Positions 1 to 64,000 of a DNA stretch of 64,000 nucleotides are shown one piece after another (positions within the stretch are counted from its first letter, which is position 1; each line of letters begins with the position of its first letter). The stretch spans positions 1,025,457 to 1,089,456 of the forward strand of contig NZ_QNRT01000001.1 of the NCBI RefSeq assembly GCF_003315245.1, written 5' to 3'. A program made the translations under genes and the position numbers. This stretch comes from Arenicella xantha (lineage in GTDB: Bacteria > Pseudomonadota > Gammaproteobacteria > Arenicellales > Arenicellaceae). Below the pieces are notes generated by a model, which did no database searches, was not told where the DNA came from, and was given only the letters and a program-made list of their open reading frames with translations.

Positions 1-272
1 ACCCCGAATCTTACGCCAAAGGTAACGTCATCTCGGGATTAGATGATTGTGACACTGAACACTGCAAAACCTTTCATGCCGGTACTAGCTTGAACAACGA
101 CGACGTAGTAACCAGCGGTGGCCGTGTACTATGTGTAACCGCGTTGGGCGACTCAGTAACACAAGCACAACAGCGCGCCTACCAATCGGTAAACGCCATC
201 AATTGGGACGGCATGTTTTATCGCTCCGACATCGCCTATCGAGCCATAGCTCGAGAAGCCAGCTCGGAATAA
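1..272 (+). CDS. purD: Phosphoribosylamine-glycine ligase, C-terminal end (partial)
   Basis: This is the 3' end of purD; the reading frame is open from base 3 to the stop at 272 and the start lies outside the window. The visible residues are a classic PurD C-terminus: [23 protein letters not shown], and the tail [14 protein letters not shown]. The enzyme joins glycine to phosphoribosylamine in the second step of de novo purine synthesis, in the cytoplasm. The frame continues upstream of the TTG at 90, so that codon is not a real start. thyA follows 25 bases later on the same strand, suggesting co-transcription. Confidence 0.93.
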
Positions 273-297
273 ACCGCTAACAATCAGCGAACAAGCC

Positions 298-1206
298 ATG
301 CAAGCCTATTTAGATCTCCTGCAAGACGTATACGACCACGGTGTTGGCAAAGATGACCGTACCGGCACCGGTACGCGGAGTGTATTTGGTCGACAATTAC
401 GTTGTGATTTAGCCGAAGGCTTCCCACTCCTAACGACCAAAAAAGTGTTCTTACGGGGCATTATTCATGAACTATTGTGGTTTGTGCGCGGCGATACCAA
501 TATCAAATATTTGGTCGACAATAACGTCGGCATTTGGAATGAGTGGCCATTTCAAAATTACCTAAAATCTAAAGGGTTAGACAACAAGCTGGAAAAACAC
601 GGTTGCGATTGGCAGTACCAGCTTGAGGAATTTATCGGAAAAATCCAGCGCGATGACACCTTCGCTCAACAATGGGGCGAACTCGGGCCAGTTTATGGCA
701 AGCAGTGGCGTAACTTCTCTGGTGTAGATCAACTTGATTGGGTCATCAATGAAATCAAAACTAACCCCAATTCACGTCGCTTAATTGTTTCAGCATGGAA
801 CCCTGGCGAAATTGAAGAGATGGCCAAAGCGGGTCTGCCACCGTGTCACACCCTGTTCCAATTCTATGTGTCACACGACAACAAGCTAAGTTGCCAACTA
901 TATCAACGCAGCGCCGATTTATTTTTGGGCGTGCCGTTTAATATTGCCAGCTACGCGTTACTCACCATGATGGTCGCCCAAGTATGTAAATTGCAACTCG
1001 GCGAGTTTGTACACACCTTTGGCGACGTGCATATATACAGCAATCATGAAGAGCAGGTACGCACACAGCTCAGTCGCACACCTAAACCGTTACCCAAGAT
1101 GACTCTTAACCCAAGCGTTACGGACTTGTTCGAATTTCGTTTCGAAGATTTTGAGCTCACTGAATACCATCCAGATGCGGCGATTCGCGCCCCCGTAGCG
1201 GTCTAA
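298..1206 (+). CDS. thyA: Thymidylate synthase
   Basis: ThyA makes dTMP from dUMP using methylene-tetrahydrofolate, producing dihydrofolate that FolA (next gene) recycles. The 302-residue protein shows [16 protein letters not shown] near the N-terminus (phosphate-binding arginine), the catalytic cysteine in [32 protein letters not shown], and the C-terminal tail IRAPVAV. It is about 38 residues longer than the 264-residue E. coli enzyme, because of the extra segment around [13 protein letters not shown] that many bacterial ThyAs carry. The ATG at 298 gives the canonical start MQAYLDLL. It lies directly between purD and folA on the same strand. Confidence 0.97.
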
Positions 1207-1220
1207 CTCGGAGATTGATT

Positions 1221-1703
1221 ATGCAAGTAATCTTAATTGCCGCGCTCGGCGAAAATGGCGAGATGGGGCATAACAATGAACTGCTGTGGCATCTACCCGG
1301 CGACCTTCCGCGCTTCAAACAAATCACCATGGGTTCGCCAATCATTATGGGCCGCAAAACCTACGACTCAATTGGCCGCCCACTACCTGGTCGATTAAAT
1401 ATTGTGTTAACTGAGAATCAACAATGGCACGCTGATGGCGTATCAGTGGCGGCCTCGTTGGACGCTGCACTCAGCCTCGCAGAAGCAGAGAAAACTGGCA
1501 AAGCCTTTGTGATCGGCGGCGGCCAGATCTATAAACTATTCTTAGCATATGCGACCAGCATGGAGCTCACCGAAGTATTTGACACACCGGTGGCCGACAC
1601 CTATTTCCCATTTTTCTCGAACACTGATTTCAAAGAAATTCAGCGCATCAAGATCACCGACAATGACCCTAAATTTGATTACGTGACCTACCAGAGAGTG
1701 TAA
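1221..1703 (+). CDS. folA: Dihydrofolate reductase
   Basis: FolA reduces dihydrofolate to tetrahydrofolate with NADPH, closing the cycle opened by ThyA. The protein is about 160 residues, the usual size. Visible motifs are [18 protein letters not shown], with the acidic catalytic residue in LPGDLPRF, then [18 protein letters not shown] and the nucleotide-binding [10 protein letters not shown] choose the ATG at 1221 ([10 protein letters not shown]) rather than the in-frame TTG at 1215, because a CGGAG ribosome binding site at 1209-1213 is correctly spaced for it. It starts 14 bases after thyA stops, so the two genes are very likely translated from one mRNA. Confidence 0.96.
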
Positions 1704-1707
1704 ATCT

Positions 1708-2367
1708 ATGACCCCCGAACAAGCCAAACAACTCGTTGCCGAAGCGGCCATTGAATATCTAGAATGGGACTGGGTTATCGGTGTTGGTACCGGCTCTACC
1801 GCCAACCTGTTTATCGACGAGCTGGCTAAAATGAAAGCCAATATCGACGGCACTGTAGCAAGTTCCGAAGCCTCCGCTGAGCGCTTACGAGCCCACGGCA
1901 TCAAAGTCTATGAACTCGATCAAGTCGGCGACTTGCCAATCTACGTAGACGGCGCCGACGAAGCAACTAAGCACCTACATTTAATCAAGGGCGGCGGTGC
2001 AGCATTAACCCGTGAGAAAATTGTGGCGGCCGCTAGCGCTAAATTTGTCTGCATTGCAGACGACTCGAAATTAGTCGACACCTTAGGCGCATTCCCACTG
2101 CCTATTGAAGTCATTCCAATGGCTAAATCGTATATTGCTCGGCAACTGGTCAAACTCGGCGGCAACCCTGTTTTGCGCGAAGGCGTGACTACCGATAACG
2201 GCAATATCATTATCGATGTGCACGACCTCAACATTGCCAACCCAGTCGAATTAGAACGGCAAATTAATCAGCTAGCCGGTGTGGTGACAAACGGTTTATT
2301 TGCCCAACGTGGGGCAGACGTTTTGCTACTCGGCGGTGAGAACGGTGTCACCAAAATGACGTTGTAG
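1708..2367 (+). CDS. rpiA: Ribose-5-phosphate isomerase A
   Basis: RpiA interconverts ribose-5-phosphate and ribulose-5-phosphate in the pentose phosphate pathway, feeding nucleotide synthesis. The 219-residue length is exactly typical. Recognisable motifs are [16 protein letters not shown] (phosphate loop), the catalytic region [26 protein letters not shown], and the C-terminal [15 protein letters not shown]. It starts 4 bases after folA ends, on the same strand, and probably belongs to the purD-thyA-folA-rpiA transcription unit. Nothing looks truncated. Confidence 0.96.
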
Positions 2368-2390
2368 CCAGCAAAGGACGCTAGCAAAAA

Positions 2391-2423
2391 GTGACGTGTG
2401 CGGTCGATGGATTGCCACGTCAC
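2391..2423 (+). terminator. Stem-loop after rpiA (possible terminator, weak)
   Basis: GTGACGTG (2391-2398) pairs perfectly with CACGTCAC (2416-2423) across a 17-base loop just after the rpiA stop. No T-tract follows, so it is not a canonical intrinsic terminator; it may be a processing or factor-assisted structure. Confidence 0.35.
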
Positions 2424-2508
2424 CGCGCTGCTCACAATGACCGAAGTAATAAGCTTCAGCAGCAATCAAGGTTTCTCGCCGAACCACTTACATCACGCGA
2501 CTATATAA

Positions 2509-2590
2509 GCGCGTCATAAGCGCGTCATAAGCGCGTCATAAGAGCTCCGTCAGAACCTCGTCATCCTGAAGAACCGAGCGACGAAGGATC
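2509..2590. repeat. Three 11-bp tandem repeats followed by a dispersed-type palindrome
   Basis: The unit GCGCGTCATAA occurs three times without change at 2509-2519, 2520-2530 and 2531-2541. It is followed at about 2559-2590 by CGTCATCCTGAAGAACCGAG and GACGAAGGATC, which resembles the widespread TCATCCTGAG...GAAGGATCT type of intergenic repeat (family resemblance from memory). The stretch lies between the ends of two converging genes, and I see no coding potential in it. Confidence 0.6.
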
Positions 2591-2602
2591 TAAACCGCAG
2601 AG

Positions 2603-3691
2603 CTAAGCTTCTACACCACTCGGCGGCAACTCAAGCTCCCCTTGAATAATATCTTTTAGCGCATAGTACGATGGCATTTTGCGTAGATAGCCTTCACGGT
2701 GATCGACTAAGCCGTAACCCGGATTAATCAATTGCCACCAATAAACCCGCTCAACCCAACCTGTTTGCCACGCAATCTGGTAATACCATTTCAGGTATTT
2801 AGCCTGCGTTTCCTCGTCCACGGTTCGAGTTGGATTACCGGAATTAGGCGTGTAAGGTTTGGTATTCAGCAGAGGCCAATTGGTTTCAGTAATCCATAAC
2901 TTATCGTCGCTTCGGTTCGATAAGCGAGTCATGGCCTTGGCTAATCTCAGCTTATTCTCTAGATCAAATATCCCATACTGTGTGCCATACGGCGAGTGGC
3001 GTCGATTCACATACAGTAATGCAGCATTGCCATCGAGATGATAATCTCGAAAATTCCAGAGGGTTCGCCAGCTCAACAAAGGTTCGAAATCAATAATTGA
3101 TGAGCCGAGCAATTTGACGCCTGGAAACCTACCGCGCAAAGCCTCGACCGCCACCTGCAAATCAAGCGCTTGGCCGGTGTGTACGCAACCCCACTTAGTT
3201 CGATTCACCGCGTTGCCGATCCAGTAAGTGTTTGCCATGTGCTTGGTGGCAGCAATAATGGTAGATACCTGCTGTTGCCAAACATCTAATTGCGTTACCG
3301 AGTCGCGACTCTGCAAAATATTAATGACAAACTCATTGCTAGGAAACAACTCAAGGAAACGCACATAGTCTTCCAATGCAGCCACATCCCAACTTGGGAT
3401 CCTCACCAGCAGCTGTTTAACGCCGAGTTCTTCAACCATCTCAACACTGGCCGAATCATATTGATCATCGGGCGCCACACTTAGCCCCACGAAGGTGTCA
3501 GCGGCAATATTCGCGGGCTGCTTTTTGAGTCTTAAATATTGATAAGTAATGGCCGGCAAACCAATTAAGTTGGAACCGGCTACCTTGGAATACTCCCACA
3601 CATTACCGAGACCTGACCGAGGTTTGTCCTCGTCACGCATTTTATACGGCTGGCACGAATACGGGTCCCACCATTCTGGCTGATTTTTCAT
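2603..3691 (-). CDS. Glycoside-hydrolase-like TIM-barrel protein
   Basis: The ~362-residue protein has no signal peptide and reads like a clan-A glycosidase barrel. It has a strand-end motif TYWIGNAVNRTKWG, an apparent acid/nucleophile strand DDKLWITETNWPL, and WWQLINPGYGLVDH near the C-terminus, where barrel glycosidases often carry a substrate-stacking Trp. A Glu in WITETNW is the likely catalytic nucleophile; the acid/base residue is not certain. I prefer the ATG at 3691 over the in-frame TTG at 3697. The gene is convergent with rpiA and divergent from the CPXCG gene, so it is probably its own unit. Substrate unknown; the assignment rests on motif look only. Confidence 0.6.
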   Translation of the reverse strand: MKNQPEWWDPYSCQPYKMRDEDKPRSGLGNVWEYSKVAGSNLIGLPAITYQYLRLKKQPANIAADTFVGLSVAPDDQYDSASVEMVEELGVKQLLVRIPSWDVAALEDYVRFLELFPSNEFVINILQSRDSVTQLDVWQQQVSTIIAATKHMANTYWIGNAVNRTKWGCVHTGQALDLQVAVEALRGRFPGVKLLGSSIIDFEPLLSWRTLWNFRDYHLDGNAALLYVNRRHSPYGTQYGIFDLENKLRLAKAMTRLSNRSDDKLWITETNWPLLNTKPYTPNSGNPTRTVDEETQAKYLKWYYQIAWQTGWVERVYWWQLINPGYGLVDHREGYLRKMPSYYALKDIIQGELELPPSGVEA

Positions 3692-3734
3692 GGTCAATAA
3701 CGGTCACTCAACATTGGTTTGGTATTATTGGGGT

Positions 3735-3929
3735 ATGTATCATGAAGAGCAAGTCACCTGCCCCTATTGCGGCGAATCGTTTACCGCATTTATTGACCTA
3801 AGCCAGGGCAATCACCGCACAGTGGAAGACTGTTATGTCTGCTGCCGACCGATCGAATTCGTTATCGAGTCAGACGGCGCGCAATTATTACGCGTCGACA
3901 CCTTCACCGACGATGAATCCATCAACTAA
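3735..3929 (+). CDS. CPXCG-motif cysteine-rich zinc-ribbon-like protein
   Basis: Small cytoplasmic protein of about 64 residues with two cysteine pairs, TCPYCGESF and DCYVCCRPIEF, and the intervening IDLSQGNHRTVEDC. This matches the conserved 'CPXCG motif-containing cysteine-rich protein' family of gammaproteobacteria. The function is not established; the four cysteines suggest a zinc-binding knuckle. The frame extends upstream to 3690, but the ATG at 3735 (MYHEEQVTCPYCGE) gives the family-like N-terminus. It converges with the S8 protease gene, whose stop is about 30 bases away. Confidence 0.85.
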   Translation: MYHEEQVTCPYCGESFTAFIDLSQGNHRTVEDCYVCCRPIEFVIESDGAQLLRVDTFTDDESIN

Positions 3930-3960
3930 GTCTATTTTGATTAAGCTCGCAGCTAAGCGA

Positions 3961-6663
3961 TTAAAGACAAAAGACCACCGCGTTTGAATTGGCCGTGGGC
4001 ACCACGAAACAACTTGAGCTATCGGGCACAGTAGGGCCGAGCGCTGGGCAGAATTCCGCTGATTGTGGAGTCAGACCGGCGAGCAGCGGATCACTCTGTC
4101 TCGCGTAGCTAAATGCCTCCGGCGCACAGGAATTAGTGTCTACATCACTCAAGCCCAATACCGACTTCAATGCACCAAACATATTCACGCGACCGTAGCC
4201 GTAAAACAAGCTGCGGGTATTGCCATCGAGATCATAAGCGGCAGCACCGCGACGGCCGATTTTGTCCGCGGTGACTCGTAGCACCGCTTCAACCTCAGCC
4301 GCCGTAATGTCATTTGACGAGTTATTGTCGATCGCTTGGTCCGCCGCGATCATCGCCGCAGCGATCCCCGCCACTAACGGCGCAGCGGCAGAGGTGCCAC
4401 CAAAATCATCAGTGTAAGGCGGGTCGTTATAGGTCGGCGAAGTCCACGATACACCGCCAATACTACGATTACTGTTGTAGCCCTCACCATTGGCGCCATA
4501 ACGATCTGTGGTGACAATGCCTAAATGTTGATTGTCCGAAGGCGCCAACACATCTAAGGAGTCGCCAAACTGGCTATAGGCTGCGCGTTCTTCAGCCGCT
4601 AAATCGGCACTGGTCACGCCCGACAAATCACCGGCGTCACTGGCACCAACCGCGATCGCTTTTGCCACGTTAGCCGGATAGCCAACCGCGTCATCAACGA
4701 ACCGCGGGATATCCCCAAAACTTAGCTTTTCCTTACCGTCGACCAAGAACTCAAACTTATCAGAAAATGTTTGTTGGTCGGTGGACACCCATATCCAGAA
4801 TGAAATATCACCGGCTGGGCCGTCTTTAATGGTGTTCAAGTAAGAATAGATGCACTGACGATTAGTCATATCTATTTGCGCAGAGCTTCCGGAACGAGAG
4901 AAATCTGGATTGGTATTGATACTCCACAACGTGCACGCGCTGGCATTTTCGGTGCTACAACCAATACAAGAATTCAATGCACACGCATTAGTAAACCCCT
5001 CTAAGCCACTTTCAAAGCCTTCGTTAGTACCATCAGGAAAACGAATGTCATCTAAGCGAGCAGCATCATCTTCGGTCAGATCATCAAGCGGAAAATCAGA
5101 GCGCAAAAACCGCCATTCATACGCGTGCTTACCGGCCGTCACCGGCACCGTGACTTTAAGCCAGCCTGAGGCGCTGTTGCCGGCCGCAAAAATCACTGGA
5201 GAACCCTTGCCCTTGCGGATCGGCTCATTAGCTCTGAGTGGCGCCGTCGTGCCAGGCCCCAAATCCGCCAACGTGCCATCGACAATGTCTGCAATAACCA
5301 GGTCAAGCGCCGGACACGTGCCCTCTTCCATGCCCCAGCTATTATTAATAACATGAGCATAGGTACCGGCATAAGTCATTGCTTCAACCGCACGTGCACA
5401 GAAGTCCGAGTTAGGGTCAGCATCGAACTCAGAGATCAACCTTATGGGCAGTATCTTGGCTGAATAAGCGCTACCGACGACGCCAACATTGTTGTTAATT
5501 GCCGCGGCTATTCCCGCCACCGCAGTACCGTGATTGTCTTGCTCAACGTCGTCACCATTTATATTGACGCAGGCCGTGAAGGCTTGTGGACTTGGGTCAT
5601 TATCTGGGCCGCGAGTCGCATCTTCACCACAACTAAAAGGCGCACTGGAATCGTCGTCAACAAAGTCCCAACCATTCAGGTCATCGACATAGCCATTGCC
5701 ATCGTCATCGATATCATTACCGGATATCTCCAACGGGTTTTCCCAAATAGTCAGGTCTTCATGATTAAGCTGAACCCCATCATCAATAATTGCAATCACC
5801 ATACCCGCGCCGGATAACTCAGCGGCTCCTTCTTGGCCGCTACTAGGAGCGCCAAGCCCCCAAGCATTATTAGCATCACAGTCGGTATCGCAGCGCGAGC
5901 CGCCTTTACCCGTGTTTTGCAGATGCCATTGCTCGGTATACAACGGATTATTGGTAGGCTCAAAGGCAGTCTTGAATGCGCGAGTTTTAAACTGTGGCTG
6001 CGCCCATTCAACACGAGGATCGCTCATCACACTTCGAACTAAGGCAAAGCGTGAAGCTACATTATGCGTTCCGCGAGCAGTCATGGAATACACTGAACCA
6101 GATGCCTTCAAGCGACGATTTACCGACAAATTGAAACGCGCCAGAACCTCAGCAAGTGCTTCGCTGGACAGCCCGTCGTTAAGCTTTACTAACAACTTTT
6201 CAGTAACAAGTATGTCACCACTGCCGCGCGAGTTTGCCAGCACCGGCTGAACCGCTAAAATCGATGCATCGGCGGATTTCAGCATATGCGCCGTAACACT
6301 GGCAAACTGCTTACTCTTGATACGGTCATTCACCTTAACCACCGACATCAAGCCGAGACCATGATTCTTCACAAGTTCAACCTGACCACCAAACTGTGCG
6401 CTAAGTCGATCAGCTAAATTTACCGTCTTGCCCTTTGCCGAGCTTGCCACCTGCTCAAGTGCAAACACACCTTGCTTGCGCAAGAAACGTATACGGCTAC
6501 CATCAGGATGTTGATAGAAATCACCGTGATCGACCAGCTCAGCCGACACACCTCGTTTAGTGTATTCGAATGACGCTTTCGCCTGGCCAAAGCAAGGATT
6601 ACTAGCAAGTACCAGCGTTAGCAATGCCGCGACCCGCATGCTGAGCAAATTATTATGGTTCAA
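3961..6663 (-). CDS. Secreted subtilisin-like serine peptidase (family S8)
   Basis: Residues 1-27 form a signal peptide (hydrophobic run, cleavage near CFGQA). A pro-region follows, then the S8 catalytic domain. Catalytic residues read as Asp294 (IAIIDDGVQLNH), His378 (DNHGTAVAGIAAAI) and Ser758 (FGGTSAAAPLVAGIA), with oxyanion Asn496 (AAGNSASG). The His-Ser distance is very large because residues of roughly 500-660 form an inserted beta-rich domain with several cysteines (ACALNSCIGCS) and a receptor-like LVDGKEKLSF stretch. The protein is therefore exported and probably disulphide-bonded. It is the last gene of a same-strand run after the giant repeat protein and the small secreted protein. 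It could process either of them; that is inference from position only. Confidence 0.92.
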   Translation of the reverse strand: MNHNNLLSMRVAALLTLVLASNPCFGQAKASFEYTKRGVSAELVDHGDFYQHPDGSRIRFLRKQGVFALEQVASSAKGKTVNLADRLSAQFGGQVELVKNHGLGLMSVVKVNDRIKSKQFASVTAHMLKSADASILAVQPVLANSRGSGDILVTEKLLVKLNDGLSSEALAEVLARFNLSVNRRLKASGSVYSMTARGTHNVASRFALVRSVMSDPRVEWAQPQFKTRAFKTAFEPTNNPLYTEQWHLQNTGKGGSRCDTDCDANNAWGLGAPSSGQEGAAELSGAGMVIAIIDDGVQLNHEDLTIWENPLEISGNDIDDDGNGYVDDLNGWDFVDDDSSAPFSCGEDATRGPDNDPSPQAFTACVNINGDDVEQDNHGTAVAGIAAAINNNVGVVGSAYSAKILPIRLISEFDADPNSDFCARAVEAMTYAGTYAHVINNSWGMEEGTCPALDLVIADIVDGTLADLGPGTTAPLRANEPIRKGKGSPVIFAAGNSASGWLKVTVPVTAGKHAYEWRFLRSDFPLDDLTEDDAARLDDIRFPDGTNEGFESGLEGFTNACALNSCIGCSTENASACTLWSINTNPDFSRSGSSAQIDMTNRQCIYSYLNTIKDGPAGDISFWIWVSTDQQTFSDKFEFLVDGKEKLSFGDIPRFVDDAVGYPANVAKAIAVGASDAGDLSGVTSADLAAEERAAYSQFGDSLDVLAPSDNQHLGIVTTDRYGANGEGYNSNRSIGGVSWTSPTYNDPPYTDDFGGTSAAAPLVAGIAAAMIAADQAIDNNSSNDITAAEVEAVLRVTADKIGRRGAAAYDLDGNTRSLFYGYGRVNMFGALKSVLGLSDVDTNSCAPEAFSYARQSDPLLAGLTPQSAEFCPALGPTVPDSSSCFVVPTANSNAVVFCL

Positions 6664-6769
6664 TTGATCGATTCTCCAAGCGCAGCCAGCTCTCCCTCGA
6701 GTTATCCGCGCGTGTCGTTAGAGACAGATTAAGCCGTGGCTGGCAATTCGCGCACCGACTAGAATAGAT

Positions 6770-7330
6770 TTATGAATCTGCCAAAATACTTGTTAGTGTG
6801 AATTCTTGAGTAAACGAATCACCATCAGTATCCGTTGTATCAGCCGCTTCGCATGTGGCAGTAATGGTAAAAGTCACATCTTCAATCGGTTGCAGGTCAG
6901 TACAAAATGGTGCATCGGTAGCCGGACCGCGCCACACAACACGTGGACCAGCGGTATTCGTTGCAACACCTAAATCTTGAACATCGATCGTGGTATCTGC
7001 TGGCAATGACGCAGCCTCGATACTAATAATTGTTAACGAATTAGTTGGGTCAGCACTCAACACATCAAAAGTTGCACTACACACCGCTGGTGTGGTGGTA
7101 CCCGACACTGGACCAAATACAACGTTGCCAGTTACCACCGCCCCACAGAGCTCTGCAGGAGTCGGCAATGGTGGTTCTACATGAGGTTCTACCACCGATG
7201 TTTGCGCATGTGCGGGCATCACGACGCTGTTAATAACCGGCTTGTGCCATACAACCACGGCAGCGCCTGTGCCTAAGCCAAGTAGTACTTTACGGCGACT
7301 GCGTTGAGCATCAAGTTGTTCGTTCATCAT
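6770..7330 (-). CDS. Small exported protein with Tat-like WHKPV..PAHAQTS leader
   Basis: The 186-residue protein opens with RSRRKVLLGLG, a twin-arginine-type start, followed by a hydrophobic stretch and WHKPVINSVVMPAHAQTS, which ends in a signal-peptidase-like AHAQ. The mature part is a small, probably all-beta domain with a few cysteines (LCGAVV, AVCSATF, APFCTDL, ATCEAAD). The same leader pattern occurs in the protein at 24606-26096, inside the HprK-like/PqqD cassette. It starts 43 bases after the end of the giant gene and 106 bases before the S8 gene, all on the same strand, so the three are likely co-transcribed. I recognise the leader style from other proteobacterial small proteins but know no function. 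Confidence 0.8.
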   Translation of the reverse strand: MMNEQLDAQRSRRKVLLGLGTGAAVVVWHKPVINSVVMPAHAQTSVVEPHVEPPLPTPAELCGAVVTGNVVFGPVSGTTTPAVCSATFDVLSADPTNSLTIISIEAASLPADTTIDVQDLGVATNTAGPRVVWRGPATDAPFCTDLQPIEDVTFTITATCEAADTTDTDGDSFTQEFTLTSILADS

Positions 7331-7373
7331 AAGTCTCTATTCTGTTCTCTATTAAGGTCGTTAGGGTTCACTT

Positions 7374-9548
7374 CTAGTTAACAATCAGTTCGGGTAGACC
7401 CAATACGGTCCAGCCAAGTAACACGTCGAGGTCATCTGGGTTTTCCAAGGCATAGTCTTGTTTCGCATTGGTTACCGCGTCCCCTAAACGTTCGCCATTG
7501 GCCAAGCGATCAAATACTAGACGCGCTAGTTCACGCTCATTATTGGCATCGGTCAGTGTGCTCGCACCCATCACAGCTACCGCGCCACGATCGCCTTCCA
7601 TCATAAAACGATGCCCCATACTGTCTTCATTCGGGCTCACAAAATACGCATTCCAACAGCCCCATTGTGTCACCACAGTTGGCTTACCAACGTTATTCAA
7701 ACCCGCCGCATCCGGACCAGTAAACAGACCGTTGAAGCTCCACTGGTTGGTACTTGAGTGACCAAAGAATGCCGTCAACGTAATGCCTGACTCTATCTGC
7801 TGCTTAACCTTGGCGCGTGCGGCACTGGTGCCTAATTGGTCCACGTACGCCTTCTCAACCTGAAAGTTCAGCAAGTAGTCTTGTTCAATCTCATTTGCAT
7901 CGCTACCAAAATCGTACTGCTGCGCTTGGTCATAACCATCAGCGACTAACAACGCCGTACCTGCGTAGTCACGGTTCAAATATGCCGCGCGCTTACCCAT
8001 TAACACGCCCAATTGAGCAGTCGTTCGTACCGGCAACCGTGCAATAGGCAGGTCCGGCACATTGTCATCATTCAAATCGACGTACTTCGCATCTACTGGT
8101 GCAAATGTGATGTTATTGCCAGTCGCATAATAAATGCTTGGAATAAAACTGGTCGCGTCTTGGTTCTCAAAATTGCGGTAATCGTAAACATCACCACCAA
8201 CCAAGAGCACATATTTAGTACCACGATTGTTGTGAGCAAACTGAATATAATCTCGGATCGCCTGCGGATCAAATATATGATCGCCGAATTGAGCGTAGAT
8301 GCTTTCAACATCGACAATGTCGACACTGCCCATCTCGCTTTGCAACTCAGTCGCCAAATTCTCTAAATGAAAATTCCCAGCACTACCAATAAAGTCTGGA
8401 TGACTGATAATCAAATAATTGGCATTGCCACTGCTAATATCATCGGCCAATGGCAGCGCCACCGGCGTGGCTGAATACATGGAGTTGCTAGTAGCCACAT
8501 AATACTGTGCGGCTGCACCACTACCCGCCACTTCAATACGACATACCGATGAATTACATGAGGCTTTTTTGCCATTACCATCGATCACCGCAACCGAACT
8601 AAGAGTGTCCTGCCGCATGATCACTAAATCGTCTTTGCCATTCGGTAAATCAGTTGGTTTAAAGCCATCAATTCGAAATCGAGAAAAGTTAGACGCATAA
8701 CTAAGTCGTGCATCCTCGGCCACAAACTTACTAGGGTACTCAACGGTTACATCGTCAAGATTAACCGCGTCAAACGCGTAGCCAGTATCAAGAGGCAAGG
8801 TTAAGCCAACCACATTAATGCCCTCACGGACCTCCTGCAAACTGGCTTCTAACTGTTCGCCACGCAAGCCATCAAACTCTTTACTGGCCACTGACACGCC
8901 GTTGAATTTAACGCTGACACTGTGGTCTTTTTTAACGCCCGCTTGATTGGCTGCGCCCCATACACCGACGCGCAGCTTGGCTTTAGTAGTACCACTATTA
9001 CCACCGACCGCAACATTTTTGAGGTTCAGCGTAACGTTTTCACTAGCCGCTTCACCAATCGCAATCATACGCTTTGCATAAAAAGCGTCAGACGGATTCG
9101 GTGAAGTAAATGAGTACGACGACTGCGGCGCAAACTTAGCGGTACGCAGATAACTATTCGCCACCTTAGCACGCGATGAAATCGCCGTAGTATCGATATT
9201 CATCGGCAATGCCGCACCGCTTTCAAGACGCAAAGTGTATACATTGGTACCGGTATAAAGCGTATCGAGTTGTTCGGCTATAAATCTGATTTGCGAGTCT
9301 GCAGCTACCACTGCACCACCAGTCACTTGAATTGGCACATCATTGCCGCGATTGCTTAACGCCAAATCTGCCGCATTCTCACCGATTAGATCAACACCAA
9401 ATTCAGCCAAATCTGCTACCGAGATATAATGAATACCAACTTCGGTAGTTTGGAGGTTAACTAAGTCTTCACCCTCAGCAGCATGCGCCGTGGGGATGAT
9501 CGCGGTTAACAGCACCGTGACCGATTGGTTTAGAAGTTTATAAAACAT
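7374..9548 (-). other. Candidate separate C25 peptidase starting inside the giant frame
   Basis: The ATG at 9548 is in frame with the giant gene (residue 3772). It is preceded by GCAGGAAACTAGT, a good ribosome binding site at normal distance, and encodes MFYKLLNQSVTVLLTAIIPT followed by AHAAEGEDL: a positive start, a hydrophobic core and an AHA cleavage site. A protein starting here would be 724 residues with a full C25 domain, the usual layout of stand-alone gingipain-like peptidases. The residues just before it are a charged linker, like a protein tail. No stop codon separates the two parts. Whether this start is used is inference. Confidence 0.5.
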
Positions 9549-12500
9549 ACTAGTTTCCTGCTGTTTGCTCTCACGACGTTGTTTACGTTTAAGAGAACGC
9601 TGCCGTTGCTGCGCTTCACGCTTAGCTTTACGCTCGGCTTTGTTAGCCTCGCGAATCGCCTTTTCAGACTGCCAATCAATAGCCTGACGGTCGGCTATCA
9701 CACCATAAGACTGGCCGAGCACATAAGGCCCGTGCAAGGTCTCTTTGCCGGTTAGATCAATATCACTTAAGGCAAATACGGTGGCATCTGTTACCGCGCT
9801 GAAGTGGTAAGACTGAACCGATACCGCATCACCGTAACTCGCAATCAAGCGTGGGTTTAGCACAATCCAGTCACCGTCTACTTGCGCGTAAACATTAAAG
9901 CCAATATTCGCAACCTCAGTCTGAGTTGACCAATCGAAGCGCACACTACCAGCCTCATCAACACTCGAGGTAAATAGCCCCAACGAAATCGGATTAGTAA
10001 TACTTGGCACATAACCAAAGTCACCAGTGTTGTCGATTACCGGATCAGCTATAAGGCCAAGCGAGTCGAGATCAACCACGTAGCCAGTATCGTCTTTGCT
10101 AGTCTCATCAGATGTGTCGGTCAGACCATTTGGCGAATCAGTATGTTCAAAACCATTCAGCACATTGTCGTCATCTGTCACGACCACAACATAGACGCCG
10201 TCAGGCAAGCCGGCAAATTCATAGTTACCATCGGTATCCGTGGTGGTAGTGGCGATCACATTACCGTTTTGGTCCTGCAACTCAACCGTGACTCCGCCTA
10301 AACTACCGGCTTCGTCTTGCTCACCATTGCCATTAGTGTCCGGCCAAATAGTACCAGTAATGGCATTATCACCATCGCCCACATAACCAAAGTCTTGATC
10401 GAGATCAATCGGTGTAGTCGTTGTTAACGTTGTCACACTGACACTGTCGCCAGTTCCGCTGGTATCAGGATCAACACTGTTAGTCCAACCTGTGCCACCA
10501 TTTGGCAAGGTTGAGGTAACCACCACGACTTGATAATCAGTACCTGGATTAGCTCCAGTGTCCGACGTATCCAAACCAGTAAACAAGTAGAGACCATTGG
10601 CGTCGGTGGTAGTCGTCGATATCAGTACATCGTCGCCACCACCAATAACACCATCAGGCCCAGGTCCATATAGCTCAACCACCACGCCCTCAAGACCTTC
10701 ATCCGCATCCGGTGCTCCTGAACCATTAGAATCAAAAAAGATGGTGTCGCCGATGACACCATCGCCACCGGCAGTATTCGAACTAACATACCCAAAGTCT
10801 TGATCTAAGTCTTCGACCGGCGTTGCAATACCAACGCCAAGATCATCCACAAACGACCGGTTAGGCGTGACGGCAACAAACGCGCCAGGGTTAGCCGGAT
10901 CATCGCTGTCTACCGTTTGGTTCAAGCCAGCCAACACATTATTCTGGTCGGTTACCACCACAATGTAGTCTCCATCTGGAATACCAGTGAACAAATACAT
11001 ACCCGTAGCATCGGTAACCGTTGTGGCAAATACCGTATCGTCCGCTGGGTTATACAGCCCATCACCATTGTCTTGAATCAGAGTTACCGTCACACCATGC
11101 AATACTGGTTCAGTTAAATCAGAACCATCACCCGCTGTCGCCGGACCATTACCATCTTGGTCTACGTCAATCCATAAGGTGTCACCGATGCTGTTGTTCT
11201 GATCTGCCGGAGGCAAGTAGCCAAAATCTAAGTCCAAATTAATAGGATTAGCCGGAGTGATCGTCACTGTGGTCTGGTTATCCGCCGTTGCACTGTTGCC
11301 ATCACGCACATCAGGATCACCAAGATTGCTCGGGCCAGAAACATAGCCCAATGGCAAGGTATTGGTATCAACCTCTACAATATACGACTCATCCAACGGC
11401 AGGTTTGGAAACAAATATCGACCACTACTATCAGTCACGGTAGTAATCGCCACACCAAGGCCCGCGCCTAAATCGACATCCGTAGGCGGAGTAATGCTGA
11501 CCGTTACGTTGCCAATACCCGGCTCACCAGGACTCTGTACACCGTCGTCATTCGCATCAACCCAGATTGTATCGCCGACTGCGCCCAAGCCAGCCGCAGG
11601 TGCATAGCCAAAGTCCGCTGTTTCATGAAACTCTTTCGGATCCAGCACGATTGGGTCAGACAAACTATCGGTAGCACCAACGCCATCGCCCTCGTCATAC
11701 GTCTGCACCAAACCGACGGGCAAACTGCTTACATCGACACCGGTTTGATAAACCACACCAGGCTGAAGTCTTGGAAATAAATACTCTCCGTTCAACCCAG
11801 TTACGGCAGTCGCAACTGGCGTGGTTAATTCCGCACCATCTATTACGCCATTACCGTCAGTGTCTTGATACAAATTAACCGTAACATTGGCAATACCATC
11901 TTCATTGGCATCTTGTACGCCATCCATATCAAGATCTAACCAAACATAGTTGCCCAAAGAGGCCGGTGGTACAAAACCAAAGTCAATCGTCATGTTGCCA
12001 CTCAAATCTTCTGCGCTACCATCAATACCATCTTGATTGTCGCCGCGACCTGTGCCGCTACCAGTTTCATTCGGTTCAGCACCGGAGGTGACTTCAAACA
12101 CACCACTTTCAAATACGCCAACACTCGGTTCGGTTGCTATATTTGAATCGTTGGCAGTGTCGTCATTATCGGCAGTATTTTGCACTGGCGATGGGAAAAA
12201 GCCGGTCGGCGGTGTGACCTGAACTCGGTAATTACCCGGAGGTAAATTGGTGAATTCATAGAGGCCATCGGCGCCAACAGTGACCGCAGTAACTGGAGCA
12301 CCACCAACTTGACTAGCCGCAACGAACACACCAGAACCTGGGGTTGTTTCAACAAATAACGCAACCTGTGCTGCCGCTAACGGCGGTTCATTCGCGTCTT
12401 GTAAACCATCACCATTGCTGTCTTGCCAAACAAAACTACCAATACTAACTGGCGCATAGAAGCCCATATCAACGGTCATATTGCCGCTATTATCTGGATT

Positions 12501-15500
12501 AGCAGCAGTCTGCCCAGGTTGGTCGTCGACGTCACCATTCCCGTCGATAAGATCAACCGGATCAGCTTCGCCAACGGGCTCACCGCCGGCCGTCAAAGTA
12601 ATTACACCACTGGTGTGGATTTGATCCGCTAGGTTAGGGTCAAAACCGAGATCGATATTTGAGTCCTCATTACTGTCTGCAGACGGATCCCCAAACACAT
12701 CCGGGTCAGCCACTTGCAGCGGCGTTGGAATCAACGCGCCACCACCGACAACCGTGGACAAATCAACTTGCACTCGGTAATCGCCCGGCGCTAAATCATT
12801 GAAGAAATACTGGCCTTCTGCATCGGTCACAGTAGTGACTATTTGCACACCAGCGGTATACGGATCGCCATCAACCGGTGCGCCAGCGGCGTCAAGTAAC
12901 GTGACCGTTGCATTGACAATCGCAGGCTCGCCATCACCTTGGCTGCCATCGGCATTTTCATCCTGCCAAATCGTGCTACCTAAGCTTACTGGTCGCACAA
13001 AGCCCATATCAAGGGTCATGTTGCCAGCTGAGTCTGGGTTAACCCCGGTTAAATCTTGGCTAGGTTGATCAGCACCAACAACACCGATTGAATCGGTTTC
13101 GCTGAGCGGCTCAGTGCCAGGCGCTAGGGTAATGATGCCACTAGTATGAACTTGATCACTGATCGAATTTGAACCGGTGGTATCGAAAGCAAAATCGATA
13201 TTCGAATCATCGTTACTGTCTTCAGATGGATCGCCAGACAAATCTGGATCAGCGACTTGCAATGGCGTTGGTTTTAAATCAGCACCACCGACCACAGTAG
13301 ACAGGTCTACCTGAACGCGATAGTCCCCTGGCAGCAAGCCATTAAAGTGGTATTCGCCGCTAGCATTACTAACCACCGGCGTCACACCCGTAACTGCTAG
13401 GCCCGCGCTATCCAATAAGGTAACCGTGGCTCCCTCAATCGCTAGTTCGGCGGCATCTTGAATGCCATTACCATTTAAGTCTTCCCAAATGGTCGACCCT
13501 AAGCTCACTGGTTGAAAGAAGCCAAAATCGACTGTCATATTGCCATTGCTGTCGATTAGACCGCCTTGGTTAGGCTGATCGATCACCGGGCCGTTGTCAT
13601 TCACACCATCAATTGGATCGACTTCAAGCTCAGGCTCTGTGCCCAAACGTAAATCGATCACACCACTCCGGTATAGATCATCTGAGGTAATCGCTGGACT
13701 ACCATTCTGATCAACACTTGCGATGTTTGAATCGGTATTGTCATTATTTTCAGGGTCCGCAACTTGACTTGGTGTTGGGCTAATCGAACCCGCGCCAGTG
13801 ACTCCCGACATATCCACTTGAAGCATGTAACTGCCAGCCGGCAATCCATTGAAGTTATATTGGCCGGTCGAATCCGTGGTTGCAGTCAGCGCTTGTATAC
13901 CAGTCGCTACAGGGTCACGGTCGTAGACACTGCCATCACCATTTAGCAATGTCACTAACGCACCACTGATCGGCGGTTCGTTGTCATCTTGCCTACCATC
14001 GGTATTCGAATCTAACCACACGGTACTACCGAGACTCACCGGTTCAATAAAACCAAAATCGACTGTCATATTACCGTTGGCATCGGGTTGATCAGCCGCA
14101 GTTAAAGCCTGATTCGGCTGGTCCGCACCAGGCGTGCCGATAGGGTCAACCTCATTCAGTGGCTCACCGCCAACACTCAGCGTGATAACACCACTGGTGT
14201 GAATTAAGTCCACTGGATTTGAATCAAATAACTGATCAATATTGGAATCGCTATTATTGTCTTGTCCTAGCCCTGGCGCATCAGGGTCAGCGACCTGCGC
14301 AGGAGTTGGTACAAGGGCACTGGCATTGCTGTTGCTGGCTGTCGATAGATCAATCTGGATTCGATAATCACCTTCAGGTATACCATTAAAATTATACTGC
14401 CCTTGCGTATCGGTTAAGTCGGTTAGCGCTTGCACTCCAGCGACATTCGGGTCGCTGTCATAAACGCTGCCGTCGGCATTCAAAAGCGTTACCTGAGCAG
14501 CCACAATCGGCGGCTCACCAGCATCTTGAACGCCGTCTCCATTAACGTCTAACCAAGCAGTACTACCGACACTTACCGGCTTAATAAAACCCATGTCGAC
14601 CGTCATATTGCCCGACGTATCAGGATCATCGGCAGTCGATAGACCTTGGTTAGGTTGATCCGCACCACCGGCACCAATAGGATCTGTTTCACCGGCAGGC
14701 TCACCGCCAACGGTTAACGTAACAATCCCACTGGTATGAATTAAATCATTAGCATTGGTATCAAAAGCGACGTCAACGTTCGAATCCGTATTGTCGTCTC
14801 CAGCCGCATCTGGGTCGGCCACTTGCAACGGAGTTGGTATGTAATCATCGCTATCAGTCACCATACTCAAATCAACTTGAACGCGATAATCACCGGGAAT
14901 CAGACCGTCGAAGTTGTACTGCCCATCGATATCCGTAACGTCGGTTACGAGCTGCACTCCGGCGACATTTGGGTCACCGTCAACTGGAGTCCCAGCAGCC
15001 GTTAACAAGGTAACAGTAGCACCTTGTATCGCCGGTTCACCGGCATCTTGACTACCATCAGCATTTGAATCATTCCAAATCGTGCTACCCAAACTCACTG
15101 GTGCAAAGAACCCCATATCCACGGTCATATTACCGTTGGCATCAAGTTGTGCTGCACCTTGGTTAGGTTGGTCCGAACCGGGTACACCAATTGGATCAGA
15201 CTCAACCGCTAACAAGGGTTCGCCCCCAATACTTAGCGAAACCACACCACTTTGATAAATGTTTGCTGCTGGGTTATGTCCCGGAGCAGTCAGATCAACA
15301 TTGGAATCGGTATTGCTATCTTGCCCCGCTCCCGGCGCATCAGGATCGGGCGTTTGTAATGGCGTTGGTGACAACATCGCGCCGGTGTGACTAGTCGCAG
15401 TCGTTAGATTGACTTGCACACGGTAATCGCCTTCGGGTAGACCATTAAAATGGTATTGCCCTTGAGCATCGGTGGCCACTGTCAACGCATCGATGCCTGC

Positions 15501-18500
15501 GGTTGCCGGATTACTATCGTAGACCGAACCACCTGCATTCAATAGTGTTACCGACACACCAACAATAGGTGCTTCGCCAAGGGTTTGTACACCGTCACCA
15601 TTACTATCAAACCAAACAGTACTGCCAAGGCTGACTGGCTCAATAAACCCAAAATCAACCGTCATATTGCCATTCGCATCAGGATCGTCTGACGCAACCA
15701 AGCCCTGGTTCGGCTGATCCGGCCCAGGTGTGCCGATTGAATCGACCTCGCCCAACGGTTCGGCACCAGGTGTTAAAGTAACTATGCCACTAGTATGGAT
15801 TTGATCTGTTGTATTGGTATCAAAACCAGTGTCGATATTCGAATCGTCATTAGCATTTTGGCTAGGCCCCGCTGCATCGGGGTCAGCTACTTGGCGCGGT
15901 GTCGGCACTAACGTCGCCGCGTTTGCATTATTAGCGGTGCTAAGGTCAACCTGTACGCGGTAGTTGCCGGCAGGTAACCCATCAAAGTTGTATTGGCCAT
16001 CAGCATCAGTGACCGTGGTCAAGCTTTGCACACCAGCGGTATAGGGGTCGCTATCAAAAACAGTTCCATCGGAATTTAGTAGAGTGACCGTGGCATTCTC
16101 GACCGGCGTTTCACCTGCACTTTGAATACCGTCTTCGTTATCGTCAACCCACAAAGTACTACCAAGACTAACTGGCGGCACAAAGCCCATATCCAGAGTC
16201 ATGTTCCCCGCGTTATCTGCAAGCCCTGCTTGGTTCGGCTGATCGGGGTCAGTGCTTACACCAGTGCCTGTCGCGTTAATCGGATCTCTTTCGTTGCTCG
16301 GCTCAGTTCCCGCCAACAACGTGATCGGACCACTAATGTGAACTAAGTCGGCCAGATTAGTATCCGCGCTGTAATCAATATTTGAATCGAGCTGGTTATT
16401 ATTATTTGGCGCGGCAACTTGCGTCGGCGTGGGCAAATAATCATCGATATTCAAGATTGGAGACGTCGACAAATCTACCGATACGCGATACGTCCCTGGC
16501 ACCAAATCATTGAAATGGTACTGACCAGCTGCATCGGTGGTGGTTTGCACTAACTGAACACCTGCCAGTCCGAGATCACCGTCAATAGGTGTACCGGCCG
16601 AATCAAGCAATGTCACCGTTGCTCCGGCTATGGCACCTTCACCGCTGTTTTGTACGCCATTACCATTCGTGTCGACCCAAATAGTACTCCCCAAACTTAC
16701 GTCAGGAACAAAACCAAAATCCGCGCTTAAGTATGAATTTGTGTCAGGAAACGCAATATCCGCAGCGATATTTTCAGTCAGTTCGACGTTCGCATCACTG
16801 GTGTCGGTCGCGCTGCTGCCAGTAACACCATTACTGGAAGTATCACTCTCGCCAGTCACTGCCCCGCCAACGGTTAAATTTAACAGCGTTGAAACCGACG
16901 CATAAGTTGCCGGCACTAACGACCCAAACGTACCAGGCGCACCGTCATCCTCATTGTCTGTAGCTAAAGCAGTACCCGCCGCCGACGTGGGAGTTGACGA
17001 TTGAAGAGTGTCAGTGCTATATGGATCGCCGCCAGCAGTTAGCCCACTTTGACCCTCAGGGATCGCGATAAAATAGTTTCCTTCATCTAGGCCGTCGAAC
17101 AGATACTGACCCTGTGCATCAGTGGTATCTGTCACCAACAATTGATCCAAATTCGGATCAAAAATACCGTCGCCATCATCCAGATACAGCTGTGTTTGTA
17201 GATTCGCAATGGCCGGTTCACCGCTTTCAGCGATACCATCGTTATCTTCATCGAGCCAGACATGATTACCTAAGCGAAGGCGATAAAAACCAAAATCAAC
17301 ACTCACGTTTGAGTCATTGTCATCAAAAAAGTCTGCGTCGTCGTCAGCCGCATCATCATTGCGCAGCTGCTCATCGACCGGCTCCTCACCTAGCGCCAAG
17401 TTCACCGTTCCAGAATAGATTCCATCAAAACCAGCCGGCAGTGGTGTCACTAAATCATCGGATGTAAACGCGCCGTTGTCGTCGTTATCAAGATTACTGT
17501 TGGCGTTGGGCTCATCAGTCGTTGAAGAATAGTTGTCATCCAACACAAACGAACCGGTTTGTGCATTCGGTATCACCACGTAGTAGTTACCAGCAGGAAT
17601 ACCTAGGTTGTCACGATTTGCGATATCGGCATCATCGAACAAGTAATGACCTTGCGCATCTGTTTGCATGCTGTCAAACAGCGTGTCGTCTGCACTTGGA
17701 CCATCGCCAGTTACATCCACCCAGAGCTGCACAGTCACATCAAACAAGCCTTGCTCACCAGCATTGGCAATGCCGTCGTTATTGGTATCTAACCAAACTA
17801 GATTACCGATTCTCAAGCCGCTCGATTGCAAGGGAAATTCAGCCGGCGTAATGATTCCTGTCTTAACGATTTCAGCAGATAATAAACGCGCGTCATCGTT
17901 AGCGTTGGTAGCCCGATGTGCAATATTATTCCATGCGATTTGCAAATCTCCAGCCACATAATCTGATGCCGGAGCATCCGCCTGAGACAACATATCCAAG
18001 CTGATGATAATGTCTTCATCAGTGGGGTTAAACGGGTCGCCGACTGGCCAAGCGTTGCCGGAAAATGGCACATATACACGCCACGCACGCACACTGGCAT
18101 AACCTTCAGGAAACGTAATTGCGTCAGCTAAAGGCGTTTCAGTCCAGTCGTCAACACAACCGGGCTGCCAACCACTACCACCAAGATCATTGGCAATAGA
18201 AAGCTCTGGACGACAAGAAGTGGCAGACGCTGAATACTCGATTACGGCGTTGGTGAGTTCTGCAGCAACTGTTGGGTTGGCACTAGCCAGAGTAACTGGC
18301 CCCATCAATTGTGGCTCCCAAGTCGATGCACGACTCACGCCAGCTAACGCTTCGGAGATACCGGTATCAGACCCCGCAGTATCGGTGTTTGGTAGCACGT
18401 CATAAACCACGTAATTGCTTAGCGGCACATTGCCGTCGTTACTTAAGCGTATACGGTAGTCAAACGGCTGATCTTTCATCGCTTGCGCGACACATGGCGC

Positions 18501-20861
18501 TTTGGTTCGACCACTGCCATCATCTGCACAGTAAGCTGGCGTCGCAATACCCGCACTCGCTGCCGCTGTATTATCCGCTGGAGGATTTGACGGATCAAAA
18601 TTAGGCAAGCCAGGGAAGCCACCAATGAACTTTTCGCCGCCTAACGAAGCCGCACTTAGAATATTAAACGTGTCATTAGTCTGACAAATTTTCTCACTGG
18701 TATCGGCATCGCTATCAATGTCATTAGTATCGGGCAAGTCAGTGGTAAGACCATTTAAGCATCGTAAATCAGCTGTATTCTGCTGAGTAGACTCTAGAAA
18801 ATTTTGTACCCCACCTTGCGCTAATACCCCAGCACGAACCTTGAGGGTAACGCCAAGTCTAACCGCTGTCGCAATACCGAAGTCACCAGTTGCGTCACCG
18901 ACATTGTCATTATTTCGGTCCGGTCGAACTGGAAAAGTAAACGGGTTATTAACCGGTAAATCGCCAAGCTGACCACCGAGCTGAATTGCTCCGGCTGGTG
19001 CGACATTCTGCCAGCTCCAGCGCAACATCGTCGCATTCGCCGCCGTACAGGTATTCCCAGCATCACCGGGCGCAATTACCTCTAAGTTTGGCTCAACGCC
19101 AATCGGTTGAGTATTGACAGTATCAATAGCGTTACGTGGGTCATCAAGACCAATAAATCCCAAGGTATCCCAAGATACAAACTCTAATTCTGGACTCAAA
19201 CAATCCGTGACAGTTGGATTTTGCGCACCAACCGAGCTGGTGTTGTCTTGCAAGAAAGTAAATGTAGTGGTAAACGGCTGACCGGGCTGTACTGCCGATG
19301 GCATCGCTTTAGCCAAGCTAATATCAGTGGAATCCTCGACAATAGTGACGGTTTGACAAGCACTCGGATCACTTACCATTGGGTCCGCGGTAATTTGATC
19401 GGTAGTCACGGTAGCACAATTCTCAAACGTGCTTGGTGGCGGCCCAACGGTCAACGAGGGATCGTTTGTCAAATGCGCCACAGTGAACATTCCACCATCA
19501 AACCCTGGCGGTACTGGCGTGGTGAACTCGACTCGAAAACCAGTGGCGGTGGCTGACAATAATTGAGAAAAACCGTTAGCCAAGCCAATCATGCCATTGT
19601 AGCTGGTTAATAAGGTGTTACTTGGTAGCTCGATAATGTTTGCTTCAACAGATTGATCACTCCATCCGTCATGCACCAAAGTTAACGGTTCAATCTCCAC
19701 CGGGAAGACATCTTCAAGCACAACATTAGTCTGCTGCACATTAGTTTTTGAAGTGTCGAAAGTAATGTAATACTCATTGCGCGCACCAACTCCAACCGAG
19801 TCACGTTTAACAGTTTTTTCAAGGTCTGCATCCGGTGTTGGAACATCTAAGGTACTTTCAACCGAAGACGTACACGAATTCGGACACGTTGCAGGGTCAA
19901 TGTTATCGCCGTTTAAATTCGCAGTATTAGTAACGGTCTCGGCAATCGAAAAATCGGCAGACGGATACTGCACTGCTAACCTAACCACCTGACAGCCATC
20001 GGCGGGATCAAACTCAGTCACACCAAGGCTAGCAAAGTCGAAGCCCAATGCTGGGCACGCACCGGTTGTCGGCAGCACGCTGTTCATCAAATTATCGTTT
20101 CTTAACGTTGCACCAACCACTGTCGCGCCAGTTTCGCAAACATCGCTCAACACAGGGTTTTCTAAGATGATGGTGCCGGTTCCAATGCCAGCTGGACCAT
20201 TTGGGCATATCTCAATCCGGTACACCACATCATTATCTAATGCAGGACCTACTGAGCCCCCAGGAACGGATACTCTTTTAGAGATTTCCCAATTATTGCT
20301 AGGCGGATTTAGCGTTGGACTACTGGTCGCCGATACCGAGCCGACATTCGCGACGCTTGAGGTAGCCGTATTCACTAAGGTACTGGGTAAGCCGCTTGGA
20401 AAGTCCGCTAAGTCGGTCGACAATGCTCCAACGATTGTTGCGTTAGCAGAGTCTCCGTCAGCAAGCACATCAGGCGACGGCAAATCGATGGTCACAGTAT
20501 TAGTAACCGGGTCGTGCGTACAAGTGTAGATATTGTCAGACACTAAACAGGTTTCAAAAATAAACCCTTCTGGCAGCGGATCGGTAAGCGTAAATTCGCC
20601 GCAGTCATTCGGCGGTGTGCTAACAATGCTGCAGTTCCATTGCAACTGATATTCAAAAGCCTGACCTAGCTCAAGTTCAGTCAATGCATTATTAGTTCCA
20701 AGCTCTTGAGCTTCTTTAACCAACGAGCTTGCGGCTTGACCATATACTAACGGCGTAGAGAGCACTGAGAAAAGCATCACCGTAAACAGCAAACCGAATT
20801 TAACCTGAAGACTAGTAGCTCGCGCTACTGCGTAAGAGTTATCCGAACTTAATACGAGCAT
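7374..20861 (-). CDS. Giant exported repeat protein: DUF11-like, 16 SdrD/B-type repeats, C25 cysteine peptidase
   Basis: Single open frame of 4495 codons. Residues ~1-45 look like an export signal. Residues ~50-1010 contain DUF11-like segments (EKTVKRDSVGVG, SLAKAMPSAVQPG). About residues 1015-3618 hold 16 SdrD/B-type repeats, each with a calcium-loop motif such as WLDVNGDGVQDAGEPP followed by GQYNFNGLPEGDYRVQVDL. Then come a beta-sandwich (~3624-3720), a very basic Lys/Arg/Gln linker (~3724-3770), a signal-peptide-like stretch at 3772, and a C25-type caspase-fold domain (~4140-4490) with likely catalytic His4368 (FFGHSSTNQW) and Cys4402 (VTQWGCWNAY). The protein is expected at the cell surface or outside as an adhesin/peptidase. 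It heads the run giant, small Tat-like protein, S8 peptidase. The internal signal suggests the frame may be a fusion or may make two products. Confidence 0.88.
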   Translation of the reverse strand: MLVLSSDNSYAVARATSLQVKFGLLFTVMLFSVLSTPLVYGQAASSLVKEAQELGTNNALTELELGQAFEYQLQWNCSIVSTPPNDCGEFTLTDPLPEGFIFETCLVSDNIYTCTHDPVTNTVTIDLPSPDVLADGDSANATIVGALSTDLADFPSGLPSTLVNTATSSVANVGSVSATSSPTLNPPSNNWEISKRVSVPGGSVGPALDNDVVYRIEICPNGPAGIGTGTIILENPVLSDVCETGATVVGATLRNDNLMNSVLPTTGACPALGFDFASLGVTEFDPADGCQVVRLAVQYPSADFSIAETVTNTANLNGDNIDPATCPNSCTSSVESTLDVPTPDADLEKTVKRDSVGVGARNEYYITFDTSKTNVQQTNVVLEDVFPVEIEPLTLVHDGWSDQSVEANIIELPSNTLLTSYNGMIGLANGFSQLLSATATGFRVEFTTPVPPGFDGGMFTVAHLTNDPSLTVGPPPSTFENCATVTTDQITADPMVSDPSACQTVTIVEDSTDISLAKAMPSAVQPGQPFTTTFTFLQDNTSSVGAQNPTVTDCLSPELEFVSWDTLGFIGLDDPRNAIDTVNTQPIGVEPNLEVIAPGDAGNTCTAANATMLRWSWQNVAPAGAIQLGGQLGDLPVNNPFTFPVRPDRNNDNVGDATGDFGIATAVRLGVTLKVRAGVLAQGGVQNFLESTQQNTADLRCLNGLTTDLPDTNDIDSDADTSEKICQTNDTFNILSAASLGGEKFIGGFPGLPNFDPSNPPADNTAAASAGIATPAYCADDGSGRTKAPCVAQAMKDQPFDYRIRLSNDGNVPLSNYVVYDVLPNTDTAGSDTGISEALAGVSRASTWEPQLMGPVTLASANPTVAAELTNAVIEYSASATSCRPELSIANDLGGSGWQPGCVDDWTETPLADAITFPEGYASVRAWRVYVPFSGNAWPVGDPFNPTDEDIIISLDMLSQADAPASDYVAGDLQIAWNNIAHRATNANDDARLLSAEIVKTGIITPAEFPLQSSGLRIGNLVWLDTNNDGIANAGEQGLFDVTVQLWVDVTGDGPSADDTLFDSMQTDAQGHYLFDDADIANRDNLGIPAGNYYVVIPNAQTGSFVLDDNYSSTTDEPNANSNLDNDDNGAFTSDDLVTPLPAGFDGIYSGTVNLALGEEPVDEQLRNDDAADDDADFFDDNDSNVSVDFGFYRLRLGNHVWLDEDNDGIAESGEPAIANLQTQLYLDDGDGIFDPNLDQLLVTDTTDAQGQYLFDGLDEGNYFIAIPEGQSGLTAGGDPYSTDTLQSSTPTSAAGTALATDNEDDGAPGTFGSLVPATYASVSTLLNLTVGGAVTGESDTSSNGVTGSSATDTSDANVELTENIAADIAFPDTNSYLSADFGFVPDVSLGSTIWVDTNGNGVQNSGEGAIAGATVTLLDSAGTPIDGDLGLAGVQLVQTTTDAAGQYHFNDLVPGTYRVSVDLSTSPILNIDDYLPTPTQVAAPNNNNQLDSNIDYSADTNLADLVHISGPITLLAGTEPSNERDPINATGTGVSTDPDQPNQAGLADNAGNMTLDMGFVPPVSLGSTLWVDDNEDGIQSAGETPVENATVTLLNSDGTVFDSDPYTAGVQSLTTVTDADGQYNFDGLPAGNYRVQVDLSTANNANAATLVPTPRQVADPDAAGPSQNANDDSNIDTGFDTNTTDQIHTSGIVTLTPGAEPLGEVDSIGTPGPDQPNQGLVASDDPDANGNMTVDFGFIEPVSLGSTVWFDSNGDGVQTLGEAPIVGVSVTLLNAGGSVYDSNPATAGIDALTVATDAQGQYHFNGLPEGDYRVQVNLTTATSHTGAMLSPTPLQTPDPDAPGAGQDSNTDSNVDLTAPGHNPAANIYQSGVVSLSIGGEPLLAVESDPIGVPGSDQPNQGAAQLDANGNMTVDMGFFAPVSLGSTIWNDSNADGSQDAGEPAIQGATVTLLTAAGTPVDGDPNVAGVQLVTDVTDIDGQYNFDGLIPGDYRVQVDLSMVTDSDDYIPTPLQVADPDAAGDDNTDSNVDVAFDTNANDLIHTSGIVTLTVGGEPAGETDPIGAGGADQPNQGLSTADDPDTSGNMTVDMGFIKPVSVGSTAWLDVNGDGVQDAGEPPIVAAQVTLLNADGSVYDSDPNVAGVQALTDLTDTQGQYNFNGIPEGDYRIQIDLSTASNSNASALVPTPAQVADPDAPGLGQDNNSDSNIDQLFDSNPVDLIHTSGVITLSVGGEPLNEVDPIGTPGADQPNQALTAADQPDANGNMTVDFGFIEPVSLGSTVWLDSNTDGRQDDNEPPISGALVTLLNGDGSVYDRDPVATGIQALTATTDSTGQYNFNGLPAGSYMLQVDMSGVTGAGSISPTPSQVADPENNDNTDSNIASVDQNGSPAITSDDLYRSGVIDLRLGTEPELEVDPIDGVNDNGPVIDQPNQGGLIDSNGNMTVDFGFFQPVSLGSTIWEDLNGNGIQDAAELAIEGATVTLLDSAGLAVTGVTPVVSNASGEYHFNGLLPGDYRVQVDLSTVVGGADLKPTPLQVADPDLSGDPSEDSNDDSNIDFAFDTTGSNSISDQVHTSGIITLAPGTEPLSETDSIGVVGADQPSQDLTGVNPDSAGNMTLDMGFVRPVSLGSTIWQDENADGSQGDGEPAIVNATVTLLDAAGAPVDGDPYTAGVQIVTTVTDAEGQYFFNDLAPGDYRVQVDLSTVVGGGALIPTPLQVADPDVFGDPSADSNEDSNIDLGFDPNLADQIHTSGVITLTAGGEPVGEADPVDLIDGNGDVDDQPGQTAANPDNSGNMTVDMGFYAPVSIGSFVWQDSNGDGLQDANEPPLAAAQVALFVETTPGSGVFVAASQVGGAPVTAVTVGADGLYEFTNLPPGNYRVQVTPPTGFFPSPVQNTADNDDTANDSNIATEPSVGVFESGVFEVTSGAEPNETGSGTGRGDNQDGIDGSAEDLSGNMTIDFGFVPPASLGNYVWLDLDMDGVQDANEDGIANVTVNLYQDTDGNGVIDGAELTTPVATAVTGLNGEYLFPRLQPGVVYQTGVDVSSLPVGLVQTYDEGDGVGATDSLSDPIVLDPKEFHETADFGYAPAAGLGAVGDTIWVDANDDGVQSPGEPGIGNVTVSITPPTDVDLGAGLGVAITTVTDSSGRYLFPNLPLDESYIVEVDTNTLPLGYVSGPSNLGDPDVRDGNSATADNQTTVTITPANPINLDLDFGYLPPADQNNSIGDTLWIDVDQDGNGPATAGDGSDLTEPVLHGVTVTLIQDNGDGLYNPADDTVFATTVTDATGMYLFTGIPDGDYIVVVTDQNNVLAGLNQTVDSDDPANPGAFVAVTPNRSFVDDLGVGIATPVEDLDQDFGYVSSNTAGGDGVIGDTIFFDSNGSGAPDADEGLEGVVVELYGPGPDGVIGGGDDVLISTTTTDANGLYLFTGLDTSDTGANPGTDYQVVVVTSTLPNGGTGWTNSVDPDTSGTGDSVSVTTLTTTTPIDLDQDFGYVGDGDNAITGTIWPDTNGNGEQDEAGSLGGVTVELQDQNGNVIATTTTDTDGNYEFAGLPDGVYVVVVTDDDNVLNGFEHTDSPNGLTDTSDETSKDDTGYVVDLDSLGLIADPVIDNTGDFGYVPSITNPISLGLFTSSVDEAGSVRFDWSTQTEVANIGFNVYAQVDGDWIVLNPRLIASYGDAVSVQSYHFSAVTDATVFALSDIDLTGKETLHGPYVLGQSYGVIADRQAIDWQSEKAIREANKAERKAKREAQQRQRSLKRKQRRESKQQETSMFYKLLNQSVTVLLTAIIPTAHAAEGEDLVNLQTTEVGIHYISVADLAEFGVDLIGENAADLALSNRGNDVPIQVTGGAVVAADSQIRFIAEQLDTLYTGTNVYTLRLESGAALPMNIDTTAISSRAKVANSYLRTAKFAPQSSYSFTSPNPSDAFYAKRMIAIGEAASENVTLNLKNVAVGGNSGTTKAKLRVGVWGAANQAGVKKDHSVSVKFNGVSVASKEFDGLRGEQLEASLQEVREGINVVGLTLPLDTGYAFDAVNLDDVTVEYPSKFVAEDARLSYASNFSRFRIDGFKPTDLPNGKDDLVIMRQDTLSSVAVIDGNGKKASCNSSVCRIEVAGSGAAAQYYVATSNSMYSATPVALPLADDISSGNANYLIISHPDFIGSAGNFHLENLATELQSEMGSVDIVDVESIYAQFGDHIFDPQAIRDYIQFAHNNRGTKYVLLVGGDVYDYRNFENQDATSFIPSIYYATGNNITFAPVDAKYVDLNDDNVPDLPIARLPVRTTAQLGVLMGKRAAYLNRDYAGTALLVADGYDQAQQYDFGSDANEIEQDYLLNFQVEKAYVDQLGTSAARAKVKQQIESGITLTAFFGHSSTNQWSFNGLFTGPDAAGLNNVGKPTVVTQWGCWNAYFVSPNEDSMGHRFMMEGDRGAVAVMGASTLTDANNERELARLVFDRLANGERLGDAVTNAKQDYALENPDDLDVLLGWTVLGLPELIVN
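10005..17815 (-). repeat. Coding repeat array of 16 SdrD/B-type modules
   Basis: Sixteen modules begin with a [L/I]G[S/N/D]..W.D.N.DG..D..E motif. Modules 3 to 10 are the most alike, about 150-170 residues each, sharing a second conserved half (PTP.QVADPD, DSNID, IHTSGI.TL, DQPNQ, GNMTVD.GF). The array drives strong base-level similarity along nearly 8 kb. Confidence 0.85.
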
Positions 20862-21459
20862 GATTTATCAAACCTTATTATCTAGAGTTATCTTCAACCG
20901 CAAAAATTGCGGCCTATATCCTTAACACTCAGTGATTCGATATGAAAATACGGATCGCACGCTGAGCACAAAGGCAAACTTGTAACTCAAGCAATCGCTA
21001 CGGTCCGGCAATCAATGCCATGAACACGTTCTACAATCTATAGCCGCCACTTGAGTCGCTAATGCGAAACAAAAAAATCCATAAGGCAAATTTTGCACAA
21101 CGCGTATTGCCAACCCTTAACGCTTTTAAGCGTTACTTTTATTGTTATTCGCTCATTTCGAAAAGGAATATATAACATTACATATCAATAAGATAGAGGC
21201 GACTCAGGCGCAAATGTAAAGCTTTGTAACAAGTGTCAATCAACGCTAAAAAACATTTATTTTCGCCACTCATAAACCAACGCCAACCGCCTATTTTGCA
21301 GGCTTACGGCTACCGTATGAACAGTAAATAGCCTTTTAATAGACAAGATCAGAGTGAGTTCTCTGAGCGAATATCTGGGTCGATAAAACCACAAGAGGTG
21401 AAACAGCTATGGTTTCGAATGGCAGACAAGAGTCACTCCATCGACTCTAGGAAACAGTA
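20862..21459. other. Noncoding stretch upstream of the giant gene and downstream of trmB
   Basis: No convincing gene is present. It should hold the promoter and 5' leader of the giant gene (reverse strand, ATG at 20861) and the 3' end of trmB. Bases 20966-21036 on the plus strand weakly resemble a c-di-GMP-I (GEMM) aptamer (see findings). Bases 21060-21300 are AT-rich. Confidence 0.6.
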
Positions 21460-22149
21460 CTAATTTTTCTTAAAAACCAAATCCCACACGCCATGGCCTA
21501 AGCGAATACCGCGCGCTTCATATTTTGTGTCTGGTCGATAAGCTGGCTTATCGACATAACCATGTTCATGTGTGCTGGTATTTTCTAGATCGGTGTTGGC
21601 GGCGAGAACTTCAAGAATATGCTCTGCATAATGCTCCCAATCGGTCGCCACATGAATCGTGCCGCCTGGTGCCAAACGCTGTACTAATGCCGCCACAAAC
21701 TCCGCTTGAAGTAAGCGACGTTTATGGTGGCGTTTTTTATGCCAAGGGTCAGGAAAAAAGATTTGCACACGGTGCAGTGATCCTTCTGGCACCTGCTGCT
21801 CTAACACTTGTACCGCGTCGTCCTGAGACACACGTACATTCTCTAAGCCGCGCTGTTTCACCTGCACCAACAAGCTGCCAACACCCGGTCGGTGCACTTC
21901 GACACCAAAGAAATTAAGTTCAGGATGCTGCTCGGCCATGTCTGCCAAAGACAAACCATTGCCAAAGCCGATTTCCAGAACAGTCGGAGCACTACGCGCA
22001 AATAAGGTATCGAATGCCAATAGGCTATTACTCAAATCAACACCGTGTGTTGGCCAAAGCTGCTCAATCGCATTACTTTGACCGGTGGTTAATTTGCCTT
22101 CGCGCCGTACAAAACTACGAATGTGGCGATGATGCTGCTCGTCAGTCAT
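21460..22149 (-). CDS. trmB: tRNA (guanine-N7)-methyltransferase
   Basis: TrmB methylates G46 in the variable loop of tRNAs, using S-adenosylmethionine. The 229-residue protein has the SAM-binding loop VLEIGFGNGLSLADMA, the diagnostic FFPDPWHKKRHHKRRL, and IHVATDWEHYAEHIL. The ATG at 22149 gives the canonical N-terminus MTDEQHHRHIRSFVRREGKL. It lies on the same strand downstream of the HprK-like gene with a 119-base gap, so it may have its own promoter. Length and motifs are typical. Confidence 0.95.
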   Translation of the reverse strand: MTDEQHHRHIRSFVRREGKLTTGQSNAIEQLWPTHGVDLSNSLLAFDTLFARSAPTVLEIGFGNGLSLADMAEQHPELNFFGVEVHRPGVGSLLVQVKQRGLENVRVSQDDAVQVLEQQVPEGSLHRVQIFFPDPWHKKRHHKRRLLQAEFVAALVQRLAPGGTIHVATDWEHYAEHILEVLAANTDLENTSTHEHGYVDKPAYRPDTKYEARGIRLGHGVWDLVFKKN

Positions 22150-22268
22150 GGTGAATCAATCGGTATAAGAATCAAGGTTCGGGAGCTTGCCACGTGGCAG
22201 CTGATCCTGCAATCACTGCAGCGGCAAATATACACTCAAACTCGCTAGACCGGCCGATTAGCCAGTAT

Positions 22269-23114
22269 TTAGTCGAGCACTAAGGCTTTCAATTGCTGCG
22301 CGAATGTCTCAGGTAAGCAATCGAAGCCGCCGTACTCTAGCGAATAACACGGCGTGTTTCGAATCAGCGCCATCATCGCTCGAAAGCCATGCCCATCAAG
22401 ATTGCGCGCATTAACGTGATTTGCCATTAAGCGCATTCCAGCTTCGGCGCTAGAGAGCTTAGCAAAAGAAAAATCTGCATCACTGCGGTATTTAGGAAAC
22501 ACCAATAAACCGACCTCTAAGCCAGCGCCCGCAACAGTTACGCTGCCCAAACTTTGCACCGGCACGGCATTGGCAAAATCACCGTGTTGCACCAAGTCGA
22601 GATGCTCAATTAAGTGTTCCACCGCCGACAAGCCATGCGACTTAATCTGAATCGGGCGGGCAATACCTTGCAGGTGCTGGTCATCATCTATCAAGATTAG
22701 TTCGTCGGTAACATACGCAAATTGCTTGGCCGCCAACCACGTCGTAAAGCTGCTCTTACCTGCACCGCTATTAGCCGGAATAATAATAGCTCTCCCTTGA
22801 TGCGCCACTGCCGCTGCATGCAAGCAATGCGCTGCACGACTGTTATCGGCAATGTGAAACACTATCCGATCGGTCAAATGGTATATAACATCACCAGTCT
22901 TTAGCAGACGTTGCGTTGCTCCGTTGGAGTGATCAACCAACTCCCACGCCTGTTGCGTTGCATCGTGCGCCAAGCTAAGTTCAGTACCTTGACTAGCTGC
23001 CACTGACTGTACCGGCATGGCCGACAGTGCTAGTTCAATTAACGCCACCGACGCCACATCGTTGGCGCATACGGTAAGCTGAACCCCCGCCATGTCTATT
23101 AGCCAACGCTGCAT
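22269..23114 (-). CDS. HprK-related serine kinase-like ATPase (HPr-rel-A type)
   Basis: The 281-residue protein resembles the C-terminal half of HPr kinase/phosphorylase. It has LHAAAVAHQGRAIIIPANSG leading into the Walker A loop ANSGAGKSSFTTWLA, and YVTDELILIDDD as the following acidic motif. It lacks the N-terminal half of true HprK, and no HPr gene is nearby. The gene sits 7 bases downstream of a PqqD-like gene and behind a nucleotidyltransferase. This combination matches the annotated 'HPr-rel-A' cassette (recalled family name) and resembles maturation genes of some lasso peptide clusters, where a homologue phosphorylates the peptide. Substrate unknown; the secreted triple-repeat protein in the same operon is a candidate. 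Confidence 0.82.
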   Translation of the reverse strand: MQRWLIDMAGVQLTVCANDVASVALIELALSAMPVQSVAASQGTELSLAHDATQQAWELVDHSNGATQRLLKTGDVIYHLTDRIVFHIADNSRAAHCLHAAAVAHQGRAIIIPANSGAGKSSFTTWLAAKQFAYVTDELILIDDDQHLQGIARPIQIKSHGLSAVEHLIEHLDLVQHGDFANAVPVQSLGSVTVAGAGLEVGLLVFPKYRSDADFSFAKLSSAEAGMRLMANHVNARNLDGHGFRAMMALIRNTPCYSLEYGGFDCLPETFAQQLKALVLD

Positions 23115-23121
23115 AAGCGAA

Positions 23122-23403
23122 TTAACCTGACACCACTGCTTGAATTACCCCTTGCTCCAACATATCGCTCACAGTCGCAATCACATCTGGCTCAATCTGC
23201 GCTGCTTGGTCTGGGTACGCCTCTTGCAAGCTAGTAATAATGGTAGCCAACGAATACTCACCAGTGAGCAGCTGCCAAACCACGGTCGATGGACCGTTTA
23301 AATGCAAAGTGGTGGCGGTGTTCGGGTTATAGACGAGCAGTTCGCCATCCATATCCTCCATTAAACAATCCGGCACTTGCCGGTATATTCCGTGCGTATT
23401 CAT
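23122..23403 (-). CDS. PqqD-like carrier/chaperone of the HPr-rel-A cassette
   Basis: The 93-residue protein has the PqqD layout: an N-terminal beta part DGELLVYNPNTATTLHLNGP, then STVVWQLLTGEYSLATII and a helical C-terminus IATVSDMLEQGVI. PqqD-family proteins bind a precursor peptide and present it to a modifying enzyme. Here it lies between the HprK-like kinase (7 bases) and the nucleotidyltransferase (17 bases), consistent with one complex. No radical-SAM gene is nearby, which separates it from PQQ or sactipeptide loci. Confidence 0.85.
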   Translation of the reverse strand: MNTHGIYRQVPDCLMEDMDGELLVYNPNTATTLHLNGPSTVVWQLLTGEYSLATIITSLQEAYPDQAAQIEPDVIATVSDMLEQGVIQAVVSG

Positions 23404-23420
23404 AGGTTGGGTATTGTACG

Positions 23421-24533
23421 CTAGCCGCCAAGCAAGGCGGAAAAGATTCTTCGGCTAAGCCAATTAGCGACCCGCAACGGATGCCGAACCCACTTCACCA
23501 TAAACAGCGATCGATCTGGGTCAACACCGTAATACAAATGCAGCCACCAGTCGGACGGACGAAACAACAGCGTTAGCCGTTCTGACATAGGTCGCTTAAC
23601 ATTTAACGCATTACGCAAAGACCCCATAATTTGACCAACTCCTGCGACTATTTTGATCGGCATCGGTGCCAACTCAGCCAGCAGTTGCGGCGGCAATGGA
23701 GTCAATAAATGCAAACAGCGCAACGTGTTAATTACGTGCGGGAACTCGCTACGCAGCTGATCAAATCGACCCGCCTCTAGCACCTTGAGCGCTAAACCAA
23801 TAACGTCCATCACGTTAATCAACTTAAGCGTGGCACTCGGATGTAAGCCTTCTAAGTGACGCGCTACCTGATGCAACATTCGCACATCATCCAGCGCGCT
23901 AAAAGTTAAGCCGTCCCACTCGATGGTTTGCATATGCGCCGCATTGCTTGGGTAATAAAGATGGCCAGGCACCTCGCGTGAAATACCATCATGGTGTAAC
24001 TCGACACTACATATAAACCCATCGATAGTTTTGGTAGCGTTGGGCAGCTGATGCATGTCGCGCATAAAACGGCTGGGCTGCGCGTCGGGCATTGAGTAGC
24101 CTATTTCACGTAGCAATTCTCCAGACCGATTTAAATCCGCACGTGGCACTAGCAAGTCCATGTCGCGCATGGGCCGCAAATAAGCATCACCATATAAATG
24201 CGGAGCTAGCGCAGCACCTTTGAGTGCAACATACGGAAGATTTTCGCGCTTAAATACCGCATCGATTTCCTGCAAAGCTTTATGGCGTGCTTTAGCCGCG
24301 GCGACATGGCGCATTTTCAGCGCTTTGAGCGGCGCATTAAGCGCTTCCGGCACCGGCAAGTGCAGCTCGGTCACATGCTTATTGGAAAATCCAGACAGGC
24401 CATGTATTTCAACTTGGTCAATCCACTCCTGCCAATCTTGCACATTCAGCAGTAGGTCACGAACGTGCTCGCGGCCTTCGCTGTCGATATTGAATTGCGC
24501 TAGGGCCGCAACGGAAGTTAGAGGAATATGCAT
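23421..24533 (-). CDS. NTP_transf_5-type nucleotidyltransferase family protein
   Basis: The 370-residue protein has the nucleotidyltransferase core VALKGAALAPHLYGDAYLRP followed by MRDMDLLVPRADL. The MRDMDLLV stretch supplies the metal-binding aspartates of the polymerase-beta-like fold, and a helical C-terminal half follows. Members of this family occur in peptide-modification clusters together with PqqD- and HprK-like proteins. The gene lies between the triple-repeat secreted protein (72-base gap) and pqqD-like (17 bases), all on the reverse strand. It probably transfers a nucleotide or similar group; substrate not identifiable from sequence. Confidence 0.82.
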   Translation of the reverse strand: MHIPLTSVAALAQFNIDSEGREHVRDLLLNVQDWQEWIDQVEIHGLSGFSNKHVTELHLPVPEALNAPLKALKMRHVAAAKARHKALQEIDAVFKRENLPYVALKGAALAPHLYGDAYLRPMRDMDLLVPRADLNRSGELLREIGYSMPDAQPSRFMRDMHQLPNATKTIDGFICSVELHHDGISREVPGHLYYPSNAAHMQTIEWDGLTFSALDDVRMLHQVARHLEGLHPSATLKLINVMDVIGLALKVLEAGRFDQLRSEFPHVINTLRCLHLLTPLPPQLLAELAPMPIKIVAGVGQIMGSLRNALNVKRPMSERLTLLFRPSDWWLHLYYGVDPDRSLFMVKWVRHPLRVANWLSRRIFSALLGG

Positions 24534-24605
24534 AGTGCGAGTCTAAACCACTTAACGCAAACCTCAAACCCGACCGGCAAAAAGCTGGTCGGGCCACAAG
24601 CCCAT

Positions 24606-26096
24606 CTACCCTCTCAAATCATAGTAACAATCTAACGGCATCTGGATTGATGTAGTGCCAGACGACAAGTAGAAATCTGCTTGAGCAACTTCAATTCTCT
24701 CTAACTCAATATACAAATCATTGGGGCCGTCTGACGACAAACGAGCGCGAATTGATTCATTACATCCGGCAACTACATTGCGGATATCAGTAAACGACTC
24801 AGCATTGAGCGTTAAGGTGGCCGACAGTACTGACCCAATTTGTGAGCCTCGGTCGCTGCGATCAATATACGACTCACTAAGACCAATCTCTACTTCATAG
24901 GTACCATTGCCATTGCTCGACGCATTCACAATAGTATGCTCTCTAAGTGCCTGAGCTGCCGATATGCCAGCATGTGCATTTGGAATCACCGCATTCAAAA
25001 GCCGCTCGCCAAGACTGTTCGACTTGCCTATGCCGAACGGTATACCTTGTCCACCACCGTTGGTAAAGTTGCCCTGCGGAGCGCATGAGCCAGGCTCTAA
25101 TATGCCAGAGCCAACGGGCAGTTCAACGTCCACCAAGCTACCATCGAGGTTCAGACTTAACATCATAGTAGAGTCATCTACCGACACCATTGTGGCCGAC
25201 ACAGGGTTTGCCCCTTTGTCAGGATCGTCACAGGTTGTACGCACTCGCAACAAGCTTCCAGCGCTCCCATCTACCTGAATAATGCCTTCGCGCAACGTAG
25301 TGCGGTCAAAACTCAACATGCCCACGCTGTAACTGTTTTCATCAATTTTGCTAGCTGACAGCGCCAGTGTGCGACTCTGAGGAATACGGCCCGCCTGCGC
25401 GGTTGGAATCAACACGTCGAGCAAACTTGTTTTGGCTATTCTGCTGCCTCCGGCGTCAGCGTCGGGATTGTAGAAGCTTTGCGGCAAACCAGTGTCTACA
25501 CACATTGGGCTTGGCAAACTACCAGAACCAGACGGCACAACTAAACGCTCAGAGCGGCCAGGAAGAGTTAACTCGACTTGCGCGTCAGTAACGCTTTCAA
25601 TAGTAATGTTAAGTGCACTCGGACTCAGCATACATGGGTCTTCAACCACCGCTAGATTGCCGCCACTCGCAACGCTCGCAACACCACTGTAGAGAACTTC
25701 GCCACGATTGGTAGTGCCTTCTAACGTACGCTCAAATAGCGACACCGTATACGAATCAACGCCGGCAGTAGTTTGCTCAACCATCACCGCATATTCGTAT
25801 GTGGCCGGCACATTCGCATACGCAGATTCAACTAGAAAGTCTAAAACCGAACCCGCCTTAGCAACCGGCGACACGGCCGCAGCGGCTGAGAAAAACACAA
25901 ATGGCGCAGCCGCTTCCACTGAAGTTTGCGCATGCGCTGGCAGTAAAACGGCATCAACTACAGGCTTATGCCAAATTGCTGTGGCGGTGCCGACGGCAGC
26001 ACCGATCAACACAGTACGTTTAGTTTTATCAATAGCTTGAACGTTAGTTTTTGGCGTCTTCACCACGCCCTTTGAAGTATTGTTGCTCATTCCCAT
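24606..26096 (-). CDS. Exported three-domain repeat protein with WHKPV..PAHAQTS leader
   Basis: I use the ATG at 26096 (MGMSNN), preceded by GGGATTGGG; an ATG at 26090 is also possible, and the frame continues upstream to 26186 without family-like sequence. The N-terminus has KTKRTVLIGAAVGTATA, then WHKPVVDAVLLPAHAQTS, the same leader as the protein at 6770-7330 but with KR instead of RR. The mature part is three copies of a ~135-residue domain, starting near bases 25851, 25431 and 25005. Each copy begins with a hydrophobic AxA-ending stretch (LVESAYAN, LLDVLIPTAQAG, LLNAVIPNAHAG), followed by S-Y-V strands, two conserved cysteines, and LP.GSG. It is the first gene of the HprK/PqqD/NTase operon, so it is the likely client protein. 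No known family recognised. Confidence 0.7.
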   Translation of the reverse strand: MGMSNNTSKGVVKTPKTNVQAIDKTKRTVLIGAAVGTATAIWHKPVVDAVLLPAHAQTSVEAAAPFVFFSAAAAVSPVAKAGSVLDFLVESAYANVPATYEYAVMVEQTTAGVDSYTVSLFERTLEGTTNRGEVLYSGVASVASGGNLAVVEDPCMLSPSALNITIESVTDAQVELTLPGRSERLVVPSGSGSLPSPMCVDTGLPQSFYNPDADAGGSRIAKTSLLDVLIPTAQAGRIPQSRTLALSASKIDENSYSVGMLSFDRTTLREGIIQVDGSAGSLLRVRTTCDDPDKGANPVSATMVSVDDSTMMLSLNLDGSLVDVELPVGSGILEPGSCAPQGNFTNGGGQGIPFGIGKSNSLGERLLNAVIPNAHAGISAAQALREHTIVNASSNGNGTYEVEIGLSESYIDRSDRGSQIGSVLSATLTLNAESFTDIRNVVAGCNESIRARLSSDGPNDLYIELERIEVAQADFYLSSGTTSIQMPLDCYYDLRG

Positions 26097-26304
26097 CCCA
26101 ATCCCGGCGAAATTACTTTCGCATAGTGTGTTTAAACGCTCATCGTAAGTGCTAAACAGCTTTATTATAAGTAGACTAAAGTCCAACCAATGTCTAGTAA
26201 CAGCTGAGCATATTCCCTTTCATCGCTCACCGCAAACGCGGGTATGATACCGTTTCACAAATATCTATATAGCCGAGCTGTTCTCAACACCACTTTCAAC
26301 GCTG

Positions 26305-26805
26305 ATGACCCGACCGAATATGCAACGCCGCTTGGTTCTAGCATCCGCCATAACCTTAGGCGGGGCGGCCTTATGGGGACTAAATCGCCCGAAGAGCGAC
26401 CAGCACGGCACGCCGCGCAAGCAGCCCGAAACCACGCTCGCCAGCATGATCGACACACTGGTTCCGCGCGACGAATTCCCCGGTGGCATTGACATAGGAC
26501 TTGATCAAACCATTGCTCAGCAAATGGCCCAACAACCAAAGCTCAACCAGTTGATCGCTCGACTATTGCCGATTATCGAACGCAGCGCGGTCACGGAATA
26601 CCACCGCGCCTTTTACCGACTCACTATTGACCAACGCGAAGCGCAGCTAAGCAAGCACTGGTATCAAAGCACTAACCCCATAGTTCGCCGCGACTTTATG
26701 CAATTTAGGCGGCATGTTCTGGCGCAGTATTATGAGTCGCCCATTGGCCAGCAAAGCATGGGATATCAACATCCCACGACCTACCCCAACTACCATGTCG
26801 AGTAA
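26305..26805 (+). CDS. Gluconate 2-dehydrogenase subunit 3-like protein (Tat-type leader)
   Basis: The 166-residue protein begins MTRPNMQRRLVLASAITLGG, a twin-arginine-like leader, and continues with SMIDTLVPRDEFPGG, typical of the small subunit of periplasmic GMC dehydrogenases. Its C-terminus FMQFRRHVLAQYYESPIGQQ also fits that family. The small subunit carries the export signal and escorts the flavoprotein. The next gene, a GMC oxidoreductase, overlaps it by 11 bases. The start may be the ATG at 26305 or at 26320 (MQRR). Divergent from the triple-repeat protein gene, with about 200 bases between. Confidence 0.82.
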   Translation: MTRPNMQRRLVLASAITLGGAALWGLNRPKSDQHGTPRKQPETTLASMIDTLVPRDEFPGGIDIGLDQTIAQQMAQQPKLNQLIARLLPIIERSAVTEYHRAFYRLTIDQREAQLSKHWYQSTNPIVRRDFMQFRRHVLAQYYESPIGQQSMGYQHPTTYPNYHVE

Positions 26806-28423
26806 GCAGACCAGTCCGCAATTTGATGTGCTCATTATTGGCTCCGGCGCGGGCGGCGGCATGGCGGCGCTACGACTCTGTGAGCAAGGCTTTAAAGTCG
26901 GGTTGATTGAGCGCGGGCCGCGCTTTAACCACAAAACGGACTTTGTGCTCAACTACCCAGATTGGGAGTCGCGCCGCAACCCACTTGAACACGCACGCCA
27001 ACAAGAACAAACCATCAACTACGACTACCGTAGCGCTGCCGCAGCTGGCGAGCAAAGCCGTGCACCGTTCCATTATCATCGAGTTCACGGTGTTGGCGGC
27101 AGCACGCTGCACTACCAGGGTGAAGCACATCGCTTTGCCGAACATGCCTTTAATATCAAAACCCGCTTCGGCTACGGACTTGATTGGCCGATTGGCTACC
27201 GCGACCTAGCCAGCCACTACCAGCAAGCTGAGACCTTACTCGGCGTAGCCGGAGAAGTCGGCAATCCGCATAAGCCCGAGCGCGAAGCATTTCCAACTCC
27301 TGCGCATCCTCTGAGTAGCCGCAGCCGTATTTTGGCCAAGTCAGCTCAGACAGTGGGCTTTACTGTGCTCCCCAATACACTCGCTTTACCAAGCCAAAGC
27401 ATTGACGGAAGACTACCCTGCCAACATAGCGGCGGCTGTAACTTCGGCTGCGTATTCGGCGCCAAATCAAGCATCGACCAAGCCATTATTCCGCGCGCCG
27501 AAGCAAGCGGCAACCTCACACTAATCACCAACACCCGAGTAACCAGCCTAACCCTTGATCAATCTGGCGCGATTACCGGCATAAACTGCCTCAACGACAA
27601 AACGCCCAGTCGGCTTTACGCCAAGCGATACGTACTAGCCGGTGGCGCGGTAGAAACACCACGCTTAATGCTCGCGAGCACCAACCAAGCCGCAGCAAAC
27701 GGTTTCGCCAACCAACACGACCAAGTCGGTCGATACTTTATGGAAACCGTGGTCGCCAGCGTGCAAATGCAATTGTCGAGCGACACAGAGCTGTATCGCG
27801 GGCCTCCGCTAGATTCCAGAGTGTGGGACTTCTATAAACCCAAAGACGCGTCAATAAGCGGCTTTGTGCTCGGCTCAGCGGGCTATCTGTACCCGGCGAT
27901 TGGGCCGGTTAACCACGCCTTGCAAACGCCGGGCATCGGCCGTGCGCACAAACGCCAAGTACGCCAGACATTCGGGCAAAAAATTATCTTATTCGGCGTT
28001 ACCGAGCAGGAACCTATCGCCGACAACCGAGTGTTTTTGAGCCAGCAAAATGATCAGGCAGGCATACCCAAGGTGAATATCCAAAGCCGCTACACACAAC
28101 GCGACAAAGCTACCATTAGCGCGATGCGCGACAAGTTACTGGCCTGGGGTCGTGCCACGCCGAATGCAAAGGTCCAAAGCATCTCCGACAGCAACGTTCG
28201 ATCATCAGCAACTCATGTTGGTGGCTCGTGTCGTATGGGGCATAACCCAGAAACATCAGTGGTGGATGCCTTCGGCAAAGTGCATGGTCAGTCTAATTGC
28301 TATGTCGCCGATGCCAGCGTGCTGCCAACCCAAGGTTGCGGCGACTCACCATCATTAACCATTCAAGCCCTAGCGCTGCGCACCGCCGACCGCATCGTCG
28401 CAGACCTAAAAAGAGAGACATAA
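26795..28423 (+). CDS. GMC-family FAD-dependent oxidoreductase
   Basis: The FAD-binding dinucleotide loop FDVLIIGSGAGGGMAALRL lies at the N-terminus, followed by VHGVGGSTLHYQGEAHRF (GMC signature) and the C-terminal HVGGSCRMGHNPETSVVD and NCYVADASVLPTQG, where the active-site His/Asn sit in this superfamily. The cysteine-containing HSGGCNFGCVFGAKSS stretch is typical of gluconate/sorbosone-type GMC dehydrogenases. I start at the ATG at 26795 (MSSKQTSPQFDVLI), about 543 residues, overlapping the small subunit stop. It has no signal of its own, so it is probably co-exported with the upstream Tat-type partner. Substrate unknown, likely a sugar or alcohol. Confidence 0.9.
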   Translation: MSSKQTSPQFDVLIIGSGAGGGMAALRLCEQGFKVGLIERGPRFNHKTDFVLNYPDWESRRNPLEHARQQEQTINYDYRSAAAAGEQSRAPFHYHRVHGVGGSTLHYQGEAHRFAEHAFNIKTRFGYGLDWPIGYRDLASHYQQAETLLGVAGEVGNPHKPEREAFPTPAHPLSSRSRILAKSAQTVGFTVLPNTLALPSQSIDGRLPCQHSGGCNFGCVFGAKSSIDQAIIPRAEASGNLTLITNTRVTSLTLDQSGAITGINCLNDKTPSRLYAKRYVLAGGAVETPRLMLASTNQAAANGFANQHDQVGRYFMETVVASVQMQLSSDTELYRGPPLDSRVWDFYKPKDASISGFVLGSAGYLYPAIGPVNHALQTPGIGRAHKRQVRQTFGQKIILFGVTEQEPIADNRVFLSQQNDQAGIPKVNIQSRYTQRDKATISAMRDKLLAWGRATPNAKVQSISDSNVRSSATHVGGSCRMGHNPETSVVDAFGKVHGQSNCYVADASVLPTQGCGDSPSLTIQALALRTADRIVADLKRET

Positions 28424-28426
28424 GCA

Positions 28427-29449
28427 GTGAATCACATCACCGACACCTTAGTCGATTGGCACGCATCGCACGGCCGCCACGACCTACCGTGGCAGAATAC
28501 CCGCGACGCGTATCGTATTTGGCTGTCTGAAATCATGCTGCAGCAAACTCAGGTAACTACGGTTATTCCTTACTATGAGCGCTTCCTGCAGCGCTTCCCT
28601 AACGTAACGGCACTTGCCGAGGCGGCAACCGACGAGGTATTGCACCTTTGGACCGGCCTGGGTTACTACGCGCGCGCGCGCAATCTGCACAAAACCGCAC
28701 AAATCGTTACGCAACAATACAACGGCAAATTCCCCACCGACATCGACGACGTAATCGCCCTACCCGGCATTGGTAAGTCCACCGCCGGCGCGATTCTGGC
28801 CTTCTCAGAGCATCAACCGCATGCCATCTTAGACGGCAACGTTAAACGCGTACTCGCACGTTTTTACGCAGTGGAAGGCTGGTATGGCAACAAAGCGGTA
28901 GAGAAACAGCTGTGGCAACTGGCGCAAGCGAACACACCGAGCAGCAACGTACATATCTACACTCAGGCCATTATGGACTTTGGCGCAACCCTGTGTTCGC
29001 GAAGCAAGCCAAATTGTGCGGCTTGCCCATTACAAACTAACTGTAAGGCATTTGCCCAATCGCGCGTTACGGAATTGCCGCACGGCAAGCCTAAAACAAC
29101 TAAACCAACCAAACAAACGGTCATGTTGCTAATCAAAAACAGCGACGACGAATTCTTGCTACAGCAAAACCCGCCGTCGGGCATTTGGGGCGGACTATGG
29201 TGCCCACCTCAGGTGAACGAAGCACAAACCGAGCACCACATTGGTAATGTTACCGCCACGCCACTCGAAACGCTGCCAATGCTCAAACACACCTTCAGCC
29301 ACTACACGCTCGAGATCACGCCGGTGCTGTGTCGCGCTGAACATCGTGCCAACATCGTCGCCGAAAACACTCACATATGGTATAAACCAGAGTCAAATCA
29401 GGCGCTCGGCCTAGCCGCGCCCGTGAAAAAATTGTTACACACCTACTAA
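28427..29449 (+). CDS. mutY: Adenine DNA glycosylase
   Basis: MutY removes adenine mispaired with 8-oxoguanine. The sequence has SEIMLQQTQVTTVIPYYERF, the helix-hairpin-helix LPGIGKSTAGAILAFS with catalytic aspartate in ILDGNVKRVLARF, and the iron-sulphur ligands C-x6-C-x2-C-x5-C (LCSRSKPNCAACPLQTNC). The C-terminal half is the Nudix-like lesion-recognition domain (FLLQQNPPSGIWGGLWCPP, LKHTFSHYTLEI). The start is a GTG at 28427, 3 bases after the GMC stop. It is followed 28 bases later by yggX, the usual mutY-yggX pair. Confidence 0.96.
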   Translation: MNHITDTLVDWHASHGRHDLPWQNTRDAYRIWLSEIMLQQTQVTTVIPYYERFLQRFPNVTALAEAATDEVLHLWTGLGYYARARNLHKTAQIVTQQYNGKFPTDIDDVIALPGIGKSTAGAILAFSEHQPHAILDGNVKRVLARFYAVEGWYGNKAVEKQLWQLAQANTPSSNVHIYTQAIMDFGATLCSRSKPNCAACPLQTNCKAFAQSRVTELPHGKPKTTKPTKQTVMLLIKNSDDEFLLQQNPPSGIWGGLWCPPQVNEAQTEHHIGNVTATPLETLPMLKHTFSHYTLEITPVLCRAEHRANIVAENTHIWYKPESNQALGLAAPVKKLLHTY

Positions 29450-29477
29450 CCGTTAGGTAATCAATAGGAGCCGTAAA

Positions 29478-29777
29478 GTGTCACGCACCGTATTCTGTCA
29501 AAAACTCCAAATCGAAGCCCCCGGCCTCGCCTTCCAAACCTGGCCCGGTGAACTCGGCAAACGCGTTTTTGAAAACATCTCAGCGCAAGCATGGGAACAA
29601 TGGGTCGCGCACCAGACCATGTTGATCAACGAGTATCGCCTCAACCCAATGGACCCAAAAGCTAAAGAAATGATCGTTAGCGAAATGGAAAAATTCCTAT
29701 TTGGCGGCGGCAGCGAAAAGCCCGCAGACTACGTTCCACCGCCAAACCCGAACGATCCAATCAGCGAAGAGTTCTAA
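29478..29777 (+). CDS. yggX: Fe(2+)-trafficking / oxidative damage protection protein YggX
   Basis: A 99-residue cytoplasmic protein beginning [10 protein letters not shown], the invariant YggX N-terminus with its conserved cysteine, followed by [20 protein letters not shown] and [20 protein letters not shown]. YggX protects iron-sulphur enzymes from oxidation and is usually co-transcribed with mutY, as here. The start is a GTG preceded by AGGAG at the right distance. The C-terminus is slightly longer ([12 protein letters not shown]) than the E. coli protein. Confidence 0.95.
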
Positions 29778-29803
29778 AGCTGACGAAAAAGGGCAAAAAA
29801 TAC

Positions 29804-29838
29804 TTGACTCAAACAGCGCATTCCTTTGTAATGCGCTG
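29804..29838 (+). promoter_or_regulatory. tRNA-Phe promoter with an overlapping 9-bp palindrome
   Basis: TTGACT (29804-29809) and TGTAAT (29827-29832) are 17 bases apart, a strong sigma-70 promoter just upstream of tRNA-Phe, followed by a GC-rich start region. CAGCGCATT (29814-29822) and AATGCGCTG (29830-29838) form a perfect inverted repeat that covers the -10 box. Confidence 0.7.
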
Positions 29839-29889
29839 CTCCGAAAGGAAGCCCACCTTAGTCTGACTAACAAGCTCAGACAGAAAAAT

Positions 29890-29965
29890 GGCCAGGTAGC
29901 TCAGTCGGTAGAGCAGGGGACTGAAAATCCCCGTGTCGGCAGTTCGATTCTGTCCCTGGCCACCA
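29890..29965 (+). tRNA. tRNA-Phe (anticodon GAA)
   Basis: The cloverleaf folds fully: acceptor GGCCAGG with CCTGGCC, D-arm GCTC...GAGC, anticodon stem GGGGA/TCCCC around loop CTGAAAA (anticodon GAA), T-arm GGCAG-TTCGATT-CTGTC, and an encoded CCA at 29963-29965. The sequence closely resembles E. coli tRNA-Phe. Its 3' half is the left attachment site of the mobile element. Confidence 0.97.
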
Positions 29966-29967
29966 TT
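29920..29967 (+). repeat. attL: 48-bp direct repeat in tRNA-Phe 3' half
   Basis: From the anticodon loop to two bases beyond CCA, 48 bases are identical to 54427-54474. The repeat regenerates the tRNA 3' end at the left junction, as expected for tyrosine-integrase elements. Confidence 0.95.
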
Positions 29968-30032
29968 TTTCATATATATATCAATAAGTTAGCGGAGCGC
30001 CATTTCGTTGATTTCCCTTACCTTATCCCAAC

Positions 30033-30050
30033 GGGTACAATTTGGGTACA
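30033..30050 (+). promoter_or_regulatory. Putative integrase arm-type site, left end
   Basis: GGGTACAATTTGGGTACA lies just before the integrase gene. A near-identical copy (16 of 18) lies at 54288-54305 near the right end, and each copy is itself a repeat of GGTACA. Arm sites bind integrase or excisionase; this is inferred from position. Confidence 0.55.
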
Positions 30051-30073
30051 CTGCTCAGATTCGGTACTCAAAA

Positions 30074-31108
30074 ATGGCCACAATAACTAAGACAGATTCA
30101 GGAAAATGGAAGGCAATTATCCGTCGTTCTGGCTGGCCAAAAGTATCCAAAACATTCCGCATCAAACGCGACGCTGAAGACTGGGCGCGCACCACCGAAG
30201 ACGAAATCATTCGCGGTATTTACATACCCAGAAATCACTCCGAAAAACTCACCATCGCCCAGGCATTGCTTAGATACTCAGAAGAAGTTACGCCAACGAA
30301 AAAGCCCTCAACTCAAAAACGAGAATACGGCCGCGCAGAGCAACTTCGCTCGCAACTAGGACGGTATAGCTTAGCGGCGCTCAACACTGAGATCATCGCC
30401 AAGTACAGAGACAAACGAATAGACGAAGGAAAAAGTGCAAGCACAGTTCGCTTAGAGCTCGCTCTCCTAAGCCACCTTTATTCAATTGCGATCAAAGAAT
30501 GGGGCTTAGGCCTTGTTTCTAACCCTGTAATGAATGTGCGGAAACCTAGCCCTGGAGCTGGGCGTGATAGAAGGCTAGTTGACGATGAAGAAGAACGACT
30601 ACTAAGAGCATGTAATCAGCACAGTAATCCTTTCTTGGGCTGGATAGTTCGTGTAGCGCTGTATACTGCTATGCGACAAGGAGAAATATTATCTCTTGAA
30701 AAATCACGAGTAAACATTAAACGAGGAGTTCTGACCATTCACAATACAAAGAACAATGATTCGCGGACGATACCCCTCTCAGACAAAGCAAAAGCTGTCT
30801 TTCTGGAAGTACTACAGCACCCGATTCGCCCCCTTGATACAAATTTACTATTTTATGGAGAGCCAGGTAAAGATGGTAAACGTAGACCTTATACTCTAAA
30901 CAGAGTTTGGAGTTCCGCTCTCGAAAGAGCGGAAATTAACGATCTTCGATTTCACGACCTTAGACATGAAGCCACAAGCCGCTTCGTCGAAGCAGGGTTA
31001 ACTGATCAGGAAGTTGCATCGATTACAGGTCACAAATCAATGCAAATGCTAAAGAGATATACTCACCTGAGAAGCGAAGATCTAGTGTGTAAAATAGCGA
31101 AGGTATAG
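30074..31108 (+). CDS. int: Tyrosine recombinase (phage-type integrase)
   Basis: The 344-residue protein starts at the ATG at 30074 (MATITKTDSGKWKAIIRRSG), the typical Arm-DNA-binding start of tRNA-site integrases. The catalytic domain shows Arg in YTAMRQGEIL, the His-x-x-Arg box DLRHEATSRF, and the nucleophile tyrosine in ITGHKSMQMLKRYTHL. It lies 109 bases from tRNA-Phe inside attL, in the usual position. Function: integration into and excision from tRNA-Phe. The downstream methylase gene starts at the very stop codon (TAGTG), so they may be co-transcribed. Confidence 0.95.
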   Translation: MATITKTDSGKWKAIIRRSGWPKVSKTFRIKRDAEDWARTTEDEIIRGIYIPRNHSEKLTIAQALLRYSEEVTPTKKPSTQKREYGRAEQLRSQLGRYSLAALNTEIIAKYRDKRIDEGKSASTVRLELALLSHLYSIAIKEWGLGLVSNPVMNVRKPSPGAGRDRRLVDDEEERLLRACNQHSNPFLGWIVRVALYTAMRQGEILSLEKSRVNIKRGVLTIHNTKNNDSRTIPLSDKAKAVFLEVLQHPIRPLDTNLLFYGEPGKDGKRRPYTLNRVWSSALERAEINDLRFHDLRHEATSRFVEAGLTDQEVASITGHKSMQMLKRYTHLRSEDLVCKIAKV

Positions 31109-33642
31109 TGGATATGGGGAAACACAATCTAATGCCCTTACTTAGCTCTGCAGACCAATACTCTGGCGCGCTTGAACAAGTAGACTTAATACGCTTAAGA
31201 GCAAACACTGTTATTGATTCTGATAAAAGAAGTCAACTAGGGCAGTTTTTCACTCCAAGCGGTATCAGCCTTTTCATGGCTTCACTATTTAGCTCGATTA
31301 AGGGTGATGTAAAGCTATTAGACCCTGGCTGCGGTCCCTGCTCCCTATCAGCTGCCTTTGTCGATGAATCAATAAAGCGTGGAGAACTCAAATCGATAGA
31401 AATAAACGCATTTGATATCGAAGAAGCCTTAACCCCCTTCATTCGAGAAAGTCTAGATATATGCGAAGAATTATTGTCCCTCTCTAATATTGATTCTACG
31501 TCTAAATATCATAAAAAGGACTTCATATTAGACCGCGCAAAATCGGGTATTGGGAAAAATTCCAAAAAATATACGCACAGCATACTGAACCCCCCTTATA
31601 AAAAAATTAGAGTCGATAGTGATCACAGAAGGGCGCTCATGACTGCCGGAATAGAAGCAGTAAACCTGTATTCAGGGTTTCTTTCGCTTACTATTAAACA
31701 GTTAGCGCAATCCGGAGAGTTAGTTGCGATTGTGCCTAGATCATTCTGTAATGGCCCATACTATGAAGACTTAAGAAACCAAATTTTGAATGAGACTTCT
31801 ATAGAACATATCCACCTGTTCGATAGCAGAACTAACGCATTTTCGAATGACAAAGTATTACAAGAAAATGTAATCATTCACCTCGTAAAAGGAAAAGACC
31901 AGGGTCAAGTCACCATCACTTCAAGCCCTAATGCTGATTTTTTCTTAGATAGCGAGACCAACTCCGTTAGTGCTGAAGACTTAACTAAACGCACGGTTAA
32001 TTTTGAGTCTGTTGTTTTCCCGAATGATCAGCAAAAATTCTTTCATATTGCAGCTAACACTAGAGACCAAAATTTAGTAGACCGACTAAGTATCTTTACG
32101 AGCACATTAGATGACCTAGGCATTCAGGTATCAACAGGTCCCGTTGTAGACTTTCGAGCTAGGGAGGAGTTGCGTGATAATCTTGTAGAACAATCGGTTC
32201 CTTTGCTTTATCCAGCCCATTTGAAGTACAAAGTAACCTGGCCTATAGAAAAAAAATCCAACGCTATAAATGTATCGAAAAAAACTCTTCCTACATTGTG
32301 GAAGAATAAAGGACACTTCATAGTAGTCCGAAGACTTAGCTCGAAAGAAGAACATCGAAGAATAGTAGCAACTTATTACAACGGCTCTTTACCAGGCGAA
32401 CTTATTGGATTTGACAATAAGTTAAATGTCTTTCATATAGACAAAGTTGGTATGAACAAGCATCTAGCGTTAGGACTATATTGCTTTTTGAACTGCAAAC
32501 TTCTAGATGATTACTACCGCCTTTTTGGAGGTCATACACAAGTAAATGCATCTGACCTTAGAAACTTTCACTTCCCCAACAAAGAACTTTTACTAAAAAT
32601 TGGAAGACGGCGAAACATTGAAAACCGTACGTTGGAAGAAATTGACAAAATTATAGACGAGGAAATAAGCCAAATGACTGGAGAAAGTTCTAGCCCCTTA
32701 CCCGCTCAAAAAAAAGTTGAGGGAGCCTTAAAGGTATTAGATATGTTAGGTATGCCACGCGCACAGCAAAATGAGAGATCGGCATTGACGTTGTTAGCTT
32801 TGCTAAACCTCAGCCCAGAGGGAAGTTGGAAACAGCTACAGAATCCTTTGATAGGTGTAACTCCAATTATGGATTGGTGCAGAAACGTATACGGAAAAAA
32901 CTATGCCCCAAATAGTAGAGAAACGTTTAGAAGATTCACTCTACATCAGTTCGTGGAAGGTGGAATTGCTCTCTATAACCCTGACCAGCCAGATCGGCCA
33001 GTAAATAGCCCTAAAGCATGCTATCAGATCTCGCCAGACCTGATAAAGGTATTGCAAAAGTACAATACTGAAAAGTGGGAAGGAGCATTAGAATCCTGGC
33101 TTAGTAAAAGAGGAACTCTTACAAAAAAATATGCAATGGAAAGAAAAATGGAAATGATTCCATTAACTCTCGACGACGGTACGAAAATTAAACTTAGCCC
33201 TGGAGCACATAGCCAACTGATAAGAGATATTGTAGAAGAATTTGGCCCTCGATTTGCTCCGGGCTCCGAAGTCATTTATATAGGCGATACAGAAACTAAA
33301 GAGGGTTTTTTCAGAAAAGAACGACTAATGGAATTGGGAGTCAAAGTTAATCGAAAAGGTAAATTACCTGATGTTGTTCTCTACTGGCCAGAGCGCGATT
33401 GGATTCTACTTGTTGAATCAGTAACTAGCCATGGACCGGTAGATGGAATAAGACACGGGCAGCTTTCTGAGCTATTTAAAGACGCCAATCCAGGCTTAGT
33501 TTATGTCACAGCTTTTCCTGACAGAAAGATAATGGCCAAATACGTATCAGAAGTCAGCTGGGAGACCGAAGTTTGGGTCGCGGACGCGCCTACACATCTT
33601 ATTCATTTCAATGGGGTCAGGTTTCTTGGGCCATACGACTAA
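31108..33642 (+). CDS. Fused N6-adenine methyltransferase and BsuBI/PstI-type restriction endonuclease
   Basis: Residues ~30-530 are a gamma-class adenine methyltransferase: LGQFFTPSGISLFMASLF, SAM loop KLLDPGCGPCSLSAAF, and catalytic SILNPPYKKIRVD. A helical region of about 560-670 (SALTLLALLNLSPEGSWKQL, MDWCRNVYGKNYAPNSRETF) matches the N-terminal domain of BsuBI/PstI enzymes. The C-terminus (SEVIYIGDTETKEGFF, KLPDVVLYWPERDWILLVE) matches their nuclease domain. BsuBI and PstI cut CTGCAG, but specificity here is unknown. In classic systems the methylase and nuclease are separate; here they are one 844-residue protein (start GTG 31108, or ATG 31114). Likely protects the element's host from phage. 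Confidence 0.85.
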   Translation: MDMGKHNLMPLLSSADQYSGALEQVDLIRLRANTVIDSDKRSQLGQFFTPSGISLFMASLFSSIKGDVKLLDPGCGPCSLSAAFVDESIKRGELKSIEINAFDIEEALTPFIRESLDICEELLSLSNIDSTSKYHKKDFILDRAKSGIGKNSKKYTHSILNPPYKKIRVDSDHRRALMTAGIEAVNLYSGFLSLTIKQLAQSGELVAIVPRSFCNGPYYEDLRNQILNETSIEHIHLFDSRTNAFSNDKVLQENVIIHLVKGKDQGQVTITSSPNADFFLDSETNSVSAEDLTKRTVNFESVVFPNDQQKFFHIAANTRDQNLVDRLSIFTSTLDDLGIQVSTGPVVDFRAREELRDNLVEQSVPLLYPAHLKYKVTWPIEKKSNAINVSKKTLPTLWKNKGHFIVVRRLSSKEEHRRIVATYYNGSLPGELIGFDNKLNVFHIDKVGMNKHLALGLYCFLNCKLLDDYYRLFGGHTQVNASDLRNFHFPNKELLLKIGRRRNIENRTLEEIDKIIDEEISQMTGESSSPLPAQKKVEGALKVLDMLGMPRAQQNERSALTLLALLNLSPEGSWKQLQNPLIGVTPIMDWCRNVYGKNYAPNSRETFRRFTLHQFVEGGIALYNPDQPDRPVNSPKACYQISPDLIKVLQKYNTEKWEGALESWLSKRGTLTKKYAMERKMEMIPLTLDDGTKIKLSPGAHSQLIRDIVEEFGPRFAPGSEVIYIGDTETKEGFFRKERLMELGVKVNRKGKLPDVVLYWPERDWILLVESVTSHGPVDGIRHGQLSELFKDANPGLVYVTAFPDRKIMAKYVSEVSWETEVWVADAPTHLIHFNGVRFLGPYD

Positions 33643-33654
33643 CAATTGAGTCAA

Positions 33655-34635
33655 TCAACTTACCGTAAAAAAAACATCTCCAACCTTTTCGAGAAGTTCA
33701 TCAGATAACAAATCAATTGCCTCATTTGGTAGGTAGAATTGAGCTGGTTTCCCACTACGTTTCCAGTTGCCTACCATAGGGATGTTACCGTTATAGTGCT
33801 CGATTAGGCCCAATGTAACTGCGATCAATGGTGATAAATTTTTATGCGGACTATCTCCTATAAAGGTTGAATCACTACAAATTTTCTTAAGCTTTGAGAT
33901 ATTCGTTTTTGATTTCTGAAAAACCTCTCTTATGTTTCTGGCCACCCTTATTTTGTCTTCGGGTAGCTGCTCTTCAGGCCAATACTCTCCAATAAGATTG
34001 ACTATTGAAGTTAGATCACGGTACTCATAGTTCTCCATAGCGAGAAGACTACTTTCTGATAGCGACTTAGCTTCTAAAATTGACAACTCTGAGTGCTCAA
34101 GCATTGCCTTTACTTGATGGGCTATTCTGCTTGCACTCCAGCTCGCCTCATTCGATTTATAGATTAGATCGTGAGTAGCAATCGACCAGGCATGCTGTAA
34201 GTACGTTTTTATCTGCAGTTCGAACAAAACGCCGTTGTAATCCTTTGGTCTCAATCCTTCTGCCTCAGGGATATTCACATACAATCGCAGATCGTCGAAT
34301 GAAAAATCAAAAGGGTTTTTGTGAGTCGATTGGGGCTCTCTAGGTCTGCGATAAACAACCTCAAATTCTCTTTCTATTAAATTAACCGCCCTTTGCAAAG
34401 ACGATAAATTCTCTACAACTATACTTGCAGCAAAAAAATCTTCTAGCGTTGACGGCTCTACATATCTACCAGTTTCAATTTTCAGGTTAAAGCTCTCCAG
34501 CTCTTTGATTCTCGACTCATAATGCCACCTGTCTTCCTTTAGGTTGGTAATTTTTTGATCAACCGCTTTCTTCAATTTTTGGTAAAGAGGGCGTCGATCA
34601 TCATATATTTTACGAACAGAGCCAACTACCTTCAT
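33655..34635 (-). CDS. RelA/SpoT-domain nucleotidyltransferase-like protein
   Basis: The 326-residue protein carries the RelA/SpoT synthetase-type fold: YESRIKELESFNLKIETGRY, the strand EDFFAASIVVENLSS, FDDLRLYVNIP, and the strongest match VLFELQIKTYLQHAWSIATH followed by DLIYK. The basic GRI-type residues normally seen in the second motif are replaced (FFAASIVV), so the activity may differ from (p)ppGpp synthesis. Relatives in toxin and phage-defence systems modify tRNA or nucleotides. The C-terminal ~120 residues are unassigned. Its start overlaps the stop of the DUF262 gene by 4 bases (ATGA), implying coupled translation. A function in abortive defence is inference. Confidence 0.75.
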   Translation of the reverse strand: MKVVGSVRKIYDDRRPLYQKLKKAVDQKITNLKEDRWHYESRIKELESFNLKIETGRYVEPSTLEDFFAASIVVENLSSLQRAVNLIEREFEVVYRRPREPQSTHKNPFDFSFDDLRLYVNIPEAEGLRPKDYNGVLFELQIKTYLQHAWSIATHDLIYKSNEASWSASRIAHQVKAMLEHSELSILEAKSLSESSLLAMENYEYRDLTSIVNLIGEYWPEEQLPEDKIRVARNIREVFQKSKTNISKLKKICSDSTFIGDSPHKNLSPLIAVTLGLIEHYNGNIPMVGNWKRSGKPAQFYLPNEAIDLLSDELLEKVGDVFFTVS

Positions 34636-35681
34636 CCTAACAATGCTGCCTCGAGCGCATTAAGACGGGCCATTCTCTGAGGGAGGTCTGTATTTGCCCC
34701 TACACTATTCATTGCATACTTCATATGCGCTTCAACGTTATCATCTGCTTCGGGGTGGTCATCACGATTAATCGTAGAGTACTCACTCATAAACTCATGG
34801 TATTTTAGTGATACGGTGCCAACCTCAATGTCACTAATATTTTTAGCGACAAAGCACCAGAGTGTATAGAAGTGCATATAATTTCTTGCATGGTCGTGCA
34901 CACAATTATTTACGCTGTTCATCTCAACAACAAAATCTCGAATCTCGATAAATCGCTCGTCAAACTCTGGTACGACAAAATTTGCTAACTCACTGTCTTG
35001 TTCGTCAGCAGCATCATATTCAGCATAATACCTGTCTATTTCATCCTGACTGAAGCCACGAGGAGCGCCGTCAATAATTATCATCATAAGCTCAGATAAA
35101 AATTGAATATCTTTCATGCGTCTAGCTCGAGCTCTCGTAGATAAGCCGATACCAAACCAACATTCAAGCTCGGATTGGTCCTCTGCAAACCGAATAAACC
35201 AGCCATCGTATTTTGCATGACGCAATTCTTGTCTATCCAATTTTTTGGAATTTCGATTGAGTCTGTCGAAGACCTCATCAACGACTGACTGTTCAACAAC
35301 GTCTAGCATATCCACGGTAATGACATAATCCCAAAACTCCCCTCTCTGCTCTCGCTCGAGGTCTTTAAATTTTTTCCCAGCAAGTTCTAAATTTGGATGG
35401 TCTCTAGGAAACGTCAACGAATTCTTAGAGAAACTAAGTATTGTTTCTAGCCTTTGTTTACCATCAACAACATGAAAAGTAACCTTCCCTTGGTCATCAG
35501 TTTCTTTGTGCAAGAATATAGCTGGACAAGGGTAACCTTTGAAAACTGTATCAAGAAAAAACAACTTATCTTTGCGTGACCATACGCTTCGTCTTTGATA
35601 AGGAGGGTTCAAATTAAGTTGATCTCTTTCATTTAGGTCTAGAAACCAAGAGACATCCTGCGTTGTTGGTCTTCTTCTCAT
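34632..35681 (-). CDS. DUF262 (GmrS-like) domain protein
   Basis: The 349-residue protein has the DUF262 hallmarks: LNLNPPYQRRSVWSRKDKLF, FLDTVFKGYPCPAIFLHK and FHVVDGKQRLETILSF. The last is a DGKQR version of the DGQQR motif that in GmrSD and related anti-phage enzymes binds and hydrolyses nucleotide. There is no DUF1524 HNH nuclease domain after it; the C-terminal half is helical. Many DUF262 proteins act with a partner effector. Here the partner appears to be the RelA/SpoT-like protein, translated from an overlapping ATGA. Two inverted repeats lie immediately upstream. Confidence 0.85.
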   Translation of the reverse strand: MRRRPTTQDVSWFLDLNERDQLNLNPPYQRRSVWSRKDKLFFLDTVFKGYPCPAIFLHKETDDQGKVTFHVVDGKQRLETILSFSKNSLTFPRDHPNLELAGKKFKDLEREQRGEFWDYVITVDMLDVVEQSVVDEVFDRLNRNSKKLDRQELRHAKYDGWFIRFAEDQSELECWFGIGLSTRARARRMKDIQFLSELMMIIIDGAPRGFSQDEIDRYYAEYDAADEQDSELANFVVPEFDERFIEIRDFVVEMNSVNNCVHDHARNYMHFYTLWCFVAKNISDIEVGTVSLKYHEFMSEYSTINRDDHPEADDNVEAHMKYAMNSVGANTDLPQRMARLNALEAALLG

Positions 35682-35703
35682 TAATTAATTCCTTATTTAA
35701 TTG

Positions 35704-35753
35704 TGAACCAAAACGGTTCATATATTTAATTTTTCTAAATAGATGTATCTATT
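35704..35753 (-). promoter_or_regulatory. Inverted repeats upstream of the DUF262-RelA/SpoT pair
   Basis: TGAACC-aaaac-GGTTCA (35704-35720) and AATAGAT-gt-ATCTATT (35738-35753) are perfect palindromes in the short gap upstream of the DUF262 start (35681). They are candidate operators; the second could instead be a stem after the neighbouring gene's stop. Confidence 0.5.
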
Positions 35754-36675
35754 AGATAATAGCTGCTCTAAACGGCTTAAACCATGAGCTATTTTCTTTC
35801 AGACCAAGCTCTGCTTCCAGAGATATACTATCTTCTGGACTACCCTCATGAGATACGACCACGATGTTTTTGTACCCTGAAACAAGAGATTTAGGATATT
35901 TCAGGAAAGATTCAAGCTTAGGATACCTCCCATTATATCTATAAAAAATTCCTGCCTGACTATAAGCAGCCCATCTTTCTAACTCGGCGTAAAGCCAGGT
36001 CAGTATTAAATTACTAGTTCTATGATTATATAAAGCACTTGGCGCATGTTCGCTATCGAGATACTGCAATACAATATCGACTAATTCAATTACATAGGAA
36101 TACTGATGGTAATAGTCGCGTTCTATCGCAAACCTCAAAACAGCTATACAGCCACTAAAAAAACTAAGCTGAGTTGGGATAATTCCAATATCTAAGTTCT
36201 GCTTTGGAGATACCTTGTTCGATTCAAGAATCTTTGCAATACCACCAATAACAGCTTGTAAACTAACATCATCACACTGCCTAAGGTATCCATGAGGTAG
36301 TAATTGATTTAACCAGAAAAGCTCATGAGAGATGCCTAACGAATCGCTCTCGACAAGCTTATGTATTTCACCAAGGTTTGACCACATGCAATCAAATATT
36401 CTCGATTGCTTTGGGCCAGAAAAAAATGCCTCATGCGAGCCCGAAACAACAGACTCAGCTATTTTCAAAGTAGTTTGATTTGGGAAAGATGCTTTTTTCA
36501 AATTCGCATAGTCCGCCCATTTTGTTCCCCCTCTTTCAGCAGTGTCATCAATAATCGCCCCAAGTTGATTAATTGACTTCGCGCCAGTCCCTTCCATTAG
36601 GAACTCAAGCCACACCTGAGTCCGAATTTGATACTCAAGTATTTGCTGTGGCGTTCGCTTTTTCGGTCCAGGCAT
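35752..36675 (-). CDS. Hypothetical element protein, possible regulator
   Basis: A 307-residue cytoplasmic protein I do not recognise. The N-terminus MPGPKKRTPQQILEYQIRTQ is basic and the region SINQLGAIIDDTAERGGTKW could be a degenerate helix-turn-helix. The rest is helical with an even spread of aromatic residues and no export signal. It lies upstream of, and on the same strand as, the DUF262 pair (70-base gap) and is divergent from the AlpA-like gene. A control or sensing role for the defence-like pair is possible but unsupported by motifs. Confidence 0.6.
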   Translation of the reverse strand: MPGPKKRTPQQILEYQIRTQVWLEFLMEGTGAKSINQLGAIIDDTAERGGTKWADYANLKKASFPNQTTLKIAESVVSGSHEAFFSGPKQSRIFDCMWSNLGEIHKLVESDSLGISHELFWLNQLLPHGYLRQCDDVSLQAVIGGIAKILESNKVSPKQNLDIGIIPTQLSFFSGCIAVLRFAIERDYYHQYSYVIELVDIVLQYLDSEHAPSALYNHRTSNLILTWLYAELERWAAYSQAGIFYRYNGRYPKLESFLKYPKSLVSGYKNIVVVSHEGSPEDSISLEAELGLKENSSWFKPFRAAII

Positions 36676-36701
36676 ATTCTGTTTACGGATAGATAGGTTA
36701 A

Positions 36702-36715
36702 CTCTACGTGTAGAG
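36702..36715. promoter_or_regulatory. Palindrome in the divergent control region
   Basis: CTCTAC-gt-GTAGAG is a perfect inverted repeat between the divergent genes ending at 36675 and starting at 36771, a likely binding site for one of the element's small DNA-binding proteins. Confidence 0.45.
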
Positions 36716-36770
36716 ATGATTCAGTTACCTTTTTATATTGCGTTAACAACGTAAAGTAAAGGTAAACAAT

Positions 36771-36995
36771 ATGAACACTACGCTAGATTACTTACAAAAT
36801 ACATATGGCCCGTTATTGAAAATGGGCTCTGTTGCAGAAGTACTCGGACGAAGCCAGGAAGGCCTACGAGTTTCACTTTGTAAAGACGATGCAGTATCTA
36901 GGCATTTGAACTCAGGAAAAGTTCGAATAGGACGAAGAGTTTATTTCAAGGCTATGTGCATTGCCGAGCTCGTGGATAACGGCACTCCTGAATAG
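36771..36995 (+). CDS. Small winged/HTH-type DNA-binding protein (AlpA/PrtN-like)
   Basis: A 74-residue protein with a recognition-helix-like region MGSVAEVLGRSQEGLRVSL followed by VRIGRRVYFKAMCIAELV. The layout 'GP-LL-x-A-x-LGRS-GLR' and 'K-RIGRRVYF' is that of short HTH_17/PrtN-like proteins found beside replication genes in proteobacterial elements. It is followed 13 bases later by repA on the same strand, so it may control replication or excision. The start ATG has AAGGTAAAC upstream. Confidence 0.6.
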   Translation: MNTTLDYLQNTYGPLLKMGSVAEVLGRSQEGLRVSLCKDDAVSRHLNSGKVRIGRRVYFKAMCIAELVDNGTPE

Positions 36996-37008
36996 TTGAT
37001 CCTTTTCG

Positions 37009-37887
37009 ATGGGACAAAATAAAATAACACGCCACAAGAAGAAACTGATAGAAGGCGCAGGCATCATACAGATGTACAGCGCGTATCAGGCTGGCACTAT
37101 TGGCTATATGCCAACAATACTAATTAGAGCCACAATGCCTCACAGTAAAACCTCAGAACGGATATTCGAGCGTATTGATGGCAGGTTAAAGGTCACCTAT
37201 GCAGACGTTAATAACGTTGGCCTCCCGTTTGGCGGCCTACCTCGTTTAATTATGGCTTGGATTGCTACTGAAGTTAAACTAACGAAGTCCAAACGCATCG
37301 ACATCAATGGCTCTCTAGCGGGTTTTCTTCGAGAGCTAAGCATGACTTCAACTGGTGGCGATAAAGGCAGCATACGACGTGTTAAACGACAATTAGTAAG
37401 CTTGTTCTCATGCTCGATTGGTCACCAAACCATAGAAAATGGTTGTGAAAAGATCGAAACTCTAGCACTAGCGAGTAAACAGCAATATTGGTGGACTCCT
37501 GTAGCTTCAGAAACCGTGCTACTAAACCGTTCTTATATTGAACTTTCTCAGGAGTTCTACGATCAGATCATCGACAGTTCTGCCCCCGTTGACATGAGGG
37601 CTCTAAGCCTTCTTAAAAACTCCCCTATGGCGATGGATATGTACATATGGCTTACGTACAAAATGAGCATTATCGTCGAACCTGTGACTATTTCCTGGTC
37701 AAGCCTCAAGGAGCAAATCGGAACGGGGTATGCGTCGGATAAAAAAGGCTTAAACCGTTTCCAAGAAGCATTTAAGAAACACCTGATAGCTGTGCAAGTG
37801 ATCTACCCCAGTGTAAACGTAGAGTTCTTGTACGGGCGCGTCCGATTACACCCAAGCCCAACACATGTTTCAAAGCAATGGATTTAG
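37009..37887 (+). CDS. repA: RepA-like replication initiator
   Basis: The 292-residue protein matches plasmid-encoded RepA (RepA_C type): PFGGLPRLIMAWIATEVKLT, INGSLAGFLRELSM followed by STGGDKGSIRRVKRQLVSLF, and a C-terminal winged-helix portion with YIWLTYKMSI. Such proteins bind iterons and load the host replication machinery. An iteron/DnaA-box region follows immediately after the stop codon, which supports the call. The element therefore probably replicates as a circle after excision. Encoded right after the small HTH gene. Confidence 0.85.
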   Translation: MGQNKITRHKKKLIEGAGIIQMYSAYQAGTIGYMPTILIRATMPHSKTSERIFERIDGRLKVTYADVNNVGLPFGGLPRLIMAWIATEVKLTKSKRIDINGSLAGFLRELSMTSTGGDKGSIRRVKRQLVSLFSCSIGHQTIENGCEKIETLALASKQQYWWTPVASETVLLNRSYIELSQEFYDQIIDSSAPVDMRALSLLKNSPMAMDMYIWLTYKMSIIVEPVTISWSSLKEQIGTGYASDKKGLNRFQEAFKKHLIAVQVIYPSVNVEFLYGRVRLHPSPTHVSKQWI

Positions 37888-38116
37888 TTGTGGATAAACC
37901 TGTGGAGCCAAGAGTTTATCCACGCATAAACAGAGGTTCTTTTTTAGGCGAGCTTACGCATAAACGAGGGTTTTGTTACGCATATTCACAGGTACTAATA
38001 CGCATATTTAGGGGTACAACCTATATGGGTATCAATATAAATAATACCTATAGTTAGCCACTCGAAAATTGTGAATAACTTTTCGTCTTAACAAATAAAT
38101 TGAGTTAATAACTACT
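37888..38116. other. Putative replication origin: four iterons and DnaA boxes
   Basis: TACGCATA-starting iterons of about 18 bases lie at 37955, 37977 and 37999 at an exact 22-base spacing (two helical turns), plus an outlying copy at 37921. Sequence pattern: ACGCATAAACAGAGGTT, TACGCATAAACGAGGGTT, TACGCATATTCACAGGTA, TACGCATATTTAGGGGTA. Matches to the DnaA box TTATNCACA are at 37889-37897 (reverse, perfect), 38070-38078 (reverse, perfect) and 37916-37924 (8 of 9). The 38020-38110 part is AT-rich and could melt. It lies between repA and parA. Confidence 0.75.
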
Positions 38117-38758
38117 ATGAACAAAGTTGCTTTCATTTCCCAAAGCGGAAACGTCATGAAATCTAGCTTAGCTTGTGCAATGGCTGTGGAGTGCTCCAGT
38201 AACGGGCTCGACGTTGCGATAGCTGATTTAGATAAGGAACACAGAACCGTGGCTCAATGGCTCACTACACGCATAGAAAACGAAATTGAACCGACCTTCC
38301 CTGTTCACTCAGTTGATAGCGCAACTGACGCACTCAACTGCTTCAACAACGAAAGCCTAGCGATCATAGATGCACCTAGCAGAGCAACTTCTGCAACCGC
38401 TTTGATAGCTCAAAATGTTGACTTGGTAGTTCTACCAACACCACCTAGCAAAAAAGATATAGACCTCTCACTAAGCACGCTTTACCAACTAGTAAATGAT
38501 GGCGTTCCGATGAACAGACTAGTATTGGTCTTTACGAGAGTTGGTTCAGCTGCTGAACTGAACCAAGCTATCGAATATGTAAGGATGGCCGACTTTGGCG
38601 ACTCTTCACTACAAGTTCTCTCGAGCGCAATTTGGGAGCGCGTCGGCTATCGCGGAGCAATCAATGATTCTTACTCAATTACTGAAACATCATTTCAAAC
38701 ACTCAATGACAGCGCCAAAGGCGTCGTTCATCAGCTGTTATCGAAGCTTCTGAGGTAA
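38117..38758 (+). CDS. parA: ParA-family partition ATPase
   Basis: The 213-residue protein has a deviant Walker A (SQSGNVMKSSLACAMA), the DLDKEHRTVAQW region (Walker A') and LAIIDAPSRAT (Walker B), then VLPTPPSKKDIDLS. It is a short, orphan-type ParA without an N-terminal HTH. Together with the following small basic protein it probably forms a partition pair that keeps the excised element stable. It starts downstream of the putative origin. Confidence 0.88.
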   Translation: MNKVAFISQSGNVMKSSLACAMAVECSSNGLDVAIADLDKEHRTVAQWLTTRIENEIEPTFPVHSVDSATDALNCFNNESLAIIDAPSRATSATALIAQNVDLVVLPTPPSKKDIDLSLSTLYQLVNDGVPMNRLVLVFTRVGSAAELNQAIEYVRMADFGDSSLQVLSSAIWERVGYRGAINDSYSITETSFQTLNDSAKGVVHQLLSKLLR

Positions 38759-38764
38759 TTGAGC

Positions 38765-39082
38765 GTGAAAACAGAAAAGCAGAAAAACGTTTTTGCAGAA
38801 TTACAGAAAAACAGAAAAACGCGTGGGAAGGGTTTAGCATCACCACCAAAACTGTCGAGCGAGGTAGCAAACACAAGCTTACCTGAACAGTCAGAGGCAG
38901 TCTCGCTTAAAACTAAAACGCCTCGACGCACATACCGAGTAAGTACGTTTATTAGTGAAGATGCTGGCGATACTCTAGACAAACTCATTCTCAGAATCAA
39001 AAAAGTAGAGGGAAAGAAGCCAAAAATTTCTCGCGTGCTCGAAATGGCACTCTCTTCTCTAGAATCAAATATTCAAAATTAA
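38765..39082 (+). CDS. Small basic protein, possible ParB/RHH-type partner of ParA
   Basis: About 105 residues; a GTG at 38765 (or TTG at 38759) starts it immediately after the parA stop. The N-terminus is lysine-rich and disordered; the C-terminal half (RTYRVSTFISEDAGDTLDKL, VEGKKPKISRVLEMALSSL) has the length and strand-helix-helix spacing of ribbon-helix-helix proteins such as ParG or CopG-type partners. No clear match is remembered. A centromere-binding role is inferred from its place next to parA. Confidence 0.5.
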   Translation: MKTEKQKNVFAELQKNRKTRGKGLASPPKLSSEVANTSLPEQSEAVSLKTKTPRRTYRVSTFISEDAGDTLDKLILRIKKVEGKKPKISRVLEMALSSLESNIQN

Positions 39083-39096
39083 CCCGAGCTAACACT

Positions 39097-39381
39097 ATGA
39101 ATCAAAATAAACGAAAGGCAGAAATCGAACTACAACTTAAAAAGATAAATGATCGCGAAAAGCAACTTAAAGCTCAAATGCGCGCAATAGACGCCAGAGA
39201 AAAAGAAGCTGCGAGAAAGAAAGAAACTAGGGCAAAAATAATACTAGGAGGGTTTTTAGTGAATCAATATAGACGTGGTGATAGTGAGATTGGAGACTTA
39301 TTTAACAAAGCTATTCAACACGCCAATGAAAGAGACAGACAGGCATTAAGTACATACGTCGAATCAATTTCAACAAAATAG
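39097..39381 (+). CDS. Coiled-coil mobilization accessory protein (TraD/MobC-like)
   Basis: The 94-residue protein has a highly charged N-terminal coiled coil (AEIELQLKKINDREKQLKAQ) followed by KKETRAKIILGGFLVNQYRR. This 'coil plus KxxTRxKIILGG' layout is that of the small TraD-type proteins carried beside MobA/MobL relaxases. It would assist relaxosome assembly at oriT, though the relaxase gene is about 8 kb away. Transcribed with parA and its partner (15-base gap). Confidence 0.55.
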   Translation: MNQNKRKAEIELQLKKINDREKQLKAQMRAIDAREKEAARKKETRAKIILGGFLVNQYRRGDSEIGDLFNKAIQHANERDRQALSTYVESISTK

Positions 39382-39413
39382 TGCAATCGAGAAAAGCTGA
39401 ACTGAGGTAAAAA

Positions 39414-40316
39414 GTGAAGGTGCAAGGCTCAAATTTATACATTCTGATCTTCCCTGATAGAGGAGTATTGAAAATAGGGAAAGCTGATAATGTGCTCAAT
39501 AGAATCAAAAGCCTGAGATGGATTGGTGAAGTAGACTACGAATCTTCTTATTCGCTCTCCACGGATGATGCCAATGTTTATAGAATAGAGGTGGGATTTA
39601 GAAAATTTCTACACGATTATCGCGTTGATATTGGAGATGGCGATGGGAAGACTGAGATATACGACATTTCATGTATCGATAAAGTCCTGGCTCACCTAGC
39701 GATTGACTTTAACTCAAAGGAAATTAGGAAAGGGATTAGCCGCTCAAGTCTAGCGAAGGACAGCGCTAAGTTAGTTGCTAAAAATCGAGTTTCAAATGAT
39801 ACCAGGGCTCGATTTTCCAAGTTTTATTCAGAACGAGCAGCCAAGCAAATAGCTCAAACTAGAGCGTTAGTTAACTTATTTGTGGATCACCATAAAAAGC
39901 TAAGTTATGAAGTAATAGACGATGAAAGCGAAAACAAAACGATTCGATTTGATGCGCGGCATTGGCCATTAATTGCTAGACGAATAAAATCGACTATGAA
40001 ACCTCTCTACCCTGAACAGGTGAGCAGTATCGTACAGATAATGATGTTCGACGAGAATTCACTCAATTTTATCTCGGAGCTCATTAACAACGGCGAAGTT
40101 GCTGAATTGAAAATACGCCTTCCAAAACGCAGAACCAGCGAAGTCTACGGTGATGAATATACAATGCTGATTCAGAAGCTGAATGAATGCTGGAATCCTA
40201 TTCAGGAATTACCCAGAATTTCCCCATGTCTGGAACGAAGTCTTGATAGGCCTGAGCTATTATCTATCGCGCCATCAACAAGCATGGACCTAGCTATAAC
40301 TAATGCCAACACCTAA
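39414..40316 (+). CDS. GIY-YIG/T5orf172-like protein
   Basis: The 300-residue protein opens with SNLYILIFPDRGVLKIGKAD, followed by NVLNRIKSLRWIG: the LYI...VLKIG..DN...R...L pattern of T5orf172/GIY-YIG-like domains. The rest is basic and mostly helical (RSSLAKDSAKLVAKNRVSND) without recognised motifs; HARHWPL-like residues suggest nucleic-acid contact. It starts with GTG at 39414 and overlaps the next gene by 14 bases. A role in element maintenance or defence is possible; function unknown. Confidence 0.6.
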   Translation: MKVQGSNLYILIFPDRGVLKIGKADNVLNRIKSLRWIGEVDYESSYSLSTDDANVYRIEVGFRKFLHDYRVDIGDGDGKTEIYDISCIDKVLAHLAIDFNSKEIRKGISRSSLAKDSAKLVAKNRVSNDTRARFSKFYSERAAKQIAQTRALVNLFVDHHKKLSYEVIDDESENKTIRFDARHWPLIARRIKSTMKPLYPEQVSSIVQIMMFDENSLNFISELINNGEVAELKIRLPKRRTSEVYGDEYTMLIQKLNECWNPIQELPRISPCLERSLDRPELLSIAPSTSMDLAITNANT

Positions 40317-40596
40317 GAACTCAGGATTGATAGCCTTAACTAAGTTAGCTCAGTTACTAGAAGAGTATCCTAAAGATTTGAATAGCTGTACGGCAACTAT
40401 AGAGAGCAGCTCTCAAACACTTATAGAACGCCAAAACGCCGTAAAGTTTGTGGAAGCATCAAATGCTCTTGAAGGCTATGCGCCTATCACACCCGAGGAT
40501 GAGTTAACGTACGAGCTTAGAGAGATGTGGATCAACGGCCAGATTGACACAGAAGAGCGTATACGCCTGCTTAAGAAGGCACTGTCAAAAAACTAA
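40303..40596 (+). CDS. Small helical protein, possibly antitoxin-like
   Basis: A 97-residue protein whose C-terminus TPEDELTYELREMWINGQID, then TEERIRLLKKAL, resembles the short VbhA/antitoxin-type helix pattern (W-x-N-G-x-I-x-x-E-E-R). The N-terminus is a helix SGLIALTKLAQLLEEYPK. It overlaps the GIY-YIG-like gene by 14 bases, so the two are translationally coupled. No toxin partner is recognisable with certainty; the overlapping gene is the obvious candidate. Confidence 0.45.
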   Translation: MPTPKNSGLIALTKLAQLLEEYPKDLNSCTATIESSSQTLIERQNAVKFVEASNALEGYAPITPEDELTYELREMWINGQIDTEERIRLLKKALSKN

Positions 40597-40802
40597 GTTA
40601 CACGAACATCTTTGTAAAATCCGCACTTACACCTGAAAATGCATCAATCAGAGTTCGAAAATATCTATTAATGGTTGTAAGATGATCGAATGAGTAACTT
40701 TTCCTTCAAGACAAGCAAACTCTTATTCTGTTCAAAAATTTTTAGCCAAAGTGTTTTAGAGGAAGGGTATGGAATCTAGGAAATCAATAGGACACGTATA
40801 TT

Positions 40803-42314
40803 ATGGAAGAGCCTAAAAGTAGAAAAGCTCAGCTATGGCGAGAACGCTTAAAAGGCGCACAAAGGAATTCACCAAGTTTACCTTTTTATAAGCGTGCATT
40901 ATTTCAAACTGTAGCTGCTCTTGTTCCAGTAATAATTGGATTGACTGTTATATGGGATAAATTGGCGCCTACTGACGAGCCCTCTGGACATTATATTGAA
41001 ATCTTGATCGAGGCTTCCGAAAATATGCTCATGATCGAGAGAGACCAAAAGACAAAATGGGACTCAGTTTTACTCGCGGTAGAAGAACACTTTGCGCAGG
41101 ATTTACATAGTTCTGACCATATTGCTCTTAGAACATTTGGAGGAAGCTGTTCTGGAGAAGATAGCACCAAAAAACTATTAGATTTTTCAACGGATGCCCG
41201 GCAAAAAGCGATTTCCAAATTAGGGAAAGTGTCTCCGAAGGGCAAACCAACTTTTGAAGTTGGTATCATAAGCGCAACCAGTGACTTTAAAGATCTAGAG
41301 CAAGCCCCCAATGTTTATCGTCGAATAATTGCAATAGTAGGCTCATCTTCATTCTGTAGTTCAAACAGGATTTCAGAAATAGCTGCTAATAGGCTCGGTG
41401 ACAAATATAACTTTGACATTGTTGTAATCGGTTTCGGCCTTAGTGGAGATCAAATAAAGCCGTTGAAGGAGTTTTCCGAGTCTGAATTCGTATCAAATGT
41501 CTTATTTGTTGATTCACAGGAAAGTTTGCTTAAAGCCATGGACTGGGCGACTGATATAGGCTCCTCTCAATCTGCATCAAATTTTGTTGATTTTGAGATA
41601 AAAGAATATGCTCAAAGAGATGGGGGCATTCTACCAACCACACCTAAAAGCCAAGAAACTCCCCAAAATGACAAGCCTGAAAAGGAGCAACCAGATGTTC
41701 AAAAGAGTCTTTGCATCCATGACGACACTGAATTTGATACATCGACTCCTTCAGGGGTAGAAACGCAGACTCCATATGCGCTAAACCTAGAGCAGTACTC
41801 GAAGAGAATGTGTGGGGTTAACTCTAATAACTCTAACTGTAAATTATTTTCCGTTGTTGAAGACTCTAATTTATACGGAATTCATGCCTTTAAAGATTCA
41901 ATTAGATTTAACCATAATAATATGACTCAGTATGGAGAAGATATCCAGATAGGACTGCTCGCTCATGAAGTAGCACATTTTGTATATCCCCAAAATATAT
42001 TAACACTGCCGTTTAACCTATACCCAAACGAAGTATCCACATTGAATGGTGTTCCAATTACTAGTGAAATTGCGAGCTATATTTACACTCAGCCAGGTCA
42101 ATTCCAGTACTGGCAAAGTTATGAAAGTAGGTATCATGAGACAATGGAATATATATTTACAGGATGCAATTTAGGTAGAATAGCTTTCTCAAAGGATCAA
42201 TTTGAAACTGCAAGAGACCATCTAGTGAACTACGAACCTTTATTAGAAAAGGCTAAAGCCGTCAGAGAACAGTCTTTAAATCTCGGTTTTAGCTGGTGTA
42301 GCGTACCGAACTAG
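40803..42314 (+). CDS. Membrane-anchored protein with von Willebrand-like and zincin domains
   Basis: The 503-residue protein has an N-terminal transmembrane helix (LFQTVAALVPVIIGLTVIWD). Residues of about 60-260 resemble a vWA-type Rossmann domain: IEILIEASENMLMIERDQKT in place of the usual DxSxS, and DIVVIGFGLSGDQIKPLKEF. A linker with acidic/Pro-rich TPKSQETPQNDKPEKEQPD follows. The C-terminal domain has the zinc-binding HExxH in IGLLAHEVAHFVYPQNI and a later acidic YPNEVST, which may be the third ligand. Substrate and role unknown. It is monocistronic between element backbone genes and a convergent SGNH hydrolase. Confidence 0.6.
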   Translation: MEEPKSRKAQLWRERLKGAQRNSPSLPFYKRALFQTVAALVPVIIGLTVIWDKLAPTDEPSGHYIEILIEASENMLMIERDQKTKWDSVLLAVEEHFAQDLHSSDHIALRTFGGSCSGEDSTKKLLDFSTDARQKAISKLGKVSPKGKPTFEVGIISATSDFKDLEQAPNVYRRIIAIVGSSSFCSSNRISEIAANRLGDKYNFDIVVIGFGLSGDQIKPLKEFSESEFVSNVLFVDSQESLLKAMDWATDIGSSQSASNFVDFEIKEYAQRDGGILPTTPKSQETPQNDKPEKEQPDVQKSLCIHDDTEFDTSTPSGVETQTPYALNLEQYSKRMCGVNSNNSNCKLFSVVEDSNLYGIHAFKDSIRFNHNNMTQYGEDIQIGLLAHEVAHFVYPQNILTLPFNLYPNEVSTLNGVPITSEIASYIYTQPGQFQYWQSYESRYHETMEYIFTGCNLGRIAFSKDQFETARDHLVNYEPLLEKAKAVREQSLNLGFSWCSVPN

Positions 42315-42451
42315 TAATTATGCATAAAATGCAGATAAAAAGGCTTAATCAAAAAAATATCTGCTTCCAAAGAAAATAAGCCGTTGAGCGTTAGGTCAAG
42401 TCTAGACTTCCTTATTGAACGTTTAAGACAATCTAGGTTTTCACGGATAGG

Positions 42452-43192
42452 TTAATTCATTAACAAGCTTAAAACTATAGTTAGATAATTGGTATCTGGC
42501 TTTTCCGAAGGCTCAATCAGCGACTCGAATGCTAAATTAAACCAAGTGTACGCGATTAGTTCATAACCGTATTTATTGGGATGTAGACCATCTTTACTTA
42601 GTAGATTAAAACCGCCTCTCAGCCATTTAGCGTTATGATCAACTAACAACGCGCCCTTATTTTTTGCAGCATGAAAAATCGATCTATTGTAAGGTCGAAC
42701 AGGCCATATATTAGTTCTCTTTTTTGGTGTAATTGTTCCAATGATAGGTGTGACGTTTTCACGCCTAGCTGCGTCAATGATCAGCTCGACATTGGACTGC
42801 GTTTCCCTAGCTGAAATACCAACACCAGAGTCGTTAGTTCCATACATTGCCGCTAAATAGTAATAATCTGCGGGCTCAAGTTTCTTAGCTGCGATGAGCG
42901 TGTCTTTAAGTCTATGGACTGCATCACGAGTGGTCGTGCCGCTCCATCCAAAATTAAGTACGACAGCATCCCTGCCGCTTTCTTTTAATAAAGTTTGTAG
43001 ATGCTCCTGGACTGGGCCGATACGTTTACCGCCGATGTTGCCAGAAGTGTAAGGTGATCCTGCGGTGATACTATCGCCAAAGAGTATGATTACGTTTTTG
43101 GTTTTGCAAAACGATACCCCAGAAAACAGCAGGCAAAAGATTAACAACGACAGCTTACTGCGAGCTGTAACGCCTACATTGGTTTCGATCAT
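42452..43192 (-). CDS. Secreted SGNH/GDSL hydrolase
   Basis: The 246-residue protein has a signal peptide (SKLSLLIFCLLFSGVSFC) and the SGNH blocks: VIILFGDSITAGSPY (Ser nucleophile in GDS), NFGWSGTTTRD (block II Gly), MYGTNDSG (block III Asn), and KDGLHPNKYGYELIA (block V Asp-x-x-His). Family members are esterases, lipases or carbohydrate acetylesterases, acting here in the periplasm or outside. Its ATG directly follows the stop of the 79-residue gene (TAAATG), so it is the last gene of the reverse-strand element operon. Substrate unknown. Confidence 0.88.
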   Translation of the reverse strand: MIETNVGVTARSKLSLLIFCLLFSGVSFCKTKNVIILFGDSITAGSPYTSGNIGGKRIGPVQEHLQTLLKESGRDAVVLNFGWSGTTTRDAVHRLKDTLIAAKKLEPADYYYLAAMYGTNDSGVGISARETQSNVELIIDAARRENVTPIIGTITPKKRTNIWPVRPYNRSIFHAAKNKGALLVDHNAKWLRGGFNLLSKDGLHPNKYGYELIAYTWFNLAFESLIEPSEKPDTNYLTIVLSLLMN

Positions 43193-43432
43193 TTAATCGT
43201 TTTCTAGACCGTGGTCTTTTGGGTCAGCTTTAGTACCGTCAGGAAGGTGACCAACTACAACGCCGTTTTCAGAACCCCAGCTAATAACGCCAGCCGCGCG
43301 AGCCGCTTCAGCATCTACTGTGGCGGCTTTAGTTACTTCTCCTGCTTCGATACGCTCTACAATGTCGTCCATCATCGTCGCTAGTTTTTCATTTGTCTCA
43401 TCATCTTTTTTAACTGTTTGATCGTTTCTCAT
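43193..43432 (-). CDS. Small acidic hypothetical protein
   Basis: 79 residues, mostly acidic and probably cytoplasmic (MMDDIVERIEAGEVTKAATV, HLPDGTKADPKDHGLEND). No family recognised. It starts at an ATG with TTAGGAGTCAATT upstream, a good ribosome binding site, and ends directly at the SGNH start, so translation is coupled. Confidence 0.65.
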   Translation of the reverse strand: MRNDQTVKKDDETNEKLATMMDDIVERIEAGEVTKAATVDAEAARAAGVISWGSENGVVVGHLPDGTKADPKDHGLEND

Positions 43433-43483
43433 AATTGACTCCTAAATTAAGTTTACTGCGAGCTGCAACGCCTACTTTGAGCT

Positions 43484-43633
43484 CTACTCATCGACAAGTT
43501 TAAGTAGTGCAGTTGAGCAGGGGTATATCACCAAGGTTGCACAAAGGCCGTTAACAAATGGTAGAGCAATTACTGTAAAGGGAACGGTAATCAATGTTGC
43601 GATAGCTGCTGCTAGGAAATGCCATAGTTTCAT
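43484..43633 (-). CDS. 49-residue membrane microprotein
   Basis: Starts at the ATG at 43633, preceded by TTGAGGAATTTAAAA (good GAGGA site), and encodes a single hydrophobic helix: MKLWHFLAAAIATLITVPF, then TVIALPFVNGLCATLVIYP, ending KLVDE. It lies between the secreted cysteine protein and the 79-residue gene in the same operon. It may be an inner-membrane accessory of the transfer apparatus; function unknown. Confidence 0.6.
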   Translation of the reverse strand: MKLWHFLAAAIATLITVPFTVIALPFVNGLCATLVIYPCSTALLKLVDE

Positions 43634-43666
43634 TTTTAAATTCCTCAAGGGTCAATAAATTGATCG

Positions 43667-43930
43667 TTAGTCACAAATAAGTATTGGTGGTTTCGAGTCA
43701 CGCGATTTGCAGTTGCATAAACCGCCAGCGGCTTGTATTGGGGGGTTATCAATGAAAATCAATGTACTCTTCACCTCTACTGTTGTTCGATAAAATACTT
43801 TGTCGATCTCTATGAAGTAGACGCCAGGCTCTTTTTGACAGACTGATAAGCGCGTAACTTCAGCATCATGCGAGAGTGCTTGTTGAGTTAGCAGAAAGGT
43901 AACGATTAATGCGGATCTAATAATTTTCAT
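43667..43930 (-). CDS. Small secreted cysteine-containing protein
   Basis: About 87 residues from ATG 43930 (MKIIRSALIVTFLLTQQALS, signal peptide with cleavage after ALS or SHA). The mature part is a small beta-type domain with four cysteines (LSVCQKEPGVYFIEIDKVFY, GLCNCKSRDSK, ILICD) that probably form disulphides. No family recognised. It lies between the 49-residue membrane protein and the lipoprotein gene. Confidence 0.6.
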   Translation of the reverse strand: MKIIRSALIVTFLLTQQALSHDAEVTRLSVCQKEPGVYFIEIDKVFYRTTVEVKSTLIFIDNPPIQAAGGLCNCKSRDSKPPILICD

Positions 43931-43939
43931 ACTCATTAC

Positions 43940-44254
43940 CTATTTGGGTCTACACCAGACTACAAGCTGCGTTTTGCCGTTTTTATGGTCTTCTTTCTCA
44001 GCAAGTACCTCGGCAAATTTTGAATACGGGCAGATTTCACTCATTGCTATCTGGCGGTTTAGACGCCGCTTTTTAACGTCGGTGTTAAAGATGCGCACCA
44101 AGTATTGTTCGTCCTCGCCTTTTATTGGCTCAATACTGTATTTCTTGCCTGCAAATCGCTGAGTAAGTTCGTCAACTGTCTTTGTTAGCTGTTTGTTTGG
44201 CATACAGCCAGTTAAGGCAAAGGCCGTCAGTGAAAGTAAAAATAATTTTTTCAT
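43940..44254 (-). CDS. Small lipoprotein of the transfer operon
   Basis: From ATG 44254: MKKLFLLSLTAFALTGCMPN, with a lipobox LTGC, gives a ~104-residue outer-membrane or periplasmic lipoprotein. The mature part contains KKYSIEPIKGEDEQYLVRIF and two further cysteines (SEICPYSKF, VVWCRPK). No family recognised. Small lipoproteins are common in conjugation gene clusters. Its start lies about 14 bases before the stop of the gene upstream. Confidence 0.7.
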   Translation of the reverse strand: MKKLFLLSLTAFALTGCMPNKQLTKTVDELTQRFAGKKYSIEPIKGEDEQYLVRIFNTDVKKRRLNRQIAMSEICPYSKFAEVLAEKEDHKNGKTQLVVWCRPK

Positions 44255-44267
44255 GTTTAATACCACG

Positions 44268-45308
44268 TTAATCAAATAATTTTGACGCCGCTTGCTTTCG
44301 GCGCTCGAGTTCATTGTTTTGTTTTTTACGGGGTTGCTGGGTAGGTTTCGCTCTTGTTTTCTTTGACACTCGCTTTGTTGCTTGTACTGGTTTTTCTACC
44401 TTCCTTGGTGTGACAACTTTGCTACTGCTTTTCTGGGAAAGTTCATATTCGCGTTGTCTTTCAAGAACGACTCTCTCTCGTTCAGCTTCGCGCTGTCTAG
44501 CCGCTCTGATCGCTTCTGCACGAGTTGTTAAGGTTATTTCAAGCTCTTTCAGTTGCTTCCAGTTTTGAAGTAATGAAGCCTGGGCGTCTTGCCACTCTTT
44601 GAGTATCGAGTTTTGTAGTTCGATAGTTCGTTTAGGCATGACCTTGCCAGTGAATACATCAAGAAGGTCTACGGCCTCCTCTTCCGTCGTCGAGTATTCA
44701 TCACTCCATTGCTCTACAAGCTCCAGTGTTTTTACGCCACGAGCAACTAAGTCTTTATCCGTAAAATCTTCTGGAAGCTCACTGAGGTCTCCGTATAGAG
44801 ATAAATCACGACTTTCTATGATTGAGGCGGACAGCTCTCTAAAGCGAGCCTCAGCGGCAAACCGTTTGGCAATAAATTTCTCGTTAGGCCTGTTTTCAGA
44901 TAAAGAATCAACTGAACTTCGGACTAAGGAAATAGCGCTTTGTAATTCCCTCGGCAAATTATTGCTAATAACAAATTGATCCAGGCGGTTCGCCATACTG
45001 TTAATCTGGTTGGCGCGTTTGTCAAATGCACTAGATAAGCGATTTATGTTTAGATTGACCTTGGTTAGGTTCGCGGCTGGTTTGTAATAACCGAAAAAAC
45101 TCACCATCGAAACAATAAAGACAATGATTACGCCAATAGGAATAAGGTCGGCCTTTTGCCAGTTTTGCTTCGTCGTATTACTGATGCTGCTAGAACCAAC
45201 AAGATCAGGGTATTGATTGCGTATTGGGTGAGTAAAACTCTCAACAGGCACAGAGCCATGATCAAAGCCAAAAAGCTCTTGAATCATTTGGTTCGGGGTT
45301 TTAAACAT
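44268..45308 (-). CDS. Membrane-anchored coiled-coil protein of the transfer operon
   Basis: About 346 residues from ATG 45308 (MFKTPNQMIQELFGFDHGS). One transmembrane helix (ADLIPIGVIIVFIVSMVSFF) is followed by a long helical region (DKRANQINSMANRLDQFVIS, TTRAEAIRAARQREAERERV) and a Lys/Arg-rich C-terminus (KKTRAKPTQQPRKKQNNELE). The start overlaps the coupling-protein stop by 8 bases (ATGTTTAA), so it likely works with it, perhaps as a DNA-binding or scaffold component of the transfer site. Not a recognised family. Confidence 0.6.
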   Translation of the reverse strand: MFKTPNQMIQELFGFDHGSVPVESFTHPIRNQYPDLVGSSSISNTTKQNWQKADLIPIGVIIVFIVSMVSFFGYYKPAANLTKVNLNINRLSSAFDKRANQINSMANRLDQFVISNNLPRELQSAISLVRSSVDSLSENRPNEKFIAKRFAAEARFRELSASIIESRDLSLYGDLSELPEDFTDKDLVARGVKTLELVEQWSDEYSTTEEEAVDLLDVFTGKVMPKRTIELQNSILKEWQDAQASLLQNWKQLKELEITLTTRAEAIRAARQREAERERVVLERQREYELSQKSSSKVVTPRKVEKPVQATKRVSKKTRAKPTQQPRKKQNNELERRKQAASKLFD

Positions 45309-47754
45309 GGTCGCCTCCAAATGAATACATCGGCTTAGTAACGATGACGTCACGGCGTAATACGCCAGCTCGCCTGAATACAGCGAGCGCTAACCCTTGG
45401 CGTGATAGTAAGGAATCGATTTCATCTGCCGTAACTACTTTAGATGGCTTAATCTGCACATCAGCGTACGGTTCTTTGATGTCAGGCATATCAGGCATTG
45501 GTAGACGCAAAAGCTTGCGAAACAACATGTGCATTTTGAAACTGCCGTAGAGAAGGTTTTCAGAGCCAGCAACATGCCCCATGCGCCCGAAGTTGACATT
45601 ACGGCTTATTAGCGGCTCATCGGGTGTGGCGTGCATTATTTTTGCAGTGCCCGAATGCACAAATGATTCGATAGAAAAACGTGAATCTGGAAAACCGTTA
45701 AAACGTTCTACAACCGTTCTCCATACTTCGCCAACTCGTTTAGCGACAAACTCATCGCTTAGATTTGTCCTGGGAGAAAATGCGATAAGGTTTGAGAAGT
45801 TACCAAGTAATTGTTGTGTTTCTTCCTTGCCTAAACGGCTATTAAGGCCGTCGATGTTCTGAGTGGACCAGAGCATAGTTAAACCGAGAGAACGTGCGAT
45901 AGGCACCATTTCAAGGTCAGCTTGGCCAACAAGGTTTTGAACTTCATCTGCGACCATTAAAACTTGAGCTCCGCCGGCTTTACGCCAGGCATCACCACGA
46001 AGCTTTACAGCCTGGTAGATGCGGCGCATTGCAAACATTGAGATTAGGTTTCCCGCTTTGCCGTATTTAGCTTCAGGCAGAGATAAACCAACAAGCGCAC
46101 CATCACAGACCGCCTCAATACGTTCACCCGTCGCACAATCGTTCCAGCGTGCTAGATAGCGATTCTGCACAACAGGCGTTAGCCAAGTTTTGGCCGTGAC
46201 CATGACTGACGACTTTACGCGGTCGGAGTACTCAGCATATTCAATAAGCCAATACTCACATGCACGCGCGAACAATGGCGTTGGTTCGGCGACGGCTCGC
46301 ATCAATTCTTCCCGCTCTTCTTCGTTATCCAATAAGCGAAAAATCGCCTTAATGGTGTAATCGGCATCACTTTCATGTAAAAGAATTGCGGCGTTCAATA
46401 TCGCATTTCTAGCAGCGTCGTCGAATATGCTTACCTCTTTGGACTTGCCGCCAAAGATTGCCTGGCATGAGTCTGCAATTTCTTCAGGGTATAAACCCTC
46501 AATAGCGTTATAGTCACAACGTTCAGGTGAGATCACGGTATAACCTGGCGCGTCTTCAAGTTCTTCAGCTAATTGGCCTTTTCCATCGAGAACAAGCAAG
46601 CCGCCCGCTTTATGATTTAGCCATTGACTTGAGATTGGCCGAATGATCGCGCTAGTTTTACCTGTGCCTGACGCTCCCAAAGCAAATACGTGTGTTGATA
46701 AGTCATTCTGTGACAGTGTCACGGGCATATCTTGAGATGCAGGCGCAAAAGGGTCACGCCTAGATGCTAGTACGCCAGTGGACACTCCAAAGTGAAATAA
46801 GGGGGATTTATCGGCTGCCGCTTTAGTTTGTTGTTCAACTTTGGCTTTTTCAATATTTTGCCAGTAATCGCGCCCAGCCGAATCTCTAAGGTATTCTGTT
46901 GCAGATTGTTTGGCCGCTTTGTCCATCACCTCAGCCCTAAGCTGACTTGGCGCTGGCTGAGTTACTTCGTAAACAAATAGCCCAACAATAAGTAGAAATA
47001 GCAATGTGCTTTTACTGCCAACACCAAACGCGGTGAAGTCGGTTGGTAACCAGGTTGCAAGCATCAGAATCAAACCAGCGAAGAAGAACGCAATGCGTGT
47101 TTCTCTGATCTGTAAGTAAAGAGCAGAAACTTCAAAGTCAGCGGCAAGCACTTGGCCGACGACACTATCGCCGTCGGCGTCAATATCACCGACTCGATAC
47201 TTATCAGCTAAATCTTTGGGTATATCATCACTGGGGCGCAGGCGTACTAGGCATCGAGACAAAACGTCTAAAGATGCCTTTTCTTCGCTTGGAGTAACTA
47301 ATACTGCAGGAAGTAACCAACGCCAAACATAAGTCGATGACATGCAAGGTGCTAGTGCGATAAAGACAGCAAGGCTTGTCCAAAAAGCCATCACCAACTC
47401 GTACACTTCCCAGTTTGAATTTACCGTCCAAGTAAATGACCACTGCAACAATGGTACAAGTAAAAGTAAGCCAGGAAGATATTTAAACGTTCGATCGAAA
47501 TGAAGGCGATCTGCTCCATAGTTTGCGAGCAATGAGTGATAAGCACGTTGTATTTTCCAATCGTGCGAACCATGCGGCTGCATTCCTAAGTATGGCGCTT
47601 CTGCGGGAATATCGGTCTCCCAATAAATACCTATTGGCACATTACCACGCCATTTAAATTGTATGGCCTGCCTGATCGCAAACTGTCCATTAAGAAAACA
47701 AAATGCGAATGCGGTTTGAATGCCACGCAGTGTCATAAACTCTAGTAAGCCCAT
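45301..47754 (-). CDS. Type IV coupling protein (TraG/VirD4-like)
   Basis: The 817-residue protein has N-terminal membrane segments (LLLLVPLLQWSFTWTV, ALILMLATWLPT-type helices to about residue 280) and an ATPase core with Walker A ALGASGTGKTSAIIRPISS (about residue 360) and Walker B VLMVADEVQNLVGQ (about residue 600), plus WSTQNIDGLNSR, the sensor/TQ motif of coupling proteins. It pumps relaxase-bound DNA to a mating channel, which must be supplied by another element. Located 120 bases from the relaxase and on the same strand. Confidence 0.85.
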   Translation of the reverse strand: MGLLEFMTLRGIQTAFAFCFLNGQFAIRQAIQFKWRGNVPIGIYWETDIPAEAPYLGMQPHGSHDWKIQRAYHSLLANYGADRLHFDRTFKYLPGLLLLVPLLQWSFTWTVNSNWEVYELVMAFWTSLAVFIALAPCMSSTYVWRWLLPAVLVTPSEEKASLDVLSRCLVRLRPSDDIPKDLADKYRVGDIDADGDSVVGQVLAADFEVSALYLQIRETRIAFFFAGLILMLATWLPTDFTAFGVGSKSTLLFLLIVGLFVYEVTQPAPSQLRAEVMDKAAKQSATEYLRDSAGRDYWQNIEKAKVEQQTKAAADKSPLFHFGVSTGVLASRRDPFAPASQDMPVTLSQNDLSTHVFALGASGTGKTSAIIRPISSQWLNHKAGGLLVLDGKGQLAEELEDAPGYTVISPERCDYNAIEGLYPEEIADSCQAIFGGKSKEVSIFDDAARNAILNAAILLHESDADYTIKAIFRLLDNEEEREELMRAVAEPTPLFARACEYWLIEYAEYSDRVKSSVMVTAKTWLTPVVQNRYLARWNDCATGERIEAVCDGALVGLSLPEAKYGKAGNLISMFAMRRIYQAVKLRGDAWRKAGGAQVLMVADEVQNLVGQADLEMVPIARSLGLTMLWSTQNIDGLNSRLGKEETQQLLGNFSNLIAFSPRTNLSDEFVAKRVGEVWRTVVERFNGFPDSRFSIESFVHSGTAKIMHATPDEPLISRNVNFGRMGHVAGSENLLYGSFKMHMLFRKLLRLPMPDMPDIKEPYADVQIKPSKVVTADEIDSLLSRQGLALAVFRRAGVLRRDVIVTKPMYSFGGDHV

Positions 47755-47874
47755 GTGTTACTCCTATCGCGAGATTTGCTATATTGAGAGTGATTTAGCG
47801 TCGTGACCATGAATTGAACCTCGGGTGTGACGTTGAGTAAGGGGCTGGTGCGTCAACATCAGCCCTGCCTATTT

Positions 47875-49602
47875 TTAATAACCTAGATCGTCCTCTTCTT
47901 TCTCCTGAGACTGTTCAGATTCAACTTGTTTTTCTTCAGCTTTATTCAGCATTGAATCGATCTCTTGTCGCTCAGAACTGACCTCAATGGCTTCCGCTTG
48001 CGAAGTGTCTTGGGGTTGATCCAAGTTATCTAATTCAGGTTGCTCTAGCTTTTCAAAGTGTGCTTTGTGATCGGCCATTGCCTCAGCATCTTGCCGTTCG
48101 ACTACACCTTGGTAATACGCCGCTTCTTGTTTATTCGCGGCCGTCATATTAGCTTGCATGTTGTCTTCAAAAATTTCAGTATCTTGGTTCATAGGGTCTC
48201 CAGTAAATGAGTTGGTATTTGATTCGAGTTGCTTCTGTGTGTCCGCCGTCTTCTTCTCAACTTCGGCGAGTAATGCGCGGTTCGATTTGATTCGATCTTG
48301 CACGTGACTGCGAGCTTCAGACCGTTCAGAAATTTGTTTTTGAATGCTTTCGGCCTTTGCAGATTTTTCTTCGACTTGGCCGCTGATGTCTGAATAGACA
48401 TTCGCTTCAATTTCAGTTTTCTTTATCTTGTGATCGTAGGCTGCTTTTGAGGAAGACTTTGAAACAGCATCGGCCATAGTTGGCGCTCGATGTTCCGAGA
48501 TCGTTCGGTGCATCGATTCAAATTTTTGCGCCTTCTCAATTTCAAAATCTTGCTTACGTTGTTCAAATTTTTCTTGGCGCTCGAACCATTTTTTCTTAGT
48601 TGGCTCAGACGCTGAAAAACTGTGGTAATCGCCAACCGATTTTTCTATTTCTCGGTCATGCCATTTTTGATATCTGTCGTGCTTAGCTTGCAAGTCTTTT
48701 AGAACTTGGCCGCGTGATTCATTAACTTGATCAACTGCGGGTTTTAGACGTTCAGCCTTCCTTAAATCACTGTTTGCCTCTTTGCGCTCCTTGTATAACC
48801 CTGAGAGTTCGTTACTTAACTCACGTTGTTCTTTATGAAGTTGTTTGAGTTCACGAAGCGCTTGAACACGCTCTTTATTTAGATCGCGTATCTGTTTGTT
48901 GAGCTCAGCTCGTTCAGAGAATTCGTTACGTCGATCAAGAGCATTTCCACTTGGCCCAATATGCACAGTTGGTTGACGATCAATTCCTTGCTCTTTCAAG
49001 CTTCGACTATCAATACGTTCATCTTTACCAGAACGCTCAAGCGAATTATTGGCGTGCTCTTCCCATGTCTGGCGAATATTGTTGACTTCTAATCTACCGC
49101 GCGGGTTCTCTCCACGAATTTCATCTAGCTCGCGCGTCTTTGCTCCAAAACCTTGCTCATCAATTCGACGCGTAGTCATTAAAATATGAGCATGATAATT
49201 ACGATTATCACCTTCGCAATCTGGCTCATGGATCGCGTAGTCAACACCAGTTTGATAACGATCAGAAAGGTGCTTAGCGTAGTTTTCGATAAGCTCTTGG
49301 CGCGACTCTTGATCTAACTCATGTGGTACAGCGACAAGAACTTCACGAGCAACCGTAGAGTTCTTTCGGTTCTCCGCTGCTTCGGCTTCGTTCCACAGAG
49401 TGTCGCGTTGATATAACTCACGGGGAGCATTACTAGGTAATACGATACCTGTCGTTTCAACGCCACCACGGTTAGTGTAATTATGGATTTCGCCCGTGCG
49501 AATATCTTCTATCGAAGTGCCACTTCGATACGCAGCGGCAGCGGTGGCCGAACGGCCTTTAGATCGACTGATTGTCTGTACACGACAGCTATAGATCGCC
49601 AT
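47875..49602 (-). CDS. MobA/MobL-family relaxase (MOBQ)
   Basis: About 575 residues from ATG 49602 (MAIYSCRVQTISRSKGRSAT). The catalytic tyrosine is Tyr25 in AAAAYRSG, exactly the position of the RSF1010 MobA nucleophile, and the metal-binding histidines are in NRNYHAHILMTTRR. VAREVLVAVPHELD is the conserved strand of the family. The C-terminal ~250 residues are a long coiled coil rich in Glu/Lys/Gln, and no primase domain is evident. It nicks oriT and leads DNA transfer. The oriT candidate lies about 40 bases upstream of its start. Confidence 0.9.
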   Translation of the reverse strand: MAIYSCRVQTISRSKGRSATAAAAYRSGTSIEDIRTGEIHNYTNRGGVETTGIVLPSNAPRELYQRDTLWNEAEAAENRKNSTVAREVLVAVPHELDQESRQELIENYAKHLSDRYQTGVDYAIHEPDCEGDNRNYHAHILMTTRRIDEQGFGAKTRELDEIRGENPRGRLEVNNIRQTWEEHANNSLERSGKDERIDSRSLKEQGIDRQPTVHIGPSGNALDRRNEFSERAELNKQIRDLNKERVQALRELKQLHKEQRELSNELSGLYKERKEANSDLRKAERLKPAVDQVNESRGQVLKDLQAKHDRYQKWHDREIEKSVGDYHSFSASEPTKKKWFERQEKFEQRKQDFEIEKAQKFESMHRTISEHRAPTMADAVSKSSSKAAYDHKIKKTEIEANVYSDISGQVEEKSAKAESIQKQISERSEARSHVQDRIKSNRALLAEVEKKTADTQKQLESNTNSFTGDPMNQDTEIFEDNMQANMTAANKQEAAYYQGVVERQDAEAMADHKAHFEKLEQPELDNLDQPQDTSQAEAIEVSSERQEIDSMLNKAEEKQVESEQSQEKEEDDLGY

Positions 49603-49638
49603 AAAAAATTCAAACCTTGGTTTTAATTTTTGTCGCAC

Positions 49639-49670
49639 GCAAACTGAAAGTTTGCATAAGTGCGCCCTTA
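49639..49670. other. Putative MOBQ origin of transfer (oriT)
   Basis: GCAAACT (49639-49645) and AGTTTGC (49649-49655) form a perfect 7-bp inverted repeat, and directly after it comes ATAAGTGCGCCCTTA (49656-49670). This repeats the layout of the RSF1010/R1162 oriT, an inverted repeat followed by TAAATGCGCCCT or TAAGTGCGCCCT with the nick near the G/CCC. It lies right beside the relaxase start. I know of no other explanation for the pattern. Confidence 0.82.
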
Positions 49671-49867
49671 TTTTCTTACGAAAATTTTACGGGATGGGGT
49701 TCCGCGATACACCTGTAGTGTTTGTTAACTAAGAGTAACTAAGACTTTTTCAGGTTGGAAATAGACACTAAAAATTTATTTTAATAAAAAAATTGTTTAC
49801 CCAAGTTGTAATTTCTAAATAGAAAAGACTATTATTAGATAGCATGGGGACAGTAAAGGAGTGAAAT

Positions 49868-50461
49868 ATGGGGATTAAATACTTAGCAAAGAGAGTCGTA
49901 TTAGTTGTAGTTTTCGTTTTTTTAGCGAGCACAAAAATTGGTGTCGCAAATGCTCAAAATTTACCTAGGCCTATTGATCTTCGGATACAAAACATTAGCC
50001 AACAAACTCCAGTTTGGTGCTGGGCAGCGGTTGCTCAACAAATAGTGATGTCACTACAAGGAGTTCAGGGAACACCAGCACAGTGCTCAATGGTAGCAAT
50101 CGCAAATAATAAACCTCCTCAATATTGTTGTAGCGATTTCCGAAGGTGTTCTGTCACTGGAAGCCTTCAACAAATTCAAGGTTTGATAGCGCACTTTGGA
50201 GGTCGCTATTCATCGATTAATCCTCCGGCCGATCCTATGACGATCTACAACACTCTCCTAGCAGGACGGCCGATCATAATGGCTGTGAAAACAACTCCAT
50301 ATGCTGGCCACGTTGTAGTTATTAGAGGAATGAAATGGATAAATACGCGATACGGCCCAAGAGCGATTCTCTTGATTAATGATCCTCTTGCATTTTTCTC
50401 AGCAGAGGTTGATTTCCAATCAATAGGACCCTATTGGCAAGCAGCTATCGTTGTAAATTAG
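49868..50461 (+). CDS. Secreted papain-like cysteine peptidase (C39/C70-like)
   Basis: The 197-residue protein has a signal peptide (VVLVVVFVFLASTKIGVANA, cleavage near NAQ). The catalytic cysteine is in QQTPVWCWAAVAQQI, the histidine in TPYAGHVVVIRGM, and the aspartate/asparagine in LLINDPLAFF, the order of papain-like C39_2/C70 peptidases. It has several other cysteines (QYCCSDFRRCSV), so it may be disulphide-stabilised in the periplasm or medium. First gene of the rightward cargo, with an AAAGGAGTGAAAT ribosome site. Substrate unknown. Confidence 0.8.
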   Translation: MGIKYLAKRVVLVVVFVFLASTKIGVANAQNLPRPIDLRIQNISQQTPVWCWAAVAQQIVMSLQGVQGTPAQCSMVAIANNKPPQYCCSDFRRCSVTGSLQQIQGLIAHFGGRYSSINPPADPMTIYNTLLAGRPIIMAVKTTPYAGHVVVIRGMKWINTRYGPRAILLINDPLAFFSAEVDFQSIGPYWQAAIVVN

Positions 50462-50470
50462 GATTCAACA

Positions 50471-51235
50471 ATGAAACTAAGAATTTATTTGGTCTTAATA
50501 ACCTTACTTACTGGTTGTGCTTCAACTGACTTCCAAAGCGAAAGCTATGGATACATTACCTTAGGAAGTTTCGATGGATGTTCAGCAACAAAAGCGTCGT
50601 CACACTCAGGTTATAAAAACTATGACCTGATCTATTTCCCTGGGAACTCTAATTTTGAAAATCATTTTTTTAATCATTCTCAATGGATAATAGAAGAAAT
50701 GAAATTGGACGATCATGAGATACCCAATATCTATTTTTATGAAGATTACAATTCACCGAATGCGATGGCGCTGTCTTTTGGAATCGATCCAGGCAGCAAC
50801 TATACAATCCTTTTTGGCAGGAATATGCTTTGGAATAATGTACTCAATCTAGAGGGAAACAACCTAAAAACTGCTGAAATTTGGTCAATTTTAGCCCATG
50901 AGTATGCTCACATAGGCCAGTATTTAGAGGGTGTTAATGGAGACACGCCCAACCTTGAATTAATGGCTGATGTCATGTCAGGTTGGTATGTGGGAATGGT
51001 CGTTTCAAATTTTGGAAATTATGAAATCGTGAACGCTAACAAATTGCTCAATGTACAACTCGCTATGGAAGATGCTTATCAATCAGGTGACTACTCTTTT
51101 AATCACCCAGATCACCATGGCACACCAAAGCAAAGGCTCGCTGCATTTAGGTATGGACTAAACATTGCAATCAACGACCCAACCATAAGTTGGTGGGGAG
51201 TTTTTGATATGGCAAAAAATCGATATGGATTATAG
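50471..51235 (+). CDS. Lipoprotein zinc metallopeptidase (YpfJ/gluzincin-like)
   Basis: The 254-residue protein has a lipoprotein signal (YLVLITLLTGCAST). The catalytic motif is HEYAH in SILAHEYAHIGQYLEG, followed about 15 residues later by the third-ligand stretch NLELMADVMSGWYVG, as in the neutral zinc peptidases of the YpfJ type (ELxADCxAGxW). A C-terminal DHHGTPKQRLAAFRYGL also resembles YpfJ. It is anchored to a membrane and degrades or processes extracellular proteins. Follows the papain-like gene by 9 bases. Confidence 0.82.
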   Translation: MKLRIYLVLITLLTGCASTDFQSESYGYITLGSFDGCSATKASSHSGYKNYDLIYFPGNSNFENHFFNHSQWIIEEMKLDDHEIPNIYFYEDYNSPNAMALSFGIDPGSNYTILFGRNMLWNNVLNLEGNNLKTAEIWSILAHEYAHIGQYLEGVNGDTPNLELMADVMSGWYVGMVVSNFGNYEIVNANKLLNVQLAMEDAYQSGDYSFNHPDHHGTPKQRLAAFRYGLNIAINDPTISWWGVFDMAKNRYGL

Positions 51236-51259
51236 AGCCTTACATAATAACGCAAGAGA

Positions 51260-51733
51260 ATGACGAGACAAAAATCATTAAATATACTATGGAGAAGACT
51301 AATAACTATCTTCGTTATTCTAATAGGAACAGCTATTTGCATCTTCTATTTTGGCAATGAAATACGTGTTTTAGCCCTACTATTTATCTTTGGAAATCTT
51401 GGCAGCTATTTAAGTATACACAAAAGCCTAGGAGATCTAGACGACGATGAAGTTATCGAGCTCTCAAACTCATGGCTAGCATTAATTACACCCGCCATTG
51501 TTGGGGGTATTTTATCGATTATGCTTTACATTCTCTTTCTTTCTGGACTGGTTGGCGGTGAGCTGTTCCCTACATTTAAAGAGGATCCACAAGTTCGTTC
51601 AGGTCTCGATGCTCTTCTCGACCAGCACGCGACCGGAATGGCAGAATATGCCAAATTACTATTTTGGGGTTTTCTCGCGGGATTTAACCAAAAGTATGCG
51701 ATTGACATCATTAGCTCTGTTAGACACAAATGA
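51260..51733 (+). CDS. Polytopic membrane protein, unknown function
   Basis: 157 residues with about four transmembrane helices (LITIFVILIGTAICIFYFG, LALLFIFGNLGSYL, LITPAIVGGILSIMLYILFL, AKLLFWGFLAGFN). An acidic loop DLDDDEVIELSNS separates helices 2 and 3. No family recognised. It overlaps the next gene by 4 bases and sits inside the peptidase cargo run. Confidence 0.65.
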   Translation: MTRQKSLNILWRRLITIFVILIGTAICIFYFGNEIRVLALLFIFGNLGSYLSIHKSLGDLDDDEVIELSNSWLALITPAIVGGILSIMLYILFLSGLVGGELFPTFKEDPQVRSGLDALLDQHATGMAEYAKLLFWGFLAGFNQKYAIDIISSVRHK

Positions 51734-51813
51734 TTCAAAACTGTCCTAAACATAAAACAACTGAACCCAATAATTACACTAACTTTAAGCGAAAGAGCGG
51801 AGTTGTAGACCCC

Positions 51814-52464
51814 ATGCATAAGTCTTTAGTTTTATTAACAGTTATTATCTTAATGGCTATTCCTTTGACAGTTATGTCCCAGAGTATTAAGCCTGATTTC
51901 AGAAAGACAAATGATCAGGTAGAAGAAATTTTATCTGAGTGGCAATCATCAAATAGAATATTGTTAGACTCACGGACTACAGGTCTTATATCCGGAGAAA
52001 TCGAGTATTTCAAAAGCATCTTTGGCAAGCGCCAGTACAACCCAAATTATCAAGAAGCTCTTAATTTAGTCTCAAACACAAAGACACTGAAACCTATAGT
52101 TTATAGATATCTGGAGGATTCACTAGATAGCGAAAACCACTTACTTTTACGAAGCCGTTTGGTAAAAGCAATTGGTATGGAACCAGGATTGGATGGTTCA
52201 CCTATCTCAAAAACAAACCCATTTCGATTAGCTAATTACAACGAAGAATTACCTAACGGCCTTTATAAAATAAGCTCTGGAGGTAAAAGTGGAACAGCGG
52301 AAATCGAGACAAAAAGATTTCTGATTCAGGCCGGACTTCACACCATTCTAAACGTTTCAACTGGAGAAATATGGGATATAGATGAAGAAGGAAGGCAAGA
52401 TACATATCGTAATCCAGGGTTTGTACCTAAGACAGAAACCGACAAACGTGAATGGTCCCGATAG
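51814..52464 (+). CDS. Secreted hypothetical protein of the peptidase cargo
   Basis: I use the ATG at 51814 (MHKSLVLLTVIILMAIPLTV, signal peptide with cleavage near MSQ); the frame also extends upstream to 51730. The ~215-residue mature protein is unrecognised (EIEYFKSIFGKRQYNPNYQE, LRSRLVKAIGMEPGLDG). It contains a short repeated NPFRLANYNEELPNG stretch and ends TDKREWSR. Followed by the metzincin gene, whose start is close to its stop. Confidence 0.6.
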   Translation: MHKSLVLLTVIILMAIPLTVMSQSIKPDFRKTNDQVEEILSEWQSSNRILLDSRTTGLISGEIEYFKSIFGKRQYNPNYQEALNLVSNTKTLKPIVYRYLEDSLDSENHLLLRSRLVKAIGMEPGLDGSPISKTNPFRLANYNEELPNGLYKISSGGKSGTAEIETKRFLIQAGLHTILNVSTGEIWDIDEEGRQDTYRNPGFVPKTETDKREWSR

Positions 52465-52489
52465 ACTTATATTTGATTTGGCTTACTCA

Positions 52490-53545
52490 GTGAAACTAGC
52501 ATCGAAATTTCTCATATTTCTGATTTGTTACTCGATCACCATGTCATCAATGTCAGGCGAGCTCGTCAAACGAACAACAGATAATCGCGAGGATTTTCTC
52601 GTAGCTACTCCACTTGAGCACTACTGCAATAACATAGCGCCTAACAATCGAGCTGCGGAGCCGATACCTATTCTTGGCAACCAACCTGCAGGGGTACCCT
52701 CTCCTTTGCTTCGTGCGAAATTACTTAAGATAAAAATTATTGATGTATCCCGCACTTGCGATAAACCTTGTTTAGAAAAATTATCTAGTACAATTTTGAG
52801 CTCTATCGGACTTTGGCGTAGTGGTTGCGCAAGATGCAGTTCAGCCTCTCTTAACCTTGTCGAGATCAATAATTCTCTTTGGCTAGACTCAATAACCCAT
52901 GACAAGTGGAGCTATGCCTTAAACAACTCACGAAAGTATGCTCAATATGACCCTCATTCAGTATCTCGAGTCAATTTTGCAAACCTTGGAAGACAGCCCG
53001 TCGCAGACTACATACGAGCAAAAATGTCGAAAGTGACAAATAAAATATGCAGTCGCGAAAACTTATTCACTATGAATGATTTTGTTGAAAGCCAGCTGTG
53101 CAATAGAAACAACTTTGCTAAAGAATCTTGTCCGTCTGAGGATTGCTTCGAGCTTCCAATTTATCTGGGAAAGGAAAATCCATATTGCGAACTAACGGAA
53201 AGTAAAATCGCTTGTGGGTCACCAGATGGCGCTATCGCATTAAATACTGATAACTATAAGTTTCTTATGAGATCCAAAAGTCTAAAAATTGAGAACGGGA
53301 CATTTGGTGAGGGACCCACCGTACTCTTGCAACACACAATCACTCATGAAGTCGGTCATTGGTTTGGCTTACAGCATGATAATGATGACGCAATAGAGGC
53401 GGTAGCCAACATAATGTTTGATGGCTATAGTAGAGGGAGGGAGTGGTGCTTAACTCTAAACAACCTAAAAGAATTAAACGAAGCAGTAGATAAAAACTGG
53501 AAAGATAGGCTTTCTTCGAATTCTGGGCTTCGATACATTAAATAG
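52490..53545 (+). CDS. Secreted metzincin metallopeptidase
   Basis: GTG at 52490 gives a signal peptide (VKLASKFLIFLICYSITMSS) and a ~351-residue protein. The zinc motif is the extended metzincin HExxHxxGxxH: ITHEVGHWFGLQHDNDD, followed by a NIMFDGYSRG methionine-turn-like stretch. Cysteines are numerous (CARCSSASL, ENLFTMN...LCNRNNF, CPSEDCFEL), indicating disulphides. An upstream in-frame extension to 52382 overlaps the previous gene and is less likely. Likely an extracellular protease; substrate unknown. Confidence 0.8.
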   Translation: MKLASKFLIFLICYSITMSSMSGELVKRTTDNREDFLVATPLEHYCNNIAPNNRAAEPIPILGNQPAGVPSPLLRAKLLKIKIIDVSRTCDKPCLEKLSSTILSSIGLWRSGCARCSSASLNLVEINNSLWLDSITHDKWSYALNNSRKYAQYDPHSVSRVNFANLGRQPVADYIRAKMSKVTNKICSRENLFTMNDFVESQLCNRNNFAKESCPSEDCFELPIYLGKENPYCELTESKIACGSPDGAIALNTDNYKFLMRSKSLKIENGTFGEGPTVLLQHTITHEVGHWFGLQHDNDDAIEAVANIMFDGYSRGREWCLTLNNLKELNEAVDKNWKDRLSSNSGLRYIK

Positions 53546-53560
53546 TAGGAATACAGGCAT

Positions 53561-54253
53561 ATGATAAAAATTAAACTGTTCGCATTTGTAACGCTATTCT
53601 GCTTTTGTATAAATGTTCATGCACAGAGGTTTGAATATGAAAAGACCATGGAATTTAAAGAAGAGTGTGAAAACTGCCTACTATCTCCATTTTTAGCTGT
53701 TGCTATTTTTCATGATCAGGAACGAGATGGAAGGAAAATAGGCGTAGTTTTGAGCGATTATTTCTACTGCCATGAGGGAAGTAACGAGGTCTATCGAGTT
53801 CCGACAGGATTTGAAACAGATTTCTTATCTATTCCGAACTTTATTACTCCTGCTATAAGATCAAAAGATTTTATGGAAGCTGGTGTTGTTCACGACTGGC
53901 TGTACGCCGTTGGAGAGAAAGGTAAAAAAAAGCATGCCGATACCGTTTTCAGAGACATGCTAGGGGAACAAGATGCATCACGACTAACGCAAGCTGCTAT
54001 GTACGGTGGAGTTAAGTATGGAGGTAAATCCTCTTACGGTACACGTCCGGAGATACCAATATTTGATCTTGAGAAGATGGTTAGGGTAACACCTTCACCC
54101 ATTCAAAAACCTAAAAAAGCAGCTTATGATGAGCTCGACTGCTCAAACCAAAAAGCATTTACTGCCTTCAGGAAACAACATGCTGGCAAGAAAGCATACA
54201 CTAAAGTTGTCGAAGACTACGAAGTTAAAGGCTTTAAATTAGTCGAGGACTAG
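53561..54253 (+). CDS. Exported DUF1353-like protein
   Basis: The 230-residue protein has a signal peptide (LFAFVTLFCFCINVHA) and the DUF1353 pattern: VPTGFETDFLSIPNFITPAI, then MEAGVVHDWLYAVGEKGKKK followed by HADTVFRDML. DUF1353 occurs in phage genes and bacterial proteins with no assigned reaction; the conserved D-x-x-S-I-P and H-D-x-L-Y residues could form an active site. Ends the cargo, 35 bases before the right arm-type site. Confidence 0.7.
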   Translation: MIKIKLFAFVTLFCFCINVHAQRFEYEKTMEFKEECENCLLSPFLAVAIFHDQERDGRKIGVVLSDYFYCHEGSNEVYRVPTGFETDFLSIPNFITPAIRSKDFMEAGVVHDWLYAVGEKGKKKHADTVFRDMLGEQDASRLTQAAMYGGVKYGGKSSYGTRPEIPIFDLEKMVRVTPSPIQKPKKAAYDELDCSNQKAFTAFRKQHAGKKAYTKVVEDYEVKGFKLVED

Positions 54254-54287
54254 TGCTTCAAATATTATTTATCTAAACTTACTCCAT

Positions 54288-54305
54288 GGGTACAAATTAG
54301 GTACA
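54288..54305 (+). promoter_or_regulatory. Putative integrase arm-type site, right end
   Basis: GGGTACAAATTAGGTACA differs from the left copy at 30033-30050 in 2 of 18 positions. It lies about 120 bases inside the right attachment repeat, in the same orientation as the left copy. Confidence 0.55.
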
Positions 54306-54381
54306 TTCGTCAGCTTTTACAACTTACCTCTAATTACTATAAATTACTGATTACTAATTAGCTTATGTATCGCCTAGTTAC

Positions 54382-54408
54382 GCTTAGATTATCCCAGATA
54401 ATCTAAGC
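54382..54408. terminator. 12-bp perfect palindrome near the right end
   Basis: GCTTAGATTATC and GATAATCTAAGC are separated by CCA. This strong stem sits 18 bases before the attR repeat. It may terminate transcription from the cargo or bind a recombination protein; it has no U-tract worth the name. Confidence 0.5.
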
Positions 54409-54426
54409 TTATTGCTTCAAAGACAC

Positions 54427-54474
54427 ACTGAAAATCCCCGTGTCGGCAGTTCGATTCTGTCCCTGGCCACCATT
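54427..54474 (+). repeat. attR: 48-bp copy of the tRNA-Phe 3' half
   Basis: Identical to 29920-29967. The 5' half of the tRNA is missing here, so this is the attachment remnant, not a functional tRNA gene. Confidence 0.95.
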
Positions 54475-54611
54475 AAACCACTGTTTTATATAATTTTTTT
54501 GATACTTTCTCAAAAAACAATAACCCTTGTCTTGATCAAGGGGCAAATAGAGGGTAATGAAACTTATGACTGAGGGTTGGCATCTATGAAACATGCCTCT
54601 ATTATTAGGGT

Positions 54612-55676
54612 ATGAAATCAAACTCGAGAAAGGAACTCAAGGGAGTCACGCTAAACGAGCGTTTTCAAGTAACTGACGATCGATTAGGAAAATACGATTA
54701 CAACGGTTATTTTGGAGATGGAAAATTTGGCATAGACTTGAAAACAGGAGAAGAGGTTTTTATTAAAACCATTGTTTTCGGCACTCAAAGGAGAAGGTTC
54801 GAAGGTGAAACTGCCACGCAACAAATTGAAAGGGAAACACACGCATTCAATCATGAGCGCCGGTTACTAGAAGTTTGTCTAAAGCACAACTTAAAGCGAA
54901 TTGCTAAGCTTGTCGATGTCGGTGAGGTTAGCGATGATAATGGAGATCTAGAATACGCATACATGGCTTTCGAGAAGGCCGAAAGCAATGGACACATAAA
55001 AAATGTTACTGAGGTGCAGGACTCTTTCGGCTTTAGACTTCAACTTATGAAGGATGTCTGCGTTGGTCTTTCTCAACTACACCAACGATCTATAGCCCAC
55101 CAAGACATAAAGCCCTCTAACATTCTCAAAACAAAAGAAAAAGGCGAAGATCGAGGAAAAATAACAGACCTCGGCAGAGCCAGCATAGAAGGAGATGGCA
55201 TAGCACATGATTTAGCTGATTGGGCAGGACAAGGAATGTACGCAGCGCCAGATAGATTGTACAGAGTTCAAACTTCAAACTGGAATCTGAAAAGAACCTC
55301 AAGTGACCTTTACCTTTTTGGCTCTCTAATGTGGCAATACTTATCAGAGAGTGATATTCCACTAACTCGAGAATGGATGAAACGCTTAACCGAACCTCTA
55401 AAACCAGGTAATTTTTCAGATACCTACGATCAAGTCCTCCCCCATTTAGTTATAGTTTTTGAAGAAATATTTTCGGATGCAATTAACGATTGCGAATCCG
55501 AAATTGAAAGAGAACTCATCACCATTATCAAGGAGCTCACCAACCCAGACCCAGCGCAGAGAGGAAGCAAATCCTTCAGCACCAGAATTGATCGACATTC
55601 ACTACATCCCTTCATATCAAGGCTTGACCGACTTTTAAAAACGCATTTAGCACAATCAAGAACAAGTAATGCATAG
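54612..55676 (+). CDS. Ser/Thr protein kinase
   Basis: The 354-residue protein has a eukaryotic-type kinase core: glycine loop GYFGDGKFGIDLKTGEEVFI with the catalytic Lys, catalytic loop SIAHQDIKPSNIL (HQD in place of HRD), metal loop ITDLGRASIEG (DLG in place of DFG), and the APDRL activation-segment stretch with LYLFGSLMWQYLSES. It lacks a transmembrane helix, so it is cytoplasmic. The stop overlaps the start of the next gene by 8 bases (ATGCATAG). Outside the element's right end but close to it. Likely acts with the TPR-like partner, perhaps in stress or phage response; the latter is inference. Confidence 0.85.
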   Translation: MKSNSRKELKGVTLNERFQVTDDRLGKYDYNGYFGDGKFGIDLKTGEEVFIKTIVFGTQRRRFEGETATQQIERETHAFNHERRLLEVCLKHNLKRIAKLVDVGEVSDDNGDLEYAYMAFEKAESNGHIKNVTEVQDSFGFRLQLMKDVCVGLSQLHQRSIAHQDIKPSNILKTKEKGEDRGKITDLGRASIEGDGIAHDLADWAGQGMYAAPDRLYRVQTSNWNLKRTSSDLYLFGSLMWQYLSESDIPLTREWMKRLTEPLKPGNFSDTYDQVLPHLVIVFEEIFSDAINDCESEIERELITIIKELTNPDPAQRGSKSFSTRIDRHSLHPFISRLDRLLKTHLAQSRTSNA

Positions 55677-57228
55677 CTTAATTAGCCGCAAGTCCCGACG
55701 AGTAATTCCTCGATGGAGACTTGCATCAGATAATGATGCGCTTAGATATTCTGAAGGAAACAAGAACTTTACACCTCTTGTTCTAAACTCAGATTTAGAG
55801 AAGTCTTACGTCAAATGGAGCTCAACCAAAAGCCCTGATTCGGCTATCGAACTCGCTATAGCCTTCGAGGCCTTCGGCGATTGGAGCTCAATTTCAAGAG
55901 AGAAAATACAATCTGAATTTATACAGTACGGAGGCTGTGATATTGCCTTGAAACTTATGGAAAGAGCTGAAGCCACGCAGGCGATTCAAAGCAACTATAT
56001 GCTTCCTAGTTCTCGAGATGGAATTGGCGCTCAACTCAGATTAGCGAGAAATGCTACTCGCAGCCAGCCGCTCAGCTCATTTGCCTGGCTGGCTTTAGCT
56101 CGCTCCTACACTATCTTAGGCCTACATTCATCGAAAAAATGCGAGCAAGCCATCAAAATTGCGTGCCAATTGTCGCCCAGTAGTAGATACGTGGCTCGCG
56201 TTGCTGTCAGATACTTCATTCATAGAGAATTACCAGATCGAGCGATAGATGTACTTGCAAAGTCTGGCCGAGCGCTTTCCGACCCATGGCTAGCGTCAGC
56301 GCTTATAGCATCACGTGAAATCGCTCAAACCCCCCAAAAATCAGTCAACAGACTGCTACGCCTCTCTAACGATCCTACTTGGACAACTTTTTCCAGAAGC
56401 GAGCTATTAACAGGATTAGCCAGTTTAGAAGCAGGACATGGCTCTGATAGAACAGCCAAAAAATTGTTTAATGTCGCCATTACTGACCCCACTGAGAATG
56501 CGCTTGCACAAGCACAGTGGTTCTCGAACTTTCACCAAAACCTGGTAATTCCGCAAGAAACAATCGATAACACAAGAGCTTTTGAGGCAATGGAAACCAG
56601 GGCCTTCAAAAATGGCAATTGGGGTAAAGTGCTAGAAAGCTCCCGCGCATGGCAAGCAGTAGAGCCCTTTTCTAAACGCCCAGCTTTAAATGGGTCAATG
56701 GTTGCGCTAAGCGTACTAAACGATCCCAATGCTGCGCTTGAGCTAATGAAACCCGCTTATATCGCTAATCCAACTGACCAAACGGTTGCAAATAACTATG
56801 CGGTCAGCCTCGTCTGTTCTGGTCAACTGATGGAGGCAAGCAAAATCATAAAGACTGCTGTGGAGAACGGCAAAGATACAGAAATTCATTCGCTAATGGC
56901 CACTACTGGCTTGCTCCTATTTAGGGCTGGTGATACTGAAAATGGACGGGAGTTTTATACCAACGCGAGAATAGCTCTCCGCAAGGATAAGAACAGGAGA
57001 AATGAGTTTATATGTGGCCTGTATTGGGCGAGGGAAGAAGCTATAGCTGGGAATTTAGAGAGATCAGAACAGTTAATCACTGAGGCAAAAAGCGCTTATA
57101 AAGTCTACAAGGATGACAAATTGGCATCGGCTGCTCTGAAGTCCCTGGGAGAACATAAGGCCATAACCCCACAATCAGAAGCTATAATTACCCCACATTT
57201 ACCCCTTAATATAGATATATTTAATTAA
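55669..57228 (+). CDS. TPR-like repeat partner of the kinase
   Basis: The 519-residue protein is built of helical pairs of tetratricopeptide type (SSFAWLALARSYTILGLHSS, PTDQTVANNYAVSLVCSGQL, GNLERSEQLITEAKSAYKVY). No signal peptide or membrane helix. Its start overlaps the kinase stop, so the two are translated together, and it may be the kinase substrate or scaffold. Ends in a Pro-rich tail. No enzyme motif found. Confidence 0.65.
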   Translation: MHSLISRKSRRVIPRWRLASDNDALRYSEGNKNFTPLVLNSDLEKSYVKWSSTKSPDSAIELAIAFEAFGDWSSISREKIQSEFIQYGGCDIALKLMERAEATQAIQSNYMLPSSRDGIGAQLRLARNATRSQPLSSFAWLALARSYTILGLHSSKKCEQAIKIACQLSPSSRYVARVAVRYFIHRELPDRAIDVLAKSGRALSDPWLASALIASREIAQTPQKSVNRLLRLSNDPTWTTFSRSELLTGLASLEAGHGSDRTAKKLFNVAITDPTENALAQAQWFSNFHQNLVIPQETIDNTRAFEAMETRAFKNGNWGKVLESSRAWQAVEPFSKRPALNGSMVALSVLNDPNAALELMKPAYIANPTDQTVANNYAVSLVCSGQLMEASKIIKTAVENGKDTEIHSLMATTGLLLFRAGDTENGREFYTNARIALRKDKNRRNEFICGLYWAREEAIAGNLERSEQLITEAKSAYKVYKDDKLASAALKSLGEHKAITPQSEAIITPHLPLNIDIFN

Positions 57229-57379
57229 TACGAATATAAATAATAACTTATGTTATTTTGAACGGGGATTATTAATCATATGTTGAGATGATTTGTCATC
57301 TGCTGTACTCTGATTCGGTCAGATAAACTTAGATTGATAATACAGACTCGTGGACCAGCAAGAAAATTTTCAAAGAACG

Positions 57380-57399
57380 AATTAGCGGGACACCCACTC
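57380..57399. repeat. REP-like element before the RAYT transposase
   Basis: AATTAGCGGGACACCCACTC, exactly repeated at 60003-60022. The cores AGCGGGACACCC/GGGTGTCCCGCT also occur at 60670-60681 and, imperfectly, at 60116-60133. REP sequences of this kind typically accompany RAYT transposases; the nearest RAYT begins about 70 bases downstream. Confidence 0.75.
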
Positions 57400-57467
57400 A
57401 AAATAATTGCAATGCCCATTAAAACATGAGAATGTAAACTCTCATACGGAAATTAACGGAGCCATGG

Positions 57468-58442
57468 ATGACTCTACCAAGGAAATCACTCGTTTCACTG
57501 TCTGAAACGCCCTATTACCATTGTGCCTCTCGCTGCGTGCGACGTGCGTTTTTATGTGGCGTTGATCACTACACTGGGCAGTCTTTTGAGCATCGCCGCA
57601 GCTGGTTAGAGAAAAAACTGCTCGATACAGCATCTATATTCGCGATTAAGCTCTGTTCTTATGCAGTAATGAGTAATCACTATCACGTGGTACTGCATGT
57701 GCGCCAAGACCTTGCCTCTGATTGGTCTAATAAGGAGGTAGTCACACGCTGGCATCAGCTATTCAACGGCACCCTATTCTCACAACGCTATCTGGCAGGT
57801 GAGCCGCTACTTGACGTTGAACGAGAAGCTCTGAACAAAGACATTGTTGTTTGGCGAGAACGCCTCACTGATATTTCTTGGTTTATGCGCATCGTCAATG
57901 AGTTTATTGCTCGTAAAGCCAACGCCGAAGACAAATGTACTGGCTCATTCTGGGAAAGTCGATTTAAGAGCCAAGCATTATTAGACGAGCGTGCACTCTT
58001 GTCCTGTATGGCTTACGTAGACTTAAACCCCGTTCGAGCCAAGATGGCAGCCACCCCAGAAGTCTCTGAGCATACCGCTGTTCGTAAACGAATTCACTTG
58101 CTGCAAACGTCACAAGCAGAGCCGCGCTATTTAGAGAGCTTCGTGGGAACTAAACAAGATTCCATCGGAATTCCGTTTAAACTAAAAGAGTATATAGAGC
58201 TCGTCGATTGGACTGGACGAGTCATCAGACAAGATAAGCGCGGAGCCATAAGCGAAGAGCTACCACCTATTCTTGGTCGATTAAACCTGCCAATCGATTC
58301 CTGGCAAATACTCACCACACAATTTGAGCGGCAATTTAGAAACTGGGTAGGCTCAGAACACATCGTTAAACAAGCTTGCAGTAACCAAGGCTACAAACGG
58401 GTTCCATCCGCACGACATCAACGCCACTTGCTTCCTACTTAG
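57468..58442 (+). CDS. REP-associated tyrosine transposase (RAYT, Y1/IS200-like)
   Basis: The 324-residue protein has the HUH-type Y1 core: ETPYYHCASRCVRRAFLCG, the two histidines in AVMSNHYHVVLHV, and ESRFKSQALLDERALLSCMA followed by YVDLNPVRAKMA, a signature of the large marine RAYT subgroup. Y1 transposases cut single-stranded hairpins, and RAYTs are thought to spread REP sequences. It is a lone gene between two REP copies, with no terminal inverted repeats. A ribosome site ACGGAG precedes the ATG at 57468. Confidence 0.88.
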   Translation: MTLPRKSLVSLSETPYYHCASRCVRRAFLCGVDHYTGQSFEHRRSWLEKKLLDTASIFAIKLCSYAVMSNHYHVVLHVRQDLASDWSNKEVVTRWHQLFNGTLFSQRYLAGEPLLDVEREALNKDIVVWRERLTDISWFMRIVNEFIARKANAEDKCTGSFWESRFKSQALLDERALLSCMAYVDLNPVRAKMAATPEVSEHTAVRKRIHLLQTSQAEPRYLESFVGTKQDSIGIPFKLKEYIELVDWTGRVIRQDKRGAISEELPPILGRLNLPIDSWQILTTQFERQFRNWVGSEHIVKQACSNQGYKRVPSARHQRHLLPT

Positions 58443-58730
58443 ACTAAAGCATATTCAATTCAGAAAGCGACTATCGCGCTACGCGAGGCCGACACTCGTA
58501 CACAATATAAGGAACACAGCAATTTTAGGCTGAAAACGTCAAAATACCTATCACGGCGTAAAAAACGAACCTATTCGAAGTACACAGTAATAAACCAAGT
58601 AGGTCAATCTGGTTTCTTCTAGTCGTGTCTGTCCATTATGGATGCATCCAGTTTGAAAACAAATACTATTCCCTGCTAGAAAGTGTCTACTATAGTCTGG
58701 GAAGCCCAAACTCACAATTAAGCATAGAGG

Positions 58731-59831
58731 CTAATACAGCTCGAATTCGTTGTTATCCTGTGTCACTAACTTGACTAACTTAGGGTGTAAAAATAGCTGC
58801 TCACGCCCAAGTTGGTTCTGTTCTAAAACCCCTATTTCAACTAACTTCTTTAAGTATTCAGATGCGGTTTGCCGTTTAGCGATACCCGCTGTGACTAGAT
58901 CACCAATACGGCAGTAAGGTTGAGCAAAGATCACATCGATTAATTCCCGGCTGTATATCTTTGGCAACTTATACCGAACATGTTCTGTCGTATGGTCAGC
59001 TAGCCGACGTATGTTACTTATTTTTTGTGTTGTCCAAGTTGCGGTACTTCTTACTGCCTCCAACATATACAACAACCAGTCTTCCCAAGATTCATTTTTT
59101 GTGACTGCAAGTAGCTTGGTGTAGTAGTCTGCCTTATTAGCAATAATGTAACGGCTTAAATAGAGAATCGGTAGATTTAGCAGTTCCTCTTGAACCAAAT
59201 ATAAAATGTTTAAGACTCGCCCGGTACGACCATTGCCATCTGTGAATGGGTGAATTGCCTCAAATTGATAATGCATAACGGCCATACGGATTAATGGGTC
59301 TAACTCAGGCTGCTCATGAAGTAGCTTCTCCCAGTTACCAAGCAGACTTCTTAGTAATGTCTCACCTACTGGAGGTGTATAAATAGTTTCTCCAGTAGCA
59401 GTGTTAGTTAAATTTGTGCCCGGCACTTTTCGTACCAACATTTCCACACCCTTTATCTGGCTGCATATTGTCTCTGCGCTATTAGTATTTAGGGGTCGCT
59501 GAGATAAAGCCTTCCAACCTTCGTAAAGAGCCCTTCGATAACGTAGAGCTTCCTTCGTAGCTGAATCGGCTTGATCATCATGTTCGGCAAACTTAAATAG
59601 CTTGTCGGAGGTGGTCACGATATTTTCTATTTCAGAACTATCTTTAGCTTCAAGCAGCGGCAAAGTATTAATCAACATCGCTTGATTAGGTATTAAATCT
59701 GCAGCTTGTTTTAGTTCAGCGAGTGCAGCTCTAGCGTTAATACAGCTCTTTAATACTGCTTTAGTTTCTAACTCAACGGAAGGAGGCAACAAAGGAAGTT
59801 CGTTATAGGGTTTACTTGGATCCCATTGCAT
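58731..59831 (-). CDS. Fic-family AMPylase with C-terminal winged helix
   Basis: Fic enzymes transfer AMP to hydroxyl groups of proteins. The catalytic motif is HPFTDGNGRTGR (complete). The regulatory inhibitory helix is within the N-terminus (SSEIENI, S/T-x-x-x-E-G/N type), so it is a class II Fic resembling the Shewanella SoFic type by length (366 residues). The C-terminus (RIGDLVTAGIAKRQTASEYL, KKLVEIGVLEQN) is a winged-helix domain that probably binds DNA. The promoter has an array of palindromes, suggesting autoregulation. Target unknown. Confidence 0.9.
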   Translation of the reverse strand: MQWDPSKPYNELPLLPPSVELETKAVLKSCINARAALAELKQAADLIPNQAMLINTLPLLEAKDSSEIENIVTTSDKLFKFAEHDDQADSATKEALRYRRALYEGWKALSQRPLNTNSAETICSQIKGVEMLVRKVPGTNLTNTATGETIYTPPVGETLLRSLLGNWEKLLHEQPELDPLIRMAVMHYQFEAIHPFTDGNGRTGRVLNILYLVQEELLNLPILYLSRYIIANKADYYTKLLAVTKNESWEDWLLYMLEAVRSTATWTTQKISNIRRLADHTTEHVRYKLPKIYSRELIDVIFAQPYCRIGDLVTAGIAKRQTASEYLKKLVEIGVLEQNQLGREQLFLHPKLVKLVTQDNNEFELY

Positions 59832-59853
59832 ATGTTTATATTCTTCGATTATT

Positions 59854-59932
59854 TCGACACGTAGGGAGCTTATGTCGATGGCATCGACACGTCAACAAGA
59901 TGTGTCGATGTTTTTCTATTTTATCGACACGT
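59854..59932. promoter_or_regulatory. Operator array in front of the Fic gene
   Basis: TCGACACGT occurs at 59854-59862, 59884-59892 and 59924-59932. TGTCGATG-g-CATCGACA (59873-59889) and ATCGACAC...GTGTCGAT (59883-59890 with 59902-59909) are perfect overlapping palindromes. All lie within ~100 bases upstream of the Fic start (59831). Likely a repressor site, perhaps for the Fic winged helix. Confidence 0.65.
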
Positions 59933-59943
59933 ATATAAGCTTA

Positions 59944-60169
59944 TATAAATGACTTGTCTTACGCTGTCAGCGGCACTGTTTTATATTGAGCTCTAAATCG
60001 GAAATTAGCGGGACACCCACTCCAAATAGTACTCGACCAATCGGTGTTCTGCGGATCAAAAATTACGTCGCTGGTATCCTGGATTAAGTGGCTTGGTGGA
60101 GACTGGCTCTTAGTCTGGGTGTCCCAGCTATTTCGTTACATCACATTGAGCATCTTGCTAGTAATACCC
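59944..60169. other. REP-like pair enclosing a decayed yeeE fragment
   Basis: REP-like copies at 60003-60022 and, inverted and imperfect, at 60116-60133 surround 60031-60099. That 69-base piece is 60 of 69 identical to 61491-61559 inside the YeeE/YedE gene, all nine differences being transitions. No gene is seen otherwise. Confidence 0.75.
60031..60099 (-). pseudogene. Diverged fragment of the YeeE/YedE gene
   Basis: 69 bases match 61491-61559 of the YeeE/YedE gene with nine differences, all transitions. It is much too short to be functional and is a relic of a duplication or of a REP-mediated copying event. Confidence 0.75.
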
Positions 60170-60946
60170 CTACCGCTTTGTTTTTAATGGAAGGTGAGAA
60201 CTCTCATCTAGGCTCCCCTCAGGGCCTCCAATATGCGAAATTGATTCCACCGGTTGGTTTTCCACGATCTTTGCCAAATCTTTACTAACATCGACGAGAA
60301 CCTGGATTACAGCGACCTCGTGCACTGCACCCAATACTGGCTGATAGCGATTATAGTCATCGCCTAAATAATGTTTGAAAATAATAGATTTCCAATCACT
60401 GGCGTATGCTTCCGAATCATTGCCTATAAAAACTTCACCGCTTGAGTGCTTTTTTGGGAAATCTCCGTCGTTCGAAAACGCCAATGTAACAAGATATCTT
60501 TCGTTCTTTACGCCTCCCATCTTTTGAGCAACTTCGGGTTTGAACTGAGATCGAAATTGTAGGTACTTTTGAAAATTATCGTTACGGTTAGATGATTGCT
60601 CTTTCGAATGACTGTTCACACTCTCTTTCGGTTTGATTTTCTGACCAAAAGGGCTTTCTGCTTTAGGAAGGGTGTCCCGCTGTCGAGCGGCCTCAAAAAC
60701 AGCCTCGACAATATCACCGTTCTCGAATGATCTAAATTGGTCGATAGATTCTTGGATCTCGGCTGGAGTCATTACCGGCGACGGTTGCTCACAAGGCACC
60801 ACTATTTTTTTACCAGAGAGCGTTTTATCAAAACACTCATCAAACCCTTTTTTGCTGTAAGCCACATAATCTGACTCTGCTTTCACCAAGCTGAACGGTG
60901 CCAAGCTCAGCATCGCCACGCAGCAAAATCCCTTTATTATTCTCAC
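60170..60946 (-). CDS. Exported hypothetical protein
   Basis: 258 residues with a signal peptide (FCCVAMLSLAPFSLVKAES). The mature part has two cysteines (FDECFDKTL, IVVPCEQPS), a charged low-complexity middle (SHSKEQSSNRNDNFQKYLQF) and a C-terminal VHEVAVIQVLVDVSKDLAKI. A REP-core sequence is embedded in the coding frame near RQRDTLP (bases 60670-60681). No family recognised. Confidence 0.6.
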   Translation of the reverse strand: MRIIKGFCCVAMLSLAPFSLVKAESDYVAYSKKGFDECFDKTLSGKKIVVPCEQPSPVMTPAEIQESIDQFRSFENGDIVEAVFEAARQRDTLPKAESPFGQKIKPKESVNSHSKEQSSNRNDNFQKYLQFRSQFKPEVAQKMGGVKNERYLVTLAFSNDGDFPKKHSSGEVFIGNDSEAYASDWKSIIFKHYLGDDYNRYQPVLGAVHEVAVIQVLVDVSKDLAKIVENQPVESISHIGGPEGSLDESSHLPLKTKR

Positions 60947-61205
60947 GTTTTCATCCTAATAAGATGTTCTTTAAAAAGCCATTCTCACGCATTAACGATC
61001 AACGGTCCACTAGACTCTCCCACTCAGAGTTAAGTCTATACAAAAATACCAGCCGTATATATTCTGAGCTGGAGTACTACCGCGGAATCAAACTAACCCA
61101 TACTTAGAGGCATGAACAGACGAATCTATTGACCAATGTAAGTATGGATATCTCTCAGCAATAACTTACTTCACAACCGCCACGCAAACGGCAGCTCCGC
61201 TCTAC

Positions 61206-62177
61206 CTAATTAGCAAAATACCGCCGATATACCCACCTCTCCACCACAATCCCGCTCAACATACCTACCACCGCGGCCATGCTTGCGAACGACAAAGTTG
61301 GCAACCCGAGGAGCAAGTGGGAGTCATTGCCGCCCAGAGCGACAGCACCACCAATGCCCATTAGCGTGCCGGCTGGAAAATGTCGAAAAACGCGCTTGAT
61401 GGTGATTTTTTGCAAACGAAACTGTTGCGCTCGAATCGCTGAATACCACATTCCAAAGGTCAGCCCGAGTAATAATAAATAGCGCTGAGCACTCGGCCAA
61501 TCGGTGTTCTGCGAATTAAAAATCACATCGCCGGTATCCTGAATTAAACGGCTTGGTGGCCAATCTGGTTGCAGTAGAAATAGCGTAGAAGCGAGCAAGC
61601 CGAAGACAATAATTCCAAGCCACAGTCTGCGCTGATCTGGTTTAAAAACCAAGCGTTGCACGGTAATCAAAAAAGCCGGCACAAAGAACCAGAAAATAGT
61701 TTGGTTAGAGAAATGCTCTGTGGTTTGATAGAACTCAAAGCTCCAACCGCCCCGCAACGAAACGCTCATCCATAAGCACCAGCCGACGGCCCAGCCACCC
61801 ATGGTCAGCATCATCGACAGGTCGCCCTTAGTGAATCGGTTCATGGTCGATACTGAGCAAGCTTGATTGATTCCGGCACCGATACCGAAGATGAATCCAC
61901 CTAACAAGAAGACCGGGTGGAACGCATAACGTGGCATACTATTTTCCCAGCCGAGATAACTGGTAGCCAGAAAATAGACCCACAGCCAACAGCCGCTAAG
62001 TAATATCGCTAGTAACAGTGCAGAGTCACCGTCGAGCGCCTGGCCCACACCTCTAATTAAGCAAATACCAATCCGCTGTGCGATGAAGCCAATCACTGCA
62101 ATTATCAGAAGTGAGATCGTAATTGTAGTCACAATGATTTCTATGTCTTTGCCAAATTTGGCGTGTGTTTCACTCAC
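61206..62177 (-). CDS. YeeE/YedE-family sulphur transporter
   Basis: The 323-residue protein has about nine membrane segments and the family motifs FGIGAGINQACSVSTMNRFT (conserved Cys) and PAGTLMGIGGAVALGGNDSH. YeeE/YedE proteins import thiosulphate or related sulphur compounds through the inner membrane. The gene is divergent from the buf genes (188-base gap), a neighbourhood compatible with metal/sulphur stress. Intact; a small copy of its interior lies at 60031-60099. Confidence 0.88.
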   Translation of the reverse strand: MSETHAKFGKDIEIIVTTITISLLIIAVIGFIAQRIGICLIRGVGQALDGDSALLLAILLSGCWLWVYFLATSYLGWENSMPRYAFHPVFLLGGFIFGIGAGINQACSVSTMNRFTKGDLSMMLTMGGWAVGWCLWMSVSLRGGWSFEFYQTTEHFSNQTIFWFFVPAFLITVQRLVFKPDQRRLWLGIIVFGLLASTLFLLQPDWPPSRLIQDTGDVIFNSQNTDWPSAQRYLLLLGLTFGMWYSAIRAQQFRLQKITIKRVFRHFPAGTLMGIGGAVALGGNDSHLLLGLPTLSFASMAAVVGMLSGIVVERWVYRRYFAN

Positions 62178-62292
62178 TTAGACCGAGGTATTCTGCCGAC
62201 TATTACATAAAAAATAGCGCTGTCGCCTTAGCTGATTTTTCAGCTGCGGCTAGTCTAATTCACGGTAGCTCTAACCATCCGTTAAAAACTTT

Positions 62293-62333
62293 TTGCAAGC
62301 AATCGCTGAATACACCGATCTAATAGCTTGCAA
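62293..62333. promoter_or_regulatory. Inverted repeat upstream of bufA
   Basis: TTGCAAGC (62293-62300) pairs with GCTTGCAA (62326-62333), 33 bases before the bufA start. Possibly an operator or sigma-factor site. Confidence 0.4.
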
Positions 62334-62365
62334 CATTCATTTCATTATCAATTCGGAGTAAATTC

Positions 62366-62731
62366 ATGAACAAGACTAAACTGGCTCAATTATTACTTAC
62401 AGGCGCAGCCATTGCAGCGACGAGCTCTATTTCAGCAAAACCAAATGACCAACTTACCGTTGCCGAAGGTGCTTCTGAAAAAGTTGCGGCTAGCTTGAAT
62501 GCTTGGATCGCGACCGGCAAATCACCAAAGGGTAGAAAAGACAAGTGTTATGGCATTGCCTTAGCCGGTGAGAATGATTGCAAAGCAGGTGCTGGCACCT
62601 CTTGCGAAGGAACCTCGACTATTGACTTTCAAGGCAACGCTTGGACCTATGCACCAAAAGGTAGCTGTGAATCAATCGTTACTCCAAACGGCCCCGCGTC
62701 ATTGGAAGAGCTTGATCGAGATAACGCATAA
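62366..62731 (+). CDS. bufA: Bufferin-type precursor (DUF2282-like)
   Basis: The 121-residue protein has a signal peptide ([20 protein letters not shown]) and the four-cysteine mature part [38 protein letters not shown], typical of DUF2282/BufA proteins. In bufferins these cysteines are modified by the neighbouring MNIO (DUF692) enzyme with its partner, giving a copper-binding peptide in the periplasm. Start ATG 62366 has CGGAG upstream. Followed by bufB (33-base gap) and bufC. Confidence 0.9.
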
Positions 62732-62763
62732 CAATCAGCAAAACTGATTGTATAACTAACAAG

Positions 62764-63606
62764 ATGATAGGTTCCGCCGGCGTCGGTTTTAAGCCCGACT
62801 ACTTTGAGGATATTGCTTCTATGCCAGAGAATGATCTCTGGCTAGAGGTACATACTGAAAACTATCTGGTCGACGGCGGCCTGAGACTTGAGCATTTAGA
62901 AAAGCTCAGGCAAAACCACCAAATTAGTTTTCATGGCGTTTCGGCATCGCTGGGTAGTGGCAAGGCGCTGGACTCAACGTTCATGGCCTCAATCAAGAAG
63001 TTGATTGATCACTTTCAACCTTGCAGCGTTTCTGAACACGCTGTTTGGTCGCGTTATGCGGGCCAGTATTTTCCGGATCTTCTGCCGTTACCCAGAACGC
63101 AGCAAGCACTATCAAGCTTGGTGGACGGGGTCTCGGCCTATCAAGATGGTATCGCAAGAACCATCTTGCTGGAGAACCCAACCAACTATCTTGATTTTGT
63201 CAGCGAGATGGATGAGCCTGAGTTTTTAGTCGATGTCGCAAACCGTACCGGCTGTGGCTTGTTACTCGACGTCAACAATCTGTACCTGAGTAGTATTAAT
63301 TGCGGCATGGACACGCATAAATATATTGATGCCCTGCCGACCAATCTGGTGGGGGAAATCCACGTAGCTGGTTTTACCCCGGACCCCGAACACGCAACTA
63401 AGCTGTATATCGATAGCCACGCTGAGCCGGTGAGCGAAGACGTTTGGAGTTTGCTTGACTACGCACTTGAACGTCTTGGCCCCTTGCCGGTGTTAGTCGA
63501 ACGTGATGATAATTTGCCGCCATGGGCGGAACTATTCGCTGAACGTGAGCGCGCGCAATCAGTAATCAAAAAACACAGTGGCGGGAAAAAACATGTCACA
63601 GCTTGA
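62764..63606 (+). CDS. bufB: MNIO (DUF692) modifying enzyme BufB
   Basis: The 280-residue protein begins GSAGVGFKPDYFEDI and carries VHTENYLVDGG, SFHGVSASLGSG, SEHAVWS and LLDVNNLYLSS, which contribute the metal-binding residues of multinuclear non-heme iron oxidases of the DUF692 type, and ends ...VLVERDDNLPPWAEL. It converts cysteines in BufA to oxazolone/thioamide-type groups (known for the family). Its stop overlaps bufC by 14 bases. Confidence 0.93.
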   Translation: MIGSAGVGFKPDYFEDIASMPENDLWLEVHTENYLVDGGLRLEHLEKLRQNHQISFHGVSASLGSGKALDSTFMASIKKLIDHFQPCSVSEHAVWSRYAGQYFPDLLPLPRTQQALSSLVDGVSAYQDGIARTILLENPTNYLDFVSEMDEPEFLVDVANRTGCGLLLDVNNLYLSSINCGMDTHKYIDALPTNLVGEIHVAGFTPDPEHATKLYIDSHAEPVSEDVWSLLDYALERLGPLPVLVERDDNLPPWAELFAERERAQSVIKKHSGGKKHVTA

Positions 63607-64000
63607 CGCCTTTTTTGAGCACTTCGCAACGTATATTTCCACCGGTGATGCATCGGCACTCTCACCGTATTTGTCTGAAACGTCTAACCCTGAGTTTCTT
63701 AAGGTCTACCGAAATGGTGCCTTTAAGGCCGGCGTCGACGCCTTATCTGCCAACTTTCCAACACTAAAAAAGGTGCTAGGAGACGAGCCCTTTAAGTCGC
63801 TTTGCCGAAGCTATATTTCAGAAAACTGGCCAAGCGATACGCGGCTCTCTAGCTATGGCGATGGCCTGAGCGATTACATCAGAAAATGCACCAAACATAG
63901 CTCAGACCCTCACGCATCACGGCAAGTCGATTTTGCGATGCTTGACTATGCATGGTTGAGTTCATTGCTTGCCCGAGATGAGGCGCCACTTAGCGCCCAA
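63593..64000 (+). CDS. bufC: BufC-like partner protein (DUF2063), partial
   Basis: Starts at ATG 63593, overlapping the bufB stop, and remains open for 136 codons to the window edge. The N-terminus SQLDAFFEHFATYISTGDAS, then YRNGAFKAGVDALSANFPTL and SYISENWPS, is the layout of the DUF2063-type partner that binds the precursor for the MNIO enzyme. Partial only because the window ends. Confidence 0.85.
   Translation, partial: MSQLDAFFEHFATYISTGDASALSPYLSETSNPEFLKVYRNGAFKAGVDALSANFPTLKKVLGDEPFKSLCRSYISENWPSDTRLSSYGDGLSDYIRKCTKHSSDPHASRQVDFAMLDYAWLSSLLARDEAPLSAQ

Follow-up and report, generated by a model that had tools for sequence, protein, structure and literature searches.

The window, a 64,000-nucleotide stretch of the Arenicella xantha genome, carries four consecutive open reading frames on its minus strand, which encode an exported three-domain protein, an NTP_transf_5 (NTP5) enzyme, a PqqD-like protein and an HprK-related kinase. 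The intergenic gaps are 72, 17 and 7 bp. This row had been described in a first-pass annotation and is borne out by the open frames and by family matches. The features discussed below are:

22269..23114, minus strand: HprK-related kinase, 281 aa, with H99, Walker A PANSGAGKS and TDE
23122..23403, minus strand: PqqD-like discrete RRE, 93 aa, PF05402
23421..24533, minus strand: NTP_transf_5 enzyme of nucleotidyltransferase fold, 370 aa, with K105 G106, D124 and D126 as putative catalytic residues
24606..26096, minus strand: candidate client, an exported protein of 496 aa with three beta-rich domains, starting at 26096 (MGM..) or 26090
25929..26096, minus strand: client leader/signal peptide (residues 1-56), which ends ..KR..W42HKP45VVDAVLLPAHA56; predicted cleavage site, placed by eye
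25962..25973, minus strand: WxxP (W-15..P-12), predicted PqqD/RRE-binding motif, present in 72/72 leaders
25920..25922, minus strand: codon of Ser59, which is Ser3 of the predicted mature protein (AHA/QTS) and the predicted phosphorylation site
25815..25847, minus strand: internal motif VLDFLVESAYA, ahead of domain 1
25392..25424, minus strand: internal motif LLDVLIPTAQA, ahead of domain 2
24969..25001, minus strand: internal motif LLNAVIPNAHA, ahead of domain 3
6770..7327, minus strand: a second gene carrying the leader (WHKPVINSVVMPAHAQTS), immediately downstream of a giant gene (7374-20861)

Cassette genes and the neighbouring candidate client

Eight window genes were scanned against NCBIfam and Pfam: the cassette, TrmB, two genes at 26305-28423 and the giant gene. 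The HprK-like product matches TIGR04352 HprK_rel_A (E 4.3e-30, 104.8 bits, under the equivalog cut-off of 200) and, in a profile search, the HPr kinase structures 1jb1/2qmh (E 0.002). Among the HprK-related kinases, the H..GxxGxGKS layout was found by regular expression in 44/48, and the remaining four also have DE after the P-loop. The PqqD-like protein scores 42.1 bits against PF05402 (cut-off 23.4) and 23.6 bits against PqqD_rel_X, under the curated cut-off of 35. Profile matches link it to the TbiB1, LppB and PbaB1 structures. Its residues N36, Y63 and D73 correspond, by manual mapping, to the LppB leader contacts N33, Y60 and D70, and are kept in 25/26, 23/26 and 23/26 sequences, respectively. 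With PF05402 above cut-off and the leader-binding-type residues N36 and D73, it has the hallmarks of a PqqD-type RRE.

The NTP5 enzyme matches PF14907 with 101.4 bits (cut-off 31.2). In 32 sequences R120, D124, D126 and D243 are invariant, and K105 and G106 are kept in at least 90%. Its structure model (pLDDT 92.5) matches the fold of ANT(2'')-Ia (E 1e-4, TM 0.35 by query) and shows a weak resemblance to FKRP. A sequence search against solved structures returned viral protease matches only, which were taken as chance. The order NTP5-PqqD-HprK is constant across Arenicella wherever a contig shows all three genes, and the three-gene core is therefore no chance arrangement. Terminator and promoter scans gave results at about chance level.

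A gene neighbourhood of kinase, PqqD-like protein and NTP_transf_5 defines HPr-rel-A (NCBIfam TIGR04352, TIGR04353). This neighbourhood is present at the window, with matches of E 4e-30 and 8e-5, both under curated cut-offs. The names HPr-rel-A, HprK-related kinase, HprK_rel_A and TIGR04352 were found in no paper among open-licence PMC papers.

The client gene has no NCBIfam or Pfam match at E<=1. Its earlier description as three-domain is fair: a low-confidence structure model (mean pLDDT 37) contains three beta-rich blocks. The model was too poor for a fold search, which was dropped. With block boundaries set by hand, blocks 1 and 2 resemble each other in sequence (z 5.9, 0/500 shuffles), blocks 1 and 3 do so weakly (8/500), and blocks 2 and 3 show no similarity (305/500).

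Leader grammar and its known counterparts

The conserved element is not the three-domain body. It is the leader W-x-x-P-...-PAHA/QTS together with mature residues 1-3. Counted from the AHA site, the 72 unique leaders all have W at -15 and P at -12, with no insertions or deletions. Position +3 after AHA is S or T in all 72 (69 S, 3 T), compared with 1/72 at +1, 62/72 at +2 and 10/72 at +4. The AHA site in this count was located by a pattern fixing P-4 and A-1. When a model ending at AHA was used in place of the pattern, S/T occupied +3 in 25/25 leaders outside the family of the window and in 72/75 overall; of the three that deviate, two lack a PAHA site and the third is a leader of another type. 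The conservation suggests that the likely modified site, which the first-pass annotation had left unnamed, is Ser3 of the mature protein, beside the signal-peptidase site. Thr2 may be the site instead, since +2 is mostly S/T too. The string PAHAQTS was found in no open-licence PMC paper.

The leader WHKPVVDAVLLPAHAQTS matches at 8 further places in the same genome. Up to 10 proteins per Arenicella genome carry it, mostly with different bodies, and the other leader genes are open frames of 62 to 537 aa. The gene at 6770..7327 is a possible client in trans. Client bodies include fasciclin, P-domain, beta-propeller-type, Cys-rich and mucin-like ones. The window client has KR rather than RR and no Tat model match in the NCBIfam/Pfam scan; TIGR01409 was above cut-off in one of ten clients scanned (L201) and just below it in another (L203).

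The systems compared here are described in PMC13381572, PMC9266682, PMC10368454 and PMC12710340. W(-15) and P(-12) of the window-type leaders match the motif bound by the paeninodin-type lasso peptide RRE: PbaA binds a PqqD-type RRE via W-15 and P-12 (PMC13381572). The paeninodin-type systems (PadeK, PsmK/PsmN, PbaB1; PMC9266682, PMC13381572) share this RRE and the HprK-like kinase, and their nucleotidyltransferase homologue PsmN adds hexose to phosphoserine (PMC9266682). They differ in the modified site, a C-terminal Ser as opposed to the Ser3 predicted here. The Bsf lasso peptide system (PMC10368454) shares a kinase, a discrete RRE, a predicted nucleotidyltransferase (BsfN) and Ser3: BsfK phosphorylates core Ser3. 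It differs in lasso cyclization, a B2 leader peptidase and a small peptide product. No macrolactam cyclase or B2 peptidase family match was found among the eight window genes scanned.

The LPP system (lpp cluster, Paenibacillus alginolyticus; PMC13381572) shares the discrete PqqD-type RRE, the HprK-like kinase, the NTP transferase, variable bodies behind a conserved N-terminus and the leader pattern [Y/W]xxPx[L/V/I/F/A], which W-15, P-12 and V-10 of the window client fit. Its modified residue is core Ser3, phosphorylated by LppK, and residue 3 is the position that is S or T in all 72 unique window-type leaders; an S3T variant was not phosphorylated by LppK (PMC13381572). LPP alone has a dedicated SpI-like peptidase, an MsbA-like transporter, YxxP and precursors of 35-200 aa, a range that the 496-aa window client does not match. 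Neither such a peptidase nor such a transporter was found among the eight window genes scanned. LPP is called restricted to Bacillota in PMC13381572, whereas the system described here involves full-length exported proteins, WxxP inside the signal peptide, and other phyla. DUF2282 precursors, which go with DUF2063 RREs (PMC12710340), likewise have a signal peptide, but a Sec signal is described there as followed by a variable leader without a recognised motif. No open-licence PMC paper combines PqqD, twin-arginine, glycosyltransferase and nucleotidyltransferase, or RiPP recognition element, twin-arginine and signal peptide.

With lasso and LPP relatives being small peptides, the cassette could also be thought to make a free peptide (RiPP), the leader or a client fragment being excised, modified and set free, with the beta domains as carriers. 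The internal A-x-A motifs before each domain, similar to ones found in other clients, would suit such processing. This is highly improbable, however: client bodies include known folded domains (fasciclin, P-domain) and a beta-propeller-type body, and no dedicated peptidase or ABC transporter occurs among the window-locus neighbours scanned.

Distribution of leader and cassette

The first-pass annotation took the neighbouring gene as the client. Within Arenicella, the client adjoins the cassette in only 3/14 genomes with a close HprK, and the absence of a client-like gene next to most cassettes, which the annotation had itself named as counting against its claim, is thus what is seen in this genus. 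Leader genes there are mostly distant from the cassette, although a leader is present somewhere in 13/14 of these genomes; the exception is G009 (78% complete), which lacks one despite its close HprK. A mutY-like gene (our own label) abuts NTP5 in six genomes (G001, G002, G010, G013, G015, G017), and adjacency as proof of clientship in Arenicella was rejected. Gene boundaries in the neighbourhoods are approximate, being drawn with our own codon-usage script.

The idea that the leader strictly depends on the cassette was also rejected. Four of the seven family genomes without a close HprK keep leaders (G007 one, G011 one, G016 four, G019 one). In G007, G011 and G016 the cassette's NTP5 and PqqD are absent too, and only a second, distant pair is kept; no NTP5 match was found in G019.

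Outside Arenicella the leader is uncommon and goes with the cassette. Among 251 Chloroflexota genomes the leader occurs in 6 (E<=1e-3) and a close HprK in 7 (E<=1e-30), with an overlap of 6 (Fisher 2e-11, with kinship ignored and three of the six genomes known beforehand). All six leaders lie within 1.3 kb of the HprK match. The three genomes not known beforehand (G459, G523, G563) came from searching with the leader first, and in each of them leader, PqqD, HprK and NTP5 stand in a row. In the seventh genome with a close HprK (G651) the contig ends inside an apparent client. Among 369 Gammaproteobacteria genomes the leader occurs in 6, and 5 of these have an HprK match of E<1e-40, three of them Arenicella. 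One genome (G099, 81% complete) has a leader and no HprK match. In another (G317, 91% complete) a close HprK is present and the leader is missing; here the contig stops at the HprK gene. In 60 of the 369 the only HprK is a distant one (E 1e-5 to 1e-30), and the window-type leader is absent.

These counts bear on the very unlikely reading that the leader is merely an unusual signal peptide, with the cassette acting elsewhere and adjacency reflecting operon habit. The persistence of leaders in G007, G011 and G016, the distance of most Arenicella leader genes from the cassette, and an AHA that suits a signal-peptidase site would all agree with it. Yet in both samples the leader is nearly absent, outside the family, from genomes without a close HprK; residues past the cleavage site are conserved, and the fixed W-15/P-12 spacing is that of a known RRE motif.

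Leader-bearing clients adjoin such cassettes across phyla, and to this extent the client claim holds, but the neighbouring gene is not a fixed client. In loci from the HprK search, adjacent leader-bearing clients were counted in at least 32/51 (own tally), 22 with the window-type leader (in Alphaproteobacteria, Desulfobacterota, Chloroflexota and Gammaproteobacteria) and at least 10 with another. Hand-picked distant gammaproteobacterial loci have an adjacent leader-bearing client in at least 18/20. The first gene had been expected always to encode a WHKPV..PAHAQTS protein, which is incorrect, because the clients of many distant cassettes carry a different leader; in Gammaproteobacteria these include PVIMTLASRPVxG with an SPGYWK-like motif. 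Among the matches listed, no client was seen in 19/51 loci: 9 in Arenicella, 7 mostly in Desulfobacterota and 3 very distant. In 18 loci without a client, a weaker regular expression, [WYF]xxP (background 26/1433 genes overall), had no match near the cassette. Two matches in open frames at the far end of a locus were taken as chance.

Some loci contain glycosyltransferase (GT) fusions. HprK is fused to GT2-GT25 domains in G143 (L125), and PqqD-GT fusions occur, both above the Pfam cut-off, in G213 (L129) and in the genome of the window itself (897 aa, L136); G143 also has one, with the PqqD part below cut-off. Thr-rich clients share these loci (two in L125, one each in L129 and L136), and a further one in L135 is followed by a TPR-GT2 gene. 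Leader and cassette might accordingly be linked with client glycosylation (or nucleotidylation) as the main product, PqqD bringing leader-bearing proteins to glycosyltransferases and the Ser3 phosphate being absent or transient. The hexose added by PsmN (PMC9266682), the location of LPP clusters in polysaccharide loci (PMC13381572) and the weak FKRP likeness of NTP5 point the same way. This is nevertheless unlikely: no GT was found among the scanned neighbours of the window cassette, its client lacks a Thr-rich tail, serine +3 does not vary even where clients have no such tail, and HprK retains a kinase-like P-loop.

Proposed mode of action and significance

The cassette is probably an RRE-guided modification system for exported proteins, in which PqqD would read the leader, HprK phosphorylate Ser3/Thr3 and NTP5 elaborate the product. 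The best reading is of an RRE-HprK-NTP system, of a type known from small RiPPs, acting here on full-length exported proteins via their signal peptides. As far as sequence tells, this upholds the earlier assignment of PqqD as presenter, HprK as modifier and the exported WHKPV..PAHAQTS protein as substrate. The model draws on what can be read in the DNA, namely the gene set, leader grammar, fixed spacing, adjacency, co-occurrence and conserved active-site and leader-binding residues. From these we infer RRE binding, phosphate transfer to residue 3, the reaction of NTP5, export by Tat and the place of cleavage.

Before export, the PqqD-like RRE would bind WxxPx[VIL] at -15 to -10 of the client signal peptide and pass the client to the HprK-related kinase. 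The kinase would phosphorylate Ser3 (or Thr3) of the future mature N-terminus (AHA/Q-T-S), and NTP_transf_5 would then elaborate the phosphate, in the way that PsmN attaches hexose to the phosphoserine of pseudomycoidin. Export would follow, most likely by Tat because the leader carries RR/KR, with cleavage after AHA. In Arenicella one cassette would serve several leader-bearing exported proteins in trans, and in Chloroflexota it would usually serve one client encoded beside it. A bolder and distinctly unlikely extension is a cross-phylum labelling code in signal peptides: the RRE reads WxxP, the kinase primes Ser3, and nucleotidyl- and glycosyltransferases, some fused to RRE or kinase, assemble a phospho-linked glycan at that residue or on Thr-rich tails, coupling the protein to surface polysaccharide.

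RRE-guided modification is known for small natural products, and the same parts appear here to act on ordinary exported proteins. The predicted recognition motif lies inside the signal peptide, so the export signal would double as a modification tag. The HPr-rel-A gene set gains candidate clients, a binding motif and a testable residue, and a relative of the Bacillota system described in 2026 is now placed in four other groups.

The leader as the conserved element

The window (contig C1:1025457-1089456 of the 4.44 Mb Arenicella xantha genome, G000) carries four consecutive minus-strand genes, separated from client to HprK by 72, 17 and 7 bp:

24606-26096, minus strand: client, an open frame without a family match
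23421-24533, minus strand: NTP_transf_5 (NTP5); PF14907, 101.4 bits, above cut-off
23122-23403, minus strand: PqqD-like; PF05402, 42.1 bits, above cut-off; TIGR04353, 23.6 bits, below cut-off
22269-23114, minus strand: HprK-related; TIGR04352, 104.8 bits, below cut-off

The row described in the first-pass annotation was confirmed in order and spacing, and NTP_transf_5, PqqD-like and HprK-related were matched to families. The client resembles eight further sites in G000, every match lying inside its first 98 residues. Of the family's 21 genomes, 17 contain a total of 67 leaders (leader profile A1, E<=1e-6; our own count). The conserved element is the leader, a signal peptide with W-x-x-P-...-PAHA followed by QTS and a predicted cleavage after AHA, and not the protein body behind it. 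These bodies are diverse: a recurring Cys-rich mini-protein, Thr-rich tails, a fasciclin domain (locus L065, PF02469), a P-domain (L052, PF01483) and others. Many clients possess a second A-x-A motif (approximately LLDxLIPxAxA) behind the leader and before the domains, at residues 84, 225 and 366 of the window client and also in L003, L008, L062, L068 and L128-L130.

One leader gene of the window (6770-7327, minus strand) is found immediately 3' of a giant exported repeat protein, as are several others from a number of genomes (small leader genes in L146, L149, L152, L154, L139 and L140). In L147 and L148 the small leader gene sits immediately 3' of a C25-like gene, itself 3' of a giant repeat protein. 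The giant exported protein of the window (7374-20861, minus strand, 4495 aa) combines 16 SdrD_B stretches with a gingipain-like Peptidase_C25 domain at its C-terminus, and an internal signal-peptide-like stretch, MFYKLLNQSVTVLLTAIIPTAHA, stands ahead of that domain. In G006, G007 and G016 the gingipain-like part is apparently its own gene with a separate signal-like start (L035 8433-10748, by similarity; L148 8270-10444 and L147 4803-6977, judged solely from position and N-terminus).

Predicted recognition and modification

As described in extracts of Popov et al. (2026, PMC13381572), the linear polyphosphorylated peptide (LPP) cluster of Paenibacillus alginolyticus comprises the RiPP recognition element (RRE) LppB, the kinase LppK and the NTP transferase LppN. 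The leader motif is [Y/W]xxPx[L/V/I/F/A], core Ser3 is the LppK phosphorylation target, LppN deletion caused no detectable change, and contacts in the paeninodin-type PbaB1-PbaA complex include W-15 and P-12. Excerpts of other papers report that lasso core Ser3 is phosphorylated by BsfK (PMC10368454) and that pseudomycoidin is phosphorylated by PsmK, with a hexose added onto phosphoserine by PsmN, or by a host enzyme after nucleotidylation (PMC9266682).

The 72 unique leaders have W at -15 and P at -12 from the AHA site, indel-free, and S (69) or T (3) at +3, with S/T also at +1 in 1, +2 in 62 and +4 in 10, in a count biased by a site pattern in which P-4 and A-1 are fixed and by an S column in the profile. 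Because of these biases the search was repeated pattern-free with an AHA-ending model, which gave 75 matches, 72 of them with S/T at +3; of the remaining three, two lack a PAHA site and one is a leader of the other type. Outside the family the same model found S/T at +3 in 25/25 (22 S, 3 T). The LppB leader contacts N33, Y60 and D70 correspond, in our own mapping (alignment plus published residue numbers), to N36, Y63 and D73 in the PqqD-like protein of the window, retained in 25, 23 and 23 of 26 sequences. In 32 NTP5 sequences K105, G106, R120, D124, D126 and D243 are conserved, the last four being invariant, and a confident NTP5 model finds its best structural matches in ANT(2'')-Ia and further nucleotidyltransferases.

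Because of the LPP and lasso parallels, the leader grammar and the conserved residues, we propose that the PqqD-like RRE would bind the motif within the client signal peptide, Ser3 of the mature client would be phosphorylated, NTP5 would elaborate the phosphorylated client, and the product would be exported and then cut after AHA. It is very likely that leader and cassette belong together; the full reading, including the predicted Ser3 phosphorylation, is somewhat probable judging from sequence and analogy. The KR found where RR is expected in the window client signal and the sub-threshold NCBIfam scores of cassette members count against it.

Distribution of leaders and cassettes

The NTP5-PqqD-HprK order is constant in the window's genus, and the cassette is usually flanked by mutY (labeled by eye) and trmB (TIGR00091 match in the window). 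Close HprK (E<=1e-30) was detected in 14 of the 21 family genomes. The neighboring gene had been regarded as the client, and as a fixed arrangement this is not borne out in the genus: a leader client adjoins the cassette in 3 of the 14 (G000, G004, G008). NTP5 is abutted by mutY in 6 of the 14, and the client's place is occupied by a C25-peptidase-like gene in G006, a second NTP5 in G005 and a transposase-like ORF (by eye) in G014; in G009 and G012 the sequence ends too early to show it. A leader is present somewhere in 13 of the 14 genomes, G009 being the exception, and 4 of the 7 family genomes without close HprK have leaders as well. Family genomes with a leader and no cassette (G007, G011, G016, G019) count against the proposed reading.

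A second, distant PqqD-NTP5 pair (G000 C8:10496-11540, no HprK within 1.5 kb) has homologues in 18 of the 21 family genomes and is retained in G003, G007, G011 and G016, all lacking the HprK cassette. A further PqqD-like gene of G000 (L226, C3:373223-373423) has a neighbor that is sulfotransferase-like by eye.

Among 369 class genomes, the leader (profile A3, E<=1e-4) was found in six (G000, G001, G017, G143, G213, G099) and HprK at E<1e-40 also in six (G000, G001, G017, G143, G213, G317); 60 more possess a distant HprK alone, without this leader type. One 11 kb contig of G143 carries the cassette and two leader genes, and in G213 HprK and leaders are on separate contigs. The leader without an HprK cassette in G099 and close HprK without a leader in G009 and G317 count against the proposal. 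The G099 leader gene (L128, C41) lies amid sugar-nucleotide and glycosyltransferase genes (by eye), with no HprK in sight.

An HprK-first scan of named genomes, in collections that overlap (e.g. L193 = G143, L176 = G008), yielded 51 loci. The expectation that the first gene always encodes a WHKPV..PAHAQTS protein failed: this leader type occurs at 22 loci (grouped by record title: window's genus 2, other Gammaproteobacteria 2, Alphaproteobacteria 3, Desulfobacterota 3, Chloroflexota 12), 10 (Alkalimonas, Rheinheimera, Aestuariibacter/Marisediminitalea) have a client upstream whose leader differs (..SLPARSVWA.. or ..SLPVKSVWA..), and at 19 no client was seen, which again counts against the proposed reading. 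The 20 genomes with non-Arenicella leader and cassette loci contain 24 leader genes in total, and 17 are single-leader by profile.

In a leader-first analysis of 251 Chloroflexota genomes, 6 had the leader (E<=1e-3) and 7 had HprK (E<=1e-30), with all 6 shared (Fisher 2e-11, uncorrected for kinship; 3 of the 6 already known from the HprK scan). The new genomes G459, G523 and G563 each have leader, PqqD, HprK and NTP5 consecutively; in G651 the contig stops within an apparent client.

Glycosyltransferase fusions and a second client type

Two poly-Thr clients of G143 lie between an HprK-GT2-GT25 fusion and a GT2 protein whose PqqD-like end scores below the Pfam cut-off. In G213 a PqqD-GT2-GT25 protein comes after a client that contains a Thr-rich stretch. 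In G000 a TTTxAP-tailed client has a Gly_transf_sug-PqqD-GT2-GT25 protein of 897 aa at a distance of 2.2 kb, and another client is followed after 13 bp by a TPR-GT2 gene. Since HprK/PqqD-GT fusions and the TPR-GT2 gene lie near Thr-rich clients, the pattern suggests that the leader-RRE pair also recruits O-glycosylation. PF00535 glycosyltransferases fused to RREs are noted in extracts of PMC12710340. G004 offers a further candidate for a PqqD fusion close to a client: a PqqD domain within a 1316-aa open frame (C81:64203-69053), with a leader gene roughly 4.5 kb away.

At 18 of 20 hand-picked gammaproteobacterial distant-HprK loci (L155-L174) an RR-leader client adjoins the cassette; none was adjacent at L169 (which contains a masked stretch) or L170 (a 5.6 kb contig). 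This second client type often has ..PVIMTLASRPVxG.., then C..SG..SGNLS and a SPGYWK-like motif, and YxxPx[VI] is present in L165, L172 and L174. Because these 18 loci carry adjacent clients with a differing leader, clientship is system-wide and the leader type is variable. Overall the leader-cassette association is judged to be real, general and mechanistically specific.
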